NCBI GenBank assembly: GCA_022953095.1
Contig: JALJCR010000001.1
Span: 1,336,501-1,400,500 of the forward strand
DNA from: Qipengyuania sp. ABI-127-1
GTDB lineage: Bacteria; Pseudomonadota; Alphaproteobacteria; Sphingomonadales; Sphingomonadaceae
Direction: 5' to 3'
Length of the DNA stretch: 64,000 nucleotides
Position 1 is the first letter of the stretch. Every line of letters begins with the position of its first letter. The position numbers were made by a program, and so were the translations under genes. This document shows positions 1-64,000 of the stretch, in pieces. A model generated the notes under the pieces. That model had not been told where the DNA came from and searched no databases. It saw nothing but the letters and a program-made list of their open reading frames with translations.

Positions 1-2160
1 TATGAACGCTGGTATGGGGGCAATGTGATACCCTTCGATCTGCCGTTCGAGGTGGAAACGCGCGAAGCCGTGATGGGCGCGGTCCGCGATGCGTGGAGGG
101 ATGGATCGGCCAAGCTGGACGAGTTGCGCGTAACCGATTCCGACATGCGGTACCGTTTGCGCATCGATCGCAGCGGACGCGGGGAAGCCTATCTTGTGTG
201 GCGCTTCGCGGAAATCCGCGAGGAACGCAGCTATGACGGGCTGGCGGAACGAATGTCGGGTCGGCTCGGCGAAGTGATTTCGCGTGCGGGGATCGAGCTT
301 GCTCTCGTGGCGCCCGATGGCATCGTTCTTTCGACCACACCGGGCCTGGCGGAGCGCGTCACGGGCGGTCGGGAGAAATCGCTCGCCGGGGTCGAATTCG
401 TACAATTGCTACGTTCCGACGATCGCGACCGCATCTATTTCGCGCGCGAAGGCCAGCAGGGATCGCCCCAGACGCTGGTCCATATACCGCTCGATACGGC
501 GGCGGACGGCAGGTTGAGCGATGCCGATCAGGCGCCGTCCATGATGTTGCTGGTCGACAGCACCGTGGGGATCGGCGGAGGCTGGGAAAACAACGGAAAA
601 GCGGCAGTTCCGCAACTCGAAGCCTTGCTTTCCGCACTGCCGCTGGGGCTTGCCCTGACCGATCGCGACAGCCGTTTCCTGTTCGCCAACAAAGCCTTCC
701 TGCGCGCGGTTGAGCGAGAGGGCCAAGGGCTGCCGCAATTCCCGTCCGACTTGGTCGTGCGCGAGGACAAGGCCGCGATGGCCGATACCGTCCGCCGCTT
801 TGCCAAGGGAACGACAACCAGCGGCGACATGGCCGTGCGACTGGCCAACGACAAGGAAGAGCCGGTGTCGATCGGCCTTGCCGGCGTGCGCGGACTGGGC
901 GACGCGGCGGTTTTGCTCTCGATCTCCGATTCCTCCGAGGAAAAGCGCCTGCGCCGCCAGGTCGCCCAAGCCACCAAAATGCAGGCGGTGGGGCAGTTGG
1001 CGGGGGGCGTCGCGCATGATTTCAACAATGTGCTGACGGCGATCATCGGCTATTGCGACCTGATGCTGTTGCGTCACACGCCGGGCGACAGCGACTATGA
1101 CGATATCCAGCAGATCCGGGCGAATTCGAACCGTGCGGCCAGCCTGACACGCCAATTGCTCGCCTTCAGCCGTCAGCAGACGCTGCGCCCGGTCGTGCTG
1201 CAACTGCCCGATGTCGTCAGCGAGGTCAGTCAGCTCCTGAAGCGCCTGATGGGCGAGAAGATCGAGTTTTCGGTTCGTCACGACCGCGAACTGGGCTCCG
1301 TCCGGGCCGATCCGCAGCAGCTCGAGCAGGTCATCATCAATCTTGCCGTCAACGCGCGCGATGCCATGCAGGCCAATGCCCACGAGCGTGGCAAGCAGGA
1401 CTGGAAGGGGCGGCTCACCCTCGCCACACGCCGCGTATCGGCGCGGGATGTGCGCAAGATGGGCATCGATATCATGCCCGCCGACGATTACACAGTGCTG
1501 ATCGTGCAGGATACGGGCGGGGGTATTCCCGAAGAGCATCTCAACAAGATCTTCGAACCCTTTTTCACGACGAAGGAACAGGGCAAGGGCACCGGCCTCG
1601 GCCTGTCGACCGTCTATGGCATCGTCAAGCAGTCGAACGGGTTCATATTCGCGGACAACGTGCAGGGGCCTGACGGCGCTCCCATAGGTGCGCGGTTCAC
1701 CATGTATTTGCCCGTGCACAAGGGCGAAATGCCCGCCGATATGACCACGGAGGAGCCCGAGGAACCCAAGGCCACCGAATGGTCCGCTGGCGGCAAGCTG
1801 CTGCTCGTGGAGGACGAAGACATGGTCCGCGCCGTGGCAGAGCGGGCGCTGGTCCGCGCCGGCTACACCGTCACTACGGCGACGGATGGCGAAGAAGGCC
1901 TGGCCGAGGTGGCCAACGGTTCGACCGAGTTCGATCTGATCGTTTCCGATGTGGTCATGCCGGTGATGGATGGACCGGCAATGGCGCGCGCCATTCGCAG
2001 GGTGAAGCCGGACATCCCCATTCTGTTCATGTCGGGCTATGCCGAAGAGCAGCTTCGCAACGATATCGACATCGACAATATGCACTTCATTCCCAAACCT
2101 TTCAGCGTCCAGCAGATCAATTCCAAGGTCGCCGAAGTGCTGACCGGGCAGCGCGACTGA
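1..2160 (+). CDS. cckA: CckA-type hybrid sensor histidine kinase (5' end missing)
   Basis: This is the cell-cycle hybrid kinase that feeds phosphate through ChpT to CtrA and CpdR. The frame is open to the first base of the window, so the N-terminus, including any membrane helices, lies upstream. The 719 visible residues hold PAS-like regions, then a HisKA domain with [11 protein letters not shown] (phospho-acceptor His about visible residue 339), and a HATPase domain with an N-box around [11 protein letters not shown] and a DTGGGI G1 box. A C-terminal receiver has its phospho-acceptor Asp in [11 protein letters not shown], about residue 650. The stretch after the His closely follows the CckA pattern, including [11 protein letters not shown], and separates it from generic hybrid kinases. 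It ends 148 bases before recA. Confidence 0.93.
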
Positions 2161-2215
2161 ACCAGCCCCAGCGTGGAAATCGGGCGCGGAGGGGATACAC
2201 CCCGAAATTATTTTC

Positions 2216-2230
2216 GTTCCCCTCTTGTTC
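2216..2230 (+). promoter_or_regulatory. Alphaproteobacterial SOS (LexA) box upstream of recA
   Basis: GTTC, seven bases, GTTC is an exact match to the known alphaproteobacterial LexA operator. It lies 78 bases upstream of the recA start. The second GTTC also forms an inverted pair with GAAC five bases further on. Its placement is consistent with LexA control of recA. Confidence 0.85.
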
Positions 2231-2308
2231 TATGAGAACGAACCGGGTACATTGCTTGTCAGTTGAAGAGTCGGGATGCGGCTCTGGCCAAGTGCAGGAG
2301 GTAATGTC

Positions 2309-3373
2309 ATGGCGGCAAGTCTGAAGCTCGTAGAGGACAAGAAAGTGGACGCAGACCGCCAGAAGGCATTGGACGCCGCGCTCGCGCAGATCGATCGCGC
2401 GTTCGGCAAGGGTTCGGCGATGAAGCTGGGCCAGAAGGAAACCATGCAGGTGGAGGCGATCTCCACCGGGTCGCTCGGCCTGGATATCGCATTGGGCGTG
2501 GGCGGCCTGCCCAAGGGGCGCGTGATCGAAGTCTATGGTCCGGAAAGTTCGGGTAAGACCACGCTGGCGCTCCATGTGCTGGCCGAAGCGCAGAAGGCGG
2601 GCGGCACGGTCGCCTTCGTCGACGCCGAGCACGCGCTCGACCCGGTCTATGCCCGGAAGCTGGGTGTCGATATCGACGAACTGATCGTGTCGCAGCCCGA
2701 TACGGGCGAACAGGCGCTGGAAATCACCGATACGCTGGTGCGATCCAATGCGATCGACGTGTTGGTGGTCGATTCGGTCGCGGCTCTCGTGCCGCGCGCC
2801 GAAATCGAAGGCGAGATGGGCGATAGCCATGTGGGTCTCCAGGCTCGCCTGATGAGCCAATCGCTGCGCAAGCTGACCGGCTCGATCAACCGTTCCAAGT
2901 GCATGGTAATTTTCATCAACCAGCTACGCATGAAAATCGGCGTGATGTATGGCAATCCCGAAACCACCACCGGGGGCAATGCGCTCAAATTCTATGCCTC
3001 GGTCCGCCTCGACATTCGCCGCACCGGCCAGATCAAGGATCGCGACGAGGTGATCGGCAATTCGACTCGTGTGAAAGTGGTCAAGAACAAGGTCGCCCCC
3101 CCGTTCAAGCAGGTCGAATTCGACATCATGTATGGCGAAGGGATCTCGAAGATCGGCGAGATCCTCGACCTCGGCGTCAAGGCCGGTGTGGTCGAGAAGT
3201 CGGGTAGCTGGTTCAGCTATGACAGCGTCCGCATCGGCCAGGGGCGCGAAAACGCCAAGAAGTTCCTCAAGGAAAACCCCGAGATGTGTGCCAAGTTGGA
3301 AGCCGCCATTCGCGGCCGCACCGACGAGGTCGCCGAAGAGATGATGACCGGCCCGGACGCGGACGAGGACTGA
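2309..3373 (+). CDS. recA: Recombinase RecA
   Basis: RecA forms the ATP-dependent strand-exchange filament and triggers LexA self-cleavage. The 354-residue product has the Walker A motif GPESSGKTT at residues 77-85, the [10 protein letters not shown] Walker B region and the [23 protein letters not shown]2-area signature in its expected place. The ATG at 2309 is chosen over upstream in-frame starts because AGGAGG sits just upstream, and the protein then begins [10 protein letters not shown] and has normal RecA length. An SOS box lies upstream and a strong hairpin-T-run terminator lies downstream, so it is probably monocistronic. Confidence 0.98.
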
Positions 3374-3455
3374 CCTCTCTTCAAGCGGGAGCGCGTCGGT
3401 CCCGATCCCCCGGGACGGCGCGGAAGCCGGACTGTCCCCCGGCGCTCCCGAACAA

Positions 3456-3504
3456 ACGGAAAGCCGGTGCGCGCCTCCTCTTGGCCGCACCGGCTTTTCC
3501 GTTT
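3456..3504 (+). terminator. Rho-independent terminator after recA
   Basis: A left arm GGAAAGCCGGTGCG pairs with a right arm CGCACCGGCTTTTCC, with one bulged base, around a 14-base loop. The T-rich right arm lies 83 bases after the recA stop. Its near symmetry could let it work in both directions. Confidence 0.75.
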
Positions 3505-3569
3505 CCGGCATGGTCGAGGCTGCTCCGCGCAGATAGGGTGCGGGCGAATCGCAAGAGAGGGCCTGCCGC

Positions 3570-4196
3570 ATGACCATCACCGTCCACCACCTCAACAACA
3601 GCCGTTCGCAGCGTATCCTCTGGCTGCTCGAGGAATTGGGGGCGGATTACGAGATCGTGAACTACCAACGCGACGCACAAACCAATCTGGCCCCACCGGA
3701 ACTCAAGCAGGCCCATCCGCTCGGCAAGTCGCCGCTGATCGAGGACAATGGCGTATGCGTGGCGGAAAGCGGGGCGATCATCCAGTATCTGTGCGAGCGC
3801 CATGGCGGCGAGGACTGGCTCCCCGCGACGGACGGCGAGGACCATATCCGCCATCTGGAATGGCTGCAGTTCGGCGAAAGCAGCTTTTTCGTTCCCGTCA
3901 TGCTCAAGATTTACGCCGGGCACCTCGGCGATGCGGCTGCTCCGATGATGCCCCGCATCGACGAACAGCTCGCCGCACACATCCAGTTTGCCGAGAATAG
4001 TATCTCGGACGATCTGCATTTCGTCGGAGCCGACTGGTCGGCGGCCGATGTGATGATGAGCTTCCCTGCCGAGATCGCGGTGATGCAGGGCTATGCGGAA
4101 AAGGCGCCGAAGCTGGCGAGATTCGTCGAAGCGATCCATGCACGGCCTGCCTGGCAACGTGCGCGTGAACGGGGCGGCGCCTATTTCATGTGGTGA
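3570..4196 (+). CDS. Glutathione S-transferase family protein
   Basis: A 208-residue cytosolic GST-fold protein. The N-terminal thioredoxin-like domain shows NNSRSQRILWLLEELG near residues 8-24 and the glutathione-binding stretch GKSPLIEDNG...AESGAIIQYL around residues 51-72, with the cis-Pro/Ser pattern of the family. The C-terminal half is the all-helical GST domain and includes the conserved D of WSAADVMM. Substrate cannot be read from sequence. It follows the recA terminator and precedes ugd by 95 bases, so linkage to ugd is uncertain. Confidence 0.9.
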   Translation: MTITVHHLNNSRSQRILWLLEELGADYEIVNYQRDAQTNLAPPELKQAHPLGKSPLIEDNGVCVAESGAIIQYLCERHGGEDWLPATDGEDHIRHLEWLQFGESSFFVPVMLKIYAGHLGDAAAPMMPRIDEQLAAHIQFAENSISDDLHFVGADWSAADVMMSFPAEIAVMQGYAEKAPKLARFVEAIHARPAWQRARERGGAYFMW

Positions 4197-4291
4197 GAGG
4201 GGAGGGGGCAAGACTTGCATTCGTCTCCGCCACCCCACAGAAAGCCCGCGCGGCCGCTTCCGTGGCCGCATGCTGATTGACGGGTGGTTTG

Positions 4292-5458
4292 ATGAAGATC
4301 GCGGTTTTCGGGCTCGGCTATGTCGGCCTTTCCAATGCCATCATGCTGGCGCAGCACAATACGGTAGTCGGATGTGACGTTTCGGCCGAGCGCGTGGCGA
4401 TGCTGGCCGAGCGGACCTCGCCGATCCAGGACGAGCTGGTCGAGGAATATCTCCCCCGCGAGGATCTCGACCTGTCCTTCACCACCGATGCCTCCGCTGC
4501 GATCGAGGGCGCGGAATTCGTGGTCGCCGCCGTGCCGACCAATTACGATGTCGAAACCAATTTCTTCGACACGAGTGCGGTCGATGCAGTGATCGAACGC
4601 GTCTTGGCGGTTAGCGATAGCGCTGTCGTGGTCATCAAATCCACCGTGCCCGTCGGCTACGTGACCGAGGCCCGCACGCGGTTCGCGAGCGACCGGATCA
4701 TCTTCAGCCCCGAATTCCTGCGCGAAGGCAAGGCGCTGTACGACAATCTTCACCCGTCGCGTATCGTTGTCGGCGAGCGTTCGGATCGGGCACGCAGCTT
4801 CGCCAATCTGCTGGTCCAACCCACACTGGTCGACGATGTCCCGGTTCTGCTGACCGATGCGGAAGAGGCGGAAGCGATCAAGCTCTTCGCCAATACCTAT
4901 CTTGCCATGCGCGTCGCCTTCTTCAACGAGCTCGACAGCTATGCTCTCTCGCGCGGCCTCGACACGCGCCAGATCATCGATGGTGTCGGTCTCGATCCAC
5001 GCATCGGTTCGCATTACAACAATCCGTCCTTCGGCTATGGCGGCTATTGCCTGCCCAAGGACACCAAGCAGTTGCTGGCCAATTACTCGGAGGTTCCGCA
5101 GAACCTCATCCGCGCGATCGTCGATGCCAATCGCACCCGCAAGGATTACCTTGCAGATCGGATCATCGCCAAGGCGCCGAAAACGGTGGGCATTTTCCGC
5201 CTGGTCATGAAGGCCGGGTCCGACAATTTCCGTCAGTCTTCGATCCAAGGCATCATGAAACGCGTCAAGGCCAAGGGCATCGAGGTGATCGTTTACGAAC
5301 CGGTGATGGAGGAGGACAGCTTCTTCGGCAGCCGGGTCGAACGCGATCTCGGCCGGTTCAAGCAGAACGCGGACGTCATTGTCGCCAATCGTCTCGATCC
5401 CGATCTCGCCGATGTGCGCGAGAAGGTCTTCACCCGCGACCTGTTCGGCGCCGATTGA
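4292..5458 (+). CDS. ugd: UDP-glucose 6-dehydrogenase (short Ugd type)
   Basis: It oxidises UDP-glucose to UDP-glucuronate with two NAD+. The 388-residue length is that of the enteric Ugd class, which it resembles throughout. Visible are the N-terminal Rossmann motif [10 protein letters not shown], the STVPVG and [12 protein letters not shown] stretches, the central [18 protein letters not shown] helix, the catalytic Cys253 in YGGYCLPKD, and the C-terminal ending TRDLFGAD. The ATG at 4292 begins [12 protein letters not shown]; an upstream TTG would add five unlikely residues. The stop overlaps the next start as ATGA, so ugd and the epimerase are translationally coupled and together would yield UDP-galacturonate. 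Confidence 0.96.
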
Positions 5459-6480
5459 TGGGCGAGACACGCACTGCGCTGGTCACGGGATCGGCCGGGT
5501 TTATCGGTTATCACCTCTCCCGTCGGCTGCTGGCGGACGGGTTCACAGTGATCGGAATCGACAGCCTTTCGGATTATTACGATCCCGATCTCAAACGCAG
5601 GCGTCAGGCCACGCTGATGCAGAGTGCAGGCTTCTCCGCGATCAACCAGCCCATCGAAACCCCCGGCCTGTTGGCCGATCTCTTCGCCGAACACCGGCCG
5701 AACATCGTCGTTCACCTCGCCGCACAGGCGGGGGTGCGTTATTCGATCGACAATCCGCGCAGCTATCTGGAAAGCAATCTCGTCGGCACTTTCGAACTGC
5801 TGGAGGCGGCGCGCGCGCATCCGCCGCAGCACATGCTGCTTGCCTCGACGTCCTCGGCCTATGGCGCCAACACCGAGATGCCCTATCGCGAGACGATGAA
5901 GGCGGATCACCAGATGTCCTTCTATGCCGCGACCAAGAAGGCGACCGAGGCGATGGCACACTCCTATGCGCATCTGTTTGGCCTCCCGGTAACGATGTTC
6001 CGTTTCTTCACCGTCTATGGTCCCTGGGGCAGGCTCGACATGGCGCTGTTCAAGTTCACCCGCGCGATGTTGGCGGGCGAGCCGATCGACGTTTACAACC
6101 ACGGCGAAATGATGCGGGATTTCACCTTCGTGGAAGACCTCATCGAAGCCGTGCGTCGCCTGATCGACGCCGTCCCGGTCCGCCCGGCCACGCCGGATGA
6201 AATCCCGGACGGTGACAGCCTGTCGCCGGTCGCGCCCTGGCGCGTGGTCAATATCGGCAATTCGCGGCCGGTCCGCCTGGGCGCGATGATCGCCGCGCTC
6301 GAGGATGCTCTGGGGGTCGAAGCGAAGCGCAATCTCATGCCGATGCAGCCCGGCGATGTGCCCGCGACCTGGGCCGATGCGGAACTGCTACACGCGCTCA
6401 CCGGCTATGTACCGAACACCGATATCCGTGAAGGCGTACAGCGCTTCGTCGAATGGTATCGCGACTTCTATCAAAAGTGA
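5458..6480 (+). CDS. UDP-glucuronate 4-epimerase (copy 1)
   Basis: A short-chain-dehydrogenase-fold NAD-dependent epimerase of 340 residues. It has [15 protein letters not shown] at the N-terminus, the family mark DYYDPDLKRRR, STSSAYG and the YAATKKA catalytic Tyr/Lys, followed by [21 protein letters not shown] split over the active site. These features match UDP-GlcA 4-epimerases of the CapI/LspL group. It starts inside the ugd stop codon, so it should use the UDP-GlcA that Ugd makes. A close paralogue lies at 19676 in the EPS locus. Confidence 0.92.
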   Translation: MGETRTALVTGSAGFIGYHLSRRLLADGFTVIGIDSLSDYYDPDLKRRRQATLMQSAGFSAINQPIETPGLLADLFAEHRPNIVVHLAAQAGVRYSIDNPRSYLESNLVGTFELLEAARAHPPQHMLLASTSSAYGANTEMPYRETMKADHQMSFYAATKKATEAMAHSYAHLFGLPVTMFRFFTVYGPWGRLDMALFKFTRAMLAGEPIDVYNHGEMMRDFTFVEDLIEAVRRLIDAVPVRPATPDEIPDGDSLSPVAPWRVVNIGNSRPVRLGAMIAALEDALGVEAKRNLMPMQPGDVPATWADAELLHALTGYVPNTDIREGVQRFVEWYRDFYQK

Positions 6481-6484
6481 GAAC

Positions 6485-7315
6485 ATGACCGATCAATTCG
6501 AATGGACCGGCCAGGTCGGGAACGTCTGGGCCGAGGAATGGCAGCGGACAGACCGCAGTTTCACCCCGGTGACCGAGCGCCTGCTTGAGGTTGCGCGCGC
6601 GCATGACTTCGCGCGGGTAATGGACATCGGGTGCGGTGCGGGCGAACTTTCGGTAGCGCTGGCTGGCGATGCACCCTCCGCTCGGGTGATCGGCGTCGAT
6701 GTCAGCAACGATTTGCTCGGCGTTGCACGGGCGCGCGCCTCCAAGCTCGGCAATCTTCGCTTCGCGCTCGGCGATGCGGCTGCGTGGACTGCGGGCGAGG
6801 GCGAACGGCCCGATCTGCTGGTCTCACGCCATGGCGTCATGTTCTTCGATGATCCCGTCGCCGCATTCGCGCATATTGCGGGCCAGGCGACGCCCGGGGC
6901 GAACCTCGTCTTTTCCTGCTTCCGCGAGCGCGGTGAAAACGGTTGGGTTCGCGAACTCGCCTCTGCCCTGCCGCCAGGAGACGGTCCGAAACCCGATCCG
7001 CATGCGCCCGGCCCCTTTGCCTTCGGCGATCGCGAGCGGGTGGAGGGCATACTCTCCGAAGCCGGATGGCAGGACATCGGTTTCGAACCGATCGACTATT
7101 CAATGGTCGTGGGCGAGGGCGAGGATGCGGTGGACGAGGCGCTTTCCTATTTTCTGCGTATCGGCCCCGCAGCGCGCGCTATCGCATCGCTCGACGGGGC
7201 GCAGCGGGGCGAGGCACTCGCCAGACTGCGCGGTGTGCTGGAAGCCCATCGCCGCGGCGACGCAGTAACGCTTCCCGCCGCCTGCTGGATCGTGACCGCT
7301 CGTTCCCCCCGCTGA
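6485..7315 (+). CDS. Class I SAM-dependent methyltransferase
   Basis: A 276-residue predicted methyltransferase with motif I MDIGCGAGELS near residues 44-54, the acidic end of strand 2 at GVDVSNDLL, and motif IV-like LVSRHGVMFF. The ATG at 6485 is four bases after the epimerase stop, which suggests transcription with ugd and the epimerase. Substrate is unknown; a small molecule is as likely as a sugar. It is followed by alaS after 72 bases. Confidence 0.85.
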   Translation: MTDQFEWTGQVGNVWAEEWQRTDRSFTPVTERLLEVARAHDFARVMDIGCGAGELSVALAGDAPSARVIGVDVSNDLLGVARARASKLGNLRFALGDAAAWTAGEGERPDLLVSRHGVMFFDDPVAAFAHIAGQATPGANLVFSCFRERGENGWVRELASALPPGDGPKPDPHAPGPFAFGDRERVEGILSEAGWQDIGFEPIDYSMVVGEGEDAVDEALSYFLRIGPAARAIASLDGAQRGEALARLRGVLEAHRRGDAVTLPAACWIVTARSPR

Positions 7316-7387
7316 TCGCCGGTACTGCACAATCTGTCCGGGCATTCGCGCTTGTCGGGCGATGCGCGATTGCCTAACTGCCCGCTC

Positions 7388-10054
7388 ATGACTTCGACCA
7401 ACGACATTCGCCGCAGCTTTCTCGACTATTTCGGCTCTCACGAGCACGCCGAAGTCGCCAGCGCGCCGCTCGTCCCCTTCAGCGATCCCACGCTGATGTT
7501 CGTCAACGCCGGGATGGTGCCGTTCAAGAACGCCTTTACCGGCCTCGAAACGCCGCCCGCACCGCGTGCGACCAGCGCGCAGAAATGCGTGCGGGCCGGG
7601 GGCAAGCACAACGATCTCGACAATGTCGGCTACACGGCGCGGCACCACACCTTTTTCGAGATGCTCGGCAATTTCAGCTTCGGCGACTATTTCAAGGAGC
7701 AGGCGATCCATCATGCATGGACGCTGCTGACCAGGGAATGGGGCCTCGATCCTGCGCGCCTTCTGGTCACGGTCTATCATACCGACGATGAGGCGTTCGA
7801 CCTGTGGAAGAAGCTCACCGGCTTTGCCGACGAGAAGATCATCCGCATACCGACCAAGGACAATTTCTGGGCGATGGGTTCGGACGGGCCGTGTGGTCCG
7901 TGTTCGGAAATCTTCTACGATCATGGCGATCACATCTGGGGCGGGCCTCCGGGTAGCCCGGAAGAGGATGGCGACCGCTTCGTCGAGATATGGAACCTCG
8001 TCTTCATGCAGTTCACGCAGGAAAACGACGAGATCGTCGGCGATTTGCCCAAGCCGAGTATCGATACCGGAATGGGTATCGAACGCGTCGCCGCGGTGAT
8101 GCAGGGCGTTCACGACAATTACGATACCGATACGTTCAAGAACCTGATCGCGGCGAGCGAGGGGCTGACCGGCGTCAAGGCCGAAGGCGATCGCATCGCC
8201 AGCCACCGCGTTATCGCAGACCATTTGCGCTCGACCAGCTTCCTGATGGCCGATGGTGTGCTGCCGTCCAACGAAGGGCGCGGCTATGTGCTGCGCCGGA
8301 TCATGCGCCGCGCCATGCGCCATGCGCACCTGCTCGGCGCGAGCGAGCCGCTGATGCACCGGCTTGTGCCCGCGCTCGTCACCGAGATGGGGCAGGCCTA
8401 TCCCGAGCTCGTGCGCGGCCAGGCGCTGATCGAGGAAGTGCTCGAGCGGGAAGAAACCCAGTTCCGCCGCACGCTCGACAAGGGGCTCCAATTGCTCGAC
8501 GAGGCGACCGGCGACATGGGCGAAGGCGGCACGCTCGACGGAGAGACCGCGTTCAAGCTCTACGACACCTTCGGCTTTCCCTACGACCTTACCGAAGACG
8601 CGCTGCGCAGCCGCGGGATCGGCGTCGACAGGAACGGTTTCGATGCGGCGATGCAGCAGCAGAAAGCAGCCGCGCGCGCCGCGTGGAAGGGGTCTGGCGA
8701 AGCCGCCAGCGAGGACGTCTGGTTCGACATTGCCGAGCGCGAGGGCTCGACCGAATTTACGGGCTACAACTCGACTACGGGTGAGGGGGCGGTCGTCGCC
8801 ATCGTCAAGGACGGCACCGAGGTGGAGTCGGCCAATGAGGGCGATGCAGTCGTCATCCTGACCAACCAGACCCCTTTCTATGGCGAAAGCGGCGGCCAGA
8901 CGGGCGATGCGGGTCGCATCTGGACGCCCGAAGGGTTCGAATTCGCGGTCGAGACCACCAACAAGCCCTTGGGCCGCTTGCACACGCATGTCGGCACGAT
9001 CGCCAAGGGCTCGGTAAAGCTTGGCGATGCCGTCCACCTCGAAGTCAATGCCAAGCGCCGCGACCGCATTCGCGCCAACCATTCGGCTACACACCTTGTC
9101 CATGCCGCGCTGCGCAACCGGCTCGGCGGGCATGTGACGCAGAAGGGTTCGCTCGTGTCCGACGACCGCTTCCGCTTCGACTTCTCGCACCCCAAACCGC
9201 TGAGCGACGACGACATCGCGGCCATCGAGGCCGAGGTAAACGAGGAAATCCGTGCCAACGAAGCCGTGGGCACGCGCTTGATGACCCCCGAAGATGCGGT
9301 CGAGGCAGGCGCGCTTGCTCTGTTCGGCGAGAAGTATGGCGACGAGGTCCGCGTGCTTTCGATGGGCCGCAAAGGCGGTGCCAGGGATGGGAGCGGGCGC
9401 GACTACTCGGTCGAGCTGTGTGGCGGCACGCACGTCAAGGCGACTGGCGATATCGGTCTGTTCAAGATCGTGTCGGAAAGCGCCGTTAGTTCGGGTGTGC
9501 GCAGGATCGAAGCATTGACCGGCGAGGCTGCGCGCCAATGGCTGGTCGCACGCGATGAAGCGGTGAAAACCATTGCAAGCGCGCTCAAAACCTCGCCAGA
9601 TGACGCGCCGACGCGTGTCGCTGCGTTGGTCGAGGAGCGCAAACGGCTCGAAAAGGAGCTGGCCGAAGCCAAACGGGCGCTCGCTCTGGGCGGCGGCGGT
9701 TCGGGGGATGCTGGCCCGGCCGATGAGGATATCGGGGGAGTAACGTTCTCTGGGCAAGTGATCGATGGGCTGAACCCCAAGGAACTGCGCCCGCTACTCG
9801 ATGAGGCGAAAACGCGTATGGGCTCGGGTATCGCGGCGATCTGCGCGGTTAACGAAGGGAAGGCCGCCTTTGCCGTGGCGGTTACCGACGATCTGACCGA
9901 TCGCTTCAGCGCGGTCGAGCTGGTACGTACCGGTGTCGAGGCGCTTGGCGGCAAGGGCGGCGGCGGTCGCCCCGACATGGCCCAGGGCGGCGGTCCCGAC
10001 GGCAGCAAGGCCGATGTGGCACTGGCTGCCGTACGGAGCACGATTGCAGGCTGA
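7388..10054 (+). CDS. alaS: Alanyl-tRNA synthetase
   Basis: An 888-residue class II synthetase that charges tRNA-Ala. The N-terminal catalytic domain has [28 protein letters not shown] and the class II motif 3 region [10 protein letters not shown]. The editing domain carries the zinc-site [12 protein letters not shown] and CGGTHV, and the C-terminal DHHA1-like domain ends in [13 protein letters not shown]. The start at 7388 ([15 protein letters not shown]) fits the family; an in-frame ATG 36 bases upstream would add unrelated residues. The large open frame on the opposite strand is a composition artefact. Confidence 0.98.
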
Positions 10055-10063
10055 TCGTCCGAC

Positions 10064-10240
10064 CTAGCCCTGGCGTTTGACGTCGGGCTCGCTGCCGCGC
10101 GGAATGTCCTGACCGTCCGTATCGGCGGGCTTGTCGGCATTGGCCGTCGGCGGTTCGACGGTGCTGACCGGATCCTGCACGTTCTGCGGCTTGAACTTCT
10201 CGCTATTGGGCGTCGGTTTGGTCGGGTCGGGATTGCTCAT
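10064..10240 (-). CDS. Small Pro-rich hypothetical protein
   Basis: A 58-residue, low-complexity, highly polar protein rich in Pro, Asp, Lys and Asn, starting MSNPDPTKPTPNSEK. It has no signal peptide or hydrophobic segment and is probably disordered. The ATG at 10240 is preferred because GGAG lies six bases upstream; a further in-frame ATG adds eight residues without that site. The function is not recognised. It converges with alaS and ends nine bases from it. Confidence 0.55.
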   Translation of the reverse strand: MSNPDPTKPTPNSEKFKPQNVQDPVSTVEPPTANADKPADTDGQDIPRGSEPDVKRQG

Positions 10241-10284
10241 GTCTGTCTCCTTATTCCCGATCAACGCGCTGCCGCGCCGAAGGT

Positions 10285-10806
10285 TCAGGCCCGCCTTAGC
10301 GTGGCAGGATCGAGCGAGGCATAGATACGGCGGAGCGCCTGCTCGCAGCGCGCGATCCGCGCGCTGTCAGCAAGTGATTGGCGAGACTGCGCAATTTGCT
10401 GCAACTCGCCCCTGACGTTCAGCAGGTCCTCGACGAGATCGGCGTCCGGCTTGGTGCCGAGCGCTTTCTCGACCAGATGGGCGAGGTCGCTGACAGGTCG
10501 CATGGCGAGAAAGGTTTCGACCATGGGGCGGAGCAGCGAAGGATCGCCGCGCCAGTCGCGTTCCTCGAAGAGCGTCTGAACGACATGCTGGCCCGCGCCG
10601 AAGCATTCGTAGCAGATGCAGCCTGCAAACCCCTCTTCGGCGCGGTTCTCGTAAATCGTGCATCGTCCGTCGCTGGCCAGCTTGGGGCAGGGTTCGCCTG
10701 CAGCTTTTCGCGCCGCGAAGCCTGGCATGTCGTCGGACGGATAGGCGATGCAACACAATGCAGCGCAGCGGTCGCAGTCCGAGCGGGTCTCCAGCGCGGC
10801 AACCAC
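10285..10806 (-). CDS. Cys-rich protein, possibly YkgJ-like metal-binding
   Basis: A 173-residue protein with a dense N-terminal cysteine cluster: C11, C14, C18 and C19, then C40, C49, C63, C65 and C68, spaced as CxxCxxxCC, GRCTIYENR and GCICYECFG. This resembles, but does not cleanly match, the YkgJ/zinc- or FeS-chelating family. The C-terminal half is helical with no cysteine. It uses a GTG start three bases after the stop of the antiporter gene, so the two form an operon. A redox or metal-sensing role for the antiporter partner is only a guess. Confidence 0.65.
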   Translation of the reverse strand: MVAALETRSDCDRCAALCCIAYPSDDMPGFAARKAAGEPCPKLASDGRCTIYENRAEEGFAGCICYECFGAGQHVVQTLFEERDWRGDPSLLRPMVETFLAMRPVSDLAHLVEKALGTKPDADLVEDLLNVRGELQQIAQSRQSLADSARIARCEQALRRIYASLDPATLRRA

Positions 10807-10809
10807 GGC

Positions 10810-12570
10810 TCAGGCGTCCGATGTGCTCGTGCGCAGCTTGGGCTTGTAGGCTAGCGCGCCTTCTTGCTCGATCTGCACGCGGAACTCGTCACGCTTCTCG
10901 TGTATCGACGCGATTACAGGACCCATGGCCACGCCGATATCGACCAGAACAGCCTCGGACAGTTGCAACGAGCTTTCAAGCGTTTCGGGAACGGCATGGC
11001 TGGCTCCCGCGCGGTAGAGCGCGGCGGCATGCTGCACATCGCGAGCGCGGCAGACGATCAGAAGATCGGGATGCTCCTTGCGTAGCTTCGACACCAGGCG
11101 TTGGACGAGCACCGGTTCGTCCATGGTCAAAACGACCGCGAGCGCATTCTCGATTCCCAGGCGGTTCATCGCATCGCCCCGCGCCGCATCTCCGAAAGTT
11201 GCGCGAAACCCGCTGCGCTTGGCCGCTTCGATCAAATCCGGATCTGCATCTAGGGCGATGTAGGGCTTGTCATGCGTCGTGAGCATCTGCGCGACAAGCA
11301 GGCCGACGCGGCCCGCCCCCACGATGATCACGCGTGGCTCGTCCCCGCTGTCGGCAGGCAGTTCGGGTATCGGTTCGACGCGCCGTGCAATGGCGCGCCC
11401 CAGGCGGGCGAGCAGGGGTGTGACGGTGAGGCCGATTGCCGTGACGATCTGCCAGAATTGCGCAGTCCCAGGCTGGATCAGCAAGGCCGAGCTGGCTGCC
11501 GCGATGATGATCAGGCTGGTTTCCGACGGACTGGCCATCAATATGCCCGTTTCCGCTGCGGTGCTGCGGCGGGCGCCCATCAGACGCAGCAATACGCCGG
11601 TCACCAGCGCCTTGAAGGGCAGGATGAGCAGGACGGCCGTCGCGATTATCCCGATATTTTCCCAGATCGTTTGCAGGTCGATGCTCATGCCGACGGTGAT
11701 AAGGAAAATCCCCAGGGCAAGGCCCTTGAAAGGTTCCATGATCACTTCGACCTCGCTGTGATATTCGGTTTCCGCGATCAGCAAGCCGGCGATCAGCGCA
11801 CCGACGATGGGCGACAGGCCGACTGCGGCGGTCGCCAGGCTCGCGCCGATCACGACCAGTAGCGAGGCAGCGAGAAACAGCTCGGGGCTTTTGGTGCGCG
11901 CGGCCTGGCCGAACAGGCGCGGCAAAGCGAATCGTCCCAGGATCATCATGGCTGCAATGACCAGTCCGCCCTGCCAGAGCGTGGTCAGCATGCCTTCCCA
12001 GCCTTCGCCACTGGTATTGGGTGCCATGGCGCCGAGGATGAAGACGATCGGCACGATCATGATGTCTTCGAACAGCAACATTGCGAGCGCGGCTCGGCCG
12101 ACCGGAGAATGCGTGCCGGCGATGGGCAGGACGATAGCGGTCGACGAAAAGGCGAGGGCGAAGCCCAGCGCGAGCGCACCGGTCCAGTACTGCCCCATCA
12201 TTGACAGGGCTACGGCCAGGCAACTGCCAATGACGATCAGTTCCATGGCGCCCAGGCCGAAGACCAATTTGCGCATTTGCCACAGGCGGTTGAAACTGAG
12301 TTCGAGGCCGATCGCGAAGAGAAGCAAGATAATCCCGAATTCCGCGAACGGTTCGAGAGCCTCGGGATCGGATATCGTTATGTGATTGAGCCAGGGATAC
12401 TCGAAAACGAGCCGCCCGAGACCGTATGGCCCGACTGCGAGCCCAATCAGGATGAACCCAATGATCGGCGTGACGCGAAAACGCGTGAAAACCGGAATGA
12501 CGAGCCCGGCCGCGCCGAGAATTACCAGCGCGTCCGATATTGCCGGGCTTGCGAATTCTGCCGATGCCAT
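10810..12570 (-). CDS. CPA2-family monovalent cation:proton antiporter with TrkA-N domain
   Basis: A 586-residue inner-membrane protein. The N-terminal part, about residues 10-385, has some 11-12 hydrophobic helices with the Na+/H+ exchanger pattern, including GFALAFSSTAIVLPI. A Rossmann TrkA-N (RCK-N-like) domain begins at VIIVGAGRVGLLVAQML and has a D at the end of strand 2 (ALDADPDLIEAAK). This is the KefB/KefC/YbaL layout, so K+ or Na+/H+ exchange gated by nucleotide or a thiol ligand is likely. No KefF/G-like partner is visible. It is followed directly by the Cys-rich protein. Confidence 0.9.
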   Translation of the reverse strand: MASAEFASPAISDALVILGAAGLVIPVFTRFRVTPIIGFILIGLAVGPYGLGRLVFEYPWLNHITISDPEALEPFAEFGIILLLFAIGLELSFNRLWQMRKLVFGLGAMELIVIGSCLAVALSMMGQYWTGALALGFALAFSSTAIVLPIAGTHSPVGRAALAMLLFEDIMIVPIVFILGAMAPNTSGEGWEGMLTTLWQGGLVIAAMMILGRFALPRLFGQAARTKSPELFLAASLLVVIGASLATAAVGLSPIVGALIAGLLIAETEYHSEVEVIMEPFKGLALGIFLITVGMSIDLQTIWENIGIIATAVLLILPFKALVTGVLLRLMGARRSTAAETGILMASPSETSLIIIAAASSALLIQPGTAQFWQIVTAIGLTVTPLLARLGRAIARRVEPIPELPADSGDEPRVIIVGAGRVGLLVAQMLTTHDKPYIALDADPDLIEAAKRSGFRATFGDAARGDAMNRLGIENALAVVLTMDEPVLVQRLVSKLRKEHPDLLIVCRARDVQHAAALYRAGASHAVPETLESSLQLSEAVLVDIGVAMGPVIASIHEKRDEFRVQIEQEGALAYKPKLRTSTSDA

Positions 12571-12620
12571 GGCGCTACCCGTAACGGCGCCTTGCTATGC
12601 TGTCACGACGCTTGGCCTCT

Positions 12621-14276
12621 CTAACCCCCGCCTGCGTGGGAGGGGCCGAGCGGTTCGCGGCGCGGACGCGGCTTGCCCGGGTGCTTGCCGTCCTCGTCCC
12701 ATTCGATCCGGTAGAGGTCGAAGCGCCTGTCGGCGAGATTGCGCACGGTGCCTTCCGCGCGAGCCCAGCTGAGGTCGGCGAGGTTGATGTCGCTGATGGT
12801 CAGCGTTTCGACATTCTCGCTTGCCTCGGCGGCGATGCCGTCGCGCGCGAAGGGAAAGTCGCATGGTGTCAGGATGCAGCTCTGCGCATATTGGATGTCC
12901 ATGTTCGCGACATTGGGCAGGTTTCCGACATTGCCCGAGAGAACCACGAAACACTGGTTCTCGATCGCCCGTGCCTGCCCGCAATAGCGCACGCGCAGAT
13001 AGCCCTGGCGGCTGTCAGTGCAAAACGGCACGAAGATGATCCGCGCGCCTTCGTCGGCCAAGCGGCGGCTGAGTTCGGGAAATTCGCTGTCGTAACAGAT
13101 CTGTACGCCGATCGGGCCGCAGTCGGTCTGGATCACCTCGACCTTGTCGCCGCCCTTGATATTCCACCAGTACCGTTCGTTCGGGGTGGGGTGGATCTTC
13201 TCCTGCGCATGCACCGCACCGTCGCGCAAGCAGACATAGGCGACATTGTGAATATCGCCATCGTCCATGCGCGTAGGGTGCGAACCGGCGATGATGTTGA
13301 TGTTGTAGCGCATCGCCATCTCGGAGATGTCGGTGCGCAGGCGCGGGGTGTATTCCGACAGACGTTCGATCGCCTCGACCGGCGAGAGTTCCTTTTCCTC
13401 GAAGCTCAGCAGCATGAGCGTGAAGAGTTCGGGAAAGACTATGAAATCCGCCTCGTAATCACTTGCTACATCGACGAAATATTCGATCGCGCGCATGAAT
13501 TCGGCGTAGTCTGCGACCTGCCGCGCCTGGAGCTGGCACGTTGCCACGCGGACGGCCTCGACACCACGCGGCAGGCGCTTCTTAACCGGCTGGTCGCGTT
13601 CGACATAAGGGTTGCGCCAGACCATCATGACGGCGTTCGCCATCGAGGCCTTGTCCTCGGGCAGATAGCCTTCCATGATCCGTTCGGGCTCGAAGCCATT
13701 GGCGAGCTGGAAGCGAAGCACCGGGTCGTGCAGCTTTCCCTCGACCACCTTGTCGAGATAGTCTTCCGGTCCGTCGACCCGTCGGCGAAAACGGCGATAA
13801 TTGGGCATCCGTCCGGCAAAGACGATGCCGGTCAAATCCCTTTCCTCGGCCAGCGCTCGGCGTTCCTCATATAGGCGTCGGCCGATGCGCACGCCGCGAA
13901 CCTTGGGATCGACGCACATCTCGTAGCCATAGAGCCAGTCGCCGGTGGGATCGTGCCGACTGCCATAGCCATTGCCGGTGATCTCATCCCAGTCGTGCGG
14001 CTGGAAAGCGAGCGCTTGGGCCAGTTGCATGGTCGCGCAATAGCCCACCACTTCGTCGTCGAGCAGGGCGACGAAGCAGCCTTCCTTGAAATTGTTGATC
14101 TGCCCGCGGATTTCCCCGTGAGTATAGGCCGGCATGTCCTCGTAAACTCGGCGCACGAGATGCGCGATGCCGGGAATGTCCTTGATCATCGCATTGCGCA
14201 CCTCGAGCCGACGCTGGCCGAACTTCTCCGTGCCCTTGCGTTTCGCCGTACGCTTCGTCTGTGGCTGTCTGGCCAT
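12621..14276 (-). CDS. GNAT acetyltransferase-carbon-nitrogen hydrolase fusion
   Basis: A 551-residue two-domain protein. Residues about 15-230 form a GNAT domain with MCVDPKVRGVRIGRRLYEE as the acetyl-CoA loop region. Residues about 245-530 form a nitrilase-superfamily domain with the Glu-Lys-Cys triad in FPELF, QEKIHPTPNE and ICYDSEFPE. Families with this fusion are known but their substrate is not, to my knowledge. The ATG at 14276 follows a GGGGA site. It lies downstream of icd with a hairpin between them. Confidence 0.9.
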   Translation of the reverse strand: MARQPQTKRTAKRKGTEKFGQRRLEVRNAMIKDIPGIAHLVRRVYEDMPAYTHGEIRGQINNFKEGCFVALLDDEVVGYCATMQLAQALAFQPHDWDEITGNGYGSRHDPTGDWLYGYEMCVDPKVRGVRIGRRLYEERRALAEERDLTGIVFAGRMPNYRRFRRRVDGPEDYLDKVVEGKLHDPVLRFQLANGFEPERIMEGYLPEDKASMANAVMMVWRNPYVERDQPVKKRLPRGVEAVRVATCQLQARQVADYAEFMRAIEYFVDVASDYEADFIVFPELFTLMLLSFEEKELSPVEAIERLSEYTPRLRTDISEMAMRYNINIIAGSHPTRMDDGDIHNVAYVCLRDGAVHAQEKIHPTPNERYWWNIKGGDKVEVIQTDCGPIGVQICYDSEFPELSRRLADEGARIIFVPFCTDSRQGYLRVRYCGQARAIENQCFVVLSGNVGNLPNVANMDIQYAQSCILTPCDFPFARDGIAAEASENVETLTISDINLADLSWARAEGTVRNLADRRFDLYRIEWDEDGKHPGKPRPRREPLGPSHAGGG

Positions 14277-14307
14277 GCATTCCCCGTCTGTTGCGGACCC
14301 CAATACG

Positions 14308-14346
14308 ACGAGACCGGAACCGGCACTACGCCGATTCCGGTCTCGT
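14308..14346 (-). terminator. Strong hairpin between icd and the GNAT-nitrilase gene
   Basis: ACGAGACCGGAA pairs perfectly over 12 bases with TTCCGGTCTCGT around a 15-base loop. It lies between the icd stop and the next gene, which is transcribed the same way. No T-run follows on the minus strand, so it may be an attenuating or mRNA-stabilising hairpin rather than a true terminator. Confidence 0.4.
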
Positions 14347-14385
14347 GCGTCACTGCTTAGGCAATGACGAAATCAGCGGAAGGTT

Positions 14386-15606
14386 TCAGGCCCAGGCCTG
14401 CATTTCCTTCTCAAGGTTTTCGACGATCGCCTCGAAGAACTGCTCGGTGGTCATCCAGCTCTGGTCCGGACCGATCAGCAGCGCGAGGTCCTTGGTCATC
14501 TTGCCGCTTTCGACGGTCTTGATGCAGACCCGCTCGAGCGTCTCGGCAAACTTCACAACATCCGGAGTGTTGTCGAAGCGACCGCGGTAAATGAGGCCGC
14601 GCGTCCAGGCGAAGATGCTGGCGATCGGATTGGTCGAAGTCGCCTTGCCTTCCTGATGCTGGCGGTAGTGACGGGTAACGGTGCCGTGCGCGGCTTCCGC
14701 TTCCACGGTTTTGCCATCGGGCGTCATCAGGACCGAAGTCATCAGGCCGAGCGAGCCGAACCCTTGCGCCACGACGTCCGACTGCACGTCGCCATCGTAG
14801 TTCTTACAAGCCCAGACGAACTTGCCGCTCCACTTGAGCGCCGCCGCGACCATGTCGTCGATCAGGCGGTGCTCATAGGTGATGCCGGCTTCCTTGAACT
14901 TGTCGGCGAATTCTGCATCGAACACTTCCTGGAACAGGTCCTTGAACCGGCCATCGTATTTCTTGAGGATGGTGTTCTTGGTCGACAGGTAAACCGGCCA
15001 GCTGCGGTCGAGGCCGTAATTCATGCAAGCGCGCGCGAAATCGCGGATGCTGTCGTCGAGGTTGTACATCGCCATGGCGACGCCCGAGCTCTGGAACTCG
15101 TACACGTCGAGATCGATGTTTTCGCCATTCTCGCCTTCGAACACCAGGCGCAGCTTGCCCGCGCCGGGAATGAGCGTGTCCTTGGCGCGATACTGGTCGC
15201 CGAAAGCGTGGCGACCGACGACGATCGGGTCGGTCCAGCCCGGGACGAGCCGCGGGACGTTGTCGATTACGATCGGTTCGCGAAAGACGACGCCGCCGAG
15301 GATGTTGCGGATCGTGCCGTTCGGGCTCACCCACATCTTCTTGAGGTCGAATTCCTCGACGCGAGCCTCGTCGGGAGTGATGGTGGCGCACTTGACGCCG
15401 ACACCATGCTCCTTGATGGCATTGGCAGCATCGACCGTAATCTGGTCGTCGGTCTCGTCGCGCTTCTCGATCGAGAGATCGTAATACTTCAGGTCCACGT
15501 CGAGATAAGGCAGGATCAGCCGCTCGCGAATCCACTGCCAGATGATTTTCGTCATTTCGTCGCCGTCGAGCTCGACGATCGGGTTCGCAACCTTGATCTT
15601 CGCCAT
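14386..15606 (-). CDS. icd: NADP-dependent isocitrate dehydrogenase (eukaryote-like dimeric type)
   Basis: A TCA-cycle enzyme of 406 residues converting isocitrate to 2-oxoglutarate. The sequence follows the class II dimeric IDH type: [16 protein letters not shown] at the start, [12 protein letters not shown] with the substrate Ser, [14 protein letters not shown], the metal-binding region [10 protein letters not shown] and [19 protein letters not shown], and [11 protein letters not shown] for NADP binding. The ATG at 15606 follows AGGAA; upstream in-frame starts would add a non-homologous leader. Confidence 0.96.
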
Positions 15607-15843
15607 GGGGTTCCTGTTCGTTCGCATATAGGTTGCGCGCGCCATAGCAGAGCGCGGGCCGAGGGCAAGGTTCGAACCGGGCAGGTGCCGGCTCTTAAGA
15701 GATCGGCGCGGCGCGACTGCGCCCTCGGAGTTGCGTCAGAGGGGGCGGACGGGATCGCGTATGCTGCGGGATACCGCGGCTTGTCTTTCCATCCGCGCAA
15801 ATCCGCTGATCGGTTTAACGCTGGTCAATACAACCGCACGCAC

Positions 15844-15872
15844 AAAAACGACCGCGAACCCGAGGTCCGCGG
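15844..15872 (-). terminator. Rho-independent terminator of the small membrane protein gene
   Basis: Read on the minus strand, CCGCGGAC pairs with GTTCGCGG (one G-U) around a five-base loop and is followed within a few bases by TTTTT. It lies 28 bases past the stop of the gene at 15901. Confidence 0.65.
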
Positions 15873-15900
15873 CCGAATTCAGTTAGGCAAGAAAACTTGC

Positions 15901-16128
15901 TTAGACGCTCACCGGCGTGTCGTCGTCGTCGCTGGCAGCAGCGATGATGCCACCGATGACAGCGAGACCAGCGAGGATAGCGATGATGAGGCCGGCACCA
16001 CCGATCTCCGAAGTTTCTTCGGAAGTGGCGGTCTGACGCTCAACAGCCACCGGGGCAGCCGAAGCAGCTACCGGCGCGAACGCCATCGTGGCAGCCGCAG
16101 TTGAAATCAAGATTTTCTTCGCAATCAT
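15901..16128 (-). CDS. Small secreted or membrane protein with Asp-rich tail
   Basis: A 75-residue protein of unknown function. An N-terminal signal peptide (MIAKKILISTAAATMAFAP, cleavage probably after ASAA) leads to a short Ser/Thr/Glu linker, a Gly-rich hydrophobic helix (GGAGLIIAILAGLAVIGGI) and an acidic DDDD tail. The ATG at 16128 is chosen because GGAG sits eight bases upstream; an ATG 12 bases earlier overlaps that site. It has its own terminator and is divergent from the EPS locus. Similar short Gly-rich membrane proteins occur beside polysaccharide loci, but no function is claimed. Confidence 0.65.
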   Translation of the reverse strand: MIAKKILISTAAATMAFAPVAASAAPVAVERQTATSEETSEIGGAGLIIAILAGLAVIGGIIAAASDDDDTPVSV

Positions 16129-16540
16129 ATTTTTCTCCATTGTCGACACAGATTCATACTGACGCACCCGAGAGGCTGCGGCAGCCGCGCCCGTTTTCAT
16201 TTCCCTACCTATTTGATTCTGCGGGCCTTAGCAACCCGTTTGGTCGTAAAATAAATCCCTTTTATCCGACGGGATGGCCTCTAAGCCACACAGGTTCTCA
16301 AAAGGTTGACGCTCGCCTTGGTTCCTATACCCGCACCGATCGATCATGGCGATGCCTGGGATTGCCGCTCTGGCAAGCGAAAAGTCCGACGAATACACCG
16401 ATTCTCATTGCCTTCTCATTGCCGCGGGGTTTTCGAGCCTTCGGGCGGAAAGCGGTCGTGCATGTATCCTATGCGCGAGGTGTGCGACCGTATCGGCATT
16501 GACTGAGAGAAGTGAATGGTCTTTTCTAGGTAACACTACT
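16129..16540. other. Intergenic region at the left edge of the EPS locus
   Basis: About 410 bases between the small secreted protein (minus) and the phosphoglycosyltransferase (plus). The plus frame is open for roughly 195 bases before the chosen start, but that stretch does not resemble protein. It must hold the promoters of both genes. TTGACG at 16306 and TATACC at 16326 are spaced too closely for a standard promoter, and I see no clear operator. Confidence 0.5.
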
Positions 16541-17965
16541 ATGCATATGGCGCCGCTGCGGCGGAATGCCCGAATTCTGATCGCCACGACCGGTCCCGTC
16601 TCAAGGCGGGTCGCATGCGAAATTCGACCTAAGGGACTGCAGGGCGTCTGGAGTAGAGTTTTGTCGGTAAGTCTCCCCTCGGCGATCATACGCCGCGGCA
16701 TATTCCACTCGTTGCGATTCGAGCTCGCCTTCGTGCTGATGCTTGGGATGATCGTTCCGGTTCTGGTGCTCGCGGTTTTCGAGGTAGGAATTTCCCAAGG
16801 CCCATCGCGAGTGGTGAACTGGTTCGTTCAGCCTGTCGTCACGAACTCAATCCTGGGTGTTACCGTCAGCACGATTGTGTCGATCGCCATTCTCCGTCGT
16901 TTGCGCTTTTATCCTGGCGTCGCTGTCGCAAGATCGATTCTTCCCGTTATGGGCATGTCCTTCGGACTGTTAATTGCCGTGATTGCCGTTTTGAGGATCG
17001 AATACTCCAACAGGCTGATCATCATTTGCTTCTTGTGTGTGTTGCTGGCCCGCTTCGCGGTCACGGCAATGCGGTCACGGGCGAAGGGGGTTTTGTATTT
17101 CATTGTTCCCGGAGGGCGGGTCGACCTCGTTCGAGAGCTACGCTCCGCACCGGTCTTCGTGATGGATCAGCCTTCCCTTGACAGCTTGCCCGATTGCGCC
17201 ATCGTCGCTGACTTGTATGCAGACCACGATCCCGAATGGGAGCGCTTTCTCGCGGAAGCCGCGATTTCCGGTCGTCCGGTCTATCACTACAAACAGGTGT
17301 GGGAAGCGGAGACCGGACGAGTCCAGATAGAACACATGTCGGAAAACGGTTTCGGGGCGCTTGTTCCCAGCTTTGCCTATCAGAAAATGAAGCGTGCGAT
17401 CGATGTGGTACTGTGTATCTTTGCGCTGCCTTTCATCATACCCCTGATCGCGATATGCGCCGTCGCAATCAAATTGGACAGCGAGGGACCGGTGTTCTTT
17501 CGTCAAAGGCGCGTGGGGTTTCGGGGGAATGAGTTCCGCGTCCTCAAGCTTCGAACGATGAGCGAAGGGCACAACGGAGAAAATCGCGATCTGTCGATCA
17601 CACGGTCCGGAGACAAACGTGTGACAAAGGTCGGCGGTTTCCTGCGCCGGACCCGGTTGGATGAATTGCCCCAGGTTATCAACATCCTGCGCGGGGAGAT
17701 GAGCTGGATCGGACCGCGGCCCGAGGCCGTAAGTCTCTCGAAATGGTACGAAGGCGAGATACCATTCTACCGGTATCGGCATATTGTCCGTCCAGGGATC
17801 AGTGGATGGGCCCAAGTTAATCAAGGACATGTAGCCGAAGTGGATGAAGTGGACGAGAAACTTCAGTATGATTTCTATTATATCAAGAATTTGTCCTATT
17901 GGTTGGACATCATTATAGTGCTGAGAACCGCTAAAGTCGTGCTTTCTGGCTTCGGTTCCAAATGA
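16541..17965 (+). CDS. WcaJ/ExoY-like polyprenyl glycosylphosphotransferase
   Basis: An inner-membrane enzyme expected to transfer a hexose-1-phosphate to undecaprenyl phosphate, starting EPS repeat units. The 474 residues show about four N-terminal membrane helices, a nucleotide-binding-like middle, and from about residue 285 the bacterial sugar transferase domain. This holds a re-entrant helix, VFFRQRRVG, KLRTM, the catalytic RLDELPQ and SWIGPRPE, then RPGISGWAQVN. The start is uncertain: ATGs at 16541 and 16547 have only a weak upstream AGG, and the frame extends further upstream. Confidence 0.88.
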   Translation: MHMAPLRRNARILIATTGPVSRRVACEIRPKGLQGVWSRVLSVSLPSAIIRRGIFHSLRFELAFVLMLGMIVPVLVLAVFEVGISQGPSRVVNWFVQPVVTNSILGVTVSTIVSIAILRRLRFYPGVAVARSILPVMGMSFGLLIAVIAVLRIEYSNRLIIICFLCVLLARFAVTAMRSRAKGVLYFIVPGGRVDLVRELRSAPVFVMDQPSLDSLPDCAIVADLYADHDPEWERFLAEAAISGRPVYHYKQVWEAETGRVQIEHMSENGFGALVPSFAYQKMKRAIDVVLCIFALPFIIPLIAICAVAIKLDSEGPVFFRQRRVGFRGNEFRVLKLRTMSEGHNGENRDLSITRSGDKRVTKVGGFLRRTRLDELPQVINILRGEMSWIGPRPEAVSLSKWYEGEIPFYRYRHIVRPGISGWAQVNQGHVAEVDEVDEKLQYDFYYIKNLSYWLDIIIVLRTAKVVLSGFGSK

Positions 17966-18112
17966 AGGTGGCGCCGCCTACATTGGATGTGTGGGTCGGA
18001 AATGGCCATAAACTAAATTATGGTGCTGCGTGTTCTCACCCGTTCGATCAACGGCCGGTTACAATTTCGACAATCGCAGGGGGCAGCATAAAGTCTCAGC
18101 GAACTCGGCTCA

Positions 18113-18625
18113 CTAAATCACAACCCTCAAATCTGAACGCGGCATCGAAGAACGTATTGATTGGCCCATCATATCGATGAGCACCCACGCGCGTTCGTTC
18201 GCCGCCAATTTCTCCACTATTCCAAAAAAATTGGCCAAGGGCCCGTGGCTGATCTCAACCCTATCTCTTTCTGCGACGGCGACATGGTTCCGAATGCAGC
18301 CTTCATTGTCGCAACGGCTCATGAGTTCTCCGATGAGCTCCTCCGGCACGTTCGCGGGTTCGAGACCAAAGCTCACCAATTTTGCTACCCCATAGGTGGA
18401 GCGTATTGCTCTCCAGGGTGTATCATCCGCCTCGATGCCGACGAACAAGTAGCCTGGGAAAAAAGGAGACTTCACCGGCGTGAGCTGACCTCTTAATCGA
18501 CGGGTCCGGCGGTCTAGTGGAAGGAAACACCTGAACCCCTGCCGTTCCAAGTTGCGCTTGGCTATAGAGGTCGAGTTGGGCTTTACCTGCGCAAGCAGCC
18601 AATGCGATGTATTTTCGGGTCTCAT
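18113..18625 (-). CDS. RfaH-like NusG-family transcription antiterminator
   Basis: A 170-residue NusG paralogue. The NGN domain begins HWLLAQVKPNS, runs through LERQGFRCFLP and the FFPGYLFV signature, and ends near residue 110. A KOW-like C-terminal segment holds RDRVEISHGPLANFFGIVEKL. The spacing and the LVSFGLEPANVP region resemble RfaH more than housekeeping NusG. The ATG at 18625 is chosen because the upstream frame lacks homology. It is transcribed away from the main EPS operon, and an ops-like element lies in that operon's leader, so a role in preventing premature termination across the long operon is likely. Confidence 0.85.
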   Translation of the reverse strand: MRPENTSHWLLAQVKPNSTSIAKRNLERQGFRCFLPLDRRTRRLRGQLTPVKSPFFPGYLFVGIEADDTPWRAIRSTYGVAKLVSFGLEPANVPEELIGELMSRCDNEGCIRNHVAVAERDRVEISHGPLANFFGIVEKLAANERAWVLIDMMGQSIRSSMPRSDLRVVI

Positions 18626-18796
18626 TTGGCTTGTCCCCTTGGGAAATCTGATGTTTTTTGGTGAGCAACCAATGCATTCCGGTGGAGAAGGCATTCGGTG
18701 AGGGTTACGGTGAAACCGATTGATGATCGTTGGGATCGGTGAAATCCATTTGCCCTTGACCGCTAAGCGCAAGCTGATATCGCTCAAAGTTGAACG

Positions 18797-18808
18797 ATGC
18801 AAATGCAT
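18797..18808. promoter_or_regulatory. Candidate operator palindrome between rfaH-like and EPS regulator genes
   Basis: ATGCA-AA-TGCAT, containing the perfect palindrome AATGCATT, lies in the divergent region 82 bases before the EPS regulator start. Its position would suit autoregulation by the MarR-type protein. No second copy was found, so this is weak. Confidence 0.25.
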
Positions 18809-18858
18809 TGTCACCAAGATGGTCCAGATTCCGTGCGGGTGGTGCTCACCAGGCTCGG

Positions 18859-18870
18859 TGCGGTAGCGTG
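18859..18870 (+). promoter_or_regulatory. ops/JUMPstart-like element in the EPS operon leader
   Basis: TGCGGTAGCGTG matches the enterobacterial ops core GGCGGTAGCGTG at 11 of 12 positions, and the following C also fits. It is on the plus strand, 19 bases before the GTG of the EPS regulator that heads the operon. It is preceded by GTGCTC and CCAGG pieces that recall the longer JUMPstart sequence. A small hairpin GGTG-GTGCT-CACC lies just upstream. Because an RfaH-like gene is adjacent, this is a credible recruitment site for it. Confidence 0.6.
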
Positions 18871-18889
18871 CCCGATTCCGGTGTGATCA

Positions 18890-19279
18890 GTGGCGGGTCG
18901 TCCTACGAAACTCAATGAGAATGCACGCTTTCGAGCGCTTCGCTTGCTCGAAAAAAAGCCCGACGTTTCTCAGCGCGAACTGGCTGAAGAAATCGGAATC
19001 AGCGTGGGCAGTGCGAACTATGTTGTCCGCGCGCTAATTGAGAGAGGGCTGGTCAAGGTGGCAAATTTCAAGGCTGCCAAAGATAAGCGTCGATATTCTT
19101 ACATTCTCACGCCCAAGGGATTTGCTGAGAAGGCTGCGCTGACCGGCCGTTTTCTCGTAAGGAGGTTGGAGGAGTATGAGGCGTTGAGAGAAGAGATTGA
19201 GGAGCTGAGGTCGGAAGTGAAGTTTCGCTCTGGCGAAGGTTTCGAAGTCTCTTCAGTTGATGAAGATGGGGGGCGGTAA
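18890..19279 (+). CDS. MarR-type EPS-associated transcriptional regulator
   Basis: A 129-residue winged-helix regulator. The N-terminal half has VSQRELAEEIGISVGSANYVVRALIERGLV split over the HTH, residues about 24-52, followed by the wing and KGFAEKAALTGRFLVRRLEEY, a signature of the EPS-associated MarR subfamily found in polysaccharide loci. The C-terminus is a predicted coiled coil (LREEIEELRSEV). The GTG at 18890 is the only plausible start and has no clear ribosome-binding site. It heads the plus-strand operon and likely controls it. Confidence 0.85.
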   Translation: MAGRPTKLNENARFRALRLLEKKPDVSQRELAEEIGISVGSANYVVRALIERGLVKVANFKAAKDKRRYSYILTPKGFAEKAALTGRFLVRRLEEYEALREEIEELRSEVKFRSGEGFEVSSVDEDGGR

Positions 19280-19675
19280 TTGTATGCAGCGGTACGTTTT
19301 GGCCTTTCTGGTCCAACCCCTTATCGCATCGTTGTCGGAAGCATCATTCCGTCGACGGAGAATAAACGAATTTTGATTGCGATGCTTTCTCGCTAAGTGA
19401 GATTGTGAGCTTGCGGTTACTCCTAACATCTCCGGCTCCAGGCCGACTTGTCGGATGCTCAGGATTTTGCGTTATCGGGGGTTTGGGATCGAACCCTGGG
19501 TACGTCTTGGCTCGATGCATGGCTACACCCATCAAGAATTGGCTTCTTTTAGTTGACACAGCATGGTCACTTGCCACAGCGCGCGACCTCGCGAAATTAG
19601 TTACCGTCGAATAAGGTTGCATCTTGCTTATGCCGGGCTCGGCATGCTGCACTATAATGGGGCAATGAAAGTTCA
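19280..19675. other. Noncoding region between EPS regulator and epimerase
   Basis: About 400 bases without a convincing gene. A TATAAT hexamer at 19653-19658 lies just before the epimerase start and could be a -10 box, but no good -35 is at the right distance. A small hairpin ATGCCG-GGCT-CGGCAT spans 19630-19645. A TTGACA at 19553 lacks a matching -10. A minus-strand frame spans the region but has no protein-like composition. Confidence 0.45.
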
Positions 19676-20689
19676 ATGAAACGTGTTCTGATCACGGGGA
19701 CTGCCGGCTTTATCGGCTACCATCTTGCCAAGCTTCTGCTTGCAGAGGGCTATGTTGTTCACGGCGTTGACGCCATGACGGACTATTACGATGTCAGCCT
19801 CAAGCGCAGGCGGCACCAAATGCTGTTGCAATCGCAAGGCTTCACCGCGACGGAATGCTGGCTTGAGGATTTGAACAGGCTTTCAAAAATTGCCCGCGAG
19901 TTTGAGCCGCAGGTGATTGTCCATCTCGCGGCCCAAGCCGGGGTGCGCTACTCGCTGGAGAACCCGCGGGCCTACCTCGACAGCAACATTGTCGGCACTT
20001 TCAATATCATGGAGATAGCAAGAGAAGTTCAAGTGGAGCATCTCCTCATGGCGTCAACCTCTTCCGTCTACGGCGCTAACGAGGACATGCCATTCAGTGA
20101 AACTGATAAGTGCGACACGCCCCTTACCTTCTATGCAGCGACAAAGAAGGCCAATGAGAGCATGGCACATTCCTATGCTCACCTTTGGAACCTGCCCACC
20201 ACGATGTTTCGGTTCTTTACGGTCTATGGCCCGTGGGGCAGGCCTGACCTGGCGCTTTTCAAGTTCGTTGACGCCATGCTCGATGGGCGACCTATCGATA
20301 TTTACAACCACGGAGACATGTACCGGGACTTCACTTATGTGGAGGATCTCGTCCGCGGAATTCGGCTACTTATCGATGCTGTACCAGTGCGCCCCGAAAG
20401 TTCCGAGGACATCGAGGATGGCGATAGCTTGTCGCCTGCTGCGCCCTATCGAATCGTCAACATCGGGAACTCCGAGAAGGTCAAGTTGCTTGATTTTATC
20501 GATGCGATCGAAGACGCGCTCGGGATCGAAGCGAAGCGCAATTATATGGAAATGCAAAAAGGGGATGTCCCCGCAACCTGGGCCGACGCCAGCCTTCTTA
20601 AAAGACTGACAGGATACCAGCCCCAAACGGATGTCCGAGCGGGCATCGATAGATTTGTGGCCTGGTTCCGCGATTACTACGGGAAATAG
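19676..20689 (+). CDS. UDP-glucuronate 4-epimerase-like protein (copy 2)
   Basis: A 337-residue NAD-dependent sugar-nucleotide epimerase closely related over its whole length to the copy at 5458. It keeps [40 protein letters not shown] and the [17 protein letters not shown] segment. It lies five bases before the TviB-like dehydrogenase and therefore may act on UDP-GlcA or on the N-acetylated uronate that enzyme makes. Codon choice is less GC-biased than in copy 1, which suggests a separate history. Confidence 0.9.
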
Positions 20690-20694
20690 AACGA

Positions 20695-21990
20695 ATGACT
20701 GCTACTGCCCCACTGCCTAATTTGGGAGACATCCGCATCGCGGTCATTGGCCTTGGATATGTTGGCCTCCCGCTTGCTGTTGAGTTTGGCAAGAAGCGCT
20801 CAGTAATTGGCTTTGACATCGACAAAGAGCGAATTGACGCACTGAAGAATGGGCATGATGCCACGCTTGAAGTAACTGACGATGAGCTCGCAGAAGCACA
20901 CGGGCTAGTCTTTGAGTCCGACCCCTCTGCTCTTAAAGATGCGAATTGCTTCATCGTCACTGTTCCAACACCTATTGACGCAAGTAAGCGGCCAGATTTG
21001 ACCCCGCTGCTCCGAGCTTCGGAAACGGTTGGCGGTGTGCTTAAGCGGGGCGATATCGTTATCTATGAATCAACTGTCTATCCGGGGGCGACAGAGGAAG
21101 ATTGCGTTCCTGTCTTGGAGAGAACCTCCGGACTAAAATTCAATGCGGACTTCTTTGCAGGATACAGTCCAGAGCGCATCAATCCTGGTGACAAGGAGCA
21201 CAGGCTCCCCACAATTCGCAAGGTGACATCTGGCTCAAACCCGGAAGTCGCTGAGTTGGTGGACAAGCTCTACTCGACGATTATTGATGCTGGAACATTT
21301 ATGGCGGAAAGCATTCGCGTGGCTGAGGCCGCGAAAGTAATCGAGAATACCCAGCGCGACATAAACATCGCCTTGATCAACGAGCTTGCAATTATTTTTA
21401 ATCGCTTGGGCGTCGACACGGAAGCAGTGCTTAAAGCGGCGGGTACAAAGTGGAACTTTCTGCCATTCCGACCAGGTCTTGTCGGCGGGCATTGCATCGG
21501 GGTCGATCCGTATTACCTGACTCACAAAGCCGAGGCAATTGGACATCATCCAGAGATCATTCTTGCTGGCCGCCGCCTAAATGACAGAATGGGAGCCTAT
21601 GTCGCGAACCAGATGGTCAAAGCCATGTTAAGGAAGCGAATACATATTGATGGTGCTCGGGTCCTAGTGATGGGCCTCGCATTCAAGGAAAATTGTCCTG
21701 ACCTGAGGAATACTCGGGTTGTTGATGTAATTAAAGAGTTAAGCGATTTCGGAATTCATGTTGATGTATACGATCCCTGGGTTGATCGAAGGGCTGCGCT
21801 CAAAGAGCACGATATAGAGCTTTTAATTAGCCCGACGCCGAGGACATACGACGGTATCATTCTGGCGGTTTCTCACGAAGAATTCAAGGCTCTTGGAGGG
21901 GCTGGTGTTCGCGCGTTCGGTCGCGAAACACACGTTTTCTATGACTTGAAGCATGTCTACTGCAAGGCCTCTAGTGACTTGCGCCTCTAA
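20695..21990 (+). CDS. TviB/WbpA-like UDP-N-acetylhexosamine 6-dehydrogenase
   Basis: A 431-residue nucleotide-sugar dehydrogenase that should oxidise UDP-GlcNAc or UDP-GalNAc to the uronate. It has [18 protein letters not shown] (Rossmann), [18 protein letters not shown], the [17 protein letters not shown] helix and the catalytic Cys in [12 protein letters not shown], then [15 protein letters not shown]. These motifs place it in the TviB/WbpO group rather than with Ugd. It follows the epimerase by five bases. Confidence 0.92.
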
Positions 21991-22050
21991 TATGCACGCT
22001 ATTTATTCTGGGCCTGCAAAAGACTTGGCAGCCGCCGGCGGCCGTGTGTG

Positions 22051-23424
22051 ATGAGTCATTTGTTCTGGCCTAGGCTGTTGGCTACATTCTCGAAAAACGG
22101 TTTGGCTCAAGCCGTGGGGATCGGCGTGACCCTTCAAGCTGCAAACATAATAGCGCTGCTTTTGAGCACGGCGATTTTGTCCCAGGAAATGGGAGTCGCT
22201 CATTTTGGTGCCTATGTACTGATAATTAGCGTCTTAACGTTGCTTTCAGTCGCTACCGTTTTTGGATTTCCGGCATTCTTGACGCGCGAGATTGCAGCAT
22301 CTCTAACCAAAAAGGGGGACTCGATTGCAGCATCTCTAACCAAAAAGGGGGACTCGAGTGTCGATCACGGGCCGGCATGGCTCAGCGGTTATGCCTTGTT
22401 GACTTCGGCAATATTCTTCGGATTGGCCGTACTTCTTGTATCAGCAATTCAGGCAATATTCCCTAAGGCGATGTTCACTTCTTTCTCTTGGTTCGCGTTC
22501 TCTTTAGTTTTAGGGCGTTCTTTCCTCGAAATTTCAGCGGGGGCTCTAGCAGGCCTCGGGCTGATAAGGAAAAGCCAAGTGGCGTCTCTTTTCTTACTCA
22601 ATGGGCCTTTTGTACTGTTCTTGATAGCTGACACGATGTTTCTGCAAAGGGAAATGACGGTCGACCGGGCTTTGTGGCTTCAGGCCACTTCTACTTGGTT
22701 GGGTTCGGCTGTTGGGCTTGTTTGGCTATGGCGCGGTTTGAGATCGTATGAGCTGGAGCTCAGCGCGAATATTTCGAGTTGGCTGAGATGCCTTCGTCTT
22801 TGCGCGCCACTTGCTTTGGCCAATGGTTTGGCGTCATTACAGCAAAACGTCGTATTCCTAATTTTGGGCGGGCTCCTATCCTCTGTTGAGGTCGGGATTT
22901 TTAGAATCGCAGAGAGGTTAAGCGCCCTCACACATTTTTTGCGATCCGCACTTCTCAATATCTTACAGCCGCAAATTTCGCGCAGTTGGAAAATGGGCGC
23001 CCTGCCCGATTTGGCGCAGCGCTTGCGGAAACTTTCTCTATTGAACGCCCTATTCAACATTGGGCTATTATTAGCATATTCCGCGATTGGCCTACTCTTA
23101 ATTGAAAAGATGTTTGGGGCCGAAGCAGTAGCAGCATGGCTTCCTCTCTTGGTGCTTTCTGCTGGCTACAGCATAGCTTCAGTTTTTGGGTTCAATGGCA
23201 TGTTATTGGCCATGACGTCCAATGCTGGATTGTTAACAAAGGTCTTGGCGATTGGCTTTGCGATATTGAGCCTACTGATTTTGGTCCTCACTCAGGTATT
23301 CGGAATCATGGGTGCTGCTTTAGCAACTTCAACATATACCATACTTATCGCGTTTGGTTTGTGGAGGTTTGCGATAGGCCGCAGTGGCGTCGACGCGGCC
23401 ATATTCCCCATTTTCATCAGATAG
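22051..23424 (+). CDS. Wzx-type polysaccharide flippase
   Basis: A 457-residue, very hydrophobic protein with about 12-14 predicted membrane helices, in the MOP/Wzx fold; it would flip lipid-linked repeat units across the inner membrane. LANGLASLQQNVVFLILG and the FNGMLLAM segment are typical. The start is uncertain: ATG 22051 follows GTG 22048 and has no clear ribosome-binding site. A perfect 33-bp in-frame duplication at 22291-22356 inserts 11 residues (IAASLTKKGDS twice) into a loop. AT content is much higher than in the core genes. Confidence 0.88.
   Translation: MSHLFWPRLLATFSKNGLAQAVGIGVTLQAANIIALLLSTAILSQEMGVAHFGAYVLIISVLTLLSVATVFGFPAFLTREIAASLTKKGDSIAASLTKKGDSSVDHGPAWLSGYALLTSAIFFGLAVLLVSAIQAIFPKAMFTSFSWFAFSLVLGRSFLEISAGALAGLGLIRKSQVASLFLLNGPFVLFLIADTMFLQREMTVDRALWLQATSTWLGSAVGLVWLWRGLRSYELELSANISSWLRCLRLCAPLALANGLASLQQNVVFLILGGLLSSVEVGIFRIAERLSALTHFLRSALLNILQPQISRSWKMGALPDLAQRLRKLSLLNALFNIGLLLAYSAIGLLLIEKMFGAEAVAAWLPLLVLSAGYSIASVFGFNGMLLAMTSNAGLLTKVLAIGFAILSLLILVLTQVFGIMGAALATSTYTILIAFGLWRFAIGRSGVDAAIFPIFIR
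22291..22356 (+). repeat. Perfect 33-bp tandem duplication inside the flippase gene
   Basis: Two identical 33-base units sit head to tail at 22291-22323 and 22324-22356, each coding 11 residues (IAASLTKKGDS). The frame is kept. Identity at third codon positions indicates a recent slippage event or one that can still change copy number. Confidence 0.95.
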
Positions 23425-23449
23425 CCGTATTACTGGGTTTATACACACA

Positions 23450-24253
23450 ATGATTGTATCCGATAATCATAAGTTTATTTTTATTCATATTCCGAAGTGC
23501 GGCGGAACTTCTGTCCGGACACTACTCGCTTCTTATGATAGTTGCGGGGGAGGCTTCACTGGAAAGATTGGGCCGCTGGGTCGGCACGAAGAGGTCGACT
23601 ATGTGCATTTGCCGCTCAATGTATTGAAAGAAAACTTTTCAGATATCTTTGCTAAGCTCACATATTACAAAAGCTTTGCGATTGTTCGAGATCCAATTTC
23701 TCGCTTTGGCTCAGCTCTCGGGCAATGGTTTAAGAATACTAAGAATGAGCATATACTTGAATGTAGCCCGGCTGCAATTGAGCTGGGAGCACGCTGTGTC
23801 CTTGACGACCTGATTTCCACCCCAGAGACACTAGCGCCGACCCTTATCCACTTCCGACCACAAAGCGATTTTATTTACTTTGATGGGTGCAAAATGGTTG
23901 AAAAAGTCTTTAGGCTTGAGAGTATTGAGGCGGCTCAATCAGAACTATCTGCATATCTTGGACTAAACCTTCCGGCTTTGCGTCATGAGAACCAGGCGCT
24001 GCAATTTCGAAGCCGAGCCCTCAAGCGGGCTGTTACGGCTCTGCGGCCCGTCGCAACACCACTTTGGCAAAATCTCCCAGTGCCGCTTAAGAGGCCTATT
24101 TATCATGCTTTACTCGCACCTCCAAAAAATGGAGAGTCAAGGCTCGTCAACGATCAGAGAACTGTCGTCCAAGTCTTGGAGGACGCTGGGTTAGTATCAG
24201 AGCTGGAAGCACTCTACGCTACCGATATTCAATTATATTCGAACACCGAATAG
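23450..24253 (+). CDS. Sulfotransferase family protein
   Basis: A 267-residue cytosolic protein with the PAPS-binding loop HIPKCGGTS at residues 13-21 and the 3'-phosphate motif AIVRDPISRF around residues 77-86, as in carbohydrate sulfotransferases of the HS2ST/Stf0-like groups. The ATG at 23450 begins MIVSDNHKFIFIHIPK; the frame upstream overlaps the flippase end. Placed between a flippase and a glycosyltransferase, it would sulfate the polysaccharide or a precursor. Acceptor unknown. Confidence 0.85.
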   Translation: MIVSDNHKFIFIHIPKCGGTSVRTLLASYDSCGGGFTGKIGPLGRHEEVDYVHLPLNVLKENFSDIFAKLTYYKSFAIVRDPISRFGSALGQWFKNTKNEHILECSPAAIELGARCVLDDLISTPETLAPTLIHFRPQSDFIYFDGCKMVEKVFRLESIEAAQSELSAYLGLNLPALRHENQALQFRSRALKRAVTALRPVATPLWQNLPVPLKRPIYHALLAPPKNGESRLVNDQRTVVQVLEDAGLVSELEALYATDIQLYSNTE

Positions 24254-24268
24254 AGCTAGGAAAATACT

Positions 24269-25393
24269 ATGCATGCCCAAGCACGTATTTTGCTGCTTTC
24301 GAAGTATCCCCGTAAGGGCGCAAGTAGCCGACTGAGATTTCTTCAATTTCTCCCAGGCCTTGAGGCGGAGGGATTCAAAATTAAACAGTCTCCTCTTTTC
24401 GATGACAACTACTTGCAGCGAAAGTACAATAAAGAAAGAATATCACTAATTCGTATTTTTGTTCTTTATTTGAGACGTGCATTAGATCTTTTTTCGGCAA
24501 AAGGCTATGATATATTATGGATTGAGGGTGAGATTTTCCCCTTTTTGCCTGCTTGCGCTGAAAGGATATTGGCTGCACTCGGCGTAAAGCTTATAATCGA
24601 TTATGATGATGCGATCTTTCATCGCTATGACTTGTCCACTTCGCGGCTCATTAGGGGGGTTCTTGGAAAGAAGATTCAGCAAGTAATGCGTGTGGCCACA
24701 TTGGTCACGGTGGGAAACGAATACTTAGCCGCATATGCACGTGCCGCGCCCGCGCCTAGTGTGGTAGTTATTCCAACGGTAGTTGACAAAGAAAGATACC
24801 GACCTGCCCTAAAAAGATCTCCGCAATTGGTGGTCGGTTGGATTGGCACGCCAGTCACAACGAAATACCTGCGAAAAATTGCTGTTGAACTTCAGGGTGC
24901 GTGCCGGAGGCACGGAGCGCGGTTAACTTTGATCGGTGCTGATCGAGCTGCGCGTGACCTATTCCCAGGTGATTTTCTCGAGATCTTAAGCTGGAGCGAA
25001 GCGGAAGAGGCAGCGATGCTTGCCGATATTGATGTTGGGATTATGCCACTTGAGACCTCTCCGTGGGAGGAGGGGAAGTGTGGTTATAAGATCATCCAGT
25101 ACATGGCGGCGGGTTCTGCGGTGGTCGCTTCATATACTGCAGCGAATGCGGCAATTTTGAAGCGCGGCAATTGTGGGGTTGTTGTGGATCAAAATTGCAA
25201 CTGGTTCGAGGCCCTCTCCTCACTTCTAAAGGATCGCAGCAATCTTGAAGCTCTGGGGCTTAATGGTCGGAAGGCAGTTGAAGAGGAGTACTCATTGCAG
25301 GCGCAACTTCCTAGAATCACGAGATTTATGACTGCAGTATCAAAAGGCGAGGATATTGATTCGGAGGCTGAGAGTACGTCATGTGCGGCATAG
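24269..25393 (+). CDS. GT4-like glycosyltransferase
   Basis: A 374-residue GT-B type glycosyltransferase. The N-terminal domain has [15 protein letters not shown] and [13 protein letters not shown]. The C-terminal donor-binding domain has [45 protein letters not shown] split around the E-x7-E-like region, typical of group 1 enzymes in polysaccharide loci. Donor and acceptor cannot be told. Its end overlaps asnB by 13 bases in another frame. Confidence 0.87.
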
Positions 25394-27330
25394 CTGGCGT
25401 CTTTGATCGCCGCCTATCGTCGATAGAGGCAAATGGCGTTGTGGCCAGAATGAATGCCGTTCAACGCCATCGTGGTCCAGATGAATCGGGAGTTTGGCAT
25501 GGCGCTGACGGCTTGGGATTAACCTTAGGCCATACCCGCTTAGCCATTTTGGATCTTAGTGCAGCTGGGTCTCAGCCCATGGTGTCGAGAGACAATCGAT
25601 ACATTTTGGTCTTTAATGGCGAGATATATAATCATCGCAAGCTAAGAACCGAATTGTCAGGCGAGTTCAGCACACTACCGTGGAGGGGGCAGTCAGATAC
25701 GGAGACCTTGCTGGAATGCCTTAGCTTATGGGGCATCGATGCGACGCTCCAAAGACTAAATGGCATGTTTGCCTTTGCTCTTTGGGATCAAAAGCTTTCC
25801 GAGCTTACGCTTGCGCGCGATCGATTTGGTGAGAAGCCTTTGTACTATTGGGAGGAGGATGGACTATTTGTTTTTGCTTCTCAGGTCAGCGCGCTTAAGC
25901 AGCACCCCGCGTGGCGCGGTGAAATAGATCGAGATGTTTTAGCCCAGTACTTGCGTTTCAATTGCGTGCAGGCGCCCAACTCCATTTTTCGAAAAGTCAA
26001 ACAGCTACCCCCTGCCCATTTTGTGAGGTTCAGTGGCGAGACCGGTGTTGTCTCGATGCCGGACTGCTACTGGAACATTGGTGCTACATATGAAGCTTGT
26101 TCAAGAAATCCACTCCAGTGTGATGATGATGAATTAGCCGATAAGCTAGAGGCGCTATTACATGATGCTGTAGGCATGCGTATGGTCGCAGATGTCCCGC
26201 TTGGAGCTTTCTTGTCTGGTGGAGTCGACTCATCCACGGTCGTGTCCATAATGCAGGCCCAAAGCGAACGGCCGATTAGGACTTTTTCTTTGGGCACAGA
26301 TTCTGATGGATACAATGAGGCAGCCCATGCCAAGGCAGTGGCGAAACATCTCGGGACAGACCATACTGAATTTATTGTAACATCTAAAGACGCATTGGAT
26401 GTCTTGCCAAAACTGGCAGAATTTTGGGATGAGCCCTTTGCAGATTCGTCTCAGATCCCGACCCTGATGGTAAGCGAGCTAGCTCGAAAAGATGTTACGG
26501 TAAGTCTTTCTGGCGATGGTGGCGACGAACTGTTCGCTGGCTACAATCGCTATGTGACTGGTTATCGGCTTTGGCAAGTCATGCGCCCACTGCCTAGACG
26601 GCTACGCTTTATACTCGCTTCGCTTTTAGAATCCGCGCCTTCTGACTTCCTAACGAGGGCGCCAATCCTGGGACGAATTCCTGCGCTTAGTTCAAGTTTA
26701 AGCAAAATGGCCACCGTCTTGAGGCATAATGAGGTCAATGAGTACTTCCTCTCTCTTGTTTCTCAATTCTCCAACCCAAGCGAGCTATTGTTAAGTGCGG
26801 GCGAGGCGCCCTCGATTGCGAAGACGCCAGAGCATTGGCCGACCGAGTTGGGCGACTTTCGGGACGTAATGATGTTTTTGGATGCAGTGGGATACCTCCC
26901 CAACGACATACTTACGAAAGTTGATCGGGCCACAATGAGCACCAGCCTTGAAGGTAGAATCCCATTTCTTGATCATCGAGTGGCGGAGTTCGCTTGGCGA
27001 ATTCCAGTAAGGGAGAAGATTAAGAACGGTTATTCAAAATGGCCATTGCGCAAGGTCCTTTATCGCTACGTCCCATCTGAACTAATTGATCGGCCCAAGA
27101 TGGGGTTTGGAATACCAATCGAATATTGGCTCAATCATGACCTGCGCGATTGGGCAGAGCATTTACTCGATCCCAAGTTATTGAAAGATCAAGGATTTTT
27201 CAACGTTGGCCCAGTGCGGGCGCTTTGGGAGGATCACATTTCTGGGAGGAGAAAATGTCACCACCAGCTATGGACCATACTTATGTTCCAGTCTTGGCTG
27301 GATACACAAAAATTTGACTGTTCGGATTGA
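25381..27330 (+). CDS. asnB: Asparagine synthetase-like glutamine-dependent amidotransferase
   Basis: A 649-residue AsnB-family protein. Cys2 of MCGIAGVF is the class II glutaminase nucleophile; RHRGPDESG and FNGEIYNHR complete that domain. The synthetase half has the ATP pyrophosphatase P-loop [10 protein letters not shown] and [17 protein letters not shown]. Family members in O-antigen loci amidate uronic acids to uronamides, which fits the two uronate-forming dehydrogenases nearby. Plain asparagine synthesis is the alternative. Confidence 0.93.
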
Positions 27331-27370
27331 AAAACGAGCTTCGATTTAGCACTATATTAAGAATTCATAG

Positions 27371-28636
27371 ATGAAGTTCTTCAAGCTTTTATTACTTCTA
27401 TTTCTAATGGCTTTAGCGTTTTTCGCGATTGTCATGCCGAACTCCTTTCAATTATCTACCGCTATATTGCTGGTGGTGTTCTTTGCTTTAGCGCTACTAT
27501 CGCGAAGGCTTTTCAGAATGCAGGCTAGGTTCACGCTAATGTTCTTGGCGGGCATCCTGATCACCTTGCTTTATGTTTTTTATGGGGAGCTGAACGGTGC
27601 TCCCGACCGAGCCCAGTGGCAAACTTTGGCAATTTATATCTTCTTTCCTGCGCTATGGATTTTTGCGGGTATGCTGGCGATCAGTACGTTAGGGAACGAG
27701 GGCTTAGCCAGGGCCATAGCGCTATTCTCATTGCCTGCATGTGCTTCGATTGCGATTTTCTTCTATCTTTACCTAACTTTCGGGCCAGACAGCGTGACCC
27801 TGTTTGTCGAAGAGGCAAATGTTAATTTACGGGGTACGACGGTCGCGGCTCGGATGCACGTTTATGCACCTCTAATATTTCTTTGCGGAGGAATATTCGC
27901 GGCACCCTCTATAATCTCGCAGGCCCATTTGCGGATAATCGCTGTTCTAGCCTTGACGTTCGCGATTTTGACCTCCGGTCGTAGCGCTTTGTTCGTCTCA
28001 CCGTTCATCGGCGTGACCATTCTTGCTATCGCGAGTTGGGCCGGCGGTATGAGTTCTCGCCTTATTTTTGCGGCGATCGTTTCGCTTCTCGTAGGGACTT
28101 TAAGCCTGATATATCTGGCTAGCTACTTCAATGTGTCAATTGACGATTCAATCAAGATTTACTTCGAAGATCTTTTGGCTTTGGGTGGTTCTGCGCGCAT
28201 GTCCCAGACAGAAGCACTTTTGTTGTCGTTTCTTGAGGGTGGCGGGCTTGGAGTAGGCCACGGAGTTTCGGCGGACCTTATTCGAGACTTAGAGAATCCC
28301 TGGCGCTATGAAATGATGATTCATGCTACGCTACATCGAGTTGGGCTGGTCGGTTTCATTGTCTATGTACTCCCGTTCGCCATTTATATCTTCGAAGCTT
28401 TTCGCGACTTGTTTCGTGATCGGCTTCCAGTATACCGGCGCTTTTGGTTGGGCGGCGGTTTGGCGGCCCTCATTTCTACAGCAACCAACCCTTATATCGA
28501 AGGCTTTGTGCTCCAGTGGATGTTCGTCTTTCCATTGTTGGATTGGTACATGAGAAGGCACCCAATGAGGGGACCAAACATCCAAACTCGACGGGGAATT
28601 CGACCAATTTCGGCTCTGAAACCCACCCATACGTAG
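27371..28636 (+). CDS. Wzy-like O-antigen polymerase (candidate)
   Basis: A 421-residue integral membrane protein with about 10-12 helices and a longer polar loop around residues 250-310, ending in a basic tail. Its layout and place between asnB and rfbC fit a Wzy polymerase, a family with little sequence conservation. No signature residue can be cited. AT-rich like its upstream neighbours. Confidence 0.7.
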   Translation: MKFFKLLLLLFLMALAFFAIVMPNSFQLSTAILLVVFFALALLSRRLFRMQARFTLMFLAGILITLLYVFYGELNGAPDRAQWQTLAIYIFFPALWIFAGMLAISTLGNEGLARAIALFSLPACASIAIFFYLYLTFGPDSVTLFVEEANVNLRGTTVAARMHVYAPLIFLCGGIFAAPSIISQAHLRIIAVLALTFAILTSGRSALFVSPFIGVTILAIASWAGGMSSRLIFAAIVSLLVGTLSLIYLASYFNVSIDDSIKIYFEDLLALGGSARMSQTEALLLSFLEGGGLGVGHGVSADLIRDLENPWRYEMMIHATLHRVGLVGFIVYVLPFAIYIFEAFRDLFRDRLPVYRRFWLGGGLAALISTATNPYIEGFVLQWMFVFPLLDWYMRRHPMRGPNIQTRRGIRPISALKPTHT

Positions 28637-28788
28637 TAATCGGACGGCCTACGGCTTTATCGATCGTGGGGATAACCAATGATATTGAAGTGTTCCCCGC
28701 CACTAGGAACGACAAAAACTTCTGAGTGATGAACGTGTTCGTACTCTTGATAAACTAAACACCAAAATGCTGACGAAACGAGTTGATA

Positions 28789-29358
28789 ATGCTGGTTCAG
28801 AACACCGAGCTAAAAGACCTCTTGATGATCACGCCAAAGCGCTTCGGCGATCACCGTGGTTTTTTTGCCGAGACCTACAGCGCCCGTGTACTGGCCGGAC
28901 ACGGCATCAAGGAGCAGTTTGTCCAGGACAATCACTCGCTCTCTGCGCAGATCGGCACGGTGCGCGGGCTCCATTTCCAGGCGCCGCCGCATGCCCAGGC
29001 CAAGCTTGTGCGCTGTGGGCGCGGGGCGTTGTTCGATGTCGCAGTCGATATTCGCAAGGGCTCCCCTACTTATGGCCAATGGTTCGGGGCCGAGCTGAGC
29101 TTTGAGAACGGACGGCAATTGTTCATTCCGGCCGGGTTCGCGCACGGCTTTGTCACCCGCACCCTTGACACTGAGATCGTCTATAAATGTTCGGACTATT
29201 ACGCGCCGGAGACTGAAGGCGCGTTGCGCTTTGACGATCCCGACATCGGTATTGACTGGGGTTTGGATGGGATCGATGTGGTCTTGTCCGAGAAAGACGC
29301 CGCTGCGGGTTCGCTCGCTGATTTCGACAGCCCCTTCACCTACGAGAGACCTTCATGA
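28789..29358 (+). CDS. rfbC: dTDP-4-dehydrorhamnose 3,5-epimerase
   Basis: The third enzyme of dTDP-L-rhamnose synthesis, 189 residues, cupin fold. It has [14 protein letters not shown], the catalytic His in VRGLHFQ, and [15 protein letters not shown] with [13 protein letters not shown] 28789 is chosen over an in-frame TTG six bases upstream. Base composition becomes markedly more GC-rich from here, which marks a module boundary. Its stop overlaps rfbB as ATGA. Confidence 0.96.
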
Positions 29359-30410
29359 AAATCCTCGTCACCGGCGGCGCCGGCTTTATTGGTTCCGCAG
29401 TCATCCGGTTGGCGATCGGCCGCGGCCACAGCGTGGTCAATGTCGACGCGCTAACCTATGCCGCCTGCCTCGAGAATGTCGCCCCGGTCGCAGGCGATCC
29501 CGGCTACGCCTTCGAGCATGCCGATATCCGCGATCGCGCTGCGCTTGATCGCATCTTTGCCGAGTACCAGCCTGACGTGGTGATGCACCTGGCCGCAGAA
29601 AGCCATGTCGATCGCTCGATCGATGGCCCTGGCACGTTCATGGAAACCAACATACTGGGTACCTTCAACATGCTGGAGGCGGCGCGCAAATACTGGGTTG
29701 AGAACGATAAGCCGGAAACCTTCCGTTTCCACCACATCAGCACAGACGAAGTCTACGGCTCGTTGCCGCCTGATCCGGAGGTGCAATTCACCGAAGACAC
29801 ACCTTACGATCCGCGTAGCCCCTATTCTGCGTCAAAGGCGAGTTCGGACCATCTCGTTCGGGCCTGGGCCGAAACTTATGGCCTACCGGTGCTGGTGACC
29901 AATTGCTCGAACAATTATGGGCCTTATCACTTCCCTGAAAAGCTGATTCCGGTGGTCATCATTAACGCCCTGCATGGCAAATCGCTGCCGATCTATGGCG
30001 ACGGTTCCAACGTACGCGACTGGCTGTATGTCGAGGATCATGCTGACGCGCTACTTACGGTGGTCGAGAAGGGAGAGGTCGGGCGGACCTACAACATCGG
30101 GGGTGAGAACGAGTGTTCGAACCTTTCGCTGGTAAGAACGATCTGCGGCATCCTTGACCGGTTGCGTCCGTGTGATGACGGTTCGTCATATAGCGATCTC
30201 ATCACCTTTGTCTCTGATCGGCCCGGCCATGATGCGCGTTATGCGATTGATCCCAGCCGGATCCGCGAAGAGCTGGGCTGGCGGCCCTCCGTGACTGTCG
30301 AGGAAGGACTGGAACGGACCGTGCAGTGGTATCTGGAAAATGAGGACTGGTGGAGACCACTGATGAGCCGCCAAGGCGTGGGCCAGCGACTTGGCGGGGG
30401 CAAGAACTAA
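29355..30410 (+). CDS. rfbB: dTDP-glucose 4,6-dehydratase
   Basis: A 351-residue SDR-fold enzyme making dTDP-4-keto-6-deoxyglucose. [12 protein letters not shown] binds [23 protein letters not shown] with the catalytic Thr-Asp-Glu, and the [10 protein letters not shown] Tyr/Lys pair are all present, as is [17 protein letters not shown]. It is translationally coupled to rfbC. Confidence 0.97.
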
Positions 30411-30416
30411 GCCGAA

Positions 30417-31277
30417 ATGACCATTCTCGTATTTGGCAGGACAGGGCAGGTAGCGCGAGAATTGCAGGCGCTCGCGCCGGTAGTCGCATTGAGCCGCGAG
30501 GAGGCAGGCCTTGCCACGCCGGGAGCTTGCGCTGCCGCGATCGAGCGACATTCACCAACGGCGGTTATCAATGCCGCAGCTTATACCGCAGTCGACCGGG
30601 CAGAGGACGAGGAGGGATTGGCCACTCAGGTGAACGGCTTTGCCCCTGCCGAAATGGCGAAAGCCTGTGCCAAGAGGGACACACCATTTGTACACCTGTC
30701 TACGGACTACGTTTTCGACGGCAGCGGTGATGCAGCTTGGCGTCCGGATGATGGCACTGCGCCTATCTCCGCCTATGGGCGCGGCAAGCTGGCGGGTGAG
30801 CAGGGCGTGGTGGCTGCCGGAGGACGTTATGCGATCCTGCGCACCTCCTGGGTGTTCTCGGCCCATGGGCAGAACTTCGTGAAGACCATGTTGCGGCTGG
30901 GGGCCGAGCGCGGCCAGTTGCGCGTCGTTGCAGACCAGATCGGCGGTCCAACACCCGCCGCGGCCATCGCGCAAGCCTGCCTCACGATCGCGGGTCAACT
31001 CGCGAATGGCCCGGCAAAGGCGGGAACTTACCATTTCAGCGGCGCTCCAGATGCATCATGGGCTGATTTCGCCCGTGCGATCTTTGCCCAAGCCGGGCTG
31101 GTGTGCGAAGTAGTGGATATCGGTACAACAGATTATCCAACGCCTGCTCGTCGCCCTGCCAATTCACGGCTCGATTGCAGCGCTACCGAGTCTACATTCG
31201 GTATCGCCAGACCTGATTGGCAGGCCGGCCTGGCGGCGGTCCTCAAACAGATCAAACAGAAGGATACAGATAAGTAA
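30417..31277 (+). CDS. rfbD: dTDP-4-dehydrorhamnose reductase
   Basis: The last step to dTDP-L-rhamnose, 286 residues. FGRTGQVARELQ is the nucleotide-binding loop; NAAAYTAVDRAED, LSTDYVFDG, and SAYGRGKLAGE with the catalytic Tyr and Lys are in order. Its TAA shares one base with the rfbA start. Confidence 0.96.
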   Translation: MTILVFGRTGQVARELQALAPVVALSREEAGLATPGACAAAIERHSPTAVINAAAYTAVDRAEDEEGLATQVNGFAPAEMAKACAKRDTPFVHLSTDYVFDGSGDAAWRPDDGTAPISAYGRGKLAGEQGVVAAGGRYAILRTSWVFSAHGQNFVKTMLRLGAERGQLRVVADQIGGPTPAAAIAQACLTIAGQLANGPAKAGTYHFSGAPDASWADFARAIFAQAGLVCEVVDIGTTDYPTPARRPANSRLDCSATESTFGIARPDWQAGLAAVLKQIKQKDTDK

Positions 31278-32146
31278 TGCAGCGTAAGGGCATCATCCTG
31301 GCCGGGGGCTCCGGCACACGGCTCTACCCGGTGACCATTGGTCTCTCGAAGCAGCTCTTGCCGATCTATGACAAGCCGATGATCTACTATCCGCTCAGCG
31401 TTCTGATGTTGGCGGGAATTCGCGAGATCGCGGTAATCACGACGCCGGAAGACCAGGCACAGTTCATTCGCACCCTCGGCGATGGCAGCCAGTGGGGCAT
31501 CAGTCTGACTTATATCGAACAACCCAGCCCCGATGGGCTAGCGCAGGCCTATTTGCTTGCGGAAGAGTTTCTGGCGGGCGCGCCATCGGCCATGGTGCTG
31601 GGCGACAATCTCTTTTTCGGCCACGGCCTGCCCGAACTGTTGATCGAGGCGGCAGCGCGCAGCGAAGGCGGCACGGTATTCGGCTATCGTGTTGCCGATC
31701 CGGAACGCTATGGCGTGGTCGATTTTGCCGAGGACGGCTCAGTCCGTTCGATCGTCGAAAAGCCGGAAGTGCCAGCCTCCAACTTTGCTGTGACCGGCCT
31801 CTATTTCCTCGATGGCTCGGCTCCGCAGCGGGCGGCACGGGTCAAGCCATCGCCGCGAGGCGAGCTTGAGATTACTACTCTGCTCGAAAGCTATCTGGCT
31901 GATGACGTGCTGCAGGTAAGCCTGATGGGGCGGGGGTATGCCTGGCTCGACACTGGCACGCATGGCAGCCTGCTTGATGCAGGTAATTTCGTGCGCACGC
32001 TGGAGGAACGGCAAGGCTTACAGACCGGCAGTCCGGACGAGATTGCCTATGGTCAATGTTGGATATCCAGTGAGCAATTGGCTAAGCGCGCAACTGTGTT
32101 TGGCAAGAACGCCTACGGTCATTACCTGGAGCAGTTACTTGGGTAG
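31277..32146 (+). CDS. rfbA: Glucose-1-phosphate thymidylyltransferase
   Basis: Makes dTDP-glucose, the first step of the rhamnose pathway. The 289-residue product begins with the nucleotidyltransferase signature ILAGGSGTRLYPVT and has KPMIYYPLS, VLGDNLFFGHG and FVEKP-type IVEKPEVP, then the GYAWLDTGTH motif. The operon order rfbC-B-D-A is complete and tightly packed. Confidence 0.97.
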   Translation: MQRKGIILAGGSGTRLYPVTIGLSKQLLPIYDKPMIYYPLSVLMLAGIREIAVITTPEDQAQFIRTLGDGSQWGISLTYIEQPSPDGLAQAYLLAEEFLAGAPSAMVLGDNLFFGHGLPELLIEAAARSEGGTVFGYRVADPERYGVVDFAEDGSVRSIVEKPEVPASNFAVTGLYFLDGSAPQRAARVKPSPRGELEITTLLESYLADDVLQVSLMGRGYAWLDTGTHGSLLDAGNFVRTLEERQGLQTGSPDEIAYGQCWISSEQLAKRATVFGKNAYGHYLEQLLG

Positions 32147-32174
32147 AGCAATACAGCGCCACACAGCTATCAGA

Positions 32175-32264
32175 CTCAGACGTTGTTCTCGGCCTTTTCA
32201 AGATAGCACCCGAGCACATTCACAGACTTCCAGCCGTCTGCACTTATGATGGCGGCCACGGCGA
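32175..32264 (-). pseudogene. Remnant of a tyrosine-recombinase 3' end
   Basis: Read on the minus strand this codes AAIISADGWKSVNVLGCYL and then EKAENNV, clearly related to the C-terminus of the intact integrase at 38837 (AAIMRAGGWKSVNVLARYL). By hand alignment 71 of 90 bases match. The residue before the end is a TGA stop where the intact gene has Trp. The conserved block that holds the catalytic Tyr region is kept, but the rest of the gene is absent. It sits between rfbA and the next gene. Confidence 0.8.
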
Positions 32265-32287
32265 CCTATGCGAATTCGGGAAGCGCA

Positions 32288-32668
32288 GTGATCAAACTTT
32301 TCGCTTCGGCAAGCAAAATTACCACAGTTCAAGCTATATTCGTAGATCGGTCTGACATTTTGGCGCTGCTTCAACGCTGGAAACCCCAATTGCTGCAAGG
32401 GCGCCTGCTGCGCTATGCGATCGCGGTCGTGGTGACCGCAGTGGCGGCCTATTTCGTCACCGAAGGCGTAGCGGGTGTCTTGCCCGCGCGGTGGCCTATG
32501 TTGCTACGCCTCGCGCTCGCCGGGGTGGCCATCCTACTTGCATGTCTCCCCATTCTGGTGTTCCTTTTCGCGGCGCTCGGGATTCCCCCCGGCGCAGCCT
32601 TGGCCGAAGTGCCAGGCAGAACCATGCCCCAACGCCCCGCGACCAGCGATAGTGTGCCAAATGGCTGA
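32288..32668 (+). CDS. Small membrane protein of unknown function
   Basis: A 126-residue protein (from the GTG at 32288) with two hydrophobic helices, about AIAVVVTAVAAYFVTEGVA and LALAGVAILLACLPILVFL, and a Pro-rich tail. An upstream ATG at 32246 lies inside the integrase remnant and is unlikely; the GTG has GGGAAG seven bases before it. No family is recognised. Its stop overlaps the next glycosyltransferase start, so it is expressed with the module. Confidence 0.5.
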   Translation: MIKLFASASKITTVQAIFVDRSDILALLQRWKPQLLQGRLLRYAIAVVVTAVAAYFVTEGVAGVLPARWPMLLRLALAGVAILLACLPILVFLFAALGIPPGAALAEVPGRTMPQRPATSDSVPNG

Positions 32669-33800
32669 TATGAAGGGAGCAAGATTTCTGCTAGTTGGCG
32701 CCTTCGCCCGTTCGCTGGTCCTGTTTCGGGGCCCGTTGCTTGAAAGCCTTGTCGCAAGTGGCTGGGAGGTGCACGCAGCGGCGAATGCCCTCGAGGAAGA
32801 TTCCGAAACACTTGCTGGCCTGTCGGCGCTCGAGGTGACGCCGCATACGCTCCCGATCGAGCGCACCGGAATGAACGTCGCGGCCGACCTCAAGACACTT
32901 CGTGCCATGGTCCGGCTGTTCCGCCGTATCAGGCCGCAGGCCATGCTGGCCTATACCATCAAGCCGGTGGTCTGGGGGTTGATCGCAGGCTGGATGGCTG
33001 GAGTGCCCCGCCGCTATGCCCTGATTACCGGGCTTGGCTATGCCTTCACTGGTGAAGCGACGGGCAAGCGTGGTGTGATCCGCGCGATTGCGCGGAGTCT
33101 TTATCGTGTCGCATTGTCCCGCTCGCATGGGATCTTCTTCCAGAATCCTGACGATGCCGCGCTGTTCGCGGAGCTTGATCTGCTTCCCGCGGGCGTTCCG
33201 GTGACGATCGTCGACGGCTCCGGGGTCGATCTTCGCCACTACCAGCCCCAGCCATTGCGCCAGCAGCCGCTGCGCTTCCTGCTGATCGCCCGCTTGCTGG
33301 GTGACAAGGGCATCCGTGAATATGCTGCAGCCGCAGCGATGATCCGCGAGCGGCATCCCGATGTTGAGTTCCATCTGGTCGGCGGGACGGACCCGAACCC
33401 TAACGGAATCAGCCTCGACGAGCTGAGCGCGTGGCAAAACGATGGCACAATTATCTATCATGGCGAGCAATCGGACGTGCGCCCCTTCCTCGCAGATTGT
33501 CACGTCTACGTGCTTCCGAGCTACCGCGAAGGGACGCCGCGAACCGTTTTGGAAGCTATGGCCACGGGCAGGGCAATTATTACCACAGATGCGCCAGGGT
33601 GCCGCGAAACGGTGAACCCGGGCGTCAATGGTCTTCTAATCCCCCCACGCGAAACTGAACCCTTGGTCTCGGCGATGCAATCCTTTATCGATAATCCCGC
33701 CCAGGTTAAAACAATGGCAGATGCAGCTCTTTCTCTGGTCAGAGATCGCTACGCTGCGGAGAAAGTTGCGGCAAGGATGCTTTCCGCGATAGACGCATGA
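32661..33800 (+). CDS. GT4 glycosyltransferase (PglA/WbpX-like)
   Basis: A 379-residue GT-B glycosyltransferase. It has GPLLESLVASGWEV at the N-terminus, ITGLGYAFTG in the acceptor domain, and LLIARLLGDKGIREYAAAA plus PSYREGTPRTVLEAMATG (E-x7-E) in the donor domain. This resembles enzymes that add a GalNAc or GlcNAc to a bacillosamine-type primer, which fits the pgl-like genes that follow. ATGs at 32661 and 32670 are both possible. Confidence 0.88.
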   Translation: MADMKGARFLLVGAFARSLVLFRGPLLESLVASGWEVHAAANALEEDSETLAGLSALEVTPHTLPIERTGMNVAADLKTLRAMVRLFRRIRPQAMLAYTIKPVVWGLIAGWMAGVPRRYALITGLGYAFTGEATGKRGVIRAIARSLYRVALSRSHGIFFQNPDDAALFAELDLLPAGVPVTIVDGSGVDLRHYQPQPLRQQPLRFLLIARLLGDKGIREYAAAAAMIRERHPDVEFHLVGGTDPNPNGISLDELSAWQNDGTIIYHGEQSDVRPFLADCHVYVLPSYREGTPRTVLEAMATGRAIITTDAPGCRETVNPGVNGLLIPPRETEPLVSAMQSFIDNPAQVKTMADAALSLVRDRYAAEKVAARMLSAIDA

Positions 33801-33814
33801 GCGAAGGTTGAACC

Positions 33815-34414
33815 ATGCTGGTAAAGCGCCTGTTTGATTGCTGCGTTGCGATTTTGGTTCTCATCCTGTTCGCGCTCCCGATGCTTGGTGTCGCGCTGAT
33901 GGTGCGTAGCAAGCTTGGTTCACCGGTGCTTTTCACGCAAACGAGGCCGGGACTGCACGGCAAGCCATTCAGGATGCTGAAGTTCAGAACTATGCTGGAC
34001 GCGGTTGACGAAAACGGTGATCCGCTTCCTGACGAGAAGCGACTGACCTCGTTCGGGCGGTTTCTTCGATCGACCTCGCTCGATGAGCTTCCTGGCCTGC
34101 TCAACGTGCTGATGGGGGATATGAGTCTGGTTGGGCCGCGTCCGCTTTTGATGGATTACTTGCCGCTCTACTCGCCTGAGCAAGCTCGTCGACATGAAGT
34201 GCGTCCGGGAATTACTGGCTGGGCTCAGGTAAACGGACGCAATGCCCTGTCTTGGCCAGAGAAATTCGCGCTGGATGTGTGGTACGTGGACAATCGGTCG
34301 ATGTGGTTGGACCTGAAGATTATGTGGCTCACTGCGGTCAAGGTGGTGCAGCGGGAAGGGATCAGCTCCGCGGGTGAGGCGACCATGCCGCGCTTCATGG
34401 GAGAAACCCAGTGA
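33815..34414 (+). CDS. PglC-like phosphoglycosyltransferase
   Basis: A 199-residue monotopic phosphoglycosyltransferase: one re-entrant N-terminal helix (LVLILFALPMLGVALMV), FTQTRPGLHGKPF, KFRTM, the catalytic Asp-Glu in STSLDELPGLL, and GDMSLVGPRPLL. It lacks the extra membrane domain of WcaJ, and its short length is that of PglC, which transfers di-N-acetylbacillosamine-1-phosphate to undecaprenyl phosphate. It overlaps the acetyltransferase by four bases. Confidence 0.9.
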   Translation: MLVKRLFDCCVAILVLILFALPMLGVALMVRSKLGSPVLFTQTRPGLHGKPFRMLKFRTMLDAVDENGDPLPDEKRLTSFGRFLRSTSLDELPGLLNVLMGDMSLVGPRPLLMDYLPLYSPEQARRHEVRPGITGWAQVNGRNALSWPEKFALDVWYVDNRSMWLDLKIMWLTAVKVVQREGISSAGEATMPRFMGETQ

Positions 34415-35052
34415 AACTGGTCGGGATTTACGGCGCTTCTGGCCACGGCCGTGAAGTGATGGGGATGCTGGCGAAAAGACCATCAGCCGATATCGCCTTT
34501 GTATTCATCGATGATAACGCAGTTCAGAAGACGGTCAACAATCGCCCTTGTCTTGATTGGGATTCGTTTTTGGCAGCGCCAACCCAAAGCAAGGAGACCG
34601 TGCTTGCAATTGGCGACGGAAGAGCGCGCGAGCGGCTTGCGGCAAAATGCAAGGCAGCGGGCATTGGCTTTATGCCAGCCCATGCGCAAAGCGCTGTAAT
34701 ACTTGAAGAAGTCGAACTAGGCGAAGGTTCGGTGCTCTGCCCCTTTTCCATGGTCACCTCAAACGTGATAATCGGGCGACAGTTCCATGCCAACTACTAT
34801 TCGCAGGTGTCCCATGATTGCGTCATCGGCGATTTTGTCACCCTTGCTCCGGGCGCGAGATGCAATGGCAACGTCGTTATCGAAGACCGCGCCTATATTG
34901 GCAGTGGTGCCATCCTGCGTCAGGGCAAGCCAGGTGATCCATTGGTGATCGGTGAGGGTGCTGTTGTAGGCATGGGAGCCGTGGTGACCAAGAGCGTCCC
35001 TGCAGGAATCACCGTTGTCGGCAACCCGGCGCGGCCACTGGAGAAAAAGTGA
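34411..35052 (+). CDS. PglD-like sugar O/N-acyltransferase
   Basis: A 213-residue acetyltransferase. The N-terminal Rossmann-like region (GIYGASGHGREV) binds the UDP-sugar and the rest is a left-handed beta-helix of hexapeptide repeats with the catalytic His in QVSHDCVIGDF. This is the PglD/NeuD layout; PglD acetylates the 4-amine to give UDP-di-N-acetylbacillosamine. It uses a GTG start overlapping the preceding stop. Confidence 0.9.
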   Translation: MKLVGIYGASGHGREVMGMLAKRPSADIAFVFIDDNAVQKTVNNRPCLDWDSFLAAPTQSKETVLAIGDGRARERLAAKCKAAGIGFMPAHAQSAVILEEVELGEGSVLCPFSMVTSNVIIGRQFHANYYSQVSHDCVIGDFVTLAPGARCNGNVVIEDRAYIGSGAILRQGKPGDPLVIGEGAVVGMGAVVTKSVPAGITVVGNPARPLEKK

Positions 35053-35055
35053 ACC

Positions 35056-36189
35056 ATGCGAATCTGGCTTTCACGCCCGCATATGTCGGGACGCGAGGAA
35101 GCGCACGTAGCGCAAGCCTTTGCGTCGAACTTCGTTGCACCGCTAGGGCCACAACTTGATGCCTTTGAAAACAAGGTATCGCAATATCTTGGCGGCGGCT
35201 TGCATTGTGTGGGCCTTTCGTCCGGTTCGGCCGCACTCCATCTCGCCTTGAGGATCGCCGGTGTCGGGCCGGGCGACGAGGTGTGGGTCTCCTCCATGAC
35301 CTTTGCTGGTGGGATATTCCCGGTGAATTATCTTGGAGCAAAGCCGCGCTTCTTCGACCTTGATAAAGATAGTTGGACGGTAGATGTAAACATACTTGCA
35401 GAACAACTCGAGATTGCTGCGAGCGAAAGCAGGCTGCCAAAAGCGATTGTGCCAACCGACCTTTACGGTCAGAGCGTTGACCTTGATCCGCTCGAAGCTC
35501 TTGCTGCGCAATACGGCATTAGCCTGATTGTGGACTCTGCCGAAAGTCTTGGCGCATCATACAAAGAAGGGCGGATGGCGGGAACCGGTGGCGATGCGGC
35601 CATTCTTTCCTTCAACGGCAACAAGATCATTACCACCTCGGGCGGCGGAATGCTTGTTACTAGACACAAGGCCTGGGCCGATGAGGCCCGCTTTTTGGCG
35701 ACGCAGGCGCGAGATCCGGCGCCACACTACGAGCACTCTACTTTCGGTTACAACTACCGCCTTTCCAACATTTGTGCGGCCATTGGTCTAGGGCAAATGG
35801 AAGTCGTTGATGACCGTGTTTCGCGGCGCCGGGCGATTTTTGACCGATACCGCGATGCGCTCATAAGGCCTGGAATTTCATTTATGCCTGAGCCAGATGG
35901 CCTGCGTTCAACACATTGGCTTACAGCGTTTGCTATCGATCCCAATCAAGTTGGCGTATCGCGCGAAGACATTCGCCTGATGCTGCTCGAGCATGAGATA
36001 GAATCGCGCCCATTGTGGAAGCCCATGCACATGCAGCCGCTCTATGCTGGCACGGCGTATCATGGTTCTGGCGTGGACGAGCGATTGTTCTCCCAAGGCC
36101 TGTGCCTTCCGTCGGGAAGTGACATGTCGGATGATCAACAGGACGAGGTGATTGGCCGAATTCTTCAGCTTCTCGATTCTGCAAACTGA
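35056..36189 (+). CDS. PglE-like DegT/DnrJ/EryC1 aminotransferase
   Basis: A 377-residue PLP-dependent sugar aminotransferase. SSGSAALHLALRIAG, VIVDSAESLG-type LIVDSAESLGASY, and the PLP lysine in SFNGNKIITTSGGGM are visible, then the YNYRLSNICAAIGLGQ motif. This fits PglE, which aminates UDP-4-keto-6-deoxy-GlcNAc. It follows PglC and PglD in the same order as in Campylobacter-type pathways. Confidence 0.92.
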   Translation: MRIWLSRPHMSGREEAHVAQAFASNFVAPLGPQLDAFENKVSQYLGGGLHCVGLSSGSAALHLALRIAGVGPGDEVWVSSMTFAGGIFPVNYLGAKPRFFDLDKDSWTVDVNILAEQLEIAASESRLPKAIVPTDLYGQSVDLDPLEALAAQYGISLIVDSAESLGASYKEGRMAGTGGDAAILSFNGNKIITTSGGGMLVTRHKAWADEARFLATQARDPAPHYEHSTFGYNYRLSNICAAIGLGQMEVVDDRVSRRRAIFDRYRDALIRPGISFMPEPDGLRSTHWLTAFAIDPNQVGVSREDIRLMLLEHEIESRPLWKPMHMQPLYAGTAYHGSGVDERLFSQGLCLPSGSDMSDDQQDEVIGRILQLLDSAN

Positions 36190-36208
36190 ACTATCTTGTA
36201 GATTTGAA

Positions 36209-36233
36209 GAGAATGGGCCTCGTCACCATTCTC
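36209..36233. terminator. Hairpin between convergent pglE-like and NUDIX genes
   Basis: GAGAATGG pairs with CCATTCTC around a nine-base loop and overlaps the NUDIX stop codon. Neither side has a good T-run, so termination function is uncertain. Confidence 0.35.
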
Positions 36234-36702
36234 GACTGACTTCTAACTGGGTGGTAATCTCTTGCAACCGCCGCTTGGTCCCTTGATCTATGTTCTTTGG
36301 CAATTCCCCAAGGCTGAAGAAACCGGCCTCTGCAATTTCTAAACTATTCGATCTGAGCGGTGCGTCGCCTCGAGTGTCGCACAAGTAGACCAGAACATGA
36401 TCATGGTTGCCGACGGATCTATTGAAGAAGATACCATGAAGCTTTGACACCCCAACGACTTTCAGGCCCGTCTCTTGTTCGAGTTCTCTTGCAAGAGCCT
36501 CCTCGGCCGTTTCGTGGGGCTCGACTCCCCCACCAGGGAAGTGCCAACCTGATGTATACGTATGTCGAACGAGCAAAAATTTCCCGTCTTCTGACTGCAC
36601 AACGGCACGGACCCCGATGGTCAAGCCGCGCTGAACGCGAAAGGCAAGGTGGAGTATTTTACTCCAAAGGCTTGAGGTCAGGCCTTTGCCTTGGCCGATC
36701 AT
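36223..36702 (-). CDS. NUDIX hydrolase
   Basis: A 159-residue NUDIX protein with the box GGVEPHETAEEALARELEQETGL (broken here only by Q for E in the second half), within residues about 60-85. It would cleave a nucleoside diphosphate linked to another moiety. The ATG at 36702 overlaps the stop of the PglF-like gene as ATGA, so it is coupled to it. Its substrate may be a nucleotide sugar, but that is an inference from position. Confidence 0.85.
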   Translation of the reverse strand: MIGQGKGLTSSLWSKILHLAFRVQRGLTIGVRAVVQSEDGKFLLVRHTYTSGWHFPGGGVEPHETAEEALARELEQETGLKVVGVSKLHGIFFNRSVGNHDHVLVYLCDTRGDAPLRSNSLEIAEAGFFSLGELPKNIDQGTKRRLQEITTQLEVSREW

Positions 36703-38663
36703 CGATTGGCTGCCGTTTCTTCCATCTTCGTATCTCTCGGCTGCGCAGTCTGCGAGGCTTTCCAAACCAGGTCTGAGAGTTCGCGCTCAAGTGGTGTGTA
36801 TTCAAGCGGCAAGTCGAGCAATATCGCGTATATCTCTGGAAGATCGAATGCCTTGCATGCCGCCAGTAATTTCTCGAGAATAGGGAGAAGTTCGTCGGAC
36901 GACATGGCAACTTCTGTGGCTGCCATCACGCGGGGGTGTTCTGTCGGCTCAGGCTTGTTCCCGATCAAGAGCTCCTCGTAGAGCTTCTCCCCTTTCCTTA
37001 GGCCAGTAAAGCATATCGGGATGTCACCCTTTTCAGGAATGACCTCGTCAGGGTGGTCGATAAAGTATGGGGTAAGCCCATGCAGCTTTACCATGGTTTC
37101 TGCCAATTCTGCGATCTTCACTGGCTCCCCCATGTCCAGCACGAAGACATCACCTCCGTTAGCCATTGCCCCTGCCTGGATCACAAGTTGAGATGCTTCT
37201 GGAATAGTCATGAAATAGCGGTTGATTTCCGGATGCGTCACAGTCACCGGACCACCTGCCTCGATTTGTGACCGGAAGCGTGGGATGACCGAGCCAGACG
37301 ATCCTAAGACATTCCCAAATCGAACCATTGAGAAAGTTGTATTGGGCTCATCCCGTGCCAGTGCCTGGCAGATGAGCTCGGCAATTCGCTTGGTGGCCCC
37401 CATGACGTTGGTCGGCCGAACTGCCTTGTCGGTTGAAATCAAGATGAAGCTGCTGACGTTGTTATCTCGCGCCAGCCTGGCAATCGTAAGGGTGCCGAAT
37501 ACGTTGTTTCGGATTCCTTCGACGACGTTCTCCTCGACAAGGGGAACATGCTTATACGCTGCTGCGTGGTAGATCGTTTCGACTTGGAAAGCCTGAATTG
37601 CTGCCTCCAGCCTCTTGGCGTTCTGCACTGAACCCAGGACCGGAATAATCTGCGCCGAAGATCTGGAATGCTGCGCTATCTCTCGAAGTTCAGCCTCAAT
37701 TGAGTAGAGGGCAAATTCAGAAATTTCATAGAGGATCAGGGCTTTAGGGTTCTGCGCGATAATTTGACGGCAGAGCTCGCCGCCAATAGATCCGCCTGCG
37801 CCGGTAACCATGACGACTTGGCCGTCAATGTTCTGTTTAAGGAGCTCCTCGTTGGGTGCAACGGGATCCCGACCAAGCAGATCCTCAGCGCTCACATTGC
37901 GTAGTTCGGAAATCTTGGCCTTGCCGCTGATAATGTCAGAAAGGCCAGGGATGGTCTTTACTTCAAGGTTCATTCCTTCAAGCCATGCGAAGATTTCCCG
38001 TCGGCGGGTGTGACTAAGATTGGGCATTGCAAGCAGCACAACCTCTAAAGCGGAGTTGTCGGCTAATCGTTCAATCACAGCAGGTGGATGAACCGGGAGC
38101 CCACTGATCGTCAGGCCTTGGAGATGGCTGTCATCATCGACGAAAGCAATTGGAGCATAATCTCGCCCATGAAAGAGCGAGTTGAGCAATTCGAGTCCAG
38201 CTTCCCCGGCCCCGTAAATCACGACAGGTTTCTTCGAGATCTGCATTGGAGCACGAAAAATCTGGCGCACCACAAAACGCATACCTGCAACGGTCAGTAA
38301 TAGCAGCAATCCGGAAATTATGGGGACCGAACGCGGGATGCCTGCTGTAAGAAGGGCGTTACTGATGAAGAGAGCTGTCGCAAAGGCTGCTATGCCTTGG
38401 ACGATAGAGGTTAGAATCTTTCCGGTCACAAAACGCACAAGCGTGCGGTAAAGCCCGGACAGCCAAAACGTCACAATCCCAACGATTGTTGAGATTATGA
38501 AAGGCAGCCAGATCTTCAGATTGGAGAGGAAATCGAGACTTTCGAGCCTGATTGCCATGGCGGCAAGGAAGCAGGCGAGTATCAGCCCAGTGTCGACGAT
38601 GATTTGAAGCGCTACTTTGTACTTCCGGCCAAGCGTGGAAAGTTGCCTGATGTTACCAATCAT
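36699..38663 (-). CDS. PglF/WbpM/CapD-like UDP-GlcNAc 4,6-dehydratase
   Basis: A 654-residue inner-membrane protein. Four N-terminal helices are followed by a first Rossmann domain (VIYGAGEAGLELL) and a second SDR domain with VTGAGGSIGGELCRQI, AAAYKHVPLVEEN, STDKAVRPTNVMGATKR and RFGNVLGSSGSVIP. The Met for Tyr in the MGATK triad is normal for this dehydratase family. It would make UDP-4-keto-6-deoxy-GlcNAc for the PglE/PglD pair that lies convergent to it. Confidence 0.93.
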   Translation of the reverse strand: MIGNIRQLSTLGRKYKVALQIIVDTGLILACFLAAMAIRLESLDFLSNLKIWLPFIISTIVGIVTFWLSGLYRTLVRFVTGKILTSIVQGIAAFATALFISNALLTAGIPRSVPIISGLLLLLTVAGMRFVVRQIFRAPMQISKKPVVIYGAGEAGLELLNSLFHGRDYAPIAFVDDDSHLQGLTISGLPVHPPAVIERLADNSALEVVLLAMPNLSHTRRREIFAWLEGMNLEVKTIPGLSDIISGKAKISELRNVSAEDLLGRDPVAPNEELLKQNIDGQVVMVTGAGGSIGGELCRQIIAQNPKALILYEISEFALYSIEAELREIAQHSRSSAQIIPVLGSVQNAKRLEAAIQAFQVETIYHAAAYKHVPLVEENVVEGIRNNVFGTLTIARLARDNNVSSFILISTDKAVRPTNVMGATKRIAELICQALARDEPNTTFSMVRFGNVLGSSGSVIPRFRSQIEAGGPVTVTHPEINRYFMTIPEASQLVIQAGAMANGGDVFVLDMGEPVKIAELAETMVKLHGLTPYFIDHPDEVIPEKGDIPICFTGLRKGEKLYEELLIGNKPEPTEHPRVMAATEVAMSSDELLPILEKLLAACKAFDLPEIYAILLDLPLEYTPLERELSDLVWKASQTAQPRDTKMEETAANR

Positions 38664-38836
38664 TCGAACTGTTCCGTACTTATCTCACCTACCAAGCGTT
38701 GGCGCTCGGTACGGCAACCGAGCTACATGCGCAACTCAATCGGACCCAAAAGGGGACGCGGCCTCTTGAAAGATGGTCAGCGAATCACCCTCTGCCCGAA
38801 CATCTTATTGATGTGAGCTCATAATCGCCGAATGAT

Positions 38837-39745
38837 TTAGGCCCAGACGTTGTGCTCGGCTTTCTCTAAATAGCGCGCCAGCACATTCACTGACTTCCAG
38901 CCGCCCGCGCGCATGATCGCGGCCGTGTCGAACCCCCGCTTCAACAGGTCCTGTGCCGCGCCTACCCGCATTGAGTGACCGCTGAAGGATGCGACCTGAT
39001 CTGCTCGTAGGCCACAGCGCTGCGCAGCATCTTTGATCACGCGCCGGATTGTCGTTGTCTCAAGGCAACGATCAATGGCCTTGCGTTGGTAGATCGGGCA
39101 GAACAGCCATTCGATGTCCGGTCCGCGGTATGCCAGCCACTCTTTGAGTAAGTCGGCAGTTCTTTGTGAGGTGAACGCGATGCGTCCGCTGCCAAACGGA
39201 TCCGCTTTGCTGCGGCGGATGAGCACCCGCAGTGTTTCATCTTCCCGCTCTGTCAGGTCTTGGTTGCGTAAAGCGATGAGTTCTGATCGCCGAGTCATCA
39301 ATTCATAGCCGAGGGAGAGCATCGCGCGGTTGCGCAGGCCCCAAGGCGTATCGGGTTCGCTTTCCAGAAAGCTTTCGAGGTAGTTGCGCGTCAGGCCCTT
39401 AGCTTGGCGGGGTCGAATCGGTTTCTGGCGCCTGACTTTGCGCATGGCGAGGTTGACATCCTCGTCATAGGTCGGGTCAGGTAGCCGCAGCAGGCGATGT
39501 ACCTTGCGGATCGCATAGAGCCGTCGCTGTACGGTGGAAGGGGCCTTGGACGCCCCCTGATCTTCAAGAAAGCGGCACACGGTTTCGACGGCGGCGGGGA
39601 GGGGCGCGTTTATCCCGTTCTCCACGCACCAGTTTTCGAAAGCCTCGACATCGGCGCGGTAACTACGCATTGTTGCTGGTGCATAGGCGCCATCGAGGCG
39701 CTGGAATTCGGCGCGCCAATTGGCGGATGAGCTTTGTTGAAGCAT
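38837..39745 (-). CDS. Tyrosine recombinase/integrase
   Basis: A 302-residue tyrosine recombinase. The N-terminal SAM-like DNA-binding domain covers about residues 10-105. The catalytic set reads R153 (TRRSEL), K180, H257 and R260 in GHSMR, W283 in GGWK and Y292 in ARYLE, so it looks active. No other mobile-element gene, transposase or phage gene is nearby. It is divergent from a small HTH regulator, and a degraded copy of its 3' end lies at 32175. Confidence 0.92.
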   Translation of the reverse strand: MLQQSSSANWRAEFQRLDGAYAPATMRSYRADVEAFENWCVENGINAPLPAAVETVCRFLEDQGASKAPSTVQRRLYAIRKVHRLLRLPDPTYDEDVNLAMRKVRRQKPIRPRQAKGLTRNYLESFLESEPDTPWGLRNRAMLSLGYELMTRRSELIALRNQDLTEREDETLRVLIRRSKADPFGSGRIAFTSQRTADLLKEWLAYRGPDIEWLFCPIYQRKAIDRCLETTTIRRVIKDAAQRCGLRADQVASFSGHSMRVGAAQDLLKRGFDTAAIMRAGGWKSVNVLARYLEKAEHNVWA

Positions 39746-39753
39746 TCAATTTA

Positions 39754-39774
39754 TATGATACCAAAAGGATCATA
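39754..39774. promoter_or_regulatory. Inverted repeat between integrase and HTH genes
   Basis: TATGAT and ATCATA, separated by nine bases, sit in the 35-base AT-rich gap between the divergent integrase and HTH starts. The flanks extend the symmetry imperfectly (ATTTAT and ATAAAT). This is a likely binding site for the HTH protein and would overlap both promoters. Confidence 0.45.
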
Positions 39775-39780
39775 AATCAA

Positions 39781-40029
39781 GTGTCGGACATCACTGCTGA
39801 GCAGATAAAGGCAGCGCGAGCTGCAATCGGGGTGACGATCCGACAAGTTGCGCAGCAGACCGGAATTGGCTCTGCCACCCTCAAGCGTTACGAGGCGACA
39901 TCGGGTGTTCCAAAGTCTCGCAAGGGGCACCTGCTTACTTTGCGCGAATTCTTCGAAGCCACCGGTATCGAGTTCATCGGATCGCCCGGCGATCGACCTG
40001 GGATTCGCGTCGGTCCGCCCAAAGACTAA
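39781..40029 (+). CDS. Small XRE-like HTH regulator
   Basis: An 82-residue protein with an N-terminal helix-turn-helix (TAEQIKAARAAIGVTIRQVA and the recognition helix near SATLKRYE) and a short beta tail IEFIGSPGDRPGIR. The GTG at 39781 is chosen because an AAAGGA motif precedes it; an ATG at 39727 would place the start inside the integrase gene. It is probably the repressor of the divergent integrase. Confidence 0.7.
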   Translation: MSDITAEQIKAARAAIGVTIRQVAQQTGIGSATLKRYEATSGVPKSRKGHLLTLREFFEATGIEFIGSPGDRPGIRVGPPKD

Positions 40030-40291
40030 GTTTCAGGTTCCCTAGTCAATCAGACGCCCACAGGCGCAGTATGCCATTTGCTGCAAAAAGCTTTTGACGC
40101 GCTAGGGTAATGGTGTGTTGATCCGCACATGGCCCCAATGTCATCCCTCTCATCGAGACCCTTGCAGTAACCTTGCAGTCCTTCAAATGCCCGATAACGC
40201 GCAACTTCGGGAGTTCGCTCTTCCGGTAAGAGCACGGAGCTTATTCGCTGGGTTCGAGGCGCCATAAGCCTGTGGACACTGACGTTGCTAT

Positions 40292-41773
40292 ATGCCCAAC
40301 GCCCTTGCAAACCGCCAGGGTGATGCAAATGCTGCGCAGCAAAAAATGACGGGGGTGAAAACGAAGATGGTTGGTAGCCGCGAACGAAGAGTGCAAGTGG
40401 GAAAAATGGGAGAAGGATTAGATAGGGGCTGGATCATACTGGCGCTGCTGGCTGCCGTGGTGGCATTTACAGGTGGGGCATCCAGGTTTGATGCAATCCA
40501 AATCGTTCCGCTGCGCTCTTTATCCGCGCTCTTTTTAGTTTCATCACTCTTTTCCCTAACGAAGGAAAGGCTAAAGGCTGAGCGTGCGCTCGTCATCTTG
40601 TTTGCATGTTTTGCGCTGATCGTAATGCTTCAACTTGTGCCGTTACCGCCTCGGATATGGCAAAGTCTACTGGGGCGCACAGACATTCTTCAATTGGATA
40701 CCGCACTAGGTCTCGAAGGAGCCTGGCGCCCCTTGACGCTGACTCCGATGCGTAGCTGGAATGTGCTCGGGAGCCTGGTCGTGCCGGCAGCCGGCTTGTT
40801 TTTGGCAATTGCCCTTCGCGCGTCTTCTCTGACGCTATTGCGAGTTGTTGCAGGGTTGGGAGTTCTCAATGCGCTGTTGGGCCTTTTCCAGATCGTAATG
40901 GGAAGATCGAGCGTTTTCTATTTCTATGAAGTAACCAACAGGGGCGGCGCAGTAGGTGTTTTCGCAAATGAAAACCACGCGGCAGTTTTTGCGGCTTGTT
41001 CTATGCTGGTAGTGACATTGCTCGGTCTAAGGGTCAGTAAGGAGCGGAGTGCGGTTTGGGAGCGCTTGATGTATCCTGCTGCTTTTTTCTTGATCCTTTT
41101 GGTAGCGTTGGCCGGGGGGTCAAGGGCTGGCTTCGTAGCCGTCATCGGCACGATTCTGGTCTCAATAACTATGCTCGCTTTGTCTCCGCGCCCTCGCAGG
41201 GGGCTTCGCGCTGAGCAGTCAGTGGGGCGGTGGCTTGACCAGCAACCTCGCCTGATATTGGCCATTCCGGTTATTTTGGTATCGCTGACGGCAGCTGCAT
41301 TTCTGGCGCTTGACCGGACGCCAGCGTTTCGTGACATTCTTGTGAGAGATAGCTTTGAGGATTTGAGATGGTCATTGTGGCCGGTGATTATCGAGATGCT
41401 TGAAGGCCATTGGGTGCTAGGGACGGGTTTCGGATCCTTTGAACAAGTATATCATATCTATGAGCCATCGGCATTGCTGATGCCTTCTTATGTCAATCAA
41501 GCGCATAACGATTGGGCGCAGTTTATTATTGAGGGAGGAGTGCTGGCAGGGCTACTTTTGACTGGATTTCTTGTTTGGATGGTAAGGGCGATCGGGACGA
41601 TGTTTTTCCATCGGACGCGGAGGGTCGACGCAATTTTTTGGATGAGTATCTTTGCGATTGTCGCAGCTGCGTCCTTGGTGGATTATCCCTTGAGAACTCC
41701 TCTCTTTCAGTTAGTCACAGTCTGGCTCTTGCTCGCCCTTTCGCGAGATGCCCGTGATATGAATGCAACATAG
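40292..41773 (+). CDS. O-antigen ligase/polymerase (Wzy_C/WaaL-like)
   Basis: A 493-residue membrane protein with about 12 helices. The stretch GVFANENHAAVFAACSML and the large periplasmic loop with YVNQAHNDWAQFIIEGG are typical of the O-antigen ligase domain (Wzy_C) proteins. It could be the EPS polymerase or a ligase. The start is uncertain; ATGs at 40292, 40346, 40367 and 40406 are possible and none has a strong ribosome-binding site. Confidence 0.85.
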   Translation: MPNALANRQGDANAAQQKMTGVKTKMVGSRERRVQVGKMGEGLDRGWIILALLAAVVAFTGGASRFDAIQIVPLRSLSALFLVSSLFSLTKERLKAERALVILFACFALIVMLQLVPLPPRIWQSLLGRTDILQLDTALGLEGAWRPLTLTPMRSWNVLGSLVVPAAGLFLAIALRASSLTLLRVVAGLGVLNALLGLFQIVMGRSSVFYFYEVTNRGGAVGVFANENHAAVFAACSMLVVTLLGLRVSKERSAVWERLMYPAAFFLILLVALAGGSRAGFVAVIGTILVSITMLALSPRPRRGLRAEQSVGRWLDQQPRLILAIPVILVSLTAAAFLALDRTPAFRDILVRDSFEDLRWSLWPVIIEMLEGHWVLGTGFGSFEQVYHIYEPSALLMPSYVNQAHNDWAQFIIEGGVLAGLLLTGFLVWMVRAIGTMFFHRTRRVDAIFWMSIFAIVAAASLVDYPLRTPLFQLVTVWLLLALSRDARDMNAT

Positions 41774-41843
41774 TTTGCTCGCTGCGGGAGTTTTTTGGTC
41801 GACGCGGCTTTCATCGTTTTGGAGTTGCGCTAAGGCGCGCATC

Positions 41844-42569
41844 ATGAAGACAACAAGATCAGTAAGAAATTTCAGACTAGCCTTGAGCGGGTTGTTGCTA
41901 CCTCTTGCTCTTTCGGGGTGCGCAACGGATCGGACCTATGGTCAGGCGCCAGGTATTGAAGTTGCCGAGCTGGAAGAGCTTCCAGCGCCTCGTATCGAGA
42001 ACCTGTATGTTATCGGCCCCCAGGAAGCGCTCGAAATCGAAGTGGTGGGTGCTGAACGGTTAAGCGGGAAGTATCTCACGGATGGGGAAGGGCGCATCTC
42101 CTTTCCGCTCGTGGGTTTGCTCGACCTTGGAGGGTTAGCCCCCAATGAGGCGGCCGACATGATCGCGAACTTCTTGCGGGGCAGCTATTTGCTCAATCCT
42201 CAAGTGCGCGTGATTCCAGAGGAGATTCCTCCCCCTACAGTATCGGTGGGAGGTCAGGTTGATGAACCTGGAGAGTACCCGGTGCTTGGTCGACAGTCAC
42301 TCTTGCGTGTGGTCAATCAGGCGGGCGGCTTGGCGGAATATGCAAAATTGGACGATGTGTTGATTCTACGGACCGTGGGGGGGCAGCGCTATATCGGCGC
42401 ATATAATATCCAGGCGATCCAACGAGGTAATTACGGAGATCCGACTGTATATCCCAATGACATAATAATCGTTGGTGATTCGCCGAATCGGAGGCGGCTG
42501 GACAGCATTTTGCGATTCGCGCCCTTACTCTCGACTTCTGCTATTCTTATTGATCGGATTGGACGTTGA
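41844..42569 (+). CDS. Wza-like polysaccharide export lipoprotein
   Basis: A 241-residue outer-membrane polysaccharide export protein. The signal peptide ends in the lipobox LSGC, so the mature N-terminus is a lipidated Cys. The Poly_export domain (YVIGPQEALEIEVVGAERLS) and an SLBB-like domain (VSVGGQVDEPGEYPVLGRQSL) follow. It is shorter than E. coli Wza. The ATG at 41844 has AAGG upstream. Its stop overlaps the Wzc-type start. Confidence 0.93.
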   Translation: MKTTRSVRNFRLALSGLLLPLALSGCATDRTYGQAPGIEVAELEELPAPRIENLYVIGPQEALEIEVVGAERLSGKYLTDGEGRISFPLVGLLDLGGLAPNEAADMIANFLRGSYLLNPQVRVIPEEIPPPTVSVGGQVDEPGEYPVLGRQSLLRVVNQAGGLAEYAKLDDVLILRTVGGQRYIGAYNIQAIQRGNYGDPTVYPNDIIIVGDSPNRRRLDSILRFAPLLSTSAILIDRIGR

Positions 42570-44710
42570 ACAATCTCAATTTTGCGTCTCATGAGCTCGC
42601 TGGACGAGATGATCGTCGTGAGCTGATCGATGATCGTGATTCCAGCGATGACTCCTTTGCCATCGACCTTGAGCGGTATTGGCACGAGGCTATTGGCCTA
42701 AAGTACTGGCTCGCGGGAATAATCGCGCTGGGTCTCCTGCTCGGCATTCTTGTCACGTTGCTGGCTACCCCGCTGTACCAGGCCAGTGCACGCTTGGAAG
42801 TGTCTCAAGTGACGGCCGACGTCACCAATCTCGACTCACTCGAGGTCGATAGCCAGATATCGGAGCTGCAATACCTCAACACCCAGTACGAGCTTCTGGT
42901 TTCGAGATTCATGGCCAAGCGCGTGATGGAGGCTGGTAACCTCTCCCGGGACGAAGCCTTTCGCGAGGGGTTCGTGATCGAAGACGTACCGAATCTAGAT
43001 AAGGAGATTGAGGAAATCCTGTTCGAGAATGTGAGTATCGATCCGATCACGCAGTCGAGCTTGGTCGATATAAGGTTTTCCAGCCCCGATCCGGTTGTGT
43101 CCGCCGAGATCGCAAATCTCTGGGTGCAGGAGTTCGTGGCTGCCAATTATGAGAAGCGCTTCGGCGCGAATATAGAGGCCCGAGATTTCCTGCAGAGCCA
43201 GATTGCGGAACTCCGCGAACGTCTTTCACAATCTGAGCAGGAACTCGTTGAATACGCGAATGCCAACGAGATTCTCGTGCTCAATGCGGGAGGCGATGCA
43301 GGATCGGAAAGCGCCGGCCAAACGCTAGTTGGCGCCGATCTAGAGGCGCTCAATACCGCGCTTGCTGCAGCTGTGGCGGATCGTATTAGCGCGCAGGCTG
43401 CGGTCGCCGGTGGGAATTTCCCCAGTAGTGATCCGCGTAATCAGTTGCTATCGAGTTTGAGCGAAGCGGAGGCGGAGCTGGCCGTTCTGCGGGCGAATTT
43501 CGGGCCTGACTATCCAGAGGTTGAGGAAAAGCAAGCGGAAGTGAATTCGCTTCGCTCTGCGATCTCTGGTGGTGCCCGGGACCTTCTCCAATCGGCTCGG
43601 ATCAGAGAGGCGGAGCTTCGCGACCAGGTTGAGCAAGTTAAGCAACGTTTTTTGGGTCAGCAAGGCCAGGGAATTCGCTATGGGATTCTCAAGCGCGAGG
43701 TCGATACCAATCGCGAAATTTACGACGCGCTCCTGCAACGCTTCAAAGAACTCGAAGCCTCAGGGGCGGGCCAGAACAACATCCAAATCATCGATCTCGC
43801 GGATATCCCTACACAGCCTTACGCGCCGTCACTGGTTCAGAATCTTCTGATCGCGCTAGCCGTAAGTTTCGTATTCGCAGCAGGCTTGGTCTACGTCAAG
43901 GTGACCCTTAGCCAGACTTTGCAGGATCCGGAAGACGTTCGCAGGCGACTGGGCCTTCCTCTCCTCGGCGCCATACCTCGCGAGATGGACGGCGATTTGG
44001 CCGAGCGCCTCACTGAGCGTTCTTCGGAAATAAACGAGGCCTATACTACCGTTCGTACAAATATGAATTTCCTGACCCCAAAGGGCGCGCCGGAAGTTCT
44101 CATGTTGACCTCCTCGGTGCCAGCGGAAGGTAAGAGCGTTTCTTCGGTCGGGATAGCCACGAGTTTTGCGCAATTGGGCAAGCGTACCCTGCTAATCGAT
44201 GCCGACCTTCGCAACTCAAGGCTTCGAGATACGCTCGATCTGCATAGCTATGACAAGGGTGGGTTGGTGCCTCTCCTTGCCAGCCAGGAAACCGACATGG
44301 CGTCGCAGATCGTATCGCTCGAGCAATACGGCTTCGATTTTCTTCCGATGGGCCGCACCCCACCCAATCCGGTCGAGCTTCTTGCCGGCGAGAGGTTCGC
44401 GCAGATCATCGAAGCTGCCCGCGAGGCTTACGATCAAGTCCTCATCGATGGCGCTCCGATGTTGGCTCTGGCTGACGCGGTCGAAATGTCGCGGGCCGTT
44501 GATGGCGTCGTTTTCGTCATCGAGGCAGAACGGATTAAGCTGCGAGGCATCGAGAATGCGATCGGCCGCCTTCAGCGCTCCGGCGCGCAGGTATATGGCG
44601 CTATTGTCACCAAGGTGAGCCAGAAGAACTCCGCATATGGCTACGGCTACGGCTACGGCTACGGATATGGTTACGGTTACGGTGAAGAGAAGCGTGGGGA
44701 ACCGGCCTGA
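42566..44710 (+). CDS. Wzc-like chain-length determinant and tyrosine autokinase
   Basis: A 714-residue inner-membrane BY-kinase. A Wzz domain with two membrane helices (about residues 48-70 and 425-445) flanks a long periplasmic coiled coil. The cytosolic kinase follows with Walker A PAEGKS (Lys523), Walker A' LLIDADLRNSRL and a C-terminal Tyr cluster (GYGYGYG...) for autophosphorylation. The start is a TTG overlapping the Wza stop. It controls chain length and export with Wza. Confidence 0.93.
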   Translation: MNNLNFASHELAGRDDRRELIDDRDSSDDSFAIDLERYWHEAIGLKYWLAGIIALGLLLGILVTLLATPLYQASARLEVSQVTADVTNLDSLEVDSQISELQYLNTQYELLVSRFMAKRVMEAGNLSRDEAFREGFVIEDVPNLDKEIEEILFENVSIDPITQSSLVDIRFSSPDPVVSAEIANLWVQEFVAANYEKRFGANIEARDFLQSQIAELRERLSQSEQELVEYANANEILVLNAGGDAGSESAGQTLVGADLEALNTALAAAVADRISAQAAVAGGNFPSSDPRNQLLSSLSEAEAELAVLRANFGPDYPEVEEKQAEVNSLRSAISGGARDLLQSARIREAELRDQVEQVKQRFLGQQGQGIRYGILKREVDTNREIYDALLQRFKELEASGAGQNNIQIIDLADIPTQPYAPSLVQNLLIALAVSFVFAAGLVYVKVTLSQTLQDPEDVRRRLGLPLLGAIPREMDGDLAERLTERSSEINEAYTTVRTNMNFLTPKGAPEVLMLTSSVPAEGKSVSSVGIATSFAQLGKRTLLIDADLRNSRLRDTLDLHSYDKGGLVPLLASQETDMASQIVSLEQYGFDFLPMGRTPPNPVELLAGERFAQIIEAAREAYDQVLIDGAPMLALADAVEMSRAVDGVVFVIEAERIKLRGIENAIGRLQRSGAQVYGAIVTKVSQKNSAYGYGYGYGYGYGYGYGEEKRGEPA
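44639..44680 (+). repeat. Hexanucleotide repeat coding the Wzc tyrosine cluster
   Basis: Seven tandem six-base units code Gly-Tyr: four GGCTAC, one GGATAT, two GGTTAC. Slippage would change the number of autophosphorylation tyrosines in the Wzc tail without breaking the frame. Confidence 0.9.
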
Positions 44711-44727
44711 TCGGCCAGACCTGATCG

Positions 44728-45900
44728 ATGAAACTGGCTAACCCACTCCGTCTTGTGGCCATGGCAATCTTGGGTTTGGCACTCGCCATTGCCCTTGCGG
44801 CTCAGTCGGCGGGCATTGCTCTAACGCGAAAGGCGCCTGAGACTGCTCTGTCGCTCTTCCCGATTAATGGTCTGGCACAGGAGGAACTCGCGTCCTCGGC
44901 GTTTCTCTCGGTTGCCGAAGGTCTGGTTTCCGCCGAAGTTGGTATGCCGATGGCGGAGCAATGGGCTCTCGAGGCTTACCGTAAGGATCCTCTCACTCCC
45001 GAGGCGCATGCTATTCTCGCTCTGGCCGAAGAGGATGCAAATGCCCGCTCGGAAATCGTGAGCCTGGCTTCGCAATTGAATCGGAGGAACCCAAGGCTCC
45101 AGGCGGTGGTTCTCCAGGAACAAGTGACACAACAGGATTACCCTGGGGCAATCGCGACCCTCGATCGCATTCTACGCGTCCGGCCTTCGCGATCCGCCGA
45201 GCTGTTTCCCAGTTTGATCCCGCTATTCGCGCGAGAGGGAGCTGTCGACGAATTCGCTCGAATTCTCGACGGCACATCGCCTTGGCATGAGGTCTTTTTC
45301 CGTTACGCGGTCAGAGAACCGGCGGCGCTTTCCAATCTTCTCGAATTGCGCAAGCGAGTGTCCTTCGACAATCAGCAGCTTGATCAGACCCTGCTCAAGA
45401 ATCTCGTTACCGAGGGCGAGTTCGATGCGGCTTACGGATTCTACAAGCAACTACGCGGCGGTGATCAGTCCAGCGATCGCGTAGGAGTGCTCGACTGGGA
45501 CGATACATTTGAACCTTTCGAGTGGGCGTTCTCCGATCTCGCGGGATTGCGCGCTCAGCCGAGTTTGAGCGCGGAGCAACTCGAAATCTCCGTGAAGCCG
45601 GGCGAAGGCGGCGTGGTGGCGCGACGCCTCATCAAAACACCCGAGAGTCCCTTCGTCCTGGAAATCGAGCACGACATCGAATCGTCTCAAGCCCTGCAGG
45701 ATATTGATATCGGCCTTCGCTGTGGCGGTGCGGATAACTCTCTTGTGCTGGACCAAAACCTGGCGAGCCAAGGTAACGGATTCGAGATCGCCAACCTCCC
45801 TGACTCGTGCTCGTTCATCGAGATACTCATTGAGGCGAGGGCATGGTCGGGGCGCTCTGCCCTGAATGTGGAGATCGACTCTGTTCGAATTCGGAATTGA
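44728..45900 (+). CDS. EPS-locus secreted/anchored protein of unknown function
   Basis: A 390-residue protein with an N-terminal membrane anchor or signal (LVAMAILGLALAIALAAQ). The middle, about residues 60-230, is helical with TPR-like spacing (EAYRKDPLTPEAHAILALAEE); the last third is beta-rich, with an even Cys pair (CGG and CSF) that may form a disulfide. It follows the Wzc-type gene by 17 bases, so it is probably the last gene of the operon. No family is recognised; an assembly or scaffolding role in the periplasm is a guess. Confidence 0.65.
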   Translation: MKLANPLRLVAMAILGLALAIALAAQSAGIALTRKAPETALSLFPINGLAQEELASSAFLSVAEGLVSAEVGMPMAEQWALEAYRKDPLTPEAHAILALAEEDANARSEIVSLASQLNRRNPRLQAVVLQEQVTQQDYPGAIATLDRILRVRPSRSAELFPSLIPLFAREGAVDEFARILDGTSPWHEVFFRYAVREPAALSNLLELRKRVSFDNQQLDQTLLKNLVTEGEFDAAYGFYKQLRGGDQSSDRVGVLDWDDTFEPFEWAFSDLAGLRAQPSLSAEQLEISVKPGEGGVVARRLIKTPESPFVLEIEHDIESSQALQDIDIGLRCGGADNSLVLDQNLASQGNGFEIANLPDSCSFIEILIEARAWSGRSALNVEIDSVRIRN

Positions 45901-46228
45901 CTGATTGGTATCGGGCCGTTCGGGACGGTTCTTCACTGAGAGTTGATACGATTGCTGCGCGTCCGAACCAACGGCGTCACACGATCCTCGCCCGACCGGC
46001 CAGGTGCCAGTCGGAGACAGCAGATCGATGCAATGTCTGCGAAGGGGGAGCAATTGACTGGATACAAAGCGTCCCCAATCTGTCCGGCTTTCGACATGGG
46101 CATAATTGTCGGCCGGTTCGATTCCGCGCAATTTGACCGAGATTTGAGGAATCGTCGTCGCAGGCGCTCAGGGAACGCAAAAAAGATCGCCAAGATGGCG
46201 GGCTTTTTCATGCCTCATGGGGCTTCGA
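45901..46228. other. Noncoding region at the right edge of the EPS locus
   Basis: About 330 bases between the last EPS gene and the tRNA. Apart from the bidirectional terminator at 46179-46209 I see no gene or clear signal. Confidence 0.5.
46179..46209. terminator. Bidirectional terminator between tRNA-Val and the EPS locus
   Basis: A hairpin CGCCA-AGA-TGGCG has an A-run on its left and CTTTTTC on its right. On the minus strand it ends the tRNA-Val transcript with TTTTTT; on the plus strand it could stop EPS transcripts. Confidence 0.65.
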
Positions 46229-46303
46229 TGGTGGGCGTACCAAGGTTCGAACTTGGGACCCCTACGATGTCAACATAGTGCTCTACCACTGAGCTATACG
46301 CCC
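46229..46303 (-). tRNA. tRNA-Val(GAC)
   Basis: Folded by hand as a cloverleaf: acceptor GGGCGTA/TACGCCC, D-arm GCTC...GAGC, anticodon stem CTATG/CGTAG with loop TTGACAT (anticodon GAC), T-arm CCAAG-TTCGAAC-CTTGG. The discriminator is A and CCA is encoded. The 3' end faces the EPS locus. Confidence 0.96.
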
Positions 46304-46381
46304 ACACCATCGGGCGCCCCTTGGTGGGGCAGGCGGGCGTTTAGCGGGGCTTGGATAACCGCGCAAGACCCTATTGCGGAC

Positions 46382-46774
46382 TTATTGCAAACTCGCGCTG
46401 ACGCGTTCGTCGAGCACGCGTTCTACTTCCAGCACAAGGTCGCGCAGATGGAAGGGTTTCGACAGCACCTTGGCATGCGGTTGCTCGCGGCTGGCTTTCA
46501 GTGTCACGGCTGCGAACCCGGTGATGAACATAACTTTCGTGTGCGGACTGACCTCGTTGCATCGCTGAGCGAGCTCGATGCCATCCATTTCCGGCATCAC
46601 GATATCCGAAAGAAGCAGATCGTATTGGGCGCCCTCGAGCAAGGGTATCGCGTCGGTTCCGCGATCGACCGAATCGACTGCATATCCGGCATTGACGAGC
46701 GCACGCTCGAGATAGACGCGCATCGCTTCGTCATCTTCGGCTAGCAGGATTCGCTGAGTCGGTGTTTCCGTCAT
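46382..46774 (-). CDS. cpdR: CpdR-type response regulator
   Basis: A 130-residue single-domain receiver that acts as the ClpXP adaptor controlling CtrA-pathway proteolysis. It has ILLAEDDEAMR (acidic pair), the phospho-Asp in LLSDIVMPEMDGIELA, the KVMFITGFAAVTL switch Thr and the KVLSKPFHLRDLV C-terminus. The last two stretches are diagnostic of CpdR. The ATG at 46774 gives the usual length; an in-frame start further up adds 16 unlikely residues. Confidence 0.93.
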   Translation of the reverse strand: MTETPTQRILLAEDDEAMRVYLERALVNAGYAVDSVDRGTDAIPLLEGAQYDLLLSDIVMPEMDGIELAQRCNEVSPHTKVMFITGFAAVTLKASREQPHAKVLSKPFHLRDLVLEVERVLDERVSASLQ

Positions 46775-46995
46775 GGGCTCTATGTACTCCGCGCGCTTTA
46801 AAAAAGCATGTATTCGAAACAAGCAGTGTTAACGCGTATGCTCGAAGCGAGTCTGCGACATGCGCGTGGGAACTCTGCTGCCGCAGGAAGCGCTAGACTA
46901 AGAGGCAGTTTAGCCTGTTAGAAAACAAATCCCGACTTGATTAACCGGGGGGCGTAACCGACGATGTGCCGGTGGACGAAGGACAAGCAGGCTCG

Positions 46996-47931
46996 ATGAC
47001 CGATTTCGAACATTTCGAACACGTGTCGGGCGGTGCGATTCCCGGGCAGCAAGGGCCATCCTACCGGCTGTGGCGGCAAGGGACGCCGTCCGTCCCCATA
47101 TTGGTTGCAGCGCCCCATGGCGGACGCTCCTACCCGGACGACGTGTTGGCATGTTTGCGCGATCCCGTACAAACTCGTCTGCGATTGGAAGACCGCTATA
47201 TCGATGAAGTGGCGCGACCAGTCGCGCAGGCGACATCTTCCAGCCTGCTTCTGGCCGACGCTCCAAGAGCGATGATCGATCTCAACCGATCGGCCGACGA
47301 TGTCGACTGGGGCATGGTTCGTGGTGCAAAGCCTGGCCGAGTGCGGCATTCGCTGGCCAATCGCCGGTCGCGTAGCGGCCTCGGCCTCGTTCCGCGGCGC
47401 ATCCCCGGGATGGGTGAAATTCGGCAGCGCCCCCTGACCAGGGCGGAACTGGATGCCTGGATCGAGGCTATCTACATCCCCTATCATGCCGCTCTGGGCG
47501 CGGAACTCGAACGGCTTCGCGACCGCTGGGGCGTGGCACTGCTGGTCGATCTCCATTCCATGCCTCCGCTGAAGAGAACCCACGCCCAGGACCGTCCGGC
47601 AGAGTTCGTGATCGGAGACCGATTCGGCGCATCCTGCGATCCCGGGCTCGTCGATCTCGCGATCCGGTACCTCGGTAATCAGGGAAGGAGAGTGGCTCAC
47701 AATCGTCCCTATGCGGGAGGGTATGTGCTTGACCGCTACGGCCAGACGGCCCGCGGTATCCATGCCATGCAGATCGAAGTCTGCCGCAGCGCCTATCTCG
47801 ATGCCAGGCTCGACCAGCCAAGCGCGCGACTGGGAGCGATAGCGAAGCTGCTTGCGGGCCTGGTGGAGACTTTGGGTGCCGAGGTCACTTCCATGGGGCG
47901 CTTCAGCCACATGGCCCAAGCGGCGGAGTGA
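46996..47931 (+). CDS. N-formylglutamate amidohydrolase
   Basis: A 311-residue zinc amidohydrolase of the FGase family. It has VAAPHGGRSYP, LEDRYIDEV, MIDLNRSADDVDW and LVDLHSMPP, with the metal-binding His and Asp residues in order, then QIEVCRSAYLD. The ATG at 46996 is preferred over a GTG 30 bases upstream. In histidine breakdown it releases glutamate, but no hut genes are in the window. Confidence 0.9.
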   Translation: MTDFEHFEHVSGGAIPGQQGPSYRLWRQGTPSVPILVAAPHGGRSYPDDVLACLRDPVQTRLRLEDRYIDEVARPVAQATSSSLLLADAPRAMIDLNRSADDVDWGMVRGAKPGRVRHSLANRRSRSGLGLVPRRIPGMGEIRQRPLTRAELDAWIEAIYIPYHAALGAELERLRDRWGVALLVDLHSMPPLKRTHAQDRPAEFVIGDRFGASCDPGLVDLAIRYLGNQGRRVAHNRPYAGGYVLDRYGQTARGIHAMQIEVCRSAYLDARLDQPSARLGAIAKLLAGLVETLGAEVTSMGRFSHMAQAAE

Positions 47932-47934
47932 ACG

Positions 47935-47967
47935 AAAAAACCACCCCGCGTCGATAACGCGGGGTGG
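47935..47967 (-). terminator. Rho-independent terminator after manA
   Basis: CCACCCCGCG pairs perfectly with CGCGGGGTGG around a seven-base loop and, on the minus strand, is followed by TTTTTT. It lies about 175 bases past the manA stop and just after the convergent N-formylglutamate amidohydrolase. Confidence 0.8.
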
Positions 47968-48141
47968 CCAAGGTTCAGGGAGGAAATGCACTCGCGTGCA
48001 TTTGCCGGAAGCGCCATGAGGGAAAGCGCGACCGGGCACTGAAGGAAATGGGGCTCAAACGTCCGGATTTCAAGGTTGCCGGTACAGGCGCCAGAGCACG
48101 GTTCGGCGCGAAAACGGAGCGGATCGCAGCAGCTTTCCGAG

Positions 48142-48960
48142 TTAGGAGCGAGCCTGGGCGATCAACAAGAGTCCATCACCCGAGATTGACTTGTCGTGGA
48201 TTGCCGAGGCCAAAGCGCAGTCTCCGGCGCCGAGCGTTTCGCCCTCAAATGAGATTTTCCCTGAGAAGGGAATCAGCAGTGAGGGAGCCTGTCCGAGCTT
48301 GGGGAAGGGCACAGAACCCTGCGCGCGCCAATAGTGCAGACGGAAATGCGGGCCATCCACGAGGATTCCGGCATCGTCCCCCATTCTCGTCCGCAACTGC
48401 TCGGGATAGGGGCCCGTCGTGGCGACCTGGACCGCTTGATCGAGATGCAGGTCGCGCGGACGGCCGTAATCGAACAGGCGGAAAGTGATATCGGAATTCT
48501 GCTGTATCTCGATCAGGCTGACGCCGCCGCCTATCGCATGCACCGTGCCCGCGGGTATATAGAAGACGTCACCCGCCCGGACTTCGTGCCAGACGAGCTT
48601 GTCCACGATGGTTCCATCGAGAGCCGAAGCGCGCATTTCTTCCGGGTTTATTTCATCGCGAAATCCAACGGCTATGGTCGCGCCGGGTTCGGCATCCAGA
48701 ATAACCCAGCATTCGCTCTTGCCGCTGTGCCCGAACCCCATGGCCTGGGCTTGGCGATCGTCGGGATGAGCCTGAACCGACAGTCTTTCGCTGGTGAATA
48801 TATACTTGACCAGCAACTCGTCGAGTTCATTCGGGGGGGCGAACCACACCTCGCCGATCCGGTTCTGTGAGGGATGGGGGAAGGGTGCGGGCAGTCGGTC
48901 GACGCCCCAGATCTTGTCGACGAACGTGCTGGGCAGCTTGCGGATCACTGCTTCTTGCAC
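48142..48960 (-). CDS. manA: Class I mannose-6-phosphate isomerase
   Basis: A 272-residue cupin isomerase interconverting fructose-6-P and mannose-6-P. The zinc-site residues are visible in IGEVWFAPP (Glu), SVQAHPDDRQAQ (Gln, His) and IPAGTVHAIGGG (His). It overlaps manC by 16 bases, so the two genes form one operon feeding GDP-mannose. Confidence 0.93.
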   Translation of the reverse strand: MQEAVIRKLPSTFVDKIWGVDRLPAPFPHPSQNRIGEVWFAPPNELDELLVKYIFTSERLSVQAHPDDRQAQAMGFGHSGKSECWVILDAEPGATIAVGFRDEINPEEMRASALDGTIVDKLVWHEVRAGDVFYIPAGTVHAIGGGVSLIEIQQNSDITFRLFDYGRPRDLHLDQAVQVATTGPYPEQLRTRMGDDAGILVDGPHFRLHYWRAQGSVPFPKLGQAPSLLIPFSGKISFEGETLGAGDCALASAIHDKSISGDGLLLIAQARS

Positions 48961-49982
48961 CGACTTGCTTCGCCTACGCGTTGAACCGCGCTGCGTGCCG
49001 AGACCAAGACATCGTCGCCGTTGACGACCACCACGACATCGTCGGCCCCGACCAAGGTCACATGAGGGCCGTCACTATCGATCATCGAGCCCTTGGCGTC
49101 GATGATCTCGCCAGGTCCGGCGATGACGTTCTCCTGCGAAGGGGAAAGGCGCTGCTGAAACAGGGCATCCCAATTGCCGATGTCGGACCAGCCCATTGAC
49201 ACATCGACCATGGCGGCGCGATCGGTATTCTCCATGATCGCATAGTCCACCGATTCCCCCTCGACGGCGGCGAAAAGGGCATCGTCGGGCCGGATGGTCG
49301 TATCGGCGTGCTGTCCGCTATCGAAAGCCTGCTTGGTCCGCGCTGCCATATCCGGCTGATGCCTCGCCAGTTCCTCGAGAAAACGGCCCGCTCGAAAAGC
49401 GAATATTCCGCCATTCCATGCATACCTTCCGTCCGCGATGAATTGGAGAGCCGTCTGGAGGTCTGGCTTCTCTACGAACCGCTCGACCCTGAAACCGTCT
49501 CCGACAGCCTCGCCGCGGCGAATATATCCATAACCGGTTTCCGGTGCGGTCGCCCGAATACCGAACGAAACCAACCAGTCTTCAGCGGCCAATCCCGCGG
49601 CGGCGCGGGCGGCAGCTTCGAAAGCAGGCGCATCCACTATGTGATGATCGCTCGGGCACACCAGCATGATATCGTCCGCATCGAGCGCGAGCGCCGCGAG
49701 AGCTATCGCCGGTGCCGTGTTGCGGCCGACCGGTTCGACGATAAATTTTCCGTCCGGGGCGATTTCGGAGGCTTGATGCTGCGCAAATTGCAGGTGCTTG
49801 TCGCCAACCACGATCACGGGTCTTGCGAACAGTTTCCGATCGGAGCACCGCTCCAGTGTGGACTGATACAGCGTTTCATCGCCCAGCAGGGGAATAAAGG
49901 GTTTCGGTTTCGCGGCACGGCTTCTTGGCCACAGCCTGGTGCCGCTGCCACCGCACAAAACGACTGGAACGATAGTCGACAA
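48945..49982 (-). CDS. manC: Mannose-1-phosphate guanylyltransferase
   Basis: A 345-residue nucleotidyltransferase making GDP-mannose. VVLCGGSGTRLWPRSR, KPKPFIPLLGDE, FIVEPVGRNTAPAIALAAL, VCPSDHHI and FVEKPDLQTA follow the ManC order. It lacks the C-terminal isomerase domain of the long form, so manA supplies that activity. The TTG at 49982 is chosen because GAGGGG lies seven bases upstream; longer in-frame starts give an unusual leader. Confidence 0.92.
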   Translation of the reverse strand: MSTIVPVVLCGGSGTRLWPRSRAAKPKPFIPLLGDETLYQSTLERCSDRKLFARPVIVVGDKHLQFAQHQASEIAPDGKFIVEPVGRNTAPAIALAALALDADDIMLVCPSDHHIVDAPAFEAAARAAAGLAAEDWLVSFGIRATAPETGYGYIRRGEAVGDGFRVERFVEKPDLQTALQFIADGRYAWNGGIFAFRAGRFLEELARHQPDMAARTKQAFDSGQHADTTIRPDDALFAAVEGESVDYAIMENTDRAAMVDVSMGWSDIGNWDALFQQRLSPSQENVIAGPGEIIDAKGSMIDSDGPHVTLVGADDVVVVVNGDDVLVSARSAVQRVGEASRCKKQ

Positions 49983-50069
49983 ACTCCAACCCCTCGATTG
50001 CCATAACCGGATCAGAAAAGTGCCGTCCTCGCGCAAGGACCTTGGCTACTTCTCACATGGTGTCGAGAT

Positions 50070-51119
50070 TTAGGGGGCGGGTCGTCGTCTGGCCAGTTCC
50101 TTTTCGAGATCGCTCGAGAAATGTGTCTTCCAATCGGCCAGACCGTCGCCATTCAACTGTCTCGCCCGTTCGATCTTGGGTAGCTCCGCTTCGATGAATT
50201 CGACCCGTTCGTCCCATCCGTCATGGGTACGCTTGCGGAAAATCCAGCCACCATGCTTCGGCCCCCAGCTTCGCATGAAGCGGATGGCTGCGCGTGGATC
50301 ATAGCCCGCATTGTGCAGCAGCCACGGCATCAACCGGTCGGCGTCGCGTTCCGAAAGGCGTACCAGCCTGCGTTTCCAGCCGATATCTCCGAACGTCTGC
50401 GGATGACGAAGGATATTGTGCGCCATCTCATGCGCAATCGCCGCTGCGAAAGACGGTTCGTCATATGCGAAACCCGGAAAATTCTCCCCGACCATAACCC
50501 GCTTGCCATCGGCTGCGGCGTTCTTCTTGGAATCGATGAGTTCGAACCGCGTGGGACAGGCATCCACGCCGGCGATCCGCGCGGTTTGTCGCTCGCCGCC
50601 CAGAGGCTGGAACGAAATCTCGACCTGTCCAAGGGCGAGCGCTGCATCCATCGCATCGCGAATGGCGAAGGCGCGCTGCCAGCGTGGGTCCGTTTTGGGC
50701 CAATCGCCGAGGATGGATTTTCCGTTTATGGACAGGATCGTATCGTTCTGAGCGATGCCTATCGCAGCAGCCGGTGATCCGGGCGCCACGGCCTGAACGC
50801 CGAGGTCGCCTGTCAGATGGAACTGCGCACGCACGGCTTCCGGATCGCCGTAGCTATCGGCATCGTGAATCAGCAGGCCAGAAACTTTGACGGCCTGGGC
50901 ACAGAACGGAGCATTGGCCGTAGCCAGTCGATATCCAACCCGGAAGAGGCGTTCCTCGCGGCGCTGGAAAATCTCGAGCGGAGCGGGCTCTCGTGCTGTT
51001 TGCGCCGCATCGCCCTCTGCCGTTACTGGGGCGGACACAGCGAAGGCCGCCGTCGCCACCAAGGTTCGAAGCGTAACGAAAAAGGGCGCGCGGCAAGAAG
51101 ATCGCCGCGCGCCCGGCAT
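50070..51119 (-). CDS. M48-like metalloprotease with PDZ-like domain
   Basis: A 349-residue secreted protein. A hydrophobic signal (TLRTLVATAAFAVSAPVTA) is followed by a PDZ-like region around GVQAVAPGSPAAAIGIAQNDTIL split across its GLGF-type groove. The zinc site is HEMAH, with a further acidic residue in SERDADRL, as in M48 peptidases. The start at 51119 sits seven bases after the SapC stop, and the two genes look co-transcribed. Substrate unknown. Confidence 0.85.
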   Translation of the reverse strand: MPGARRSSCRAPFFVTLRTLVATAAFAVSAPVTAEGDAAQTAREPAPLEIFQRREERLFRVGYRLATANAPFCAQAVKVSGLLIHDADSYGDPEAVRAQFHLTGDLGVQAVAPGSPAAAIGIAQNDTILSINGKSILGDWPKTDPRWQRAFAIRDAMDAALALGQVEISFQPLGGERQTARIAGVDACPTRFELIDSKKNAAADGKRVMVGENFPGFAYDEPSFAAAIAHEMAHNILRHPQTFGDIGWKRRLVRLSERDADRLMPWLLHNAGYDPRAAIRFMRSWGPKHGGWIFRKRTHDGWDERVEFIEAELPKIERARQLNGDGLADWKTHFSSDLEKELARRRPAP

Positions 51120-51126
51120 AAAGCGT

Positions 51127-51915
51127 TTAAGCGGTCGGAACACCGGCAGTCGCGGCATCGGGCTGGGGAACCTTGCCCTGCTGTAGCTGGCGACCGAAAA
51201 TGGTCCGCATCATGTCCATCGAGAATATCTGCGCCCAGATCAGCGGCAGGAGCCCGTTTTCCGTCCATTTGCGGAGCTGATCGCCGCGCAGTTCGCGAAG
51301 CTTTTCCTGATTGATCATCTGGAAGCCGCGATAGACGAAAGGCTTGTCGTTGCCCTGCTCGGTAATCGCGATTTCGCCTTCCATCAGCAGATCGTGGTCC
51401 TTGAGTTCTTTCATGAACTGCTGAGTCCGCTGTCCGGCATGCTCGAACTGCTCACAGAATTCGAGGATTTGCTTGGTCCCCTCGCTCGCTTCGCCATTCT
51501 CGAACAGCGCCTGACCATCCTCGAATTCACCGACATTGTCGGCGGTGGGGTCGAAACACAGCGAAAGTTCGTCGGCATCGGGCTTCAAGCGGGCAAGCAT
51601 GAAGGGATACCGGCGCACATAGGCGGGGATGTAAACCTGTTCGGTGACGACGCCTTCATCGTCGACGAAGGTGTTTACACCGTCGTTCAGCCCCATCAGC
51701 GCAAGGGGAACAGGGTCCGAACCGGTCGAGAAAACGATCGGCATATCGCGCTGTGCCTGGACGAATTCGTCGACGGTCAGGGGAACGGCGTGCTGCTTCG
51801 CGAGCCAGGGGGCCTTGGCCATCGGACGCGTGCGATAATTCGCATGGTCCTTGCTGTTGAGGGGCATCAGGTCTTTGAAGAACAGGGGCAGATTGGGCTG
51901 CGGCGCGCTGGCCAT
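51127..51915 (-). CDS. SapC family protein
   Basis: A 262-residue protein of the SapC family, known from S-layer loci and common in sphingomonads. It has PLNSKDHANYRTRP, FVQAQRDMPIVFSTG, YIPAYVRRYPFMLA and LCFDPTADNVG near the expected positions. No signal peptide is seen. The ATG at 51915 has GGAGAGAT upstream. The precise function is not established. Confidence 0.9.
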   Translation of the reverse strand: MASAPQPNLPLFFKDLMPLNSKDHANYRTRPMAKAPWLAKQHAVPLTVDEFVQAQRDMPIVFSTGSDPVPLALMGLNDGVNTFVDDEGVVTEQVYIPAYVRRYPFMLARLKPDADELSLCFDPTADNVGEFEDGQALFENGEASEGTKQILEFCEQFEHAGQRTQQFMKELKDHDLLMEGEIAITEQGNDKPFVYRGFQMINQEKLRELRGDQLRKWTENGLLPLIWAQIFSMDMMRTIFGRQLQQGKVPQPDAATAGVPTA

Positions 51916-51981
51916 GGATCTCTCCGAAATTCGATTGAATTGAGCGGCAGGCCCGATGGACATCCGCACGAAGCGGGCGCT

Positions 51982-53430
51982 TTACGGCGTTGCGGCCCCC
52001 GGTGCAAGCGGCACGAGCTTACCTGGATTGAGTATCCCCTGCGGATCCAATGCCCGCTTGATGGCGCGCATCAGGTCCAGCGCCACGGGATCGCCCAAAC
52101 GGCCGAGCTCTTCGCGTTTCATCTGTCCGATCCCGTGCTCTGCGCTTATCGAACCGCCGAATTCGGTCACTAGATCGTGAACATAGGCGCTGATCGCCTT
52201 GCCTTCCGCATTTTCCCATGCGCCGCGAATTGCGTCGGCGGGGGCGAGAACGTGATAGTGAATATTCCCGTCACCGAGATGGCCGAAGCCAACCGCGCGT
52301 GTTCCGGGAAACCGGTTCTCAATCCGCGGCGTGGCTGTTTCGATGAATTCGGGCATCCGGGCCACCGGAACCGAGATATCGTGCTGCATTGCCGGGCCTA
52401 TCGCGCGTTCGGCCGGAGAGATACTTTCGCGCAGATGCCAGAAGGCTTCGGCCTGCGCTTCATTGGCGGCCACCACGGCATTTACGGCTAGACCGCGTTC
52501 CACTGCGGTTTCGAACATCTGTTCCACGATTTGGTCCAGGTGCTCCGATTCGCGATCTTCGGTGACCACCTCGATCAGCGCATGCCAGGCGTGGTTTTCG
52601 GTTAGCGGAGCGCGGGCATCGGGCAGATAGGCCAGTACCGATTCGAGGCAATGGGCGGGCAGAACCTCGAATCCCTCGAGCGCCGATCCAGCCACGTTTT
52701 CGCAATGACGCAGCAGATCGCGCGATGCCGAGATGCTTTTCAGGCCGGCCCAGACGACGCGCCGGTCCGCAATCGCCGGCAGCAATCGAAGGGTCGCACC
52801 GGTCACAATACCCAGGGTTCCTTCCGAGCCGATCAGCAATTGCTTGAGATCGAAACCCCGATTGTCCTTCTTGAGCGGGACGAGGCCGGAGAATATCTGC
52901 CCATCCGCCATCACCGCTTCGATGCCGAGCACCTGGGCACGCATGGTCCCATGGCGCAGAACCTGGGTTCCACCCGCATTGGTCGAAATCAGGCCGCCAA
53001 TGGTTGCCGATCCCTTGCCGCCAAGGGTGAGGGGAAAGCGCAGTCCCTGCGCCGAGGCTGTGTCGTGCAGCGTCTGCAAGACAACCCCTGCATCACAGGT
53101 AAGCTGCGCCGCATCGATATCGAGGTCGCGGATAGTGTTCATCCGGCGCAACGACAGGAGTACGCTCGTTCCGCTAGCGTCGGGAGTAGCGCCGCCTGAC
53201 ATACCGCTATTGCCCCCTTGCGGCACGATCGGCACGTGATGTTCGGCGCAGAGTTGGACGAATTGGCTGACTTGCGCGGTTGTCGCGGGTGAAGCGAGCC
53301 CCAGGGCGGCACCGGTATAGCGTCCGCGCCAGTCGGTCAGCCAGGGATTGACCAGTTCCGGATCGGTGGTGAAGCCGCGTGGTCCGAGAAGGTCGATGGC
53401 GGCACTGCGGAAGAGGGCTGAATCGGTCAT
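51982..53430 (-). CDS. FAD-linked D-2-hydroxyacid dehydrogenase-type oxidoreductase
   Basis: A 482-residue VAO/PCMH flavoprotein. The FAD-binding domain has VPQGGNSGMSGGATP and GGKGSATIGGLISTNAGG; the C-terminal domain has GFGHLGDGNIHYHV and the ending SAEHGIGQMKREEL, which match D-lactate or D-2-hydroxyglutarate dehydrogenases. The ATG at 53430 has AGGAA upstream. Substrate uncertain. Confidence 0.92.
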   Translation of the reverse strand: MTDSALFRSAAIDLLGPRGFTTDPELVNPWLTDWRGRYTGAALGLASPATTAQVSQFVQLCAEHHVPIVPQGGNSGMSGGATPDASGTSVLLSLRRMNTIRDLDIDAAQLTCDAGVVLQTLHDTASAQGLRFPLTLGGKGSATIGGLISTNAGGTQVLRHGTMRAQVLGIEAVMADGQIFSGLVPLKKDNRGFDLKQLLIGSEGTLGIVTGATLRLLPAIADRRVVWAGLKSISASRDLLRHCENVAGSALEGFEVLPAHCLESVLAYLPDARAPLTENHAWHALIEVVTEDRESEHLDQIVEQMFETAVERGLAVNAVVAANEAQAEAFWHLRESISPAERAIGPAMQHDISVPVARMPEFIETATPRIENRFPGTRAVGFGHLGDGNIHYHVLAPADAIRGAWENAEGKAISAYVHDLVTEFGGSISAEHGIGQMKREELGRLGDPVALDLMRAIKRALDPQGILNPGKLVPLAPGAATP

Positions 53431-53587
53431 TTGCGGTATTCCTGCCACAGCTTGCCGCCCCGGCGCCACCACTTGCCAATCGGAGACAAACAATTAAGCC
53501 CGTATTCAAGCGTGGGGGCGCAAATGGTACGCTTATGATTTCCCGCACGTAATGAACTGCGGTCGAGGAGCGTTCCAAACAAGGCCC

Positions 53588-54097
53588 ATGCCCTTTCCGT
53601 CCCCTCTCATTGCCATGCTGGTCGCATTGGGCTCGCCCCAGGGCCTTGAGGACGGTGCGGGCGTCCCTCACGCGGATGCTGCGCAGGACGGTCGTCGGGC
53701 GCCGGTTTCCCGCCAGGTGCGGATAGAGCGCCGCGTCATTCTGAGGATCAGCCCGCAGCCCGGTAACACGCGCCGCGATCCGCTCGCGCAACTTCCACCT
53801 CGGGCGGCTGCGCCTCGCCTTGTTGAGCGCCCGCACGGGAAATGCCTCGATGCCAGCGAAATCGTCGGAGTTTCGGACCGGGGTAGCCGACTCGTCATGT
53901 ATTTACGCGATCGGCAGATCATCACTGCGGAGCTCGAGAAGGCCTGCAGTCCGCGGGATTTCTACCTCGGCTTTTATGTCGAACGCAGCGATGACGGGAA
54001 ATTGTGCGTCGATCGCGATCGCTTGATGTCCCGCGCCGGGGCTAGGTGCCGGATATCGAAATTCAATCGCCTCGTAACCTCCAGCCGGGATCGCTGA
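53588..54097 (+). CDS. Secreted hypothetical protein
   Basis: A 169-residue protein with a likely signal peptide (MPFPSPLIAMLVALGSP). The core has basic RQVRIERRVILRISP and a later block SRLVMYLRDRQIITAELEKAC, with Cys residues that may be paired. An in-frame ATG 36 bases upstream is less likely. Function not recognised. Confidence 0.6.
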   Translation: MPFPSPLIAMLVALGSPQGLEDGAGVPHADAAQDGRRAPVSRQVRIERRVILRISPQPGNTRRDPLAQLPPRAAAPRLVERPHGKCLDASEIVGVSDRGSRLVMYLRDRQIITAELEKACSPRDFYLGFYVERSDDGKLCVDRDRLMSRAGARCRISKFNRLVTSSRDR

Positions 54098-54216
54098 GAC
54101 GGCCTGCGTGCCGTTTCCTTGACTTTTTCGGCATTTCCGGCAAAGGGCGCGACGAGCCGATATTGCGGACGCGCAGGTTAGGGTCGGCCATTATTCCAGG
54201 GACAGTTTCGAACCGC

Positions 54217-55551
54217 ATGACTTTCGCCGATCTCGGCCTTTCCGAAGACTTGCTCAAGGCAGTAAGCGAAGCCGGCTATACGCAGCCGACCGACATCCAG
54301 CGCGAAGCGATTCCGCCGGTGCTGATGATGAAAGACATCATCGGTATCGCGCAAACCGGAACGGGCAAGACGGCCAGCTTCGTGCTGCCCATGATCGACA
54401 TCATGGCCAGCGGGCGTCGCCGCGCGCTGATGCCGCGCTCGCTCATACTCGCACCTACGCGCGAGCTTGCAGCGCAGGTTGCCGAGAATTTCGAGAAATA
54501 TGGCAAGAATCATGATCTCAAGCTCGCGCTGCTGATCGGCGGCGTGCAGATGGGGGATCAGGTAAAGGCGTTAAACGATGGGGTCGATGTCCTGATCGCC
54601 ACGCCGGGCCGCCTGATGGACCTGTTCGAGCGCGGGAAGATCCTGCTCAATGGCTGCGAACTGCTCGTCATCGACGAAGCCGATCGGATGCTCGACATGG
54701 GCTTCATTCCCGATATCGAATTCATCTGCTCCAAGCTTCCCGAAGCGCGGCAGACCATGCTGTTTTCGGCAACCATGCCCCCGCCGATCGAAAAACTGGC
54801 GAAGAAGTTTCTCAGGAACCCGATGCGGATCGAAGTCAGCCGGGCTGCTACCACGAACAAGGACATCACGACCTTCAAGGTTCCGGTAGAGAGCCGCCAG
54901 AAGCGCGAGACCTTGCGCTGGCTGCTCAACCACGATCATGTGGAAACGGCGATCGTTTTCGCCAATCGCAAAACCACCGTGCGCGAGCTCAACAAAAGCC
55001 TGCAGCGGCACGGCTTCCGCAGCGGCGAGATTCACGGTGACATGGATCAGTCGAACCGGTTGAAGGAATTGGACCGGTTCAAAGCGGGCGACATCAATAT
55101 TTTGGTGGCTTCCGATGTCGCCGCGCGGGGGCTCGACATCAAAGGTGTCAGTCACGTCTTCAATTTCGACACCCCCTGGCATCCCGACGATTATGTCCAT
55201 CGCATCGGTCGTACGGGCAGGGCAGGGGCCAAGGGCCGCGCCTTCACATTCGTCGCGAAAGAAGACGCGGAAGCAATCGCCAATGTCGAGACACTGACCG
55301 GAGCCACAATCAAGGTTTTCGGCAAGGACGATGTCAGGGTCGATCTGGTAGAACAGGAAGCGAAACGGGAAGACGAACCCAAGCGCCGCTCCGAGCCGCG
55401 CGAAGAGGCTGGGTCTCCCCGCGAGAAGCCGGCACGCAAAACGAAATCCAAGAGCGAACCGCGCAGACGCCGCGATGACGACGACGCGCCGGTTGCAGCG
55501 GGCGAATGGAACGGGCCTAAGCCGGCCTTCCTCGATATCTCGGCAACCTGA
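54217..55551 (+). CDS. rhlE: RhlE-type DEAD-box RNA helicase
   Basis: A 444-residue ATP-dependent RNA helicase. The Q motif (FADLGLSEDLLKAVSEAGYTQPTDIQ, given in parts), AQTGTGKTASF, PTRELAAQV, VIDEADRMLDMGF, SAT, and HRIGRTGRAG motifs are in order. The C-terminal 80 residues are a basic, Arg/Lys/Glu-rich tail ending in GPKPAFLDIS. The ATG at 54217 begins MTFADLGLS. Confidence 0.94.
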   Translation: MTFADLGLSEDLLKAVSEAGYTQPTDIQREAIPPVLMMKDIIGIAQTGTGKTASFVLPMIDIMASGRRRALMPRSLILAPTRELAAQVAENFEKYGKNHDLKLALLIGGVQMGDQVKALNDGVDVLIATPGRLMDLFERGKILLNGCELLVIDEADRMLDMGFIPDIEFICSKLPEARQTMLFSATMPPPIEKLAKKFLRNPMRIEVSRAATTNKDITTFKVPVESRQKRETLRWLLNHDHVETAIVFANRKTTVRELNKSLQRHGFRSGEIHGDMDQSNRLKELDRFKAGDINILVASDVAARGLDIKGVSHVFNFDTPWHPDDYVHRIGRTGRAGAKGRAFTFVAKEDAEAIANVETLTGATIKVFGKDDVRVDLVEQEAKREDEPKRRSEPREEAGSPREKPARKTKSKSEPRRRRDDDDAPVAAGEWNGPKPAFLDISAT

Positions 55552-55599
55552 ATTCGTATCGCTCACGGGGCAGGCGCGCTTGCCCTGCGTCCGTTGCTC

Positions 55600-57909
55600 C
55601 TAGTCCGCCAGCTTCACGAAACTGTCGAGTACCCGTTTCTCGCCCGCCTTTTCGAATTCGATCGTCAGCTTGTTGCCTTCCTGGCCGGTGACGCAACCAT
55701 AACCGAACTTGTCGTGAAACACGCGCGCGCCAATGGCGATATCACTGCGCGGCTTGGCAGCGAAGCTCGCGGCGCTGCACCCGGGCTCGGCCAGGCGCTT
55801 GGGTGTCGTGTCATAACCGGTGGATAGCGCACGCTGCCAGCCAGGACCGCGTGCTCCGGAGCGGTCGGGACGATTCGAAGAAACATGGGCAAAGGGGTCT
55901 TCGGTCTCGGACCAGTTGGCGCGCCACAAGGAGGCGCCGCCGGTCATCGTAGTCTCACTCGTGATCTGCTCTTCGGGCAGTTCCTCAATGAAACGGCTGG
56001 GAATCGAACTGGTCCATTGCCCGTATATGCGCCTGTTCGCCGCATGCAGGATCGTGCAGCGGCGTTTGGCGCGCGTGATCGCGACATAGGCGAGGCGGCG
56101 TTCTTCCTCGAGGCTGGCGAGCCCGCCTTCGTCGATGGACCGCTGGCTGGGGAAAACGCCTTCTTCCCAGCCGGGCAGGAAGACATGATCGAATTCCAGC
56201 CCCTTGGCGGCGTGCATGGTCATGATGGTGACCTTTTCGCCATCGTCGGCGCGGTCGTTATCCATCACCAAGCTGACATGTTCGAGGAAATCGCCGAGCG
56301 TCTCGTATTCTTCCATCGCACGGGCAAGCTCGGTGAGGTTTTCGAGCCGACCTGCGCTTTCCGGGCTACGGTCCTTCTGCAACATCTCTTCATAACCGCT
56401 TTCGGCGAGCACCGTGCGCAGCAGCTCCGAGGGGGTGACTGCCTCCGCCATCTCGCGCCAATGCACGAACTGTCCGAGCAGGCCGACAAGGCTGTTCCTT
56501 GCCCGCGTCGGCAGCTCGTCGGTTTCGCACAGATCGAGGCTGGCGGCTGCGAGCGGAGCTTGCATACGGCGAGCATGACGGCGCATCGCCTCCAGCGTCT
56601 TCGCGCCGAGGCCGCGTTTGGGCTGATTGTAAATGCGTTCGAACGCTAGGTCGTCGGCGGGCTGGGCAATGGTGCGCAGGTACGCCAGCGCATCGCGGAT
56701 TTCGGCCCGCTCGTAGAAGCGGAAACCTCCAACGATCCTGTAGTTGAGCCCGATCTGGATGAAGCGGTCCTCGAATTCGCGCGTCTGGTATTGCGCCCGC
56801 ACGAGAATCGCGACCTCGTCCAACGGCGCACCTTCCGATTCGAGACGTTCGATTTCCTCGCCGACGCGGCGGGCTTCTTCGGGGGCATCCCATATGCCGA
56901 TGACGCGCACCTTCTCGCCCGCGGGCAGTTCGGTCCACAAGGTCTTGCCGAGTCGTTCGCTATTGGCGTCGATCAGGCCTGAGGCGGCAGCGAGGATCTG
57001 CGGTGTGGAGCGGTAATTCTGCTCCAGTTTGATCACCGCCGCGCCCGGAAAATCCTTTTCGAACTTGAGGATATTGGCGACTTCTGCGCCGCGCCATGAA
57101 TAGATGGACTGGTCGTCGTCCCCCACCACGCAGATATTCTTGCGGGTCTGCGCGAGCAGGCGCAGCCACAGATACTGGACCTGGTTGGTGTCCTGATATT
57201 CGTCGACGAGAATGTATTTGAAGCGCTGCTGGTACTGGCCGAGCACGTCGTGATGCTGGCGAAAAATGTTCAGCATGTGCAGCAGCAGGTCGCCGAAATC
57301 GCAGGCGTTGAGTGTTTTCAGCCGGTCCTGATAGAGCTTGTAGAACTGCGTGCCACGGCCATTGGCATAGGCTTCGTTCTCCACCGCATCGAGATCGCCT
57401 GGGTTGAGGCCGCGATTCTTCCAGCGGTCGATCAACCCGGCGAGCTGGCGCGCAGGCCAGCGCTTTTCGTCGAGATCGTTTTCCCGAATCAGTTGCTTGA
57501 GGAGGCGCAACTGGTCGTCGGTGTCGATGATGGTGTAGTTGCTTTCGAGCCCCACAAGTTCGGCATGGCGGCGCAACATTCGCGCGCCGATCGAATGGAA
57601 AGTGCCGAGCCAGGGCATCCCTTCTACCGCATCGCCGATGTGACGCCCCACGCGCTCGCGCATTTCGCGTGCCGCTTTATTGGTAAAGGTTACGCAGAGG
57701 ATCTCACTGGGCCAGGCGCGGCGTGTTGCGATAAGGTGGGCCAGCCTTGCGGTAAGCGCCGCAGTCTTGCCTGTGCCGGCGCCAGCGAGCATCAGGACTG
57801 GCCCCTCCGTGGTCAGAACGGCTTCTCTTTGTGGCTCGTTCAAACGCTCCGCATAGGTGGGAATCCGGGCATTTTCCGGTGCGGTTGCAGGGGCGATTTC
57901 GGAAGTCAT
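55600..57909 (-). CDS. uvrD: UvrD/PcrA-type DNA helicase
   Basis: A 769-residue SF1 helicase for nucleotide excision and mismatch repair. LNEPQREAVL, the Walker A AGAGTGKTAALTAR, VDEYQDTN, VGDDDQSIYSWRGAE, and TMHAAKGLEFDHVFLPG are all present, and the C-terminus ends in the short tudor-like region VFHDKFGYGCVTG. The ATG at 57909 is preferred to upstream in-frame starts; no clear ribosome-binding site is seen. Confidence 0.95.
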   Translation of the reverse strand: MTSEIAPATAPENARIPTYAERLNEPQREAVLTTEGPVLMLAGAGTGKTAALTARLAHLIATRRAWPSEILCVTFTNKAAREMRERVGRHIGDAVEGMPWLGTFHSIGARMLRRHAELVGLESNYTIIDTDDQLRLLKQLIRENDLDEKRWPARQLAGLIDRWKNRGLNPGDLDAVENEAYANGRGTQFYKLYQDRLKTLNACDFGDLLLHMLNIFRQHHDVLGQYQQRFKYILVDEYQDTNQVQYLWLRLLAQTRKNICVVGDDDQSIYSWRGAEVANILKFEKDFPGAAVIKLEQNYRSTPQILAAASGLIDANSERLGKTLWTELPAGEKVRVIGIWDAPEEARRVGEEIERLESEGAPLDEVAILVRAQYQTREFEDRFIQIGLNYRIVGGFRFYERAEIRDALAYLRTIAQPADDLAFERIYNQPKRGLGAKTLEAMRRHARRMQAPLAAASLDLCETDELPTRARNSLVGLLGQFVHWREMAEAVTPSELLRTVLAESGYEEMLQKDRSPESAGRLENLTELARAMEEYETLGDFLEHVSLVMDNDRADDGEKVTIMTMHAAKGLEFDHVFLPGWEEGVFPSQRSIDEGGLASLEEERRLAYVAITRAKRRCTILHAANRRIYGQWTSSIPSRFIEELPEEQITSETTMTGGASLWRANWSETEDPFAHVSSNRPDRSGARGPGWQRALSTGYDTTPKRLAEPGCSAASFAAKPRSDIAIGARVFHDKFGYGCVTGQEGNKLTIEFEKAGEKRVLDSFVKLAD

Positions 57910-58023
57910 AATCTGAGTGAACAGGTAGGGAACACCTGTGCGGGGCGCAAGAGGCGCCTCGGAACCCTCCACCCCACTCTTGCGTAGTCATGCGTGTAGG
58001 AAACCGAAATGGAGAGTTCTCCG

Positions 58024-58371
58024 ATGCACAAATTGATGGCCGCAGGCGCTGCCGCGCTTGCTTTCACCGCTGCCCCCGCCGTTGCACAAAACGCCAATGC
58101 GAGCGAAACGGCGACCACGGCCACTACCGCCGCCGCGAATGCCAATACGCAGGCCCCGCGTTTCGTCGCCCGCGAGGTAACGCAGACCACCCCGTCGAGT
58201 TATAAGGCTGCTTCTGGCGACAACCTCCCGGTATGCAGCGCCAAACAGCAGGATGGCTGCATCAACAGCTGGGCGAAGAACAAAACCGGCAATCGCCCGC
58301 TCGAATACTGGCCTGGTAAGCCCGCCAGCGAAATTCCGGGTAAGCTGCCTGCGAAAAAGCCAGGCAGATAA
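58024..58371 (+). CDS. Secreted hypothetical protein
   Basis: A 115-residue protein with signal peptide MHKLMAAGAAALAFTAAPA, probable cleavage after AVAQ. The mature part has an Ala/Thr-rich stretch, then VCSAKQQDGCINSWA with two Cys, and a Pro/Lys tail. The ATG at 58024 follows GGAGAG. Function unknown. Confidence 0.7.
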   Translation: MHKLMAAGAAALAFTAAPAVAQNANASETATTATTAAANANTQAPRFVAREVTQTTPSSYKAASGDNLPVCSAKQQDGCINSWAKNKTGNRPLEYWPGKPASEIPGKLPAKKPGR

Positions 58372-58430
58372 TCCAGCAAGCTTTCAGCTCGCGCTCCTTT
58401 CTTGGAAAGTATGAGTGCGGCGCTTGGAGG

Positions 58431-58470
58431 GGGCGGGGCTGCCATGGCGGCCTCGCCCTTTTCCTTTTTT
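58431..58470 (+). terminator. Rho-independent terminator
   Basis: GGGCGGGGC pairs with GCCTCGCCC (one G-U) as a long GC stem and is followed by TTTTCCTTTTTT. It ends the transcript of the small secreted protein gene at 58024. Confidence 0.75.
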
Positions 58471-58664
58471 GGCCTTTCGCGAGCCATCCTGCTTTCGTCC
58501 CGGCGCGAAATCGTAACGTCTGACGCTCAGGCGTTTGCGAGGCGGGACGGGGATGGTCCCGTCCTATTGCTTGCTTTTCTCATGGCCTGCATCGTCCCTT
58601 CATCCCGACGGGGCGGGTAACAGGGTCGCGTTCGTCGCGCATGTTCGGTTCCAAGGAGAATCCC

Positions 58665-59111
58665 ATGCGTAAGACATTTTGGTATATCGTCGGTGGCCAG
58701 CTCGCCACCATCAGCATTCCCGCCATGGCGCAGGACATGGGGGCCGATCCGGCTCATAGTGTCCAGAACCATTCCGCGCATCAGCAGGCCCAAAATACCG
58801 ATCAGACACCGGCACATTCGGCTGCCATGGAGGCGTGGCCGGTCGAGCGCAAGGCGGCCTACGATGGCTGGACTGCCGATGCGCAAGAGTATTTCTGGAC
58901 GCTCACGCCAGAGCGGCAGGATCTGTTTTTCCGCTTGAGGGATGCCGATCGGCGCACCTTGGTCGCGATGGATGAAGCTGATCGCAGCAAGGCTTGGGCG
59001 ACAATCGAGAGCCGCGCTGCGGCGAAACCTGTGGATCAGCATATGTCCGCGCCCGAACCGATAGAAGAAACCGGCACGCCCGAAAGTCCCGAGCCCAGGG
59101 GTCGCAGCTAA
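58665..59111 (+). CDS. Secreted hypothetical protein
   Basis: A 148-residue protein with a signal peptide (MRKTFWYIVGGQLATISIPA, cleavage near AMAQ), a His/Gln-rich linker and a conserved-looking block PVERKAAYDGWTADAQEYF and TLTPERQDLFFRL. The ATG at 58665 follows AAGGAG. No function is recognised. Confidence 0.7.
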   Translation: MRKTFWYIVGGQLATISIPAMAQDMGADPAHSVQNHSAHQQAQNTDQTPAHSAAMEAWPVERKAAYDGWTADAQEYFWTLTPERQDLFFRLRDADRRTLVAMDEADRSKAWATIESRAAAKPVDQHMSAPEPIEETGTPESPEPRGRS

Positions 59112-59118
59112 GGGCGCG

Positions 59119-59673
59119 TCAAGCCGCGTCGGGATCCAGGCGTAATAGCCATAGGCGTGCCTTCCCGACGCGGCGTTCCGCAACGCAGTGCAACGATTTG
59201 ACATGCACTGCATCCTTCGCGCCGGTCTCCAATGCGATCCAGGTAGAACGCTCGATCCAGCCGAGACGCAGCAACCGGTCGAGCGCCACGGCCCCCGCGC
59301 TGGTATCGTAGGGAGGGTCGAGCAGGATGAGATCGTGCGCCCGCTTGGCTGGACCCAGCGCCATGACCGAGGCTTGCTGGACGGTCGACCGGGTGCGCGC
59401 GTCGAGCTTTTCGATGTTGGCTTTGATCGCCTTGATGGCGGTGCTTTCCTGCTCGACGAACAGGCAGGATGCGGCCCCGCGAGACAGCGCTTCGAGACCC
59501 AGCGCGCCCGAGCCAGCGAACAGGTCGACTACCGAAAGGCCTTCGAAGCTCCCCAGGCGGCTGTTGAGCATGTTGAACAGCGTCTCGCGGGTACGGTCCG
59601 CAGTAGGCCGGGTCAGTTCACCCGATGGTGCGGCCAGCTTGCGGCCGCGCCATTCGCCAGCGACGATCCTCAT
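59119..59673 (-). CDS. rsmD: 16S rRNA (guanine966-N2)-methyltransferase
   Basis: A 184-residue RsmD methyltransferase. MRIVAGEWRGRKL, RPTADRTRETLFNML, DLFAGSGALGLEALSRGA (SAM binding) and the catalytic LLDPPYD are all present. It overlaps rluB by four bases. Confidence 0.94.
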   Translation of the reverse strand: MRIVAGEWRGRKLAAPSGELTRPTADRTRETLFNMLNSRLGSFEGLSVVDLFAGSGALGLEALSRGAASCLFVEQESTAIKAIKANIEKLDARTRSTVQQASVMALGPAKRAHDLILLDPPYDTSAGAVALDRLLRLGWIERSTWIALETGAKDAVHVKSLHCVAERRVGKARLWLLRLDPDAA

Positions 59674-60437
59674 TCCCGGCCACCGCGCGCCAGTTCACGC
59701 TTGAACCCCATCACATCGCCGCGCTTCAACTCGGTCGCCTGCCCGCGCGGCAGGTCGCCGATGTGGAAGGGGCCGTATCCGATACGCAGCAAACGGTTCA
59801 CCTCGAGGCCGAGATGTTCGAGCACGCGGCGGACCTCGCGGTTTTTGCCTTCGCGCAAAGTCAATTCGATCCACCGGTTGCGACCCGAACCCCGTTCGAG
59901 ATTCGCTTCGATGCGGCCATAGCGGATGCCGTCGATTTCCACCCCTTCGATCAATTCGTCGAGCTGGGCCTGCGTTACGTCTCCGAATGCACGGGCACGG
60001 TATGTGCGCGGCACACCTGAAGAGGGCAGTTCCATAGCCCGCTTCATTTCGCCATCATTGGTGAGTAGCAGTAGGCCTTCGGTGTTGTAGTCGAGCCGAC
60101 CTACCGGCATCACGCGCCCGGCATCGTTGGGCAAAGCGTTTCGCAAGGCGGCGTAGATCGTCGTGCGGCCTTGCGGGTCGTGCTCGGTGGTGAGCATGCC
60201 AGGAGGCTTGTGGAATGCGAACAGGCGTGTTTCTTTCGGCTTTCCGACGGGTTTGCCATCAACCGTAACGCCGTTGAGGCTGGTTAGTTTGACTGCGGGC
60301 GTGTCCAGCACCTTGCCGCCGATCGCCACGCGTCCGTCGGCAATCATCCGCTCGACCTCGCGCCGACTGGCAACGCCTGCACGGGCCAGCAACTTGGCGA
60401 TCCGGTCGCCTTCTTCGGGTAATCGCTTATCGGCCAT
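59670..60437 (-). CDS. rluB: RluB-like 23S rRNA pseudouridine synthase
   Basis: A 255-residue RsuA/RluB-family enzyme. An N-terminal S4 RNA-binding domain (KLLARAGVASRREVERMI) precedes the synthase domain with the catalytic Asp in VGRLDYNTEGLLLLT. RluB rather than RluE/F is the likely assignment from the S4 domain and KPPGMLTT context, but exact target is inferred. Confidence 0.9.
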   Translation of the reverse strand: MADKRLPEEGDRIAKLLARAGVASRREVERMIADGRVAIGGKVLDTPAVKLTSLNGVTVDGKPVGKPKETRLFAFHKPPGMLTTEHDPQGRTTIYAALRNALPNDAGRVMPVGRLDYNTEGLLLLTNDGEMKRAMELPSSGVPRTYRARAFGDVTQAQLDELIEGVEIDGIRYGRIEANLERGSGRNRWIELTLREGKNREVRRVLEHLGLEVNRLLRIGYGPFHIGDLPRGQATELKRGDVMGFKRELARGGRE

Positions 60438-60455
60438 GTGGCCGCAGCTAGGCGC

Positions 60456-61619
60456 TCAACCTGCCGCCCGCAAGGCTTCTTCGACTGTCTCGTGATAGCG
60501 ACGGATGCCGCCTTCCATGGTGCCAAGGGTGAGATGGGGTATCGCACCCGTCGCAAGCCCTTGCTGGCCGAGTTCGGCTGCGCGGAAGTCCTCGCTCGCG
60601 AAGACCCCGCCGTCCAGGAGCGCCCAACTGCGTTCCCAATGGTCGCGCGCCTTTTCGGTGGCGGGATGTTCGGGAATCAACATGAAATCTTCGACTAGCG
60701 TGCGGTCATGGGCCTGGGGCATCATAACCATGACGTTTATGTAGTCGGGGCTGGGAATGACCAACGCACCGGGAAGCATTTGATAGGCATAGGTCACCAC
60801 CCTTCGCAGTGCGGCCATGTCGGTCAGGTCGACGCTCTCCATATCCTCAAGCCGCCCCACCGCATTGCGCGCATGGGGGCCAATCATATCGCCGCTGGTT
60901 GCCCCGTCCTTGAAGAACGGTCCGATGGTCTTCGCGTGGAGCCGCGTCACATGGTAACTTTCCAAGAAAGCATCCATGATCAGCTTCCAATTTCCGGCAA
61001 CTTCGTGGGTCTTGCGGCGGAACAGGACCTGTTCGCTCATGTCCAACGCATCGAAATCCGCGCCGATCTCTTCGGCGAAGGAGAAGTCGGTATCGCCCTC
61101 TTTCGGGCAGAACCAGATCAGCCCGCCGGTTTCCCTGCTGGGCAGCTCGACAAGGCCATAATCTCCTTTGTCGAGGCCAGGGAAGGTATCGGCACGGGGG
61201 AGCGCGAGCAGGCGCCCGTCCACTGCATAAGTCCATGCGTGATAGGGACAAACGAGTTTCTTGCCGCACTGCACCTTGTTGCCTTCGACCAGCCGGGTGC
61301 CGCGATGACGGCAGACATTCAGGAAAACATGCGCCTGCCCCTGCGCATCGCGCGTGATCAGGAGGGGGCGGCCCGTCGCATCATGTGGTACTGCCATGCC
61401 GGGATCGGGCAAAAGCGCCGAAGGACACAGGATCTGCGGCATACGATCATAGATCGCGGCTTTCTCGCGCGCCCAGTATTCAGGATCGGTATAGACGTGC
61501 GCCGGCACGGTACTGGCTTCGGCGGCGTCACGCTTCCGACCTTCGGCGATGTCCCGCGCGAGCGAGAGCATGCCATCGGTCGGGCGGTGGGTAGGTTGTT
61601 TGGTGTCGACAGCGCTCAT
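60456..61619 (-). CDS. Rieske aromatic ring-hydroxylating oxygenase alpha subunit
   Basis: A 387-residue oxygenase alpha subunit. The Rieske 2Fe-2S site is CRHRG...CPYHAW, about residues 88-110. The mononuclear iron site lies in MDAFLESYHVTRLH. No beta subunit or reductase is adjacent, so it may be of the CntA/GbcA-like type; substrate unknown. The ATG at 61619 has AGGAA upstream; it is divergent from the permease. Confidence 0.9.
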   Translation of the reverse strand: MSAVDTKQPTHRPTDGMLSLARDIAEGRKRDAAEASTVPAHVYTDPEYWAREKAAIYDRMPQILCPSALLPDPGMAVPHDATGRPLLITRDAQGQAHVFLNVCRHRGTRLVEGNKVQCGKKLVCPYHAWTYAVDGRLLALPRADTFPGLDKGDYGLVELPSRETGGLIWFCPKEGDTDFSFAEEIGADFDALDMSEQVLFRRKTHEVAGNWKLIMDAFLESYHVTRLHAKTIGPFFKDGATSGDMIGPHARNAVGRLEDMESVDLTDMAALRRVVTYAYQMLPGALVIPSPDYINVMVMMPQAHDRTLVEDFMLIPEHPATEKARDHWERSWALLDGGVFASEDFRAAELGQQGLATGAIPHLTLGTMEGGIRRYHETVEEALRAAG

Positions 61620-61690
61620 GACGCCTGTTCCTCGCTCTCTCTCCCCGCTAGTGTCGCAAAAAACCGGCGCAAACGGAAGGACGCTAGGGA

Positions 61691-63445
61691 ATGGCAGACG
61701 CAGCGGTCGCGACGAAGAAAAAACCTGGCTGGCGTACGCTTGTCCGTTCGTTAAAAAACCCCAAGAGCGGTTATATGGCCCTGTTCGGCTTTGCGCAGGG
61801 ACTGCCGCCCGCATTGTTCCTCGGAACGCTTTATGCCTGGCTCAGCGAGGCGGAAATCGATCTGGAGACCATGGGCGTGTTCTCGCTGGTCGGGCTGGCT
61901 TATGCTTTCCAGTTCCTCTGGTCGCCGCTGCTCGACAAGGTCGATATTCCTGGCCTTCGCAAACTGGGCAAGCGCAAACAGTGGATCGCGCCCATGCAGT
62001 TGATCGTGGGCATCGCCCTGTTGGTGATGAGTTTCCTCGATCCCAAATCGGCACTCGGCTGGTTCAGCCTGTTGGCGGCCATCGGAGCTTTCGCCAGTGC
62101 AACGCAGGATATCGCCATCAACGCATGGCGCATCGATGTGGCGGATGAGGAGGCGACGCTCGACATCCTTTCCACCATCACCCAGATGGGTTTTCGCCTC
62201 GCAGCGCTGATCGGCGGCGCTCTGGGCCTTATCATCGCAGAGAGGATCGGCTGGCCGCAGACCTATGTGATCATGGGTGCGATCATGCTGGCCATCGGCA
62301 TTGCCGGCCTGTTCGCGCCGGATGCGAACGTAGCCAAGCGATCCGCAGCATCGGTGGCTGCCAATGAGGAAGAGGTGGCCGAACTATACAATATGGGCGA
62401 GATCACCGAGAAGGTACGTAATCGTGCGCTCTTGGCAGTCGGCCTGCTGTGGGCGTGGGCGATCGGCACGGTCGTCGTTTTCATGGTACGATCCATGACG
62501 GCGGCCCCCGGCGCGCGCCCGGATGTGACCCAGTTCACCACCACTTACGGTCCGCTGATCGTCCTGGCGACGGTGGTCCTGCCGGCCTTTATCGCAGCCT
62601 GGGTCGCCAAGCAGAAGCGCGATGGCACCAACGTAATTACCGCCGCCCCCGGGGTCGGGGCAGGGCATACGGTCAAGTTCACCGACCATCTCTACCGCGC
62701 GCTCGTGCTGCCTTTGGTCGAGTTCGTCGGGCGCATGGGTTGGTCGCTTGTGCTGATTCTTGCGTTGGTGCTCACCTATCGCATCTGCGATTCGATTTGG
62801 GGCGTCTTCGCCTATCCGTTCTATCTCGGGGAACTGAACTACACTGGCGACGAGGTGGCCTTTGCCTCCAAGTTCTTCGGCGTGTTCGCCATCATCCTCG
62901 GCCTGGCCCTGGGGGGCTGGATCATCACAGCCATGGGCAGGATGTTCACGCTCACACTGGGGGCGGCACTGGCTGCCGCCACGAATCTGCTCTACGCGGA
63001 TCTCGCGATCGGTGGCGGGACGATGCAGGCGGCCAGTGACGCCATCGGCTTCACCGCCTTCGTGAACTTCATTGCCGGAGTGTTTCAGATGCCGGAATCC
63101 GAAGGCCTGGCACGGCTGACCTTCACCATCTTTTGGGAAAACCTTGCGATCGGGATCGCGGGGGCGGCCTATATCGCCTGGCTGTCGAGCATAGTGGCGA
63201 AACGCTATGCTGCGGTGCAATATGCCTTGCTTGCCAGCCTCACCCTGCTTGTCGGGACGCTTGGCCGAGGCGCTCTCGGGCAGATGATCGAGGATCGTGG
63301 ATATTACTTCGTCTTCATCTTCACCGCGCTGATTGGCATCGTTGCGGTGGTGTTGTGCATTCTGGAATGGATCCGCGAGAGCAGGTCCAAATTGGCGGCC
63401 GGGATTGTCGCGCCCGAGGCGGGGGAAGCTCTGCCTGCGGAGTGA
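61691..63445 (+). CDS. ampG: AmpG-like MFS permease
   Basis: A 584-residue membrane permease with 12-14 helices. GFAQGLPPALFLGTLYAWLSE and the ASATQDIAINAWRIDVAD stretch match AmpG, which imports muropeptides for recycling. It is longer than E. coli AmpG, with an extra central loop around residues 235-330. No ampD or beta-lactamase gene is nearby. Confidence 0.87.
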   Translation: MADAAVATKKKPGWRTLVRSLKNPKSGYMALFGFAQGLPPALFLGTLYAWLSEAEIDLETMGVFSLVGLAYAFQFLWSPLLDKVDIPGLRKLGKRKQWIAPMQLIVGIALLVMSFLDPKSALGWFSLLAAIGAFASATQDIAINAWRIDVADEEATLDILSTITQMGFRLAALIGGALGLIIAERIGWPQTYVIMGAIMLAIGIAGLFAPDANVAKRSAASVAANEEEVAELYNMGEITEKVRNRALLAVGLLWAWAIGTVVVFMVRSMTAAPGARPDVTQFTTTYGPLIVLATVVLPAFIAAWVAKQKRDGTNVITAAPGVGAGHTVKFTDHLYRALVLPLVEFVGRMGWSLVLILALVLTYRICDSIWGVFAYPFYLGELNYTGDEVAFASKFFGVFAIILGLALGGWIITAMGRMFTLTLGAALAAATNLLYADLAIGGGTMQAASDAIGFTAFVNFIAGVFQMPESEGLARLTFTIFWENLAIGIAGAAYIAWLSSIVAKRYAAVQYALLASLTLLVGTLGRGALGQMIEDRGYYFVFIFTALIGIVAVVLCILEWIRESRSKLAAGIVAPEAGEALPAE

Positions 63446-63510
63446 TTTGCGTAGTCCAGCGAGCTGCGCGGCAAGTTCGCGGTAACCATTGATCTCTAGA
63501 ATCGATCCCC

Positions 63511-63888
63511 ATGACAGAGGGTGCGCAGAACGCTGAAATGGATGACCGCCAATACGCGCGATTGGTTCTCGGAGTGCCCGCCACCCTCGAGACGCTCGAT
63601 GCGCGCTTGCGGGTCGAGATCGTCGACATCTCGCAAGGCGGCGCGCACGTTCTCCTGCCGAACGATGACGCTTTCGCGAAGGACTGCCTGCTAGTCTGGC
63701 TGCGTTTCGAAGCCTTTGGCACCGTCATCTGGCGCAAGGGTGCCCATATCGGCATCGTCTTCGAAAAGCCGTTGTCGCACACGACGATTTTCGAAACGCG
63801 CAAGAATGCCGCGTCGATTCTCGAGCAGGAGGCTGCTAAGATCGAAAACGAGGCCAGAAGCTGGGCGCAGGGGGCCAGGCGCCTTTAG
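63511..63888 (+). CDS. PilZ-domain protein
   Basis: A 125-residue single PilZ domain with the c-di-GMP motif: R13-x3-R17 (RQYAR) and DISQGG further on. It would bind c-di-GMP and couple it to motility or polysaccharide output. It overlaps the convergent folC stop by four bases. Confidence 0.85.
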   Translation: MTEGAQNAEMDDRQYARLVLGVPATLETLDARLRVEIVDISQGGAHVLLPNDDAFAKDCLLVWLRFEAFGTVIWRKGAHIGIVFEKPLSHTTIFETRKNAASILEQEAAKIENEARSWAQGARRL

Positions 63889-64000
63889 GACACCATCTCG
63901 TGGTTCAGCCGTAGCACTTCTCCCGCCAGGTACAGAGAGCCCGCGATGAGAACCGGATAATCATCCGCGGCGATGGCGCGTAACGCATCCTCGATACCAG
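63885..64000 (-). CDS. folC: Folylpolyglutamate/dihydrofolate synthase (C-terminal end)
   Basis: Only the last 38 codons are in the window. They read GIEDALRAIAADDYPVLIA and then GSLYLAGEVLRLN, the highly conserved FolC C-terminus. The gene continues beyond the right edge. Its stop overlaps that of the PilZ gene. Confidence 0.85.
   Translation of the reverse strand, partial: GIEDALRAIAADDYPVLIAGSLYLAGEVLRLNHEMVS

Follow-up and report, generated by a model that had tools for sequence, protein, structure and literature searches.

The DNA analysed here, hereafter the window, is a 64,000-nucleotide stretch of the Qipengyuania sp. ABI-127-1 genome. At the locus under study, a gene for an RfaH-like NusG paralogue and a gene for a MarR_EPS regulator (marR) diverge, and a 12-base sequence resembling the ops element of Escherichia coli lies between them, on the sense strand and 19 nt upstream of the marR start (Table 1). 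The divergent gene was confirmed as the adjoining RfaH-like paralogue that an earlier, sequence-only reading had proposed, and its product shares 98% identity with its counterpart in Erythrobacter sp. AP23. That reading had also put the element in the leader of a long EPS operon; the sense-strand orientation held, but the leader is that of marR, and the EPS genes begin 396 nt past it. The 396-nt gap between marR and the epimerase gene (19280-19675) holds no ORF of 100 aa on the plus strand. The genes beyond it encode an epimerase/dehydratase, a TviB dehydrogenase, an asparagine synthase, dTDP-sugar-type proteins, a glycosyltransferase, a sugar transferase and an aminotransferase, alongside others without a family match. 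We infer that these genes are the target operon of the element, presuming that marR is cotranscribed with them across the gap. In a plasmid search, matches were confined to the epimerase region among the 20 listed of 166 records, and a search of viral contigs for MarR_EPS gave no relative.

Table 1. Features of the element locus in window coordinates
Feature	Position	Strand	Evidence or remark
RfaH-like NusG paralogue, 170 aa	18113..18625	-	TIGR01955 120.4 bits; Pfam NusG 68.5 bits
Predicted -35, TTGACC	18756..18761	+	by eye from family position profile
Predicted -10, TATCGC, overlapping the operator	18778..18783	+	family position profile
Probable MarR_EPS operator, GCTCAAAGTTGAAC	18782..18795	+	palindrome pattern shared by 53/57 leaders
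Hairpin abutting the element, 3' arm ending at the base before T1	18831..18858	+	folding; best R1 match in the window
ops-like element, TGCGGTAGCGTG	18859..18870	+	equivalent to ops positions 1-12; 2-12 identical to E. coli ops; core kept in relatives
MarR_EPS regulator gene, GTG start, first gene after the element	18890..19279	+	TIGR04176 143.4 bits, cut-off 88
Polysaccharide genes, inferred target operon	19676..36189	+	family matches

The one-mismatch likeness of TGCGGTAGCGTG to ops (GGCGGTAGCGTG; 11/12) was confirmed at this place, and it is the sole single-mismatch ops site in the window. All of the ops recruitment bases (C3, G4, G5, T6, A7 and G8) are present. Six sites in the window lie within two mismatches of GGCGGTAGCGTG, compared with 7.1 expected from shuffles; judged in the window, the 12-mer alone is within chance, and it is conservation of the core in relatives that lifts the element above it. 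In the whole host genome GTGCGGTAGC occurs 8 times, compared with 42 times for the reversed pattern, and among the 8 copies only the one in the window lies outside a predicted ORF, and this copy has the hairpin. Further targets in the host genome were not supported by the T6 pattern, whose other copies lie in predicted ORFs except one (L234), which has no abutting hairpin. Similarly, in genome G144 the other four T6 copies are in ORFs or, in one case (L229), without a 6-bp hairpin.

To describe the protein, we aligned it with E. coli RfaH, which it matches over nearly its whole length. TIGR01955 was its best NCBIfam family and also aligned nearly full length, although the score falls below the curated cut-off of 144.5 bits; the scores for LoaP and UpxY were lower (65.6 and 70.9 bits). 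An AlphaFold2 model built from 44 sequences (mean pLDDT 88) predicted the C-terminal domain to be a beta-barrel. In Foldseek the model aligned with activated RfaH (8phk, 6c6s), and likewise with several NusGs, over about 160 columns, and with autoinhibited RfaH (5ond, 2oug) over about 95; its N-terminal domain matches that of the E. coli RfaH structures. Unlike RfaH, the protein lacks key autoinhibition residues: among 76 RfaH rows, 67 of them different, F130 is replaced by V or I in 70 and E48 by R or K in 60 (by S in the window protein). The F130V substitution is reported to have freed E. coli RfaH from ops dependence (PMC6391919). The side chains with which E. coli RfaH contacts ops are given as K10, H20, R23 and R73 (PMC5995543); K10 is kept in 69 of the 76 rows and R23 in 59, whereas N stands in place of H20 in most rows and R73 has mostly been replaced. 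The equivalents in the window protein are K15, N25, R28 and Y78, so that two of the four contacts are kept, and the core may be recognized through a partly different contact set.

The element was then followed in relatives. MarR_EPS genes scoring above the TIGR04176 cut-off were sought in whole genomes from four overlapping samples of 149 (family), 385 (class), 396 (order) and 398 (phylum) genomes. Five genomes of family f22, in which the MarR_EPS match lies inside an open frame of 694-698 aa, were left out. The resulting set comprises 34 genes from 33 alphaproteobacterial genomes, together with 15 from other classes. The f22 frames (L028, L123-L127) perhaps represent a fusion. Neither these leaders nor those of the named loci described below were chosen by the core. 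An RfaH-like gene lay within 1.5 kb of marR in 20 of the first 33 loci; the other genomes were then checked for a paralogue elsewhere. Overall, 26 of the 33 genomes have an RfaH paralogue, and TGCGG[T/C]AGC occurs in all 27 of their marR leaders, whereas none of the 7 marR leaders from RfaH-negative alphaproteobacterial genomes (a NusG-level match only, or none at E 1e-5) has it. Counted by genome, 26/26 versus 0/7 gives a Fisher p of 2.3e-7 with kinship ignored. Both states, element with paralogue and neither, occur inside each of four genera (g42, g89, g91 and g373). In the cases in which the leader was examined before any search for the paralogue, the paralogue was present in all six element-bearing genomes without a nearby paralogue (G144, G739, G695, G778, G825 and G1117) and in none of the seven with element-less leaders. 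Adjacency alone is insufficient as an explanation, because the paralogue lies about 606 kb from the element in G144 and about 469 kb in G739.

Three of the negative leaders (L006, L057 and L060) hold a two-mismatch copy at the element's expected place, which looks like decay, with the caveat that 12% of shuffled leaders reach two mismatches somewhere. A one-mismatch copy in L056, also from an RfaH-negative genome, lies elsewhere in the leader. In Qipengyuania xiamenensis (L059/L146), which was counted as RfaH-positive, rfaH has an in-frame stop near codon 30 and the leader element is intact; the stop reflects either recent loss or a sequencing error. In the other classes the element was found in none of 15 marR leaders, one of which (L122) is cut at the contig start, and two of these have RfaH. 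Outside the Alphaproteobacteria, G924 (L119) and G953 carry both MarR_EPS and an RfaH paralogue with an element-less marR leader, and the recruitment site there may be another one.

A second, named set of loci came from the species genomes of GTDB, which were scanned with five aligned RfaH-like proteins. Judged by title, the best 80 of 109 relatives are nearly all alphaproteobacterial, and 49 of these 80 loci contain a MarR_EPS gene (50 genes). Some genomes are shared with the 33-genome set, and seven locus pairs have identical RfaH rows. The sequence-only reading had made its case depend on conservation in close relatives that keep both genes; besides the 27 leaders above, the core was present in 50 of 50 named-locus leaders, with T at position 6 in 44 and C in 6. 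Among the carriers are Erythrobacteraceae, the Roseobacter group, Minwuia, a Kordiimonadales genome, Rhizobiaceae MAGs and Martelella. Across the 1.08 Mb of the 80 loci GTGCGGTAGC occurs 45 times, compared with an average of 2.2 and a maximum of 15 for its 30 one-mismatch variants, and GGGCGGTAGC does not occur there. In the locus DNA searched for the other 31 of the best 80, neither a MarR_EPS gene nor a convincing element was found, the best R1 match (E 0.04; R1 is the covariance model described below) lying inside an ORF; several of these loci are on short contigs, and some of the genomes have more than one rfaH copy.

The base composition of the element was examined in 57 non-redundant leaders (<85% identity) out of 77, bases 1-9 of which were fixed by the collecting pattern (T or C at position 6). 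The family consensus, TGCGGTAGCCTG, agrees with ops at 10 of 12 positions. The bases at the downstream pause vary: position 11 is T in 39 of the 57, and position 12 is G in 32 and T in 25. In E. coli, ops bases 3-8 are described as required for RfaH recruitment and dispensable for pausing (PMC5995543). These bases are kept in the alphaproteobacterial leaders, some with C for T6 (9 of 76 rows), whereas the outer bases differ, with T1 and mostly C10 where ops has G. Because all single ops substitutions except G2C reduced the RfaH effect in E. coli in vivo (PMC5995543), T1 and C10 are expected to cost E. coli RfaH something. We also compared base 6 with RfaH residue 28, which is R in 57 of 67 T6 rows and 2 of 9 C6 rows; among 52 conserved columns, only V137 is retained less well than R28. 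C6 needs about 4-5 changes on the tree, and an independent-pairs test found 4 pairs, with an average of 1.1 in the expected direction, 0 against and a median p of 1. The link between base 6 and residue 28 is suggestive only.

The hairpin that had been read just upstream of the element was found; the JUMPstart-like pieces read with it gained no support at the sequence level, with no Rfam JUMPstart match obtained in 16000-22000 at E 5. Taken alone, the window hairpin with its element shows no folding advantage over shuffles (z 0.38). Across the 57 leaders, however, a hairpin of at least 6 pairs ending within 2 nt of the element occurs in 56, compared with 40% of dinucleotide shuffles (mean z -2.0), and in 48 it ends at the base directly before T1, that is, 11 nt before position 11. 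The 57 leaders form 27 clusters at 60% identity, and 26 of the 27 representatives have the abutting hairpin. When 5' halves were swapped between unlike leaders, the hairpin was left in 842 of 2274 chimeras, with a mean energy of -6.3 versus -11.2 kcal/mol. The shuffles and chimeras together indicate that the pairing is kept though the sequence is not. RNAalifold failed to recover the hairpin from the ungapped alignment, probably owing to a register shift between lineages. A fixed-structure covariation score was 0.398 versus 0.197 in shuffles (0 of 500 as high); since the structure slid by +1 still scored 0.359, the case for the hairpin rests on the per-leader folds and the chimeras. In hairpin-stabilized (his-type) pauses, about 11 nt separate an RNA hairpin from the 3' end of the transcript. 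The stem-loop beside the element would be expected to match this spacing if polymerase pauses at position 11.

Upstream of the hairpin, a palindrome, G[CT]TC[AG]-n-[TC]GA[AG]C, occurs in 53 of the 57 leaders, 60-66 nt before the element in 36 of them. It is also present in 5 of the 7 RfaH-negative alphaproteobacterial leaders and in 14 of the 15 leaders of the other classes, and is probably the MarR_EPS operator. Aligning the leaders on the palindrome brings out two peaks, TT[G/T] and TA, with the hexamers separated by a 17-nt spacer (16 nt in the window), likely a sigma-70 promoter that overlaps the operator. A generic promoter scan found none, and the promoter call rests on the family pattern. 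By this pattern, transcription would start near 18790, which would place the element near +70, inside the transcript.

To look for the element ahead of genes other than marR, we ran R1, a covariance model of hairpin plus element, on 289 alphaproteobacterial genomes. R1 is not specific by itself, as 64 of the 289 genomes match at E 0.01. Of the 30 R1 loci listed, 3 had built the model; of the other 27, 22 are in predicted ORFs and 5 outside, with the reservation that the ORF calls also flag two true leaders. The top R1 match in the window is the hairpin at this locus (22.1 bits), whose leader is itself among the 57 that built R1, and the second match in the host genome has E 0.016. By the same construction, the marR leader is the best R1 match in 17 of 19 RfaH-positive genomes; in the 7 RfaH-negative genomes the best match has E 0.001 or weaker. 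Intergenic matches in G363, G278, G261 and G285 precede polysaccharide genes (two aminotransferases and two glycosyltransferases), directly in G363, G261 and G285 and at 545 nt in G278, with hairpin-element gaps of 0, 0, 2 and 0 nt for G363, G278, G261 and G285, respectively. The loci taken further were L238, L239, L247 and L262, of which L262 is one of the 22 in-ORF matches and was chosen as RfaH adjoins it. An RfaH paralogue was detected in all four genomes, with E no weaker than 1.3e-25. In G278 and G285 the paralogue lies just upstream of the element and was visible before those two (L239 and L262) were chosen, so that only G363 and G261 were true predictions, and the predicted paralogue was found in both. 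In G294 (L241) the paralogue is on another contig and the element is poorer; G181 and G041, with in-ORF R1 matches, gave NusG-level matches only. A second R1 match in G778 (C7:31084-31123), besides its marR leader, is divergent from rfaH at about 280 nt, perhaps a second target in one genome.

Control by ops and RfaH is already known in E. coli and its kin. The element shares with the gammaproteobacterial ops the core GCGGTAGC, including bases 3-8, and like ops it stands before polysaccharide genes and is tied to a NusG paralogue; the abutting hairpin of the alphaproteobacterial leaders sets it apart from ops. A stem-loop directly 5' of the ops core is also a feature of JUMPstart RNA (Rfam RF01707), which is listed for gammaproteobacteria (PMC2864571). 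In an E. coli rfb leader, which served as the RF01707 control (60 bits), the Rfam hairpin ends one base before ops, whereas the alphaproteobacterial hairpin is not conserved in sequence and mostly ends directly at position 1. Membership of the JUMPstart family was rejected, as RF01707 matched neither the window region nor 10 relatives at E 5, and R1 scored the E. coli JUMPstart copy at only 7.2 bits. For LoaP and UpxY we know of no described ops core. These proteins are likewise specialized NusG paralogues linked with long biosynthetic operons (PMC7593976). The same paper assigns 18% of rfaH genes to the Alphaproteobacteria and notes a helix-turn-helix regulator beside RfaH cluster CL4, a neighbourhood that is plausibly the MarR_EPS-RfaH arrangement. 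Among the open-access papers listed by literature searches, no title or abstract opening reports an alphaproteobacterial ops element.

The element, hairpin and operator are conserved, and element and paralogue strictly co-occur in the genomes examined. We consider it very probable that the element is an alphaproteobacterial equivalent of ops and loads the RfaH-like protein, a reading in which recruitment itself is deduced from comparative sequence. Weighing against it are the 31 named loci in which neither MarR_EPS gene nor convincing element was found, the loss of two of the four ops contacts, the T1 and C10 bases, the element-less leaders of G924 and G953, the variable pause bases, the unremarkable folding of the window hairpin and the one-mismatch copy in L056. 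The pairing of ops and RfaH suggested by the sequence-only reading is thus upheld as an ops/JUMPstart variant outside the Rfam JUMPstart family. Pausing, binding, antitermination and operon extent would follow a predicted course. Transcription would begin within the MarR_EPS operator, and polymerase would make a leader of about 70 nt before pausing at the element. Non-template bases 3-8 would then be exposed as the DNA hairpin that E. coli RfaH reads, with C3:G8 and G4:A7 paired and G5 and T6 displayed. The RfaH-like protein would bind, exclude NusG and stay with polymerase, which would then be less subject to Rho termination along the long EPS operon. The upstream RNA hairpin, ending 11 nt before the expected pause at position 11, probably strengthens that pause.

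Other explanations were weighed against this one. The element might be a MarR_EPS regulatory site, either an accessory operator or an RNA signal for marR translation, with RfaH unrelated, and its almost constant place in the marR leader near the start codon in the loci examined fits this idea. However, leaders of RfaH-less genomes and of other classes lack the element and mostly keep the palindrome, and the four intergenic R1 matches precede aminotransferase or glycosyltransferase genes and not marR, which makes this explanation very improbable. We hold it likewise very improbable that the conserved feature is a hairpin-stabilized pause or attenuator acting via NusA or ribosome coupling, with the RfaH-like gene a mere neighbour. 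Conservation of hairpin position and strength without that of sequence would suit such a device, but it leaves unexplained both the tie between core and paralogue where the paralogue is encoded far away and the better retention of the core than of pause bases 10-12. As for a chance match beside a NusG paralogue, the number of ops-like sites in the window does equal that in shuffles; conservation in relatives and in the named loci contradicts it, and we give it almost no credence.

Within the reading of the element as an ops counterpart, the E. coli ops pause is backtrack-stabilized, and we tentatively propose, at somewhat less than even likelihood, a composite signal in which the RNA hairpin stabilizes the pause and the non-template core recruits an RfaH that neither switches fold nor is autoinhibited. 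If this is true, specificity would come from a long hairpin pause plus DNA reading and not from autoinhibition, and fold switching would not be required for sequence-specific, trans-acting NusG paralogues. Ops-independent cis recruitment of RfaH proteins without a fold switch is discussed in a 2026 preprint (PMC13015549). The system is ordinary in kind and new in place and form, the cognate element appearing new. A large RfaH-like group outside the gammaproteobacteria would gain a defined target site, hundreds of kb from the gene in two genomes, and the EPS loci of Erythrobacter, the Roseobacter group and others a predicted circuit with MarR at the promoter and RfaH in the leader. They would also serve as a natural test of whether sequence-specific loading depends on a fold switch.

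Two further arrangements were observed near rfaH genes. In L167, L175, L176 (at about 7947) and L187 (at about 3000), four related loci of the Roseobacter group, another ops-like core, GGGCGGTAGAG, precedes the RfaH match by about 50 nt, and in L185 (6579) by 1.4 kb; these sites perhaps reflect rfaH autoregulation or just shared descent. In G363 (C24), G261 (C47), G285 (C6) and G294 (C107), the RfaH paralogue is closely preceded on its own strand by a MarR_EPS-like gene with a weaker score (about 63-71 bits, below the cut-off), a second HTH-RfaH arrangement.
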